Below, in pieces: positions 1-32,201 of a stretch of 32,201 nt of DNA. Source of the stretch: Candidatus Omnitrophota bacterium (lineage in GTDB: Bacteria > Omnitrophota > Gorgyraeia > Zapsychrales > Zapsychraceae). Under the pieces are notes generated by a model. It was given only the letters and a program-made list of their open reading frames with translations, searched no databases and was not told the origin of the DNA. The DNA lies in contig JADFZM010000010.1 in NCBI GenBank assembly GCA_015232535.1, positions 1 through 32,201 on the forward strand. The letters run 5' to 3'. The position numbers and the translations under genes were made by a program. Positions within the stretch are counted from its first letter, which is position 1. Each line of letters opens with the position of its first letter.

Positions 1-14
1 AAAAGCAAGCGTAA

Positions 15-581
15 ATGTATTTGATGATCGATAATTATGATTCCTTTACCTATAATCTCGTCCAGTATTTTGCCGAGTTGGGGGCTGATTTTAAGGTTTT
101 CCGTAACGATGAGATAACCATTGAAGAAATTAAGCAGTTTAAACCCCGAAAAATAGTGATTTCTCCCGGGCCCGGAAACCCGCAGTCCGCCGGTATATCC
201 GTTGAAGTAATAAAAGAATTTTCCGGGATAGTGCCTATTTTGGGGGTTTGTTTAGGCCATCAGGCAATAGGCTATGCGTTCGGTTCAAGGATAATCCGCG
301 CAAAGAATTTAATGCACGGAAAAACATCAAAGATTTCTCATAACGGAAAAGATATTTTTAAAGCCCTACCGAATCCTTTTGACGCGACGCGATACCATTC
401 ATTGGTCGTCGATAGAAACACTTTAAATCCTTGCCTCGAAGTCACCGCCGAGAGCGAGGATGGCGAGATAATGGCCCTGAGGCATAAGAACTTTTCGTTG
501 TGGGGTATACAATTCCATCCAGAATCTATCCTTACCAAGCACGGCAAGGATTTACTTAAGAACTTTCTTAATCAGGCTTAA
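15..581 (+). CDS. trpG: Anthranilate synthase component II, glutamine amidotransferase (TrpG)
   Basis: This 188-residue protein releases ammonia from glutamine and hands it to TrpE for anthranilate synthesis from chorismate, the first step of tryptophan biosynthesis. It is a class I glutamine amidotransferase of normal length. The opening [13 protein letters not shown] and the oxyanion-strand motif PGPGNP (residues 51-56) are typical. The nucleophile C79 lies in GVCLGHQ, and H168 and E170 in QFHPE complete the triad. The start at 15 aligns with the family N-terminus; a TAA stop in another frame ends directly before it (12-14), which could be the end of trpE, but only four codons are visible. 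trpD follows after 14 bp. The same subunit can also serve p-aminobenzoate synthesis (PabA), but the trpDCF context favours tryptophan. Confidence 0.95.
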
Positions 582-595
582 TAAAAGAGGATAGT

Positions 596-1654
596 ATGGA
601 AAATATTATTGCTAAGCTCAAGCAAAAAATTGGCCTTACTCAGGATGAAATGCAAGATGCTATGCAGGAGATAATGCAGGGAAAGGCGAGTGAGCTTGAT
701 ATCGAAAACTTTCTTTTGCTTTTAAGGGATAAGGGTTTAACGAGAGACGAGATAACGGGGGCGGCTTTGACATTAAGGCGTTTTATGGTCCCGGTTACAA
801 CTAAGCACAAAATACTCCTGGATACCTGCGGAACTGGCGGTGATAAAAAAGGGACTTTTAATATTTCGACTATTTCGGCATTTGTCGTTGCCGGATGCGG
901 TGTCGCGGTTGCCAAGCACGGTAATCGTTCGATATCCAGTAAATGCGGAAGCGCCTGCATCCTTGAAGCTTTGGGTGTGAATCTCGACCTTAAAGATGAA
1001 CATTTAAGCGCCTGCCTAGATGATGTGGGGATCGTCTTTTTATTCGCGCAAAAGTTGCATCCTTCGATGCGCATAGTCGCTCCGATTAGAAAGAAACTCA
1101 AAGTTGAGACCATTTTTAATATTCTCGGGCCTTTATCTAACCCGGCCAAAGCGACCCATCAAATAATGGGAGTATATAGCCGCGATTACGTTGAGGCTCT
1201 CGCCGATGTATTAAAGAATTTAGGCCTGAAGAAGGCAATGGTTGTTCACGGCAGCGACGGGCTTGATGAGATAACCACGACCGGAAAGACATTTATCGCC
1301 GAATATAACGGAGAGGAAGTTATCTCCTATGATATTACCCCGGATGAGTTGGGTTTTGATTTCGCGAAGCCGGCCGATCTATTGGGCGGAGACATAGAAG
1401 AAAACTTAAAAATATTTAAAAGTATTTTGTCCGGAACACCCGGCCCTAAAAGGGATATTGTTTTAATCAATGCCGCCTATGCCCTTTATATCGCTGAGAA
1501 GGCTAAAACGCTAAACGAAGGCTTGGAAATGGCTAAAGAATCAATTGATTCGGGAAAGGCGGCGATGAAGCTGCAGCAGCTTATCGAATTCACAAACCGC
1601 ATAGAAAAAGTTAATTCAAAGGTGTTTGATAAGGGAAATGCTGTAAATGAGTAA
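596..1654 (+). CDS. trpD: Anthranilate phosphoribosyltransferase (TrpD)
   Basis: This 352-residue cytosolic enzyme transfers the phosphoribosyl group of PRPP to anthranilate, the second step of tryptophan synthesis. The all-helical N-terminal domain (about residues 1-70) is followed by the PRPP-binding loop GTGGD at 79-83, then NIST at 89-92 and KHGNRS at 107-112, all hallmark motifs. GPLSNPA near residue 180 and the GSDGLDE motif are also present. Length is normal. AGAGGA stands about 8 bp before the ATG. The 3' end overlaps the start of trpC by 8 bp, so the two are probably translationally coupled. No fused TrpG domain is present, in contrast to some proteobacteria. Confidence 0.96.
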   Translation: MENIIAKLKQKIGLTQDEMQDAMQEIMQGKASELDIENFLLLLRDKGLTRDEITGAALTLRRFMVPVTTKHKILLDTCGTGGDKKGTFNISTISAFVVAGCGVAVAKHGNRSISSKCGSACILEALGVNLDLKDEHLSACLDDVGIVFLFAQKLHPSMRIVAPIRKKLKVETIFNILGPLSNPAKATHQIMGVYSRDYVEALADVLKNLGLKKAMVVHGSDGLDEITTTGKTFIAEYNGEEVISYDITPDELGFDFAKPADLLGGDIEENLKIFKSILSGTPGPKRDIVLINAAYALYIAEKAKTLNEGLEMAKESIDSGKAAMKLQQLIEFTNRIEKVNSKVFDKGNAVNE

Positions 1655-2429
1655 TTTTCTCGGTGATATCCTGGATTATAAAAGGGCGTTGAATAAAAAG
1701 AAGCACGGGGTTTATTCGTCAATAATTAAATCATTGAGCAAGGCCGGAAATACTCCGTACCGTATTTTTAAAAAGAGCATTTCTTCCTCCGGCAAGATAA
1801 ACCTTATCGCCGAGATCAAGAAAGCCTCTCCCTCGAAGGGGATTATTAGGGAAAACTTCGATATTGCTAAAATCGCCAAGGTTTATTCCGAAAACGGGGC
1901 GGCGGCGATATCAGTGCTTACCGAGGACAAGTATTTCTTAGGCGCTCCGAGCCACATCCGTAAGGCCGCTGATAATACGGGAGTACCTTTGCTGGCTAAA
2001 GATTTCTTTATCGAGGAGGGCCAGATATATGAGGCCGCATATAACGGGGCGAGCGCTGTATTGCTTATCGCTGCTATATTGAATGATCAACAGATCATGA
2101 AGTTATATAATGTAGCTTGTGGCCTTGACCTTGATTGCTTGTTTGAGGTCCATTCGATGGAAGAGTTAAAGCGTATATTGGATTTTGGGGCTGAAATTAT
2201 CGGAATAAACAGCCGGGATTTAACTTCGTTCAAGGTAGATTTAAAAGTTTTTGAAAAGATAAAAAATAATATTCCCGAGGGAAAGATCATTGTCGCTGAA
2301 AGCGGGATAAAATCGCGTAAGGATGTATTGGCCCTGGAGGAAATGGGGATAAACGCGATTCTCGTTGGTGAAACTTTTATGGAATCTTCGGATATCGCAT
2401 CAAAAATCAAGGAGATAATGAATGGCTAG
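1647..2429 (+). CDS. trpC: Indole-3-glycerol phosphate synthase (TrpC)
   Basis: This 260-residue (beta/alpha)8-barrel enzyme closes the ring of CdRP to form indole-3-glycerol phosphate, the fourth tryptophan step. Motifs in order are AEIKKASPSKG (catalytic Lys region), ISVLTEDKYFLG, LLAKDFFI (second catalytic Lys), LFEVHS, IGINSRDL, VAESGI and the phosphate-binding ILVGETFM near the C-terminus. The length fits a monofunctional TrpC; TrpF is encoded separately next to it. The start overlaps the trpD end by 8 bp and the end overlaps trpF by 8 bp, consistent with coupled translation in one transcript. Confidence 0.96.
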   Translation: MSNFLGDILDYKRALNKKKHGVYSSIIKSLSKAGNTPYRIFKKSISSSGKINLIAEIKKASPSKGIIRENFDIAKIAKVYSENGAAAISVLTEDKYFLGAPSHIRKAADNTGVPLLAKDFFIEEGQIYEAAYNGASAVLLIAAILNDQQIMKLYNVACGLDLDCLFEVHSMEELKRILDFGAEIIGINSRDLTSFKVDLKVFEKIKNNIPEGKIIVAESGIKSRKDVLALEEMGINAILVGETFMESSDIASKIKEIMNG

Positions 2430-3036
2430 GATTAAAATTTGCGGGATAACCAATGTTGAAGACGCAATAAAGGCCGCGTTCTACGGAGCATATGCGGTAG
2501 GTTTTATTTTTTACAAAAAAAGCCCTAGGTACATTTCGCCGAGTAAAGCTGAGAAAATAATATCTGCTTTGCCGCCGTTTGTTACTCCTGTCGGGATTTT
2601 TGTCAACCATAATGAAAGAGCGCTAAACGACATCTGCCGGTTTACCGGGATTAAAACAATTCAATTGCACGGGGATGAAAAACCGGACTATTTCCGTCGG
2701 CTCACTAATTACAAAACTATAAAAGCGTTCCGTGTGGATAAGTTTTTTAATGTTAAGAAGGCCTTTGAATATAAGGTTGATGCTTATTTGTTTGATGCTT
2801 ATTCAGAGAATGAATACGGAGGAACCGGAGAAGTTTTTAACTGGGAATTGATAAAGGGCGTAACTTTCCCAAAGCCGTTTATCTTATCGGGGGGAATAGG
2901 CCCGGAGAATATTAAATCCGCTATTGAAGAAGTAAAGCCCTTTGCAGTGGATGTTAGCAGTTCTGTTGAACGACTTCCGGGGATAAAAGATCACAAGATT
3001 CTTAAATCACTATTTGATGCTGTTTCCGGACTATAG
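2422..3036 (+). CDS. trpF: Phosphoribosylanthranilate isomerase (TrpF)
   Basis: This 204-residue small TIM barrel catalyses the Amadori rearrangement of PRA to CdRP, the third step of tryptophan synthesis. KICGIT at the N-terminus carries the catalytic base C7. GFIFYKKSPRYIS, QLHGDE, the Asp-containing DAYSENEYGGTGEVFNW stretch, LSGGIGPENI and VDVSSSVE are the expected family motifs. It is the last gene of the operon segment seen here: a strong terminator hairpin begins 57 bp after the stop. trpB and trpA do not follow, so the tryptophan synthase genes must be elsewhere, upstream of the window, or absent. Confidence 0.96.
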   Translation: MARIKICGITNVEDAIKAAFYGAYAVGFIFYKKSPRYISPSKAEKIISALPPFVTPVGIFVNHNERALNDICRFTGIKTIQLHGDEKPDYFRRLTNYKTIKAFRVDKFFNVKKAFEYKVDAYLFDAYSENEYGGTGEVFNWELIKGVTFPKPFILSGGIGPENIKSAIEEVKPFAVDVSSSVERLPGIKDHKILKSLFDAVSGL

Positions 3037-3093
3037 TGTTTTAAAATAGGTACTTGAAATTCCGCCAAAGTAATATATACTAACAATAGGTTT

Positions 3094-3134
3094 AAAGCCA
3101 CGGAAACAAGTTGTTTTCGTGGCTTTATTTTTTT
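3094..3134 (+). terminator. Intrinsic terminator of the trp operon
   Basis: A 14-bp stem (3094-3107 with 3113-3126, one G-U wobble) with a 5-nt loop is followed by A and a run of eight T. It lies just after trpF and before the PilZ gene, so it probably ends the trp transcript. Confidence 0.9.
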
Positions 3135-3182
3135 TAGCTTCTGTCACGATATATTTCATAAGGCTAAAGAAGGAAACAATTT

Positions 3183-3593
3183 ATGAATAGAGTTTACGAG
3201 ACAGATAGGCGCAGATTTCAAAGGCTCAAAGTAAATTTATCAGTTTTTTACCGTCTTTTCGAAGCCCCTTGGGATATTTGCCAAGAAGTAGGCACTCAAG
3301 AATTTGAGGGTTCAGCTTTAGATTTATCAGAACTTGGCATGGGGATAGCTTGTCAGCATTCCTTTCCGGCAGATGTGAGGCTCAAGATCAGTTTTATATT
3401 AAGTCGATGTGATGATGAGGGAATAATCAGCTTCAAAGACCCTGTCGAAGTAAAAGCCAGGGTTTGTTATTGCTTGCCTAACGATAATGGTCAATTTCGA
3501 TTAGGCGTTTCTTTTCTAGAAATAACCACAAAAGAAAGATATTCTCTCGCCAGTTTCATTTATTCAACAAGGTCTCCTAAGACATTTATATAA
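3183..3593 (+). CDS. Single-domain PilZ protein, putative c-di-GMP receptor
   Basis: This 136-residue soluble protein consists of little more than a PilZ domain. PilZ domains bind cyclic di-GMP through an N-terminal RxxxR motif and a DxSxxG motif on the barrel. Both are visible: R10-R11-F-Q-R14 and D47-L-S-E-L-G52. The rest fits the six-stranded barrel, ending with the typical FRLGVSFLEI strand. AAGGA at 3170-3174 stands 8 bp before the ATG. No output domain is fused, so it should act by binding a partner that is not identifiable here. It lies directly upstream of a c-di-GMP riboswitch, which strengthens the assignment. Its promoter is not clear; the gene sits between the trp terminator and the riboswitch promoter. 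Confidence 0.88.
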   Translation: MNRVYETDRRRFQRLKVNLSVFYRLFEAPWDICQEVGTQEFEGSALDLSELGMGIACQHSFPADVRLKISFILSRCDDEGIISFKDPVEVKARVCYCLPNDNGQFRLGVSFLEITTKERYSLASFIYSTRSPKTFI

Positions 3594-3654
3594 TATTATA
3601 ATATATATTATTCCTTTACGCTTATAAAATATTGATTACCAATAGTTTACAAGC

Positions 3655-3682
3655 TTGACACGCTTTGCATATGTGGTATATT
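3655..3682 (+). promoter_or_regulatory. Sigma70-type promoter of the first riboswitch transcript
   Basis: TTGACA (3655-3660), a 16-bp spacer and TATATT (3677-3682), with an upstream TG making an extended -10. The predicted start is near 3690, exactly where the aptamer begins. The -35 lies in a 17-bp box (3654-3670) that recurs at the second promoter at 4066-4082. Confidence 0.75.
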
Positions 3683-3690
3683 TGAAATAG

Positions 3691-3876
3691 GCCGATAAAG
3701 GTAAACTCGGAGAAATCCGGGGACGCAAAACCTACAGACCTAAATTGTCAAAGACCGGAAAGGCCCGATCAGGATTCGTTCCGGGGCACATAAATACGGT
3801 AAACGGGGTTGTTAGACAATATGGTGGCTGGGTTGCCGAAGCATAGAGTGAGGGAGACATCCTCATCTTTATCGGC
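3691..3876 (+). promoter_or_regulatory. c-di-GMP-I (GEMM-I) riboswitch with extended P3
   Basis: The RNA shows the GEMM-I core in order. The GGTAAAC strand (3700-3706) is followed by a P2 hairpin with a GAAA tetraloop (3706-3721), then GGACGCAAA (3721-3729). The two halves of a tetraloop receptor follow, CCTAAA (3739-3744) and TATGG (3820-3824), and the 3' core GGCTGGGTTGCCG ends near 3838. The receptor arm is lengthened by about 65 nt that include a CCGGAA/TTCCGG hairpin. A perfect 10-bp outer stem pairs 3691-3700 with 3867-3876. The base matching the ligand-contacting G20 of the Vibrio Vc2 aptamer appears to be G, which favours c-di-GMP over cGAMP; that alignment is from memory. A terminator follows at 3903, so control of readthrough is likely. 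Confidence 0.88.
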
Positions 3877-3902
3877 TTTCTCTATTTATAATTCAAACTC
3901 AT

Positions 3903-3930
3903 ATCCCCTAAATGGGGATTTTTTATTTTA
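3903..3930 (+). terminator. Terminator hairpin after the first riboswitch
   Basis: A 6-bp stem (3903-3908 with 3914-3919) with loop TAAAT is followed by a T-rich run. It is the probable expression platform of the preceding c-di-GMP riboswitch. The stem is short but mostly G-C and the T tract is good. Confidence 0.7.
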
Positions 3931-4066
3931 TCTGTATTTATTTTTATTTGAATCAAAAATGGTTCTCATTGTGCTTGTTTTATTCTTTTTGCGCATGTTT
4001 ATTTTGAGAAAAATTCGGGATGTTTTAAGTCGTTTGATTTCAATCGTTTAAACTTTATAAAAAAAC

Positions 4067-4094
4067 TTGACAAGCCTTGCATTATAAATACAAT
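4067..4094 (+). promoter_or_regulatory. Promoter directly upstream of the giant fusion gene
   Basis: TTGACA (4067-4072), 16-bp spacer, TACAAT (4089-4094). Transcription would start near 4101, leaving a leader of about 150 nt in which I recognise no known RNA motif. It gives the giant gene a riboswitch-independent start in addition to readthrough from 3655. Confidence 0.65.
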
Positions 4095-4252
4095 ATGATA
4101 TACTTTCAAAAAACCCCTAAGGAAAACGCTTTCTTTAACGCGAATTCCTGATAAAACACGCCACGGAAGTATCAGTCTAACTAAATTTGGTTTCTTCTAT
4201 TTCTAACCTTTTTATTTCTCTATGCGGAAATAAGAAAACGGAGGGATGGAAC

Positions 4253-7200
4253 ATGTCAAACTTTTTTACAGGGAAAAACTTCAGATTAACCCGCAAAGTC
4301 ACCTCGCTCATCATCGCCATAAGTTTTATCTTTACATCGGTCGTGAGCCCGTCCTATGCTCAGGTGATAAGCCAAAGTATTGCCAATTTACCTCTTCCGG
4401 GTTCAATGGTCACGGTTAGCGGCGGTTTTGAGCCAACTATTATTAAGGGTTTGACCATTCACCCCGAGAATCCATTGATGTTTGATTTTATCATTGACCC
4501 GGGGGAATCGGGATTATATGGAGAAGATTTTAAGGCTGAGTCGACAAAATTAGTAAAATATTTTTTAGCCGCTTTAACTGTTCCCGCAGATGAATTATGG
4601 GTCAACCTTTCCCCCTATGAAAAAGATAGGATTGTTCCGGATGGATTTGGCAACACCGGAATGGGCCGCGACCTTTTAGCCCAAGATTATATTTTAAAGC
4701 AATTAACTTCCACCCTGGTTTATCCGGAAACTGATTTGGGCAAAAAGTTTTGGGATAGGGTATATGAAAAATCAAAGAAACTTTATAACACAACCGAGGT
4801 CCCTCTCAATACATTCAATAAAATCTGGATAGTTCCGGAGAAAGCCGTTGTATTCGAGAGCAATAATAATGCCTTTGTCATAGATAGTCATCTTAAAGTA
4901 ATGCTGGAGGAAGATTACGTAGCTTTAAATAAGAATTTGAATGTTAAAAAGTTCGGGTTAGACGGGATCGATAAAAGACAAGCCGAAGCTTATAGCGCAA
5001 CAACTACTCAAATGATCAAGGATGTTTTAATACCGGAAATTGAGCAAGAAGTTAATACCGGGGAGAATTTCGCTGCTTTAAGGCAAGTTTACAATTCTGT
5101 AATATTAGCTTCTTGGTATAAAGATAATCTTAAAAATAGTTTATTGGGTCAAATTTATGCCGATAAAAATAAAATTGCCGGCATTGATTTAAAAGACAAA
5201 ACGGAGAAAGAGCAAATTTATAATCGCTACGTCGATGCTTTTAATAAGGGTGTATACAATTATATAAGGGAAGATTATGACTCATCAACTAAGACGATAA
5301 TCCCTCGCAAGTATTTCTCGGGCGGTACTAATATAGATGTAACCGGGGTAAGGCGCGATGTAACCAACAGAAACATTTCAAGTGCTGACCGGCAAAAAGC
5401 TGATAAGGCAATGGTTTCATCTTCCGGAGCTTCCAGAGTACAGATAAGTTTATTGGACGTAGGAAGAAACCCGTCAAGCGGTGCTCAAGAAACGCTCAAT
5501 CTAAAAGCTAGAGGAGTCAGAGGACCGGAATCTGGAATGAGCAGGGCCGATGCAATGATGTTATCAGCTCTAAATAATAAAGCTGATATAAAAATAAATG
5601 AAGGAAGGACAACTGTTAACTTGGGCCATGGCGATTTAGCCCTTATAGAAAATAAGGGAGGAATTTTATTTGCTAACGCGGTCACGAATCATCCGACTCA
5701 ATATAAAAAAGCTTTGTTAGATTTTATGCATCAGACGGCATTAGAGACAAACAGAATGACGGTTTTATCTGAAAAAAATAAAGCATTGGAATTAGAGGCT
5801 TTATTAAGAGGGAACCAAGGCTCCTATGAGACAATAAAAGGGATTCCCAATGCAAAAGGTTATACGGAGGCCTTAGGTGATTTGATTTTAACCAGACGCA
5901 TTTTAGGCCTAGGACAAGAAAAGGTTTTTCAGTTAGAGATAAATAGAAAAGGAGAAAACGGAACAAGCGTTTTAACCATAAAGGAAAATAAGGACGGGAC
6001 CACAGCCTTTAGAGTGTTGCCCAAAAAGACCGTTCTTGCTTATGGATATGGATTAGTTAATTCCCGCGTAACACAACAATTGCTTAAGCTGGGTTTAAAT
6101 GTAATTGCTGCCAATTCCTTGGCTGATAATAACGCCCGAAGAGCAATAAATCAAGGTGTAAAAATTGTTCCGTTAGATGCAGCCTCGGTCAAATCCCATG
6201 TTGTTGCAGGGGAGGCAGGGGCTGGATTTATCAATGCAGCAGAGGCCGTAACTGCGTTAGATTATTTAAAGGGTAATAAAGGTCTTGAGAAAATTGATTT
6301 GGTTCTTGTTGATCTTCAAGAGCCGGCCGCGTCTGTTGTTGTTGACAATAATGGTTCGCTCGTTTTAGAGGGAGGTAAAGTCTTAACTGCCTTACCTATG
6401 GACGCAAAGGCAAGAGGCCTTAAATTAGTTAAGAAAGCCATACCCCAATCTGTTGTTCACCAAGCTGAAATTCTCGAACAATATGATGTCCCTGTAGTGA
6501 TTACTCAAGTAGAAAATCAAAATTTGATACCTGGGGCTATAATTGAAACCGGGACAATGCAAACGGCAAATGCCAGCATTTCGGGTTTGAATCTTAAAAC
6601 CGTTTTACTTCCTAATAGCGATGCAACAGCCCAGTCGGCACTTTTATCGCACCTCTTCGGTATCGAAGGATTAGCTGACAAAGGCACTAAAATTGATTTT
6701 ACAAATATGCGCACCGGGGCAGAAAATGCTGATGGGAAATATAGAATTTCTCCCAGCGGCTTTGCCGATTATATCCCTTCAACTGCGATTGCAAATAACG
6801 TCATTGCCAATTGGAGTCAAACCCCGGTTACTAGGAATTGGCTGGGTAAGTTTATGCCTTCCCAAAATCCAAGTGCTGTCGCGTATGCTTATGACACGGA
6901 TATTACTTATGGAGCCGAATCTGAATTTGATATCATAATTGGTTCAATAACATCCGCTAAGGCGGATGGAAGTTTTGTGAAAGCAAAAGAATTAAAAGAT
7001 CGGTTAGCTGCTGATAGAAGATTTGCGGTGATCGGCCCGAAAGCGGGAAAGAAATTCACTCCCGCCCATGTGGTTGAAGTTCTGCAAAGAGAAAAAGAAA
7101 AAGTCCAGACCGGAGTTGTCCCTGTATGGTTAGATGATACGGAAACCGGCATTGGAGTTGTCGCTTTAGTTTCTCCTTTATTGGTTGAAGTGCCTAACGC

Positions 7201-10200
7201 TGTATCCGCAACAGCTTTGATGCTAGGATTACTTGAAGATGTAAATTCCGCTAATGAGGAAGCTGACAGTTTAATGGATTTATCTACTGAAAGATTTGTT
7301 TTGAGGCAGTCTTTGCCGGACAGCGATACAAAAGACATCGCAATGTTGAGTAATGGCAGTTTGCAATCGAGGGATTATGGTAATTTGATCGAGCTTTCTT
7401 ACGCCGCAGATGGACAAACTCGAAGAAGCCCGGTAGTTGCGTCGATAAATAAGCAGGACGATACGACATTCCTAGCTAGCCCCGGGGATACTATCGATGA
7501 AATGGATTTGAATTTGTCATTACGTAAGTCGTATTATAAAACCTTAATAGAGTTCCTTTATGAGCAGTCGCTAAAAACAGGAGAGATGATAACCTTAAAA
7601 GATTCATTTGATCCAAATTTCTTTAGGTATTTTTTGCAGGGTCAAGATAGCGATTATAAAACTATAAAAGGTATTCCATATGCAAAAGAATCTAAGTTTG
7701 ATTTTGGTAATATTGAAGGACGGCGGTTATTGCGCGGCTTAGGTATGGAAAATCAGCCGCCGCTGTTTAGTTTTGAATTTAAGAAAAAAGGGGAAGACAA
7801 GACATTTGTCCTTACTTTTAAAAAGATGGAAGACGGCTCAACGGCTTTTAGGGTTATTCCCAAGAAAACAGTTATGGCCTTTGGTTATGGAACAATATCT
7901 TCCCAAGGTGTTTGGGAATTAGCCAAAATGGGCTTTGAAGTTATAGCTGCTAATCGTAGTGCCAACACAAATGCTCAATTGGCAATACCGCAAGGATTTA
8001 AGGTTGTTCCTTTAAACAAAGATGGCATACAAGCTTTCGTGAATAAAGGTTGGTTAGATGCCGAAGATCCTAAAACCGCGATAGATTATTTAGAGGAAGG
8101 GAATATTGATTTGATCGTTGAAGGCCTCGATGGTAAAGCCGAACAGGTTGTTGTGGATTCTAAAAAAAGGCCGGTTTTAGGCCCGGACGGAAAAGTTTTA
8201 ACCGAACTTCCGGCAGAAAATCCGAATGGATGGACTTTGTCAAGGAAGAAAACGACTATCTCTGCAGTTTATCAAGCGGAAGTCTTTAAGAAATATGGAG
8301 TTCCGGTACTGTTCCAGGGGTCAAATGACTCAAAAGTTGTTGCTGATGGTTTTATCTCAGAAACTTATATGATGGAATTAGCCGGTGACACTTTTGAGGC
8401 TTTTTCCAACCAACAGTTTATTCATATAATATCTTGTAACACCACTAAAGAAGCATATTTAAGAGCAACCTTACTCGATATGCCTGACCTTGATGATCAA
8501 AAATCAGATATCAGGCTAATATCGTTAAGAAGAGCGGGTGACCCAGGCAAGCAAGGCAGCAAATTAGCTCAGGGCGGTTATGCCGCTGAAATCGAAGCTG
8601 CTTACCATCACAATAGGGATTTAGCCGCGTTTCTAAAACAACCATATTTGAAGGCCAGTCGTTGGTTGAAGAAATTAACCGCAGCTAAGACCCCGAAGAG
8701 TGTGGAAGTTGCCTATTCAACCGGAGCATTAATGGGACCGCACGCAAAATTTCATGAGGGCTTAGAAACAAGCTCACTTGTAAAGAAAGACGGTACCTTT
8801 TATACTGCCGATGAGGTAAAAGCCTATTTGGAGAAAAATAATAGGATGGCGGTTGTTGGCCCGGAACCGGGGAAGAATTTTAACGCAGAAGATGTTTTAA
8901 ACGTGTTGGCCAACAGGATGCAGCAAGTTCAAACGCAAGTACCTATTGTATACGTATTCCAAAAGGCAACAGGTGTTGGCATTATATCCTTAACGCCCCA
9001 GGAATCAAACGTAGAGCCAAACATTGTCGCAACTGGCCTCTTAAGGACGGGTGTAATTAAGGATGTTAAACGCGCTAACAATGAAACCAATTTATCCATG
9101 AACATCGCTTGGCAGAAACGAATGTATGAACAATTTATGCCGGATGCGGAAGTCGTAAGAGTGCGTGAGCTGGAAGCCCAAAAGGCGAAAGAAAAGGCCT
9201 TTCCCAAAGCAACGCTTGCCAGCTTGCCGGATAACTGGTATAGGGGAAAGGTAATTGCTATACGAGTTGATTATAATGTGCCGATGGAAGGAAATACTAT
9301 TATGGATGATACGAGAATTAGTGCGTCTCTTCCAAGTATCAAATATGCCACCTCCCGCGGCGCAAAAGTTGTTGTAATGTCGCATTTAGGCCGGCCGAAG
9401 GGCAAAGTAGTCCAGAAATTATCATTAGCTCCTGTAGCTAGCCGGTTAAGTGAATTAATTGACGAAAAAGTCACATTTGTCAGTATAACTACCATGTTTG
9501 ATGCCGATTCGGAAATCGAAAAGATGAGAAATGGAGAAGTAATTGTTTTGGAGAACACCCGTTTTAATGCAGATGATGAAATTTTGGCAAAGGCTGAAGA
9601 TAATCTTGCCGCTGCAAGAAATTCGGGTGTCGGTGTCGTAGAGGCGCAGGCGGCATATGATTATGCACTGTCTAGAAGCGCGGTTCTTTCTCGACGATTA
9701 TTCGCAGGCGCGGATGGCTATGTCTTCGATGGTTTTAGCGTTGGTCACCGGGCCGATGCCGATGTCATCGGAGCATCTTATCTTAATATTCCGCGTGTTG
9801 CCGGATTTTTGGTTTTGGAAGAATTTGGCAATCTTAATGTTAGCATGGAGAATTCTGATACAGTTTTTATGGGGGGCAAAAAAGTATCTGATAAAATACG
9901 GATCCTTAGAAACCTTCTTTCTAAAGATAGAGTTAAAAAAATTCCATTAGGCGGAGCTATGATTAATGCCTTTTTCGCTGCCGATGGTATTGTTTTGGAT
10001 CAAAGAAACTTAGGGATTGACGACGGGGATATCGCTATAGCCCGGGAATTGAGGCAAGACACAAGGATAATGGATAAAATAGTGTTGCCGGTTGATGTTG
10101 TTGTCGCCAGCAGCCTGGAAGAGGGAGCAGTATTTAAAGTTGTAAAAATCAGTGATATACCCAATGATATGATAGTCGTTGACATTGGGCCAGAAACAGT

Positions 10201-12640
10201 TGCTATGTATAAGAAAATAGCTCAAGAGTCAGAATATATTTTCTGGCAAGGTCCGATGGGGGTATTTGAACTTTCCTTCGCCGGGGAAGGAACAAGAGGG
10301 CTCGGTGAGGCAATTGTTGAATCAAATGCATATAAAGCCGCTGGGGGTGGAGATACAATGGCGGCTATCAAGAAATTTGGCTTAAAAGAAGAATTTGACT
10401 ATGTTTCAAAAGCCGGAGGGGCCGCTACCGAGTATATGGAAGGCAAGGTATTACCGGGTATTTCGGTGCTAACCGATGCGGCTATGTTATCAAGCTTGGG
10501 AGGTACAAAGCTTGCCAAATTCGAAGCTTCCGAAACCATGGATTCGAGGGATAATCCGACGATCCGTCAGGTTGTTATTCTCGGTGACGGTACTATCGGA
10601 GAAGCCAGTATTCCTTCCGGAGCATCAACTGGAATACATGAAGCTTTGGAATTGCGCGACGGAGATAAGTCGTACAAGAACGGCAAAGGCGTCTTTACCG
10701 CAATAAAAAATGCAAATGAAGTTCTCGCGCCTATAGTCGCAGGAATGGACGCGACTAGCCCGACATTCCAGAAGGATTTGGATGCGAAGTTGCTGGAAGC
10801 GGATGGCACGCCCAATAAGAGTAAATTAGGCGCTAATGCCATATTGGGTATTTCAATGGCTTCTGCTGTTGCCGCGGCAAAAGCGCAAGGGATACCTCTT
10901 TATCAATATCTTAACAATGAAATGGGCAAGCATGGGCAGAAAGTGCAAATGACTTTGCCTGTTCCGATGTTCAACGTATTGAATGCCGGTTCTCACGTCC
11001 AAGTTCCCAAAGGGCAGCCGAAACCGGATATTCAGGAATTCATGATCATGCCCGTCGGAGCACAATCTTTCGCTCAAGCTTTTGAGTGGGGAAAAAAGGT
11101 ATTTGCGATATTGGGAGTGGTCTTGAATGAAAAAGGTTTGGGGCCGACCGGTGAATTCGATTATGGAAATGAAAAGGGTTATAAGCCGGCTTTTAGATCG
11201 AACAAAGAAGCCCTGGAAGCTGTTATAGAAGCGGTTCAAAGAGCGGGAATACCTCTAGGCAAGGACGGAATAGTTATCGCGCTTGACCTTGCCGCGAGCG
11301 AATATTACAACAAAGACGGAATTGAAGACGATACTTATTATTGGGAAGGAAGAAGGGTTCCCGGAGACGAATATTTGGATATAATTATCGGCATGGCCAA
11401 AGAATATTCGCAAATATTCTCCTTCGAGGATGCTTTCTCGCAGGATGATTGGTCAAGATGGCAGAAATTCACCGAAGCCGTAGGCAAGCAAAATCAAATA
11501 GTCGGTGACGATATATACGTAACAAATCCGGAGAGATTGGCCCGCGGAATTCAGGAAGGGGCTTCAAACTCGATACTGATCAAGTTAAATCAAATAGGGT
11601 CAGTTTCCGAAACGATACAGACAATTGCTGATGCCAATAAAGCCGGTTATACAAATGTCATCTCGCATCGCTCCGGCGAAACGGAGGATTCTTTTATCGC
11701 TGATTTGGCTGTAGGGACAGGTACCAATATGATCAAAACCGGCGGTTTGGCAAATTGGAAAAAAGGGCCAAAAGGCGAAACCGGAATGGAGAGAATGGCG
11801 AAGTATTCGCGGCTTGTTGAAATTGAAGAAGAATTAGGCGAAGCGGCAGTATACGCCGGTAAATTCTTCCGCGAAGGCCAAGGTTTACAAGCCAAGAAGG
11901 TTGATTTTGCGGTACTATCGGATCGGCAAAAAAGACAAATTAATAATATGTCAAGATTTGAAGAAATTCTTACTCGGTTGCGCCCTTCACTCCCTAATTC
12001 CGCATCTGGAGAGAGAAGGGACATAGATTTAGCTGAAGGTAATCTAAAAAGACTTTATAATTTTTGGACATCTCTACAAGAAGACTTGCAATTGGCATTA
12101 GATAAAGAAAATGATCTTCGAAAAGGTGGTTATATTGTTAATCCTGAGTATCAACTGACTTATTACGAGCAAAGCATACTAAATCCTTTACGGGAAGATC
12201 AGGCCCATTATAGGGGTTTAATTGAACGTATCGAGAATTTGATTAGGCCTTGGGTTATACAAAATCAAGATAAAAGCTATTTCTTTTATACAATTCGGGA
12301 TCAACTGTATTTTTTCAAATCTTTATTGCCGCAAACCGATCCGGCAATGATGGGAGGTAAAGGGCAAGAGAGAAACGTCGGTGGTATAAACTTAAACCCG
12401 GCATTATTGGACATGCAGATTAAAAGAGACGGCAATGGTGTTCCCTTGCCGATTAATATGCAGCAGATCCAAAACATGCAGATAGAAGGGTTTATTCCGG
12501 TTATTATCAACATTATGCCGGTTCAAAACTTGCCTTTGCTTTTGGGGTTAGAAAAAGGCAATTCACTCAAGGATTTCTCAAGAGTGGAAAAAACAATGCC
12601 GCGGGAGAAGATAGATAAACTATCATATTCGATCAATTAA
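4253..12640 (+). CDS. Giant exported glycolytic fusion: 2 x GAPDH-like, PGK, enolase
   Basis: This 2795-residue protein starts at the ATG at 4253, preceded by GGAGGG at 4240-4245; an in-frame TTG at 4187 lacks such a site. A signal peptide occupies about residues 1-37 (SPSYAQ at the cleavage region). A module I do not recognise, residues ~40-420, follows. Two related units of about 600 residues come next, each ending in an archaeal-type (class II) GAPDH fold. The second has the catalytic SCNTT (C1395) and RRAGDP motifs; the first contains no cysteine. Phosphoglycerate kinase (~1655-2076) shows RVDYNVPM, SHLGRPKG, ENTRFN, GGKKVSDKI, GPMGVFE and GGGDT. Enolase (~2082-2541) shows SGASTG, LDLAASEYY, FEDAFSQDDW, VGDDIYVTN, IKLNQIG and SHRSGETED, so the known catalytic residues look intact. 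A C-terminal module (~2541-2795) ends in a Pro/Leu-rich segment. Phosphoglycerate mutase is missing. Whether the enzymes work outside the cytoplasm is unknown. Confidence 0.85.
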   Translation: MSNFFTGKNFRLTRKVTSLIIAISFIFTSVVSPSYAQVISQSIANLPLPGSMVTVSGGFEPTIIKGLTIHPENPLMFDFIIDPGESGLYGEDFKAESTKLVKYFLAALTVPADELWVNLSPYEKDRIVPDGFGNTGMGRDLLAQDYILKQLTSTLVYPETDLGKKFWDRVYEKSKKLYNTTEVPLNTFNKIWIVPEKAVVFESNNNAFVIDSHLKVMLEEDYVALNKNLNVKKFGLDGIDKRQAEAYSATTTQMIKDVLIPEIEQEVNTGENFAALRQVYNSVILASWYKDNLKNSLLGQIYADKNKIAGIDLKDKTEKEQIYNRYVDAFNKGVYNYIREDYDSSTKTIIPRKYFSGGTNIDVTGVRRDVTNRNISSADRQKADKAMVSSSGASRVQISLLDVGRNPSSGAQETLNLKARGVRGPESGMSRADAMMLSALNNKADIKINEGRTTVNLGHGDLALIENKGGILFANAVTNHPTQYKKALLDFMHQTALETNRMTVLSEKNKALELEALLRGNQGSYETIKGIPNAKGYTEALGDLILTRRILGLGQEKVFQLEINRKGENGTSVLTIKENKDGTTAFRVLPKKTVLAYGYGLVNSRVTQQLLKLGLNVIAANSLADNNARRAINQGVKIVPLDAASVKSHVVAGEAGAGFINAAEAVTALDYLKGNKGLEKIDLVLVDLQEPAASVVVDNNGSLVLEGGKVLTALPMDAKARGLKLVKKAIPQSVVHQAEILEQYDVPVVITQVENQNLIPGAIIETGTMQTANASISGLNLKTVLLPNSDATAQSALLSHLFGIEGLADKGTKIDFTNMRTGAENADGKYRISPSGFADYIPSTAIANNVIANWSQTPVTRNWLGKFMPSQNPSAVAYAYDTDITYGAESEFDIIIGSITSAKADGSFVKAKELKDRLAADRRFAVIGPKAGKKFTPAHVVEVLQREKEKVQTGVVPVWLDDTETGIGVVALVSPLLVEVPNAVSATALMLGLLEDVNSANEEADSLMDLSTERFVLRQSLPDSDTKDIAMLSNGSLQSRDYGNLIELSYAADGQTRRSPVVASINKQDDTTFLASPGDTIDEMDLNLSLRKSYYKTLIEFLYEQSLKTGEMITLKDSFDPNFFRYFLQGQDSDYKTIKGIPYAKESKFDFGNIEGRRLLRGLGMENQPPLFSFEFKKKGEDKTFVLTFKKMEDGSTAFRVIPKKTVMAFGYGTISSQGVWELAKMGFEVIAANRSANTNAQLAIPQGFKVVPLNKDGIQAFVNKGWLDAEDPKTAIDYLEEGNIDLIVEGLDGKAEQVVVDSKKRPVLGPDGKVLTELPAENPNGWTLSRKKTTISAVYQAEVFKKYGVPVLFQGSNDSKVVADGFISETYMMELAGDTFEAFSNQQFIHIISCNTTKEAYLRATLLDMPDLDDQKSDIRLISLRRAGDPGKQGSKLAQGGYAAEIEAAYHHNRDLAAFLKQPYLKASRWLKKLTAAKTPKSVEVAYSTGALMGPHAKFHEGLETSSLVKKDGTFYTADEVKAYLEKNNRMAVVGPEPGKNFNAEDVLNVLANRMQQVQTQVPIVYVFQKATGVGIISLTPQESNVEPNIVATGLLRTGVIKDVKRANNETNLSMNIAWQKRMYEQFMPDAEVVRVRELEAQKAKEKAFPKATLASLPDNWYRGKVIAIRVDYNVPMEGNTIMDDTRISASLPSIKYATSRGAKVVVMSHLGRPKGKVVQKLSLAPVASRLSELIDEKVTFVSITTMFDADSEIEKMRNGEVIVLENTRFNADDEILAKAEDNLAAARNSGVGVVEAQAAYDYALSRSAVLSRRLFAGADGYVFDGFSVGHRADADVIGASYLNIPRVAGFLVLEEFGNLNVSMENSDTVFMGGKKVSDKIRILRNLLSKDRVKKIPLGGAMINAFFAADGIVLDQRNLGIDDGDIAIARELRQDTRIMDKIVLPVDVVVASSLEEGAVFKVVKISDIPNDMIVVDIGPETVAMYKKIAQESEYIFWQGPMGVFELSFAGEGTRGLGEAIVESNAYKAAGGGDTMAAIKKFGLKEEFDYVSKAGGAATEYMEGKVLPGISVLTDAAMLSSLGGTKLAKFEASETMDSRDNPTIRQVVILGDGTIGEASIPSGASTGIHEALELRDGDKSYKNGKGVFTAIKNANEVLAPIVAGMDATSPTFQKDLDAKLLEADGTPNKSKLGANAILGISMASAVAAAKAQGIPLYQYLNNEMGKHGQKVQMTLPVPMFNVLNAGSHVQVPKGQPKPDIQEFMIMPVGAQSFAQAFEWGKKVFAILGVVLNEKGLGPTGEFDYGNEKGYKPAFRSNKEALEAVIEAVQRAGIPLGKDGIVIALDLAASEYYNKDGIEDDTYYWEGRRVPGDEYLDIIIGMAKEYSQIFSFEDAFSQDDWSRWQKFTEAVGKQNQIVGDDIYVTNPERLARGIQEGASNSILIKLNQIGSVSETIQTIADANKAGYTNVISHRSGETEDSFIADLAVGTGTNMIKTGGLANWKKGPKGETGMERMAKYSRLVEIEEELGEAAVYAGKFFREGQGLQAKKVDFAVLSDRQKRQINNMSRFEEILTRLRPSLPNSASGERRDIDLAEGNLKRLYNFWTSLQEDLQLALDKENDLRKGGYIVNPEYQLTYYEQSILNPLREDQAHYRGLIERIENLIRPWVIQNQDKSYFFYTIRDQLYFFKSLLPQTDPAMMGGKGQERNVGGINLNPALLDMQIKRDGNGVPLPINMQQIQNMQIEGFIPVIINIMPVQNLPLLLGLEKGNSLKDFSRVEKTMPREKIDKLSYSIN
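5530..9105 (+). repeat. Tandem ~1.8-kb duplication encoding two GAPDH-like units
   Basis: Two diverged in-frame units lie about 1830 bp apart, near 5530-7275 and 7340-9105. Paired anchors include YETIKGIPNAK with YKTIKGIPYAK, DGTTAFRVLPKKTVLAYGYG with DGSTAFRVIPKKTVMAFGYG, and FAVIGPKAGKKF with MAVVGPEPGKNF. Each unit is a ~180-residue lead-in domain plus a Rossmann/GAPDH-like domain. Only the second keeps the catalytic cysteine. Confidence 0.8.
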
Positions 12641-12664
12641 TTATTGATTGAATATTTGGTCTTT

Positions 12665-12700
12665 AAAAAGCCCGTATCTTAATTGATACGGGCTTTTTAT
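12665..12700 (+). terminator. Intrinsic terminator of the giant gene
   Basis: A perfect 14-bp stem (12665-12678 with 12685-12698) with loop TTAATT ends in a T run. It begins 24 bp after the stop codon and should separate the giant gene from the peptide locus. Confidence 0.92.
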
Positions 12701-12712
12701 TTCTTTATGTAA

Positions 12713-12871
12713 AAAGTTCCTTCAAGTCAACCAGCCCAATATTTTTCTCAAACCAAGCCCAAAGGCGAATTTGTTTATCCTGCTAAACCCCGTCGACAAA
12801 AGCTAATAATCGACGAAATTCAAGAAACCGTTTTCGCAAAATGGCCCCAAGGCTCTTATTTCATTCGATAG
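12713..12871 (+). pseudogene. Remnant reading frame containing the left copy of a flanking repeat
   Basis: An open frame of 52 codons runs from just after a stop at 12710 to a TAG at 12869, with no start codon or ribosome-binding site. Its 3' part, encoding KPRRQKLIIDEIQETVF, recurs in decayed form at 17320-17380 as PRPRR-stop-KLIISEI-stop-ETSF. The DNA between 12768 and 12829 matches that copy at roughly 51 of 62 positions. I read both as leftovers of the same unidentified coding sequence. The CGTCGA/TCGACG inverted pair inside it (12790-12816) may be chance. I do not recognise the protein. Confidence 0.45.
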
Positions 12872-12892
12872 ATATGGTATCTTTCAAGTAGG

Positions 12893-12990
12893 AATTGAAA
12901 AAGGCAAACCTATTGAAAGATAGGGACGCAAAGCTTCGGGTCTAAAGGTAAAGAGATTGAAATCGCCTATGATCGCCGGGCCGTTCGAAG
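12893..12990 (+). promoter_or_regulatory. c-di-GMP-I (GEMM-I) riboswitch upstream of the peptide locus
   Basis: A near-textbook GEMM-I aptamer. GGCAAACC (12903-12910) runs into a P2 stem CCTAT/ATAGG with a GAAA tetraloop (12909-12924). GGGACGCAAAGC follows, then the receptor half TCTAAAG (12941-12947). A short P3 leads to CTATGA and the 3' core GATCGCCGGGCC (12971-12982). The position matching Vc2 G20 appears to be G, so c-di-GMP rather than cGAMP is expected; this uses a remembered alignment. The expression platform is the strong terminator at 13046-13087, directly before the precursor peptide gene. A weak extended -10 (TGGTATCTT, 12875-12883) is the only promoter candidate I see. Confidence 0.92.
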
Positions 12991-13045
12991 TAGAATTCGG
13001 ATAGACCGAAACAAAAAAGAAGTAGTGATTTCTTGCTAATGACAG

Positions 13046-13087
13046 CCGAGCCGCCAAAGACATGATATTTGGTGGCTCGGTTTTTTT
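13046..13087 (+). terminator. Terminator / expression platform of the second riboswitch
   Basis: A 13-bp stem (13046-13058 with 13068-13080, one G-U pair) and seven T (13081-13087) lie between the aptamer and the peptide gene. The position fits a transcriptional riboswitch: expression of the downstream genes requires readthrough here. Confidence 0.9.
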
Positions 13088-13121
13088 AATTTCTTATTTG
13101 TTAAGAAGAAAGGAGCGGCAA

Positions 13122-13316
13122 ATGAAAACAATTATGAAAGCCCAATTAAAACCAACCAGAACAAAAGAGGGAATTGTTTATTTGGAAGATGATTCTATTC
13201 AAATTTTTGCAGGATTTACTCAATCATCTGGAAATAAAATTAGAGTCGAGAATTGCGGAGGAGGATCAGCGCCTTCAGACAGCACAAGAGTGGTCATTTG
13301 TTTGGATAAACCATAA
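13122..13316 (+). CDS. Putative RiPP precursor peptide
   Basis: This 64-residue peptide starts at 13122 with AGGAG (13111-13115) 6 bp upstream. An in-frame ATG at 13062 lies inside the terminator stem and is not credible. The N-terminal half is polar and basic (MKTIMKAQLKPTRTKEG). The C-terminal part has NCGGGSA (residues 44-50) followed by DSTRVVIC and ends LDKP, with cysteines at 45 and 60. The GG is a plausible leader cleavage site for the C39 peptidase of the exporter encoded downstream, which would leave a core of about 16 residues with one cysteine. The next genes encode a radical SAM/SPASM protein and that exporter, and a decayed copy of the peptide follows at once. I know no named family for it. 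The precursor role is inferred from context; thioether or another crosslink is one possibility. Confidence 0.75.
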   Translation: MKTIMKAQLKPTRTKEGIVYLEDDSIQIFAGFTQSSGNKIRVENCGGGSAPSDSTRVVICLDKP

Positions 13317-13337
13317 GCGTGTCACAAACAAAATAAA

Positions 13338-13525
13338 ATTAAAACCGTTATAAATGCTAGATTAAAGCCAGCGAGAACAAAAAAAGGAATTGTGTAATTA
13401 TAAGAGTATTCTCTTAAAATTGCAGCCGGATGATTTCAGTCCGCCAAAGCAAAGTCTAGAGTTGAGCAAATGTTGAGGGTGGTTCTGCGCTAAAAGATAG
13501 CACAAGAGTTGTAATCTGCATTTAA
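13338..13525 (+). pseudogene. Decayed second copy of the precursor peptide gene
   Basis: Aligned with 13122-13316, this stretch encodes KTVINARLKPARTKKGIV from 13341, matching the start of the intact peptide. The start codon is ATT instead of ATG, a TAA interrupts at 13395, and at least one frameshift follows. In another frame the end reads NVEGGSALKDSTRVVICI and stops at 13523-13525, matching the intact NCGGGSAPSDSTRVVICL. No Shine-Dalgarno sequence is visible. The glycine pair, DSTRVVIC and the second cysteine are preserved; the first cysteine is a valine. It is probably not translated. Confidence 0.8.
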
Positions 13526-13594
13526 AGTTTGGCAATAGTTCCGTGGTTTTATCAGAATTATTTATTTGTTATAAGACCATGGGTTCATTTAAAC

Positions 13595-14980
13595 ATGAAA
13601 GCTTCACAATTTAATATAGCGATACCTCATTATGGGAGCACATTGCTTTTTAACACTTTAACAATGGCTCTCGCGGAGTTTCGTCCGGAAGAATATTGCC
13701 GGATAGAATCTTTGTCTTCCAATAGCCGATGCGATGATTGCGGTAAAGAAGAATGGATTAAGGAGCTTTGGGGCCAGGGATTTATAATAGATGATGACTT
13801 TAGCGAGATAGAGTATTTAAGAAATAAGTTTGAAAAAGCAAAACAGGATTCCGAAACACTCGCGATGGTCATATGTCCTACGCTTGAGTGTAACTTTTCT
13901 TGTCTTTATTGTTACGAGTGCCATTGTCCTGCAGAAATGAATCAAGAAACGGAAGAGTCTATAATACGTTTTATTGATCAGCATGTTCAACAATATAAAC
14001 GTTTAGATGTAACTTGGTTTGGTGGCGAACCTTTATTAAATTTTCCAACAATTGAAAGATTGTCCTTTCTCTTAATGGAAATATGCAGAAAAAATAACGT
14101 TAAATATTCTGCTATTCTAATAACAAACGGATTCTTGCTTGAAAAGCCTATTCGCGATAAATTATCTTCGCTTTGCATAAAAGGAGTTCAATTTAGCATA
14201 GACGGACCCGCTGAAATTCATGATAAAAGGCGCTTCTTAAAGGATGGGCAACCCACGTTTTATAAAGTCTTTAATAACTTTGTTGATTTTGTTAATTTAA
14301 CAGAAGGGATAAGTGTTGGACTGCGCATTAACGTTGACAAAAGGAATCTAAACCGCGTTGGAGATTTGGAACCTTTATTCGATTTGATTAATAGCAGGAT
14401 TCTTCCGGACAAAATAAAGAATACTTTGCTCAACGTGTGCTTTGGCCTGGTTACTCCGACGAACAATAAACCGGACTCTCGGGGTAACAACTATTACAGT
14501 TATGAGGAATTTCTCCGATTAATCTTGGCGGTTCAACATAAGTATAACAATAAGTATTTCTTTATTCTAAAGCCACAACTTGGAATTTTGCCTGGGAGAA
14601 TGATCCCTTGTGGTGTTATCAAAGAAAATGTGTTTATTGTTGACGGGAAGGGTGATTTATACAAATGTCTGGATCATTGTGGAATGAAGTCCGAAGTTGT
14701 CGGGAACATTATTCCCCGGGGTTCGGTTAATGAAAGGATTTCGCAATGGGATAACTACAGCCCTTTTGAAAACACGGATTGCGTTGAATGCAAAATTCTG
14801 CCTTTATGTATGGGGGGGTGTCCCAAAAAGAATATGGAAATGAAAAGAGGCAAGAAGAATGCGTCTTGCTTGCCGCAACTGAACCAAATCAGAGATCAAA
14901 TTGAACAGTTATATCAACACTACAAAATGAGCCCACAGAGACAAGAAACAAATGCTCCCCTGCCGGACTGTCCATTGTAA
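13595..14980 (+). CDS. Radical SAM/SPASM peptide maturase
   Basis: A 461-residue protein is predicted if it starts at the ATG at 13595; an in-frame TTG at 13529 would extend it by 22 residues, and neither site has a clear Shine-Dalgarno. The radical SAM motif CxxxCxxC is C99, C103 and C106 (CNFSCLYC), which binds the [4Fe-4S] cluster that cleaves S-adenosylmethionine. WFGGEPLL and QFSIDGP fit the barrel. The C-terminal SPASM region (about 340-430) has CLDHC and C396-V-E-C399 ... C405-M-G-G-C409 followed by a later cysteine, expected to hold auxiliary clusters. The N-terminal FNTLTMALAEF stretch resembles the leader-binding end of peptide maturases. It lies between the precursor and the exporter and probably modifies the peptide. 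The exact chemistry cannot be read from the sequence. Confidence 0.87.
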   Translation: MKASQFNIAIPHYGSTLLFNTLTMALAEFRPEEYCRIESLSSNSRCDDCGKEEWIKELWGQGFIIDDDFSEIEYLRNKFEKAKQDSETLAMVICPTLECNFSCLYCYECHCPAEMNQETEESIIRFIDQHVQQYKRLDVTWFGGEPLLNFPTIERLSFLLMEICRKNNVKYSAILITNGFLLEKPIRDKLSSLCIKGVQFSIDGPAEIHDKRRFLKDGQPTFYKVFNNFVDFVNLTEGISVGLRINVDKRNLNRVGDLEPLFDLINSRILPDKIKNTLLNVCFGLVTPTNNKPDSRGNNYYSYEEFLRLILAVQHKYNNKYFFILKPQLGILPGRMIPCGVIKENVFIVDGKGDLYKCLDHCGMKSEVVGNIIPRGSVNERISQWDNYSPFENTDCVECKILPLCMGGCPKKNMEMKRGKKNASCLPQLNQIRDQIEQLYQHYKMSPQRQETNAPLPDCPL

Positions 14981-15027
14981 TTGTCTAATCAGTAAAAATA
15001 AAAAAAATAAAGTTCAAAAGCCATTGA

Positions 15028-15036
15028 TGGTATAAT
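15028..15036 (+). promoter_or_regulatory. Possible extended -10 promoter before the exporter gene
   Basis: TGGTATAAT (15028-15036) lies 32 bp before the ATG of the ABC exporter gene, in an A-rich gap of 87 bp. No convincing -35 exists, so this is a weak call. It would allow exporter expression independent of the riboswitch. Confidence 0.35.
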
Positions 15037-15067
15037 TATTATCTGTGCGAAAAATAGTAAAAAGTCT

Positions 15068-17278
15068 ATGCCAAAAACATTAACGAAGATAAAGAAACAT
15101 ATTTTGTATCTTAAATATCTTTTTTTAAGACGCTATCCTTGCATTTTGCAAAGCGACGAGAATGATTGTGGCGCGGCCTGTTTTGCGACTATTGCCCGGC
15201 ATTATGGATATTATATGAATTTGGAACAGGCCAACGAGCTTGTCCAAGTGCATCAAATGGGGCAAAGCGTCTGGGACTTAAAAGCGGCTGCCTTGGAAAT
15301 CGGGTTAGATGGATATCCGGCCAAAGCCGTTTATTCTGCTTTGAAAGAAATAGAATGGCCGTTTATTGCTCATTATGGCGGTGAAATTGCCCATTTTGTT
15401 GTTGTTTATGAAGTCTATGATGGTTTTATTGTTATCGGAGATCCAGCTCGCGGAATAGAAGTCCAAAGCAAAGAGGAGTTTCAGGAAAAATGGAGCGGAT
15501 ATTTAGTGGAATTTATGCCAACGCAAGCGTTCAAAAAGGCTGTTGTGACTATTCCCGCTTATCGTTTATTTTGCCGGATTATTTTGGAATATCTTCCTTT
15601 GCTTCGTTGGATTCTTGTTTTGTCTGTTTTCTTGTCTTTGGCAGGGATGGCTTCATCCTATTTTGTTAAGGTTGTCATTGATAATATTATTCCCCAAGAA
15701 ACGGTCTCTGCGCTAACCGCTTTAACTTATTTGCTTATTTCAATATATTTCTTTCAGTTTATTTTAATCATCTTCCGAGGATGGATTCAAAGTCACATTG
15801 GTCGCGAGATCGAAGAAAATAATCTCTTTAAATATTTTGACCATATTTTTAGGCTACCGCTCAAGTTTCATGAGGTTCGCTCAACAGGGAATCTTTACAA
15901 CAGGATGCTTGATATCCAGAGGATTCGGATTGCAATTAGCGAAAGCCTAGTTTCCCTGTTTAGTGATTTTATTTTTATGATAGCGGCTTTTACCGTAATG
16001 TTTTTTTATAATGCTCAGTTGGCAATGTGGGTCCTTTCATTTATTCCTGTCCTAATTCTTGTGATTTTTGTTTTCAGTCTTCCTATCCGCCGACAACAAG
16101 GGATTTATATGGGGAAAACGGGAGAGGCTGCGAGTTCTTTTATTGATGCTCTAAATGGAATTTCCGAACTCAAAATATTCTCAGCAGAAGAACATTTTAT
16201 TTCACGATTGAAAAAGAAAACGCAGGAATATATCCAAAGTAATTTCAATTTAAATATTCTCTTAACAGTGTCTTCAGCAATGAGCTTGCTGGGAGTGTCT
16301 CTTCTTACAGTTTTCTTGCTTTCCCATGGCGCCATGCTTGTTTCCGGAGGCAAAATAACTCTGGGAGAAATGATGTTTTTCTTTAGCTTGGTCGCGTTTG
16401 TCGTAAGCCCGATTCAGCGAAGCTCCAATGTCTTTTTTCTGGTTCAAGACGCTTTGGTTGCGATTGAACGAATATATGCTATTTGTGAAATCAAGTTAGA
16501 AAATAAGGCATTTTGTGGTCAGAAAATAGTAGAAGAGATGAAAGGAAAGATCGAATTTAAAGATGTTAGTTTTGGCTATCGCAAGAAGAGAAATATTTTA
16601 GAAAATATAAATTTCATCGTTAATCCGGGAGAAATTCTTGCTATAGTTGGGGAAACGGGTGTTGGGAAAAGCACTTTGACTAAACTTATTTGCGGGTTTT
16701 ATATGATCGACAGCGGGGATATTCTTTTTGATGATGTTTCTCTCAAAGAGCTTGACATGCTGTCTCTGCGAAAAAATATCTCGGCAGTCTTTCAAAGGCC
16801 GCATCTTTTTAACGAGAGTATCTTTCATAACATAACCATGGGAGGGCCTTTCCCTCTGGAGCAAGTGGAAAAAATGTTTCAGCAGAAAAAAGCATTTCAG
16901 TTTATTGATAACTTGCCCCAGAAGTATTTGGCGAATGTCTTTTCGGGGGGAAGCAACTTCTCGGAAGGGCAAATTCAGCGAATTGCTATTTTACGGGCAT
17001 TGGCGCGAAACAGCCCTGTTCTTATTTTCGATGAGGCAACAAGCAATCTTGACAGTCAAACTGAAGAAACGATTTTAGAAATACTTAGAAAAGAAAGAAA
17101 AAATAAAACAACAATTATTGTAGGGCATCGCCTTAGCACAATTTCCTTGGCTGATAATATTATTGTTTTAAAAGATGGCAAGATTGCCGAATCAGGAAGC
17201 TTAAAAAGATTGATGGAGAAAAAAGAATATTTTTACCGCTTATTTCACGCACAGCTGGAAGAAAAAGGTCAAAGCTAA
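15068..17278 (+). CDS. C39-peptidase ABC exporter (PCAT-type bacteriocin/RiPP transporter)
   Basis: This 736-residue inner-membrane protein is predicted to cut the leader from a peptide and export the product. An N-terminal C39 peptidase (about 25-150) has Q28, C34 in DENDCGAAC, H109 and D125 in IGDPA, the full catalytic set. Five or six hydrophobic transmembrane segments cover about 165-450. The nucleotide-binding domain shows Walker A GETGVGKST (528-536), a signature FSEGQ in place of LSGGQ, Walker B VLIFDEATSNLD (~650-661) and the H-loop GHRLST. C39 peptidases cut after double-glycine sites, matching the GG of the peptide at 13122. The start has no Shine-Dalgarno. It is the last gene of the peptide locus, and a repeat remnant follows within 50 bp. 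Confidence 0.93.
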   Translation: MPKTLTKIKKHILYLKYLFLRRYPCILQSDENDCGAACFATIARHYGYYMNLEQANELVQVHQMGQSVWDLKAAALEIGLDGYPAKAVYSALKEIEWPFIAHYGGEIAHFVVVYEVYDGFIVIGDPARGIEVQSKEEFQEKWSGYLVEFMPTQAFKKAVVTIPAYRLFCRIILEYLPLLRWILVLSVFLSLAGMASSYFVKVVIDNIIPQETVSALTALTYLLISIYFFQFILIIFRGWIQSHIGREIEENNLFKYFDHIFRLPLKFHEVRSTGNLYNRMLDIQRIRIAISESLVSLFSDFIFMIAAFTVMFFYNAQLAMWVLSFIPVLILVIFVFSLPIRRQQGIYMGKTGEAASSFIDALNGISELKIFSAEEHFISRLKKKTQEYIQSNFNLNILLTVSSAMSLLGVSLLTVFLLSHGAMLVSGGKITLGEMMFFFSLVAFVVSPIQRSSNVFFLVQDALVAIERIYAICEIKLENKAFCGQKIVEEMKGKIEFKDVSFGYRKKRNILENINFIVNPGEILAIVGETGVGKSTLTKLICGFYMIDSGDILFDDVSLKELDMLSLRKNISAVFQRPHLFNESIFHNITMGGPFPLEQVEKMFQQKKAFQFIDNLPQKYLANVFSGGSNFSEGQIQRIAILRALARNSPVLIFDEATSNLDSQTEETILEILRKERKNKTTIIVGHRLSTISLADNIIVLKDGKIAESGSLKRLMEKKEYFYRLFHAQLEEKGQS

Positions 17279-17319
17279 AGATATTTGCGACAAGTTTATT
17301 TCCCCCGAAGAGCAAAGAT

Positions 17320-17380
17320 AATTTGTCATCCTCCTAGACCCCGTCGATAGAAACTAATAATCAGCGAAATCTAAGAAACC
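17320..17380 (+). repeat. Right copy of the ~60-bp direct repeat flanking the peptide locus
   Basis: 61 bp match 12768-12829 in the same orientation, with about 10 substitutions and one gap. The shared core includes CCCCGTCGA and CTAATAATC. The reading frame of the left copy is broken here by two stops. The copies lie 4.5 kb apart, on both sides of the riboswitch, peptide, maturase and exporter genes. Confidence 0.65.
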
Positions 17381-17424
17381 TCCTTTATGCGCATGCGAAA
17401 AGACCTGGGGAACGGGTAAAATAA

Positions 17425-17961
17425 TCCGTAACATTATTCTTGAGCAATAGGCTAAAGTTGAAAGTCAACGAAGCCAAGAGTGCTGTTGGCCGGCCATGGG
17501 AGAGGAAGTTCTTGGGATATACCATGACGATGGACAAGGAGCCGAGATTGAGGGCATCGATACAGTCCATTGGAAAGTTAAAGGATATGCTAAGGGCGAT
17601 ATTCCGACGTGGGCGGGGGCGTAACATAGGACGACTCATAACAGAGGAACTGAATCCGGTCATACGAGGCTGGAGTAATTACTTTAGCTTCACGAGGGTT
17701 AAGAAGATTCTGGAAGAGTTGGACTATTGGATACGGCGGAAGTTGCGTTGTATTCTATGGCGTCAGATGAAGCGTGCAAAGACACGAGGCAAGCGGCTGA
17801 TGCAACAAGGACTCGATAAACAACGAGCCTGGGAATCCGCAACGAACGGACGAGGGGCATGGGGGAACGCCGGAGCATCGCATATGAATCATGCGTATCC
17901 GATAACTTACTTCAACAAACTTGGATTAGTAAACCTCATGACGAAACTGGGGGACTCTTAA
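17425..17961 (+). pseudogene. Group II intron reverse transcriptase/maturase, C-terminal fragment
   Basis: The frame is open from 17425, after a stop at 17422, to 17961. It begins with VTLFLSNRLKLKVNEAKSAV, the junction after the palm domain, and continues through KFLGYT, RGWSNYF, the WIRRKLR maturase (X) domain and a GLVNLM C-terminus. No HNH endonuclease is present. About the first 250-300 residues of a normal protein of this family are missing. The remaining frame has no internal stop, so the deletion may be fairly recent. The small-X-domain form without endonuclease suggests a bacterial class C-like intron, but I cannot assign the class firmly. Confidence 0.85.
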
Positions 17962-17970
17962 AACCTTTAT

Positions 17971-18006
17971 GAACCGCCGTATACGGAACCGTACGTACGG
18001 TGGTGT
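17971..18006 (+). ncRNA. Group II intron domain V-like hairpin
   Basis: A 9-bp lower stem (17973-17981 with 17996-18004, one G-U) continues through a 2-nt CG bulge (17994-17995) into a 4-bp upper stem with loop GAAC. This is the domain V shape, and it sits just downstream of the maturase fragment as expected. A domain VI-like stem with an unpaired base follows at 18010-18036. Confidence 0.75.
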
Positions 18007-18049
18007 AAAAGGACAGCAGGAGTAATCTTGCTTCCTATTTTAATTTTCC

Positions 18050-18895
18050 ATGTTAAATAGTAAACACAAAAACATTAAAAAGATGATGAAGCTAAGCAAA
18101 AAGCTTCGTGATATGAAAAATTTTAAGGAAGAAGTAAAGATCCTCCAAAATGTTCTCCGTATTGATCCTAAACATATAGATGCTTTATGGTCTCTTGGTA
18201 ATGCATACTTAAAATTAAATTGTATTTCAGAATCAATAAATTCTTTTAAAAGTTGCTTAAAGTTAAATTCTGAATATTCTTTCGCATATCATGGCCTTGC
18301 GGTTAGTTACTATCATTTACATCGATATAACGATACTATTTGGGCATTAAACCAGGCAAAGAAGATTGACCCTTTGTTTGTTGAAGAGGCGTGTTCTATG
18401 TGGGCGGATTCATATTCTTCTATAGGGCAAGAGGAAGATGCTTTGGAATTATTAAAAAAGATAATAAAAAGATGGCCTAACCATAAAGAAGCTTATGGGA
18501 AAATGGGATTTTCATATTTCGGCTTGAAGAAATTCAATAGAGCAATTTTAGCATGGGAAAAGGCAATCGAGATGGGTTTAACAGATAACGCTTGTTATAA
18601 AATTTTAGGTTTTACATATATTATACTCAAACGATACAAAGATGCTATTTTACGGTTAAAAAAAGCTTTAAAAATAGACTCTAATGATGCGGATTCACAT
18701 TTTTTTATTGGACTTGCCCATGGATATGAAGGACGATTAGAAGACGAAATAATTTGTTGTAAGAAGGCTATTGAACTTGACTCAGATTATATTAATGCGT
18801 ATAACAGATTAGGATGTATTTACCAAAAATTAGGAAACAAAGAAGAAGCTGAAAAATATTTTGCTAAAGGAAAAGCTTTATCCTTAGAAGAATAG
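18050..18895 (+). CDS. TPR-repeat protein of unknown role
   Basis: This 281-residue soluble protein consists almost wholly of about seven tetratricopeptide repeats of 34 residues, each with the usual A-x-x-G/A-Y-x-x-x-x pattern, for example DALWSLGNAYLKLN and ADSHFFIGLAHGYEG. TPR arrays form a superhelix that binds partner proteins; none can be named here. There is no signal peptide or membrane segment. The ATG comes only 14 bp after the group II intron remnant and has no Shine-Dalgarno, so the intron arrival or decay may have changed its native leader. Later in-frame ATGs at 18083 and 18086 are possible starts. The lysine-rich, low-GC composition differs from the intron fragment. Confidence 0.8.
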   Translation: MLNSKHKNIKKMMKLSKKLRDMKNFKEEVKILQNVLRIDPKHIDALWSLGNAYLKLNCISESINSFKSCLKLNSEYSFAYHGLAVSYYHLHRYNDTIWALNQAKKIDPLFVEEACSMWADSYSSIGQEEDALELLKKIIKRWPNHKEAYGKMGFSYFGLKKFNRAILAWEKAIEMGLTDNACYKILGFTYIILKRYKDAILRLKKALKIDSNDADSHFFIGLAHGYEGRLEDEIICCKKAIELDSDYINAYNRLGCIYQKLGNKEEAEKYFAKGKALSLEE

Positions 18896-19009
18896 GAATT
18901 ATTCCGTGAGAGTTAAGGCAACGTTGCTTTTAATCACTGATTCAACGCTATTGATTTGAGCAACAATAATAATTAAGGAAGATGCTTAATGAAATTTAGA
19001 GGAGGAGAT

Positions 19010-19453
19010 ATGTTTTCAAAAGTTGTTAAAATATTTTTGATTTTTAGCTCATTATGTTTCTTGATTACATTTTTTTGTTATGCAGGCAATTCTACGAAGA
19101 AAGATGTAAAAGAAACAGGGTTAAAGGCTCCAGAATTTATTATTCAAGAACAGGATTTAACATATGATAGTTTCAAAGACGCTTTAAAGTTTTTACGGGA
19201 TGCAGTTGAAAGATTGGATAAGGGCGAAAAATATGACCCCAATTCGGAGGAAAACTACATTGGTATTCCTAATAGTCTTTTGCGATTAGAGGGTTACGGA
19301 CTTAAATTACAGAGGGATAATATCAAGCTCGAATTAAAAAATGCAAAGTTAATTGGATCGCCGAAAGAAAAGATGGGCAATTTAGAATCTAAACTTAAAG
19401 AGTCAGAGAAGCAGCTACAATATTTTCTTGAACATAATCTTTGGAATGATTAA
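19010..19453 (+). CDS. Small secreted protein with C-terminal coiled coil, unknown function
   Basis: 147 residues if started at 19010, where AGGAGG (19000-19005) stands 4 bp upstream; an ATG at 18989 with AAGGA further upstream would add seven residues. The N-terminus (FSKVVKIFLIFSSLCFLITFFCYAGN) is a signal peptide with a likely cut after CYA; the cysteine is not in a convincing lipobox. The mature part is charged, and its last 60 residues form a probable coiled coil (LKLQRDNIKLELKNAKL and KMGNLESKLKESEKQLQ). I do not recognise the family. It stands alone between the TPR gene and a terminator at 19528. Confidence 0.7.
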   Translation: MFSKVVKIFLIFSSLCFLITFFCYAGNSTKKDVKETGLKAPEFIIQEQDLTYDSFKDALKFLRDAVERLDKGEKYDPNSEENYIGIPNSLLRLEGYGLKLQRDNIKLELKNAKLIGSPKEKMGNLESKLKESEKQLQYFLEHNLWND

Positions 19454-19527
19454 ATGATAAATATTGTTAGATTTAGTTTTGTTAATAAGTCGTGTGTCGC
19501 GGGTGAAATCCCAGAAATTAAAAAGTA

Positions 19528-19567
19528 AAACCTTCGTGGTCGTAATACTGCGGAGGTTTTTTATTTT
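19528..19567 (+). terminator. Intrinsic terminator
   Basis: A 9-bp stem (19528-19536 with 19551-19559, one T-G pair) with a 14-nt loop is followed by a T-rich tract. It probably ends transcription of the small secreted protein gene and precedes the L,D-transpeptidase fragment. Confidence 0.7.
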
Positions 19568-19780
19568 ATGGATAAAAAACAACACCCAAAACGATTTATT
19601 AAAGTTAGTATAAGAAAGCAACGACTATGCCTGCGGGAAGGCGGCCGAATCATTAAAGAGTATCCTATTTCGACATCAAAATATGGAATTGGAAATAAGT
19701 CCGGAAGCAATAAAACGCCTTTGGGATCGCATAGAATTATCAGCAAGATCGGTCGAAATGCGGACTCGGGATGTCGATAA
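19568..19780 (+). pseudogene. L,D-transpeptidase (YkuD) N-terminal fragment
   Basis: 70 codons encode the start of a YkuD-type L,D-transpeptidase domain: IKVSIRKQRLCLREGGRIIKE, then YPISTSKYGIGNKSGSNKTP and LGSHRIISKIG. These enzymes crosslink peptidoglycan through a C-terminal HxxxxxxSHGCxR motif. That part, including the catalytic cysteine, is missing: the frame leaves the family after KIG and stops at 19780, overlapping the untranslated lead of the next gene. It is a truncated remnant, probably joined to its neighbour by a deletion. No Shine-Dalgarno is visible, and the ATG follows the terminator T tract. Confidence 0.75.
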
Positions 19781-19824
19781 AGAAGGAAGAGTTTAAAGAA
19801 AATATTAAAATACAGGAGCAGAAA

Positions 19825-22800
19825 ATGAAGAATATCTTAAAGCAGAAATGGGTTTGGATCACGGTGCTATTTGCGGCCATCAATATCGCCGGATTAATGA
19901 AGATCAGCTTAATCGTCGAGGGCAGAGGAGATGCAAGCTTATTTAAAATTGTTCAGCAGAAAATTGCCGGATTCACACTGCCTTTCCTTAAGATGGGGAA
20001 GTCTGTGCAGAATTATGTCGAGCAATTGGGATTCGCGGTAAATAAGATTGAGCCTACGGTTTCTGGTGCTGAGGCCGGAATTTCTATAGAGCTTAATAAA
20101 TCCGTTGATCCAGCAGCAATTAAGGGGTATGTCGAGGTTAAGCCGGAGACGAATTTTTTTATAGAGACTGATTATTCTGGGATCAAGCTCAAAGGAGATT
20201 TTAAGCCCGGCAACACTTATACGGTGACGGTTTTAAAAGGAATGCCTTCTACGGAGGGTGGCAAGTTGGGCGAAGATTATGAACAGACCGTTACGATCTC
20301 TGATTATGATCCGACTGCTTATTTTAAGACGCCAGGCATGTATATGTCGCTTAAAGGCCAACAGACTATTCCTGTTGAATATGTGAATTTAGATAAATTG
20401 AAATTCAAGGCGCATAAAGTTTATGATAACAATGTTGTCTACATGCTAAACAATATGAACGAATACAGATTCCCAGATGATCTTGGGGTGGATGTATTTG
20501 AAAAAGAGTTTTCTCTCACAACAAAAGAGCCAAATCAGATCAAAGAAACATTTATTAACCTTAAGGAGCTTTTGCCGACGGAATCAAGAGGCCTTTATTA
20601 TTTAACTATTGCTAATGCAGACACAAATTATTACGGTGAATCTTCCAAGTTGATCTTAGCGACTGATATCGGCATTGTTGCTAAACAATCGGATTCTGAA
20701 CTTTTAGTGTGGCTTAGTTCATTAGCCGACACATCGCCAATTTCAAATACGACGGTTAAAGTGTTCAGTAAAACCAATCAGCTTCTTTATCAAGGCGTCA
20801 CGGATGAGAAGGGAATCGTTCAATTTAAGGATGTGGATTTTTCGGGAAATAAGAAGCCGTTTGTTATTACGGCTTCCAATGATAAGGATAGTTCATTTTT
20901 AGAGATTGAGAAGAATGTTCTTACGGAAACTGCTTTTGATATACAAGGCCGGCCATATCTTTCTAGCGGTTATGAAGCGTTTTTGTATACAGACCGTGGC
21001 ATATATCGTCCTGGTGAGAAAATTCATTTGCGCGCAATTATAAGAGGAAAGGGAGTTACCCTTCCTGAAAGTTTCCCGGTTTCGGTTGTAATTATGCGCC
21101 CGGATGATAAAGAATTCAAGAAGTTGTCGGGAGTATTATCGAAGTTTGGAACGATTGATCTGGATATCGATATCCCTGATTACGCGTTAACCGGGGCGTA
21201 CGAAGCGAATGTTTTATTACCGGGCAATGATAAGTCGCTTGGTTCTATGAAATTTAACGTTGAGGAATTTATTCCGGATAATCTCAAAGTGGTTGTCAAA
21301 ACTTCGCAGGATCGTTTTAAGATTTCTGAAGCCATACCTCTTACAGTTAAAGTACAGGAATCTTTTGGTGCACCGGCTGTGGGACGAAACGTTTCAGTTT
21401 CTTATAAACTGAAGCCAATTAACTTTGAACCAAAAGGTTATAAAGATTTTTCTTTTACCGATGATACAAAAGAATATACGCCCAAGACTATTGAGGTTGG
21501 AGAAAGCGTCACGGATAAAGATGGGCAGGCTCTTTTTACAGTTAATCTTCCTAAAGATATTAGTGTCCCATCATCGACGGAAGTTGCGATTAAGACAGTT
21601 GTTAAAGAATTTGGTGGACGGGCAGTAACCAATTATGAGGTAAAGAAAGTTGATCCTTATCCTTATTATATTGGCATTCGCCAAGAGAAGGAAGGTTTTG
21701 GTTTAGCTAATGAGCCTATGAAATTTGATTATGTCGCGCTTTCTTCTGATGAAAGCCAGATTGTTTCAGGTGATCTTAAAGTTAAGGTGTGTAAGATCGT
21801 TTGGAATACTATCCTTAAGAAAGATGAAAACGGAAAGTTTAATTACATCACGGAGAGCAAAGAAGAACCCTTGTCAGAAGAAACAATTAAGTCTAACGGC
21901 GAGAAAGGTTCATATAGCTTTACGCCAAAGGATTATGGCGATTTCATCGTTCGAATAAGCGGCGTTGATGCTTCTTCACATACCGTGAGTTTAAAGTTTT
22001 ATGTTTCGGACCCTACATCGTCTCAGCCTTGGGCGATGGAGCGACCGGATAGAATAGAATTAAAGTTTGATAGAGAAAAATATGCTGTGGGTGATACTGC
22101 TAAGCTTTTAATCAAGTCACCGTTTATGGGAAAAGCCTTGATCACTTGTTCAACAGATAAGCAGGTTTATATAAATTCAATCGATCTTACCAGCCTCACT
22201 CAAGAAATCTCTATTCCTGTCGATGTAACCTTTCAGCCAAACGCTTATTGCGCCGTTTCTGTTATCCGGCCGGTAGCGTATGAAGACCGCTGGAGCGCGC
22301 ATCGTGGTTTTGGGATAGCGCCTTTGATGATGGATAATTCATCAAACGAGGTAAAAATTGCTGTAGATGTTCCAGAAAAGGTTGAGCCCGGGCAGAAGAT
22401 CAAGCTCAATATTTCAGGATCTGGTACGACGGAGCCAATGGAATTATCCGTTGCTTTGGTCGATGATGGCATATTACGTTTGACTGGATTTAAAACCCCG
22501 AAGCCGTTTGATTTCTTTTATGGTAAAAAGGCCAATGGATTTTTAACCGCGGATATTTATTCGCTTCTTGTTCCGGAGTTTACGGATAAGAAAGTCGGGG
22601 CTGACTCATCACCTAGCGGTGATAAATCGGGTTATGATGCGAAGCATGTCAATCCTATTAATGCCAAGAGAGTCAATCCTATTTCTCTATGGCAAAGCAA
22701 TGTGGTGACGGATGCAGAAGGTAAAGCATCGGTTGAGTTTACGATCCCGGATTTTACCGGAACACTTAAATACATGGTCGTTGCCGCAGGGGATTCAAAA

Positions 22801-24660
22801 TTCGGTAACGCAGAAGGAGATGTGAAGTCTGTTTCACCGATCATGCTTGTGCCAACTTTATCGCGATTTTTATCAATGAATGATCAATTTATTTTACCAG
22901 TCGAAATTTTTAATACCACCGGTCAAGATGGAAAAGTTTCCGTTTCTGTTGAAACATCGGCTGGTTTTGAGATTCAAGGAGAAAAGACAGTTGACGTGGA
23001 TGTAAAGAACGCCGGACAAAGCCTGGTATCGTTTCGTCTTAAATCACCAGTTGTGCCGCAAAAAGGAGAGATCAAGATTTCAGCTATGATGGGTGATAAA
23101 AAAGTTATGCGGTCATTTGAAATTCCTATAAGACCGCCGGTTTCATGGACGTCTACTTCAGGAGTTGGAGAAGTCAAAGCCGGAAACCAAGCTTCTTTTA
23201 AAGTCCCGGGGAATTGGATTGTTGGGACAGGGAAATATAACTTGTCTATTCAGCCTTTGCCGACGCTAAAGCTTGCTGGAGGGCTTAAATTCCTTTTACA
23301 GTATCCTTACGGCTGTGTTGAGCAAGCAACCTCGACGGCTTATCCATTGCTTTATTTAAAGAATCTCGCCGCTAAGGTTGATTCCTTAAAGTATAAACCC
23401 GAAGCCATAACAAATATTATTAATTCGGGTATTGAACGTGTTTTATCTATGCAGACATCAAGGGGTGGTTTTGCGTGGTGGCCGGGAGAAAGGGCAGAAT
23501 ATCTATGGGGAAGCGCTTATGCTATGGATTTTTTAGTTGAGGCTGATAAGGCTGGTTACGCGGTTCCTTACATTGCTAAAACAGCCGGACTCAATTATCT
23601 TGAGACTATTTTATCTGGATCAAAAGATGATTTTACTTTAGAAGCAAAAGCATATAGCGTTTATGTTCTTGCAAAGGCAGGACGCGTTAAATCGTCATGG
23701 ATTCGTAAACTTCAAGAGAAAATTAACGACCTTCCTGAATATTCACGTTTTCATATTGCAGGTGCGTTAGCGATTATGGGGGACAGGAAATCTGTCGATG
23801 AAATTCTAGCTCAAGGATTGGATGATTCAAAAGTCGAGAATGATCAAAGCGGCAATCTTAATTCCTATGTCCGCGAACAGGCTTTGGCTTTGTCTATTTA
23901 TTTGGATACGGCGCCGAATAGTCCGTTTGTTCCGGTTCTTATTAAGCGCATTGAAGATTCTATGAAGGACGGGCGATGGGGAACAACTCAAGAAAACGGT
24001 ATGGCGCTTATTGCGCTTGGCAAATATGCTAAGTTGATGGAAGACAAAGAAGTTGATTTTAAAGGATCAATATTTGTAGATGGTAACAAGGTTATGGATT
24101 TTGATAATAAGTCGAATGCGGATTTAACTGATTTGGATTTAGGCGGAAAAGAAATCCGTATTGATGTTTTAGGGAAAGGCAGCGCCTATTATTATTGGAG
24201 CGCTGAAGGAGTTCCTGTTTCTGATAAAGTTGAGGAGAAAGATTACGGTCTGGTCGTCAGAAGAACGTTCCTTTATAAAGACGGCAAGCCGGTTGATATG
24301 ATGAATCTCAAGCAAGGGGATGTTTTGATGGTGGATATTGCAATTCAAACAAATAATGAGTTAAAGAATCTAGTTATTGAAGATCTTCTGCCTGCGGGTT
24401 TTGAGATCGAGAATCCTCGAATCAGCACAGCTGAGAAAATTGATTGGCCTCAAGGGAGCATAATTGAGCCCGATCACATGGATATTCGTGATGATCGTCT
24501 AGTGCTTTTTACCGACGCTAATGGGAAGTGCCATTTCCGCTATGTTGTCAGAGCGGTCAATAAGGGCGAGTTCATTTTGCCAGCTATTAAAGCGGAGTTG
24601 ATGTATAACCCGAAGGTTTACAGCATAAGCGGACAAGGAAATATAAAAATTGGGGAGTAA
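19825..24660 (+). CDS. Bacterial alpha-2-macroglobulin-like protein
   Basis: 1611 residues from the ATG at 19825, chosen because AGGAG (19814-19818) stands 6 bp upstream; an in-frame start at 19771 lacks one. Bacterial alpha-2-macroglobulins sit in the periplasm and are thought to trap invading proteases through a reactive thioester. The thioester motif is present as YGCVEQ (C1164 to Q1167). TDRGIYRPGE (about 389-398) is the MG2 hallmark, and WQSNVVTDAEGKASVEFTIPDFTG marks the macroglobulin domain before the thioester region. An N-terminal hydrophobic stretch (about 8-30) serves as signal or anchor. The stop overlaps the pbpC start by 1 bp, the classical pairing in which trap and peptidoglycan repair are thought to work together. 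Confidence 0.93.
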   Translation: MKNILKQKWVWITVLFAAINIAGLMKISLIVEGRGDASLFKIVQQKIAGFTLPFLKMGKSVQNYVEQLGFAVNKIEPTVSGAEAGISIELNKSVDPAAIKGYVEVKPETNFFIETDYSGIKLKGDFKPGNTYTVTVLKGMPSTEGGKLGEDYEQTVTISDYDPTAYFKTPGMYMSLKGQQTIPVEYVNLDKLKFKAHKVYDNNVVYMLNNMNEYRFPDDLGVDVFEKEFSLTTKEPNQIKETFINLKELLPTESRGLYYLTIANADTNYYGESSKLILATDIGIVAKQSDSELLVWLSSLADTSPISNTTVKVFSKTNQLLYQGVTDEKGIVQFKDVDFSGNKKPFVITASNDKDSSFLEIEKNVLTETAFDIQGRPYLSSGYEAFLYTDRGIYRPGEKIHLRAIIRGKGVTLPESFPVSVVIMRPDDKEFKKLSGVLSKFGTIDLDIDIPDYALTGAYEANVLLPGNDKSLGSMKFNVEEFIPDNLKVVVKTSQDRFKISEAIPLTVKVQESFGAPAVGRNVSVSYKLKPINFEPKGYKDFSFTDDTKEYTPKTIEVGESVTDKDGQALFTVNLPKDISVPSSTEVAIKTVVKEFGGRAVTNYEVKKVDPYPYYIGIRQEKEGFGLANEPMKFDYVALSSDESQIVSGDLKVKVCKIVWNTILKKDENGKFNYITESKEEPLSEETIKSNGEKGSYSFTPKDYGDFIVRISGVDASSHTVSLKFYVSDPTSSQPWAMERPDRIELKFDREKYAVGDTAKLLIKSPFMGKALITCSTDKQVYINSIDLTSLTQEISIPVDVTFQPNAYCAVSVIRPVAYEDRWSAHRGFGIAPLMMDNSSNEVKIAVDVPEKVEPGQKIKLNISGSGTTEPMELSVALVDDGILRLTGFKTPKPFDFFYGKKANGFLTADIYSLLVPEFTDKKVGADSSPSGDKSGYDAKHVNPINAKRVNPISLWQSNVVTDAEGKASVEFTIPDFTGTLKYMVVAAGDSKFGNAEGDVKSVSPIMLVPTLSRFLSMNDQFILPVEIFNTTGQDGKVSVSVETSAGFEIQGEKTVDVDVKNAGQSLVSFRLKSPVVPQKGEIKISAMMGDKKVMRSFEIPIRPPVSWTSTSGVGEVKAGNQASFKVPGNWIVGTGKYNLSIQPLPTLKLAGGLKFLLQYPYGCVEQATSTAYPLLYLKNLAAKVDSLKYKPEAITNIINSGIERVLSMQTSRGGFAWWPGERAEYLWGSAYAMDFLVEADKAGYAVPYIAKTAGLNYLETILSGSKDDFTLEAKAYSVYVLAKAGRVKSSWIRKLQEKINDLPEYSRFHIAGALAIMGDRKSVDEILAQGLDDSKVENDQSGNLNSYVREQALALSIYLDTAPNSPFVPVLIKRIEDSMKDGRWGTTQENGMALIALGKYAKLMEDKEVDFKGSIFVDGNKVMDFDNKSNADLTDLDLGGKEIRIDVLGKGSAYYYWSAEGVPVSDKVEEKDYGLVVRRTFLYKDGKPVDMMNLKQGDVLMVDIAIQTNNELKNLVIEDLLPAGFEIENPRISTAEKIDWPQGSIIEPDHMDIRDDRLVLFTDANGKCHFRYVVRAVNKGEFILPAIKAELMYNPKVYSISGQGNIKIGE

Positions 24661-26768
24661 TGAAAACAATATTCTTAAATAATAAAGTATCTTTTACTCT
24701 TAAGGTGACGGGGGCAGTTGTTTTATCAAGTATTCTGCTTTACGTTGGGATATTAGCTGCGTTCCCGTTTCCATATGACACTATTAAGAACATTCATTAC
24801 TCCACGATTGTCTATGATAAAGATGGAGAGACGTTGCATGCTTTCACAAATGTTGACGGTCGATGGCTTCTGCCTGTCCAATTAAATGAAATCAATCCGT
24901 CTTTTATTAATGCGACAATCGCTGCGGAGGATAGGGATTTTAAAAAACATCATGGTGTTGATTTAAGTGCGATTTTTCGCGCGGTCTGGCAGAACATTTC
25001 TAATCGCAGGGTTATTTCTGGGGCATCAACTTTAAGCATGCAAACAATTAGGCTTTTAGAAAACCGCCATAGAAATTATCTCAATAAATTGATTGAAACT
25101 GTTCACGCCATACGTTTAGAAACGTTGTACTCAAAAGATGAAATTCTTAAGATGTATTTTGAGCTCGCGCCTTATGGTGGCAATGTTCATGGTATTAAAG
25201 CAGCAGCTAGGAAGTATTTTAATAAAAGCCCAAAAGATTTAACTCTTTCTGAGAGTGCACTACTGGCTGGCTTGCCGCAATCACCATCACGTTTAAGGCC
25301 GGATCGTTACCCACAGAGAGCACAAAAGCGACGAGATATGGTTCTTTTATGCATGCTTCAAACAGGATATATCGACCAGAAACATTATGATCTAGCAAAA
25401 GCAGATCCTGTTGTTAAAACTTCGTATTCGTTTCCGTTTGAAACTCCTCATTTCGCCTATATAGCGAAGAAAGCTTCTGACAATTCTGAAATTACCACTA
25501 CCATTGATTCTAAAATTCAGCATTTTGCAGAGGGCGTGCTTAAGTCTTCTGTAGATAAATTGCGGGACAGTGGCGTTACTAACGGCGCAATCGTTATTAT
25601 TGAAAACGCTACTGGAAAAGTCCGGGCTTACGTCGGATCTGCGGATTTCTTTTCCAAAAATGATTTTGGTCAGGTGGACGGAGCTTTAAGCGGGAGAAGT
25701 CCGGGATCAGCGTTAAAGCCTTTTACTTACGCTTTGGGATTTGATAGTAGGATGTATTCAACCGAAACACAGATTGATGATTCAGCGTCTCGTTATTCTG
25801 AGTATTTGCCACGAAATTATGATAAAAAATTTCGAGGGATGGTAAGCGTGCGTGATGCCTTGGTTGATTCCTTGAATATCCCGGCGGTTGAAGTTTTAGA
25901 TAATGTTGGATATGTGAAGCTTTATGATTTGCTAAAAGAGGATGGACTTACCACCTTAAAGAAGAATCCTGAAGCGTATGGGCTTTCTTTAACATTAGGA
26001 TCGCCGGAAGTAAAACTTTTAGAGTTAACAAATGCTTATGCGTCTTTGGCCAGGCTTGGGGTTTATAAGCCATATAAGATTGTTGAAGAAAATAGCATTG
26101 ATGTCGGCCGTCGAGTTGTTTCTGAAGGCGCTGCATATCTGATCGCCGATATTTTATCAGATTCATCTCGATTAGAAAGTGTTGGGCTTTATCGCAATGA
26201 AAAAGTAACGCCTAAGGTTGTTTTTAAAACAGGAACATCTTATGGGCAGAGAGATGCATGGACGTTTGCCTATAATCCAGAGTTTACAATTGGTGTATGG
26301 TTGGGCAATTTTTCAGGACGTTCTTCAAAAGCATTGGTCGGGTTAGAATCGGCAACGCCGGTTGCATTTAAGATCTTTGATTGGATGTATGCGAATAAGA
26401 AGGCGCCGTGGTTTGATATGCCGCAAACAGTGAAAGTTCGCAGTGGCAAAGATTTGTTTGTTAAGAATTCCCATGCGCCTGAAACGAAATCTTTAACACC
26501 AAGAGAACAAGATAAACCTAATATTGTTTCGCCTGCGGGCGGAGCAGAGTATTTTATTTCTGGACCTCAAAATATTGTTCCCGAGCTTCCCTTTAGCGCA
26601 AAGCCGGGTATGGGCGCCAGCGAGCTTTATTGGTTTTTAAATGGTCAATTCTTGAGCAAGGTTTTGCCCGGAGAGAAGTTCTTCTGGGAAATGCACCCCG
26701 GGCAATATCAGTTGACCTGCGCGGATAATTTAGGGCGCAGTACGGGCGTAAGCTTTTATGTCAGATAA
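24660..26768 (+). CDS. pbpC: Penicillin-binding protein 1C (bifunctional transglycosylase/transpeptidase)
   Basis: This 702-residue inner-membrane protein has one N-terminal anchor (about 16-36). The GT51 transglycosylase domain has the catalytic E90 in AAEDRDF, GASTLSMQ (121-128) and the YGGN/AARKYF motifs. The transpeptidase domain has S350-x-x-K353 (SALK), S404-L-N406 and K523-T-G-T-S. The end (about 610-702) matches the C-terminal domain of PBP1C and carries a WFLNGQFL segment. Length is close to E. coli PBP1C (about 770). TAATG coupling to the alpha-2-macroglobulin gene implies co-translation. All catalytic motifs are intact. Confidence 0.94.
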   Translation: MKTIFLNNKVSFTLKVTGAVVLSSILLYVGILAAFPFPYDTIKNIHYSTIVYDKDGETLHAFTNVDGRWLLPVQLNEINPSFINATIAAEDRDFKKHHGVDLSAIFRAVWQNISNRRVISGASTLSMQTIRLLENRHRNYLNKLIETVHAIRLETLYSKDEILKMYFELAPYGGNVHGIKAAARKYFNKSPKDLTLSESALLAGLPQSPSRLRPDRYPQRAQKRRDMVLLCMLQTGYIDQKHYDLAKADPVVKTSYSFPFETPHFAYIAKKASDNSEITTTIDSKIQHFAEGVLKSSVDKLRDSGVTNGAIVIIENATGKVRAYVGSADFFSKNDFGQVDGALSGRSPGSALKPFTYALGFDSRMYSTETQIDDSASRYSEYLPRNYDKKFRGMVSVRDALVDSLNIPAVEVLDNVGYVKLYDLLKEDGLTTLKKNPEAYGLSLTLGSPEVKLLELTNAYASLARLGVYKPYKIVEENSIDVGRRVVSEGAAYLIADILSDSSRLESVGLYRNEKVTPKVVFKTGTSYGQRDAWTFAYNPEFTIGVWLGNFSGRSSKALVGLESATPVAFKIFDWMYANKKAPWFDMPQTVKVRSGKDLFVKNSHAPETKSLTPREQDKPNIVSPAGGAEYFISGPQNIVPELPFSAKPGMGASELYWFLNGQFLSKVLPGEKFFWEMHPGQYQLTCADNLGRSTGVSFYVR

Positions 26769-26789
26769 AAGAATGAAAATGTGTATTCT

Positions 26790-27440
26790 ATGAAAACCTT
26801 TGTTATCTCAGATATTCACGGTGCTTATAAAGCATTTTTGCAATGCTTAGAGAAAGCGGCTTTTGATAAAGAACAGGATAGGTTGATTTGCCTTGGTGAT
26901 GTTTGCGACCGAGGGGAAAAAGTTAAGGAATGTATCGACGAATTGTTAACAATAAAGAATCTTGTATATATATTGGGGAATCATGACGCCTGGACGTTGG
27001 ATTGGGCTATCAATGGAAATCCCGTCAAAGAATGGATGGAGCAAGGGGGAGCTGAAACAGCTTTTTCTTATAAAGGCATTGGGATGCCGAAGGATCATAT
27101 TAGATTGCTTGCTAAAGCGCCTTTATGGTTTATAGAAAATAATCGGTTATTTCTTCATGCCGGGTTTGATACCGATCGCGGCGTAAAAGAAACTCCGAAT
27201 GAAATGTTATTCTGGGATCGTGCGCTGGTGATTGCCGCGAGAGGACTTCATAGAACATGCCCGGAGTGGAAGTTCGGCGGGTATGAAGAAATATTTGTCG
27301 GGCATACCCCAACCACGATTTATTGCAAAAAGACGCCGATCAGGTTTTGTAATGTCTGGATGATCGACACGGGCGCCGGATTTGGTGAATATTTAACCAT
27401 AATGGATATTGATACCAAAGAATTTTGGCAGGTGAAATAG
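26790..27440 (+). CDS. Calcineurin-type metallophosphoesterase (PrpA/ApaH-like)
   Basis: This 216-residue cytosolic phosphoesterase has the binuclear metal motifs in order: DIHG near the N-terminus, GDVCDRG, GNHDAW, LHAGFD and GHTPT. The size and motifs fit bacterial Ser/Thr protein phosphatases and diadenosine tetraphosphatase-like enzymes; the substrate cannot be decided from sequence. The ATG at 26790 is preferred over the GTG at 26781 because it opens directly with KTFVISDIHG. There is no strong Shine-Dalgarno. It follows pbpC by 21 bp and may be read through from that operon. Confidence 0.88.
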   Translation: MKTFVISDIHGAYKAFLQCLEKAAFDKEQDRLICLGDVCDRGEKVKECIDELLTIKNLVYILGNHDAWTLDWAINGNPVKEWMEQGGAETAFSYKGIGMPKDHIRLLAKAPLWFIENNRLFLHAGFDTDRGVKETPNEMLFWDRALVIAARGLHRTCPEWKFGGYEEIFVGHTPTTIYCKKTPIRFCNVWMIDTGAGFGEYLTIMDIDTKEFWQVK

Positions 27441-27596
27441 TTTTAAATGAGAGATAAGGATATTCTTTAATTTTAATCTGATGCCGTATGTTTTTGTTGA
27501 TTAATGAATTTTTAATATCTAAAATAAGGGCATGCAAATGAGGAATAATAGAAAAACATCTGATATATGAATAGTTAATATTAGGAGCAATATTAT

Positions 27597-29666
27597 ATGG
27601 TCGACATAGCTGAACTAAAAAAACTGTTTGATGAATATATTGCATCCTGCGATTTGGAGAAATCTCGGGAAATTTGGGAGAGACAAAGTGCGAAGTTCAG
27701 AGATTTTTGGAAAAACAAGATTATGGATGGCACGGGGGATCTTACTGAAGAAGTGATGTCGCCAATCATCATGATTCTTGATTCACAAGCAAAAGGCATT
27801 AAAGGTTCTGGAGTTGAGCCTGTTTGCAAACCCATGGGCATTACCCAAAATAGATGGTATAGGCTTATTAGAGATATAAAAAATGATAATCTTCTAAAGG
27901 GGCTTTTGGACAAATTATTCAATACCATTTCCGAGAAAGAACAAATAAAAAAAATTAATGAAATATATGAAAGTTATCACAACCCTCTTACAGGTAAAAC
28001 AGGTTCGATATTGAACGATTTACTTTTTGCTTATAATCCCCTAGAAAATCTTAGTGTTGTATCTTTAAATCATAGATTCATGATTATTGAAGCCTTTGAA
28101 TTGGGCAATGTAACAGAACTCCAAAAGCTATCTTTCGGCGAGCAAGTAATTCAATCCAGAAATTTGATATTGAGTTTGAAATCAAAGTTGGGATTAAGTA
28201 TTAGCAACAGAATATTTTCAAAAGCATTTTATAGGGCTAATCCTAAAGCCGAGCCCATTCATGCAATTTGGTATAGCAAGAAAGAAGATGCCTCTCCTAA
28301 AGAGAGAAAGCGCAAGGACTCTAAGCAGGGCACAGCTAAGAATGGCGGGGATGCACAATTATCTTTAGAGATTGAAGAAGATGACGCACCAATAGAGATT
28401 GATTTGAAAGATAAGAGAGTATATTCAGATAAAGGCGATCCATCTATCTATGAATTAGCACGACAAAATAAAAGAGGAAATCTTAAGCTAGACCCAGAGT
28501 TTCAAAGATTTTATATATGGGATGACATAACAGCAAGCCGTTTAATCGAGTCTATCTTTCTAGAAGTTCCAATCCCAATAATTTATTTAGCGGAAGAGCA
28601 AGGAGAAACTTATTCAGTTATTGATGGGCAGCAAAGACTAAAATCATTATTTAGATTTTTAGACAATGAGTTAGAGTTAACCGGCTTACAGATTTTTAAG
28701 GAATTAAATAGCAAGAAGTTTCAGAATCTGAGTGCAAAATTGCAGAATGAGTTTGAGAATTATACAATCAGGGTTATTAAAATAGAGAAGCAATCTCATC
28801 CGGCAGTAAAGTTTGAGATATTTGAACGATTGAACAGAGGTTCGTTTAAATTGAATGATCAGGAATTGAGGAATTGTATCTATCGGGGGAAATACAACAG
28901 CTTGCTAAAAGATTTGGCTGAAGATAAAGACTTTATGTTCTTATTAGGATTGACGGAGCCTCACAACAGGATGTTTGATCGAGAACTAGTACTTAGATTC
29001 TTGTCATTTTATCACAATACCTATCTGAATTATGTACCTCCCATGAAGCAATTCTTTAATTTAGACATGGAGAAATACAGGGATTTAACTCCAGAACATG
29101 AGAAGGAATTACGTGTTGTATTTAAGAAATCAGTACAATTAACAAAAACAGTATTCGGGCGCAATGCTTTTAAGAGATTTATGCCGGGCACAGAGAAAGA
29201 TTTAAATGGGCTTTGGGAAGAACGCAGGATTAACCAAGCTTTATGTGATGTTATTATGTTTGGTTTTACGAAATATGCCCAGAATCAGGTTGTGCCTTTG
29301 GCTGATGCGATAAGAGAGGAGCTAATTTGGCTGATGACTCATGATCAGGAGTTTATTGATTCAATTCTGATAAGCACAAGCAGTCGGGAAAAAGTATACA
29401 CTCGCTTTGAGAAATGGATTCATTCATTAAAAGAAGTCCTAGGTGCGCCTAATAGAGAGGGTAGAAATTTTAGTATTTCATTGAAGGAACAGCTTTTTAA
29501 AGCAAACTCTACTTGTGCTATCCCCAGTTGTAATCAGCGGATTTTAACTGTTGATGATTCCGAAGTGGATCATATAGAATTTTATTGGAGAGGGGGGAAA
29601 ACCGTAGCTTCCAATGCTCGATTAGTTCATAGGTATTGCAATAGGGCGCGCGGAGGACGCGAATAA
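27597..29666 (+). CDS. DUF262 (GmrSD/ParB-like) and HNH nuclease protein, putative defence factor
   Basis: This 689-residue protein starts at 27597 with AGGAG (27583-27587) 9 bp upstream. A DUF262 domain (about 270-470) shows PEFQRFYIW and the hallmark IDGQQRL (342-348), a ParB/Srx-like nucleotide-binding fold found in GmrSD type IV restriction enzymes. The C-terminus is an HNH nuclease: a CxxxxC pair at about 640 and 645, DH at 658-659, then N, H and YCN. An N-terminal region of about 270 residues, with an acidic and lysine-rich linker (about 240-280), is not one I recognise. A role in cutting modified phage DNA is an inference from family. The neighbouring AbiE pair supports a defence context. 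The gene stands alone. Confidence 0.82.
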   Translation: MVDIAELKKLFDEYIASCDLEKSREIWERQSAKFRDFWKNKIMDGTGDLTEEVMSPIIMILDSQAKGIKGSGVEPVCKPMGITQNRWYRLIRDIKNDNLLKGLLDKLFNTISEKEQIKKINEIYESYHNPLTGKTGSILNDLLFAYNPLENLSVVSLNHRFMIIEAFELGNVTELQKLSFGEQVIQSRNLILSLKSKLGLSISNRIFSKAFYRANPKAEPIHAIWYSKKEDASPKERKRKDSKQGTAKNGGDAQLSLEIEEDDAPIEIDLKDKRVYSDKGDPSIYELARQNKRGNLKLDPEFQRFYIWDDITASRLIESIFLEVPIPIIYLAEEQGETYSVIDGQQRLKSLFRFLDNELELTGLQIFKELNSKKFQNLSAKLQNEFENYTIRVIKIEKQSHPAVKFEIFERLNRGSFKLNDQELRNCIYRGKYNSLLKDLAEDKDFMFLLGLTEPHNRMFDRELVLRFLSFYHNTYLNYVPPMKQFFNLDMEKYRDLTPEHEKELRVVFKKSVQLTKTVFGRNAFKRFMPGTEKDLNGLWEERRINQALCDVIMFGFTKYAQNQVVPLADAIREELIWLMTHDQEFIDSILISTSSREKVYTRFEKWIHSLKEVLGAPNREGRNFSISLKEQLFKANSTCAIPSCNQRILTVDDSEVDHIEFYWRGGKTVASNARLVHRYCNRARGGRE

Positions 29667-29790
29667 GCAATCTGGCTTGAGTAAAAAGCAAAGATAGTTA
29701 ATATAACCCTGATTATGATAAGAAGAAGAATATCAAGAGAGGAAAGTCAAAACGATGTCTTTACAAAATTTATTTTAACACATTAACCTT

Positions 29791-29813
29791 CCTTACCCCT
29801 ATATCGGGTGAGG
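29791..29813 (+). other. Hairpin in the leader of the next gene
   Basis: An 8-bp stem (29791-29798 with 29806-29813, one T-G pair) with a 7-nt loop ends 8 bp before the AGGAGG ribosome-binding site at 29822. No T tract follows. It could affect translation of the gene at 29832 or be incidental. Confidence 0.3.
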
Positions 29814-29831
29814 ATTATACCAGGAGGTGTT

Positions 29832-30281
29832 ATGAAGAAGCGCATTCTTATTTTAATCCTGTTATCTGTAAGTCTTGTGTTTTCTCCGGATCGTATTTTA
29901 AAGGCTGAGCAAAGTTCCAATGAATTGCAGGAAGGCAGATTTATTATTATAATGCAGAACGGTAGAGCAATAAAAAACACAAGGATTCCAGCTATTGTTT
30001 TAGATAGTTATAGAGGTATAATATGGACTTGTCAGAATCTACAGGATGGGATTCCATTATGGGTAATGGTTGATTTGGGGAAGAACGGAAATAAGCCTAT
30101 GACCAAAAAGAAATATATAGCCAGAATGTTAGAGTGGCAAGATGCTGATTTGAGAATGCCTGCCATGGTTCTGGATATTGAAGAAGGGATAGTTTGGAAT
30201 TGTCCTAATATTATTGATGGTAAAGCAACTTGGATAGAAAAGAAACTTAATGAAGAATTGTTTAGGGCTAGTAATGAATAG
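29832..30281 (+). CDS. Small secreted protein with duplicated IPAxVLD...W motif, unknown function
   Basis: 149 residues from the ATG at 29832, with AGGAGG at 29822-29827. A signal peptide covers about residues 1-25 (KKRILILILLSVSLVFSPDRILKAEQ). The mature part holds two similar segments: RIPAIVLDSYRGIIWTCQNL with PLWV, and RMPAMVLDIEEGIVWNCPNI with TWIE, about 65 residues apart. Each has a beta-like core and one W-x-C. The pair of cysteines could form a disulfide in the periplasm. I do not recognise the family. The stop overlaps the start of a tiny lipoprotein gene by 8 bp. Confidence 0.72.
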   Translation: MKKRILILILLSVSLVFSPDRILKAEQSSNELQEGRFIIIMQNGRAIKNTRIPAIVLDSYRGIIWTCQNLQDGIPLWVMVDLGKNGNKPMTKKKYIARMLEWQDADLRMPAMVLDIEEGIVWNCPNIIDGKATWIEKKLNEELFRASNE

Positions 30282-30423
30282 GTTATTTTATTTCTATATT
30301 AGTAGCTTTCTTTTTTTCTCTTTAATGACGACAGGCTGTTCTTCCGGTTACCATAGAGATGCCTCTGGGATTTTAAAAACAGGAACGAGAACAGATATCG
30401 GTAATTATAAAGGGGACAACTGA
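30274..30423 (+). CDS. 49-residue putative lipoprotein overlapping the upstream gene
   Basis: The ATG at 30274 lies inside the end of the previous gene (8-bp overlap), suggesting coupled translation. The peptide opens with a hydrophobic stretch MNRLFYFYISSFLFFSLM, then TTGCSSG, a lipobox-like site with the cysteine at residue 22. The mature part is only 28 residues, polar and rich in Gly and Thr. If lipidated it would be a membrane-anchored mini-lipoprotein working with the secreted protein encoded before it. It has no Shine-Dalgarno of its own except within the coding part of its neighbour. Function unknown. Confidence 0.6.
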   Translation: MNRLFYFYISSFLFFSLMTTGCSSGYHRDASGILKTGTRTDIGNYKGDN

Positions 30424-30592
30424 TTTCGCTTCCGTAATTTCAGGAAGGGAATTCCGGGAAGATTCTGGCACGAGGATAATCCCGGGGTTATTTTACGATG
30501 TGAATAGAGCAAATTTATTGTGACTAATTCTAGAGACAAGCTCAACGAAGCTAAATTATTTTAGGAGAAATGAGGAGGGCATTCTTCGGATA

Positions 30593-30631
30593 TTGACACT
30601 GCGTTTCAGTTATGATACACTAATGTCATAA
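30593..30631 (+). promoter_or_regulatory. Promoter and palindromic operator of the abiE pair
   Basis: TTGACA (30593-30598), 17-bp spacer, TACACT (30616-30621). An inverted repeat TTATGA (30610-30615) and TCATAA (30626-30631) with a 10-bp spacer brackets the -10. AbiEi antitoxins are known to repress their own operon by binding repeats in the promoter, so this is a likely operator. The predicted start lies only about 5 nt before the ATG. Confidence 0.75.
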
Positions 30632-30633
30632 AT

Positions 30634-31299
30634 ATGAAAAGCAAGAAAAACTTATTAGAACAATTAAAGCTTTTACCCCACTTTAGCAAAGACAGCTTGT
30701 ATCAGCTTGGTAAGCAATTAGGGCTTGCAGACGCTACGGTAGATACTTATATTAGCCGATTTCTAAAGTATAAAGAAATCTATCAGCTTAAAAATGGGCT
30801 ATACGTATCAACCGATTTCTTCAACAAAAACAGAACTGATATTTCTTATTCTTTTTACTTGGCGAACATTATACGCACACCTTCATATGTCAGTTCATGG
30901 TCTGCTTTACAATTTTACAATCTTACTACAGAAGCTATCCGCAGCGTTATCTCCGTTACCCCAAAAGTGACAAGGAATTATAAGACAAAAGCTGGAAATT
31001 TCGACTATCAGTCCATAAACAAGAATCTTTTTGGTAATTTTATTTTAAAACGAGGGAAAATTGCATCGGTTGAATTGCCTCTATTATCGGAATCGAAAGT
31101 GAGGTTTGATTTTTTTATTGCTTCACCAGCAAAAGCTTTGTTTGATTTACTCTATTTCCGGACTCGCCAATTCCGAGGAGTTGAATTGAAAAACATTAAA
31201 GACGTTATTGACGACTTGAGGATAGATTTTGATGAAATGGACAATAAAGAACGGGACCAATTCCATATAATGATTAAAAGGCATATTAACAATGAGTGA
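30634..31299 (+). CDS. abiEi: AbiEi-type antitoxin / transcriptional repressor
   Basis: This 221-residue protein is the antitoxin of a type IV toxin-antitoxin pair. The N-terminal winged helix (about 10-60) reads QLGKQLGLADATVDTYISRF, then YQLKNGLYV, the usual AbiEi DNA-binding layout. The rest fits the C-terminal antitoxin domain, with SSWSALQFYNL and SPAKALFDLLYFR. Type IV antitoxins oppose the toxin without direct contact and also repress the operon. The ATG at 30634 has no Shine-Dalgarno, and the promoter leaves hardly any leader. The stop overlaps the toxin start by 8 bp. Confidence 0.88.
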   Translation: MKSKKNLLEQLKLLPHFSKDSLYQLGKQLGLADATVDTYISRFLKYKEIYQLKNGLYVSTDFFNKNRTDISYSFYLANIIRTPSYVSSWSALQFYNLTTEAIRSVISVTPKVTRNYKTKAGNFDYQSINKNLFGNFILKRGKIASVELPLLSESKVRFDFFIASPAKALFDLLYFRTRQFRGVELKNIKDVIDDLRIDFDEMDNKERDQFHIMIKRHINNE

Positions 31300-32201
31300 A
31301 CAAATTATTGCTATATTAAAAAGAAAGCTTGATGATCTGTCCCCACAGGGCAGATTGGATGCCGAGACCCTTCGAAATGCCCTTAAAGAAGAGCTTCAGT
31401 TTTATGTCCTTAATTTTATTTATCATCATACCGAATATAACAAATGGATTATGTATGGTGGTTCTGCTCTTCGAATTATCCATGGCCTAGATCGCATGTC
31501 GGTTGATTTGGACTTCGAGGTTTCCGAGGAAATAACCAAGAATTTCTTGGAAGAGCTCAAAACAAACATCGAAGATCATTTTGCTCATACGTATAACACT
31601 GATGCGGATTTCTTGAAAGCTAAAATTGTTGCAGAGAGAGGCGTGCTTCTTAAATTTAATGCTGGCAAAGATCTAAGCCTTGGGCATTCTTCAAATCAAG
31701 TACATATTAAAATAGACCTTAATTATTTCAACGCTCCAAAACACGCGATAGAACGCCAGCCTATCAACCATGATCAGCTTTCCTTTGTTATTGTGACTTA
31801 TAATATGTCAACGCTGATGGCCAGCAAAGTTGCCGCGATTTTTTTGCGAGGGACAAGAGGCGTAGGTAAAGCTATTTATGAAGAAAAGGGCAGGGATATC
31901 TATGACCTTTTATGGTATATGAACAATAAAATAGTTCCCGACCTTGATTATCTATTAGCTAAAGGGGTGAAGGAAGCAAAAGATATACGTACAATTTTTG
32001 ATAAATTAACATTAAAGATGAACAAAGTGAATGATGAAAATCTTAAGCAGGATTTACTGCCTCTTTTTCTAAATAGGGGATACATTGAAATGTGGCTTAA
32101 AAATTGGCTTAATAGGTATTTTCAATTAATCAAGGAATATAAAGTTACTACTGTTACCCTATTGGAAAGAATTCAAGTGCATGAGCATTTTGATACAGAT
32201 A
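31292..32201 (+). CDS. abiEii: AbiEii-type nucleotidyltransferase toxin (partial, runs off the right edge)
   Basis: The frame is open from the ATG at 31292 to the end of the window (303 codons), so the C-terminus is missing. It carries the nucleotidyltransferase core: GGSAL at residues 56-60 and DLDF with D72 and D74, the metal-binding pair of DNA polymerase beta-like enzymes. RDIYDLLWYM in the later part is the conserved RDxYDL motif of AbiEii toxins. Such toxins transfer nucleotides, in some relatives to tRNA, and stop growth on phage infection. The 8-bp overlap with abiEi implies coupled translation. Confidence 0.88.
   Translation, partial: MSEQIIAILKRKLDDLSPQGRLDAETLRNALKEELQFYVLNFIYHHTEYNKWIMYGGSALRIIHGLDRMSVDLDFEVSEEITKNFLEELKTNIEDHFAHTYNTDADFLKAKIVAERGVLLKFNAGKDLSLGHSSNQVHIKIDLNYFNAPKHAIERQPINHDQLSFVIVTYNMSTLMASKVAAIFLRGTRGVGKAIYEEKGRDIYDLLWYMNNKIVPDLDYLLAKGVKEAKDIRTIFDKLTLKMNKVNDENLKQDLLPLFLNRGYIEMWLKNWLNRYFQLIKEYKVTTVTLLERIQVHEHFDTD

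Follow-up and report, generated by a model that had tools for sequence, protein, structure and literature searches.

A locus at 12893-17278 of the window, a stretch of 32,201 nucleotides on contig JADFZM010000010.1 of a Candidatus Omnitrophota bacterium, is with reasonable probability a small RiPP-type operon that was probably acquired horizontally and placed in the c-di-GMP riboswitch regulon of its host. The product would most likely be a ribosomal, radical-SAM-modified and exported peptide. An earlier note on this DNA had placed five parts between these positions, namely an aptamer, a terminator, the gene of a small peptide, a radical SAM/SPASM gene and an exporter with a C39 peptidase; its coordinates were right and all five are present. 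The earlier interpretation, a modified peptide exported under c-di-GMP control and perhaps serving as a surface or cell-contact signal, is partly supported, the anatomy of the locus bearing it out well. The locus is known from one contig of one MAG with a completeness of 83%, and the linkage of the genes rests on that contig.

If true, production of the peptide would depend directly on the messenger that governs whether cells live attached or free, and this in a phylum with hardly any cultured members. Consisting of a leader, one 64-aa peptide, one enzyme and one exporter, the system is small enough for binding, modification and cleavage to be separately tractable in laboratory hosts.

Leader RNA and switching polarity

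In a covariance-model search, RF01051 (clan CL00126) matched positions 12893-12988 on the forward strand with 68.3 bits (E 5e-14, gathering score 35), which bears out the c-di-GMP-I aptamer that the earlier note had proposed at 12893-12990 and had suggested checking with this model. In the genome-wide RF01051 search, the aptamer was found with an E-value of 2.3e-13 and ranked second of the 11 aptamers of the genome. From the paralogous leader L004 (contig C206 of the same genome) we infer that the aptamer ends at 13009 rather than 12988, and that it comprises a P1-P2-P3 core (12893-12982), an inserted hairpin and a displaced conserved CCGA (13006-13009). The 7-bp hairpin (12983-13002, forward strand, RNAfold -5.5 kcal) is located in the P3/P1 junction, and a hairpin at the same place is present in L004 (RNAfold -7.7 kcal). 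It is followed by AGACCGAA in this leader and by AUACCGAU in L004. Among 25 aligned aptamers, the CC at the junction columns is absent only in these two, which fits a ligand-contacting C that was displaced and not lost.

The ligand pocket should comprise a G20-type G before P2, an A47-type A after P2 and a C92-type C in the P3/P1 junction; of these, G12903 and the GCAAAG segment are present. The junction C is replaced by U when the local half is aligned without gaps; a C is found only if 12983-13002 is skipped, or in the distant 3′ half described below. A cGAMP-type switch is disfavoured by the G at the G20-type position, the literature numbering being transferred onto the Rfam model.

The leader was compared with 38 other leaders of the family, and L004, which lies upstream of a secreted-protein gene, was among the top two matches, and no other leader matched beyond the aptamer. 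For this reason, the riboswitch is likely resident in origin, unlike the operon genes.

An intrinsic terminator is located at 13044-13082 on the forward strand (-26 kcal/mol, z -5.8, with none of the shuffles as good). The terminator described in the earlier note thus stands, whereas its stem, given there as 13 bp, has 15 bp and leads into a U tract. The terminator 5′ arm is at the same time a copy of the aptamer 3′ strand (13040-13059, forward strand, GACAGCCGAGCCGCC) and the candidate switching strand. Over the whole window, cmscan preferred the clan member RF03167 (12894-13059, 62.0 bits, E 1.6e-12, gathering score 59), a match in which the aptamer 5′ half is paired with this second, distant 3′ half. 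Two 3′ halves, one local and one at a distance, therefore vie for one 5′ half. The terminator arm of leader L011 likewise copies the 3′ strand of its own aptamer, that of L004 does so more weakly, and by the same scan no such copy was found in any of 28 leaders from other genomes.

Because the terminator 5′ arm copies the aptamer 3′ strand, an OFF switch with a product made at low c-di-GMP is proposed, and this polarity is favoured with moderate confidence. With c-di-GMP bound, the local aptamer would retain the 5′ half, 13040-13059 would be free and the terminator would form; without ligand, the 5′ half would pair with 13040-13059 and the operon would be transcribed. Which polarity holds depends on the form that binds the ligand: the local form, once bound, would leave the terminator arm free and the operon OFF, and binding by the distant form would switch the operon ON. 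The opposite polarity, in which the ligand-binding fold uses 13040-13059 and sequesters the terminator 5′ arm, so that the operon is ON at high c-di-GMP, is possible but rather unlikely. It agrees with the preference of the whole-window cmscan for the RF03167 form and with the conserved junction CC, which stands directly in the distant half, while a gap-free alignment of the local half shows UU there. However, RF01051 gives the local half a higher score, and this half also contains the CUAA/UAUG element of P3 and recovers CCGA past the inserted hairpin that it has in common with the paralogous L004. Furthermore, leaders L007 and L012 of the same genome have a terminator arm complementary to the aptamer P3, which is the usual OFF design. 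Minimum-free-energy folding without ligand, at several transcript lengths, gave neither of the two proposed states cleanly and did not discriminate between OFF and ON, which lowers the certainty of the polarity. The build of the switch would be unusual, as a hairpin would interrupt the junction at which the ligand binds and the terminator arm would repeat the 3′ strand of the aptamer.

Peptide gene, maturase and exporter

A putative precursor peptide of 64 aa with the C-terminal segment CGGGSAPSDSTRVVIC is encoded at 13122-13316 on the forward strand, with a ribosome-binding site AAGGAG (13110-13115, forward strand) close before its ATG. It is followed on the same strand by a decayed tandem copy of the gene (13338-13526), in which the start codon is lost and three in-frame stops and frameshifts are found; its translation was made by hand, with stops written as X and the frameshifts bridged. 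Mismatches between the two copies fall on 14 of 59 first, 8 of 60 second and 29 of 58 third codon positions (chi-square 20.4, p 3.6e-5). This third-position bias points to protein-level selection in that frame before one copy decayed, and a chance origin of the ORF could be ruled out by the same test. This upholds the peptide gene of the earlier note, which on the codon pattern is considered genuine.

Both copies have in common an N-terminal A-x-LKP-x-RTK-x-GIV and a C-terminal C-x-GGSA-x-x-DSTRVVIC, and Cys45 is kept. A check by eye for a double-glycine site revealed CGGGS in the peptide and GGSA also in the decayed copy, with no typical hydrophobic pattern upstream. The predicted structure of the peptide alone was uninformative (pLDDT 41).

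Among the curated precursor families, no match to the peptide was found in Pfam at E 0.01 or in NCBIfam at E 0.1, in agreement with the earlier view that the precursor stands outside the described RiPP families. The search for homologues gave none in the 32 genomes of the family (one match at E 0.09), none in 384 genomes of the phylum using a two-row profile, none in viral contigs and none among 12,926 small ORFs across 90 maturase loci (best E 1.3). Two matches near E 0.007 in the 384-genome search are frames of 226 and 360 codons, as expected by chance at that scale. Visual comparison suggested a weak likeness to the peptides beside the maturases of L081 and L106, with a Cys-loop-Cys close to the C-terminal end; it was rejected, having no statistical support and with their maturases on another branch. 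The search proposed in the earlier note, for relatives of the precursor next to SPASM and C39 genes across other Omnitrophota, found none in the sample, so that conservation cannot be used as support. Loci that keep the maturase and the exporter and lack the peptide were not found either, as no homologous locus of any kind was found.

The radical SAM/SPASM peptide maturase (461 aa) is encoded at 13595-14980 on the forward strand. Its start was set to the ATG at 13595, as in the alignment of its relatives, and not to the TTG at 13529 of the ORF list. The assignment made earlier is confirmed by matches to PF04055 (5.7e-11) and to the SPASM model TIGR04085 (47.3 bits, cut-off 27), and the cluster cysteines are kept. 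The CxxxCxxC motif reads CNFSCLYC, and its cysteines are invariant in 47 sequences (the maturase and 46 relatives); the SPASM CX2CX5CX3C and further auxiliary-cluster cysteines (CVECKILPLCMGGC) likewise lie in invariant columns of this alignment. The cut-offs of named families were not reached, with 246.6 of 525 bits for TIGR04463, 246.4 of 600 for TIGR04334 (Clo7bot), 209.1 of 600 for NF038107 (CefB) and 99.7 of 425 for TIGR03974 (SCIFF).

An AlphaFold2 model built on the 47-row alignment (mean pLDDT 87.3, pTM 0.88) had its best PDB matches in CteB (5why and 5wgg, TM 0.69-0.71 over 465-469 columns), followed by anSME and TigE. In the model, residues 1-83 adopt a beta-beta-beta-alpha-alpha-alpha arrangement, a fold like that of a peptide-binding (RRE) domain. 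The RRE profile gave no match in the maturase N-terminus; the modelled fold would agree with the domain by which CteB binds leaders.

In a tree with relatives from many phyla, the maturase forms a lone, long and deep branch with no supported sister. No homologue was found in a collection of genome contigs by the peptide patterns of the maturase itself, and of the 80 loci found by conserved patterns none exceeds 34% identity. Relatives of the maturase were detected in 10 of 293 genomes of the class, at loci of another type with a TonB receptor, a non-C39 ABC transporter and a histidine kinase, several of them with CC[WF]PxGT peptides; the maturases from the named Omnitrophota contigs L070 and L093 cluster with these class maturases in the tree. 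A search of 1.32 Mb, including the window, with the family aptamer model found an aptamer adjoining a precursor in the window only and at none of the 90 related maturase loci. As judged from the sequences, the maturase branch and the peptide family are new to the collections searched.

The C39-peptidase ABC exporter (PCAT, 736 aa) is encoded at 15068-17278 on the forward strand and was likewise recognized correctly in the earlier note. It contains, in this order, a PF03412 peptidase domain (8e-31), an ABC_membrane domain (PF00664, 4e-43) and an ABC_tran domain (PF00005, 7e-31). Among solved structures, PCAT1-type transporters come closest (8VP3, E 4e-24), and the catalytic Cys, His and Asp (in DCGAAC, AHFVV and GDP) align with their peptidase. 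At E 1e-8, no other C39 domain was found in the 293 class genomes, in which this exporter is the sole one.

Origin, regulon and alternative readings

The peptide, maturase and exporter genes are on one strand, and no terminator was found to separate the peptide gene from the maturase. Their GC content is 0.35-0.38, compared with 0.41-0.44 in the other contigs read. The locus is flanked by a direct repeat, of which the left copy (62 nt, 12768-12829, forward strand) is ~83% identical to the right copy (17320-17380, forward strand), with 83% identity over a 53-nt core. This core was not found elsewhere in the 2.2-Mb assembly, and with two copies only, a common genomic element could be ruled out. 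Due to the low GC content, the unique flanking repeat, the orphan peptide and the sole C39 domain in the class sample, the locus was probably acquired horizontally.

Beyond the right repeat, a 3′ remnant of a group II intron is located at 17440-18044 on the forward strand (maturase C-terminus and domain V/VI; PF08388 5e-20, RF00029 44 bits at 17972-18044). The remnant, the flanking repeats, the decayed peptide gene and a second c-di-GMP-I aptamer within the window (3690-3840) had been overlooked at first reading.

Several of the 11 c-di-GMP-I aptamers in the genome precede pilins, pseudopilins and large secreted proteins, and matches to this aptamer were found in all 32 family genomes. Furthermore, the genome encodes five GGDEF domains, and one PilZ protein is encoded in the window. 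The product may act as a signal, an antimicrobial or a surface factor; as the operon shares its regulon with pilins and secreted proteins, a role tied to the switch between attached and free-living states is favoured.

A dying or dead acquisition, yielding no product and with a switch and genes that have survived intact by chance, is improbable. In its favour, one of the two precursor copies is a pseudogene, group II intron debris adjoins the locus and no close homologue is present in any relative. However, the remaining precursor and the 1.4-kb and 2.2-kb genes are open, the catalytic motifs are intact and the substitutions between the copies show protein-level selection prior to the decay.

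Counted against the RiPP-type operon are that no relatives with the same gene set were found, that one precursor copy has decayed, so that the system could be declining, that the peptide has no clear double-glycine leader, that its two cysteines are outnumbered by those in several precursors belonging to related maturases, that the ATG of the maturase has no good Shine-Dalgarno sequence and that no membrane-fusion or outer-membrane partner was found beside the exporter. That the substrate is encoded elsewhere, or that the 64-aa protein has an accessory function (carrier or immunity), would suit the unclear leader and the nearest maturase relatives, which are mostly paired with Cys-rich peptides, but is quite improbable, since the peptide gene is the sole small gene of the operon and is tandemly duplicated, as precursor genes often are, its sequence includes two Cys and a GG as well as a C-terminal segment that is conserved, and peptides of 40-65 aa adjoin several related maturases (e.g., L049, L051 and L047).

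In a RiPP-type operon, the preferred reading, the maturase would bind the 64-aa peptide by its leader through the N-terminal domain and form a radical link within the conserved C-terminal segment; as with CteB, this link would plausibly be a Cys thioether. Cleavage by the C39 domain, perhaps at GG|S, would then free the product of its leader, and export would follow through the ABC part.

Comparison with known systems

c-di-GMP riboswitches are known upstream of adhesin, pilus, motility and secreted-protein genes. In the full text of the open-licence papers searched, no report of a c-di-GMP riboswitch before a RiPP operon was found, and no paper brings riboswitch, c-di-GMP, RiPP and radical SAM together; judged mainly by title and abstract, the papers that pair c-di-GMP riboswitches with bacteriocins or lanthipeptides do not report such control. 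As far as these searches reach, this would be the first RiPP-type operon seen under a c-di-GMP riboswitch.

The best structural match of the maturase, CteB of the CteA/CteB system (SCIFF, PDB 5WGG/5WHY), makes a Cys thioether and shares the radical SAM core, the SPASM domain and, as modelled, an N-terminal fold like that of a peptide-binding domain. However, the maturase is only 17-18% identical to it in the Foldseek alignment, the SCIFF maturase model is far from its cut-off (99.7 vs. 425 bits), and the peptide has two Cys rather than a six-Cys pattern. TIGR04463, Clo7bot and CefB are the top-scoring maturase families (247, 246 and 209 bits) and have a small adjacent peptide as well, with an M-K-x-[IV]-..-KP start in several relatives. 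In contrast to these, the cut-offs of 525-600 bits are unmet, the peptide is not Cys-rich and the maturase is a lone branch.

The exporter resembles the PCAT1-type exporters (8VP3, 4RY2) in having peptidase, membrane and ATPase domains in one chain and an aligned Cys-His-Asp triad, but it scores 436 bits against the bacteriocin_ABC cut-off of 524, and the peptide has no typical double-glycine leader. The Omnitrophota CC[WF]PxGT loci (L026-L035) belong to the same class and have a related radical SAM/SPASM enzyme beside a small peptide. Unlike the locus described here, they contain a TonB receptor, a binding protein, a non-C39 ABC transporter and a histidine kinase, and have no riboswitch at the peptide.

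In Cd1, a c-di-GMP-I OFF switch of Clostridioides difficile, the ligand-bound aptamer and the terminator can coexist and compete with an antiterminator (PMC9262584). The same arrangement, shown for Cd1, is proposed here, with the differences that the terminator arm of this leader is nearly a copy of the aptamer 3′ strand and that its junction holds an inserted hairpin.

Giant glycolytic fusion upstream of the peptide operon

Upstream of the peptide operon, the window contains a single ORF of 2817 aa (4187-12640). Within one polypeptide, a signal-like N-terminus is combined with a segment that weakly matches GAPDH, and with a phosphoglycerate kinase and an enolase, each of these two being full-length. 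A glycolytic fusion that is giant and apparently exported is very odd and merits a separate study. The stretch upstream of this ORF contains a PilZ gene (3183-3593) and, at 3690-3840, another c-di-GMP-I riboswitch, the second in the window.

Junction hairpins and terminator arms in riboswitch leaders

Three c-di-GMP-I leaders of the genome are described here, namely the leader of the peptide operon (features at 12983-13059), L004 (1580-1605), which precedes a secreted-protein gene, and L011. In the window leader and L004, a hairpin is inserted at the P3/P1 junction. The 5′ arm of the terminator is a copy of the aptamer 3′ strand in the window leader and L011, and more weakly in L004, whereas other c-di-GMP-I leaders of the genome carry P3-complementary terminator arms instead.

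Flanking repeat and neighboring genes

The peptide operon is bracketed by a 62-nt direct repeat (12768-12829 and 17320-17380), and this pair is its only occurrence in the genome. Further downstream, the genes for an alpha-2-macroglobulin-like protein and then a protein resembling penicillin-binding protein 1C lie in succession (19771-26768; identities from translations alone), a pairing known in other bacteria.

Related maturase loci

In L081 and L106, small peptides with a Cys-loop-Cys close to the C-terminus adjoin maturases of a distinct clade; no NCBIfam family was found for these peptides. Another locus type recurs in Omnitrophota (L026-L035) and comprises a TonB-type receptor, a peptide-binding protein, a small peptide, a radical SAM/SPASM maturase, a non-C39 ABC exporter, a histidine kinase and a response regulator. 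In several of these ten loci the small peptide ends in CC[WF]PxGT. They may represent a peptide signal or metallophore system having its own receptor, and are kin of the geopeptide maturases.
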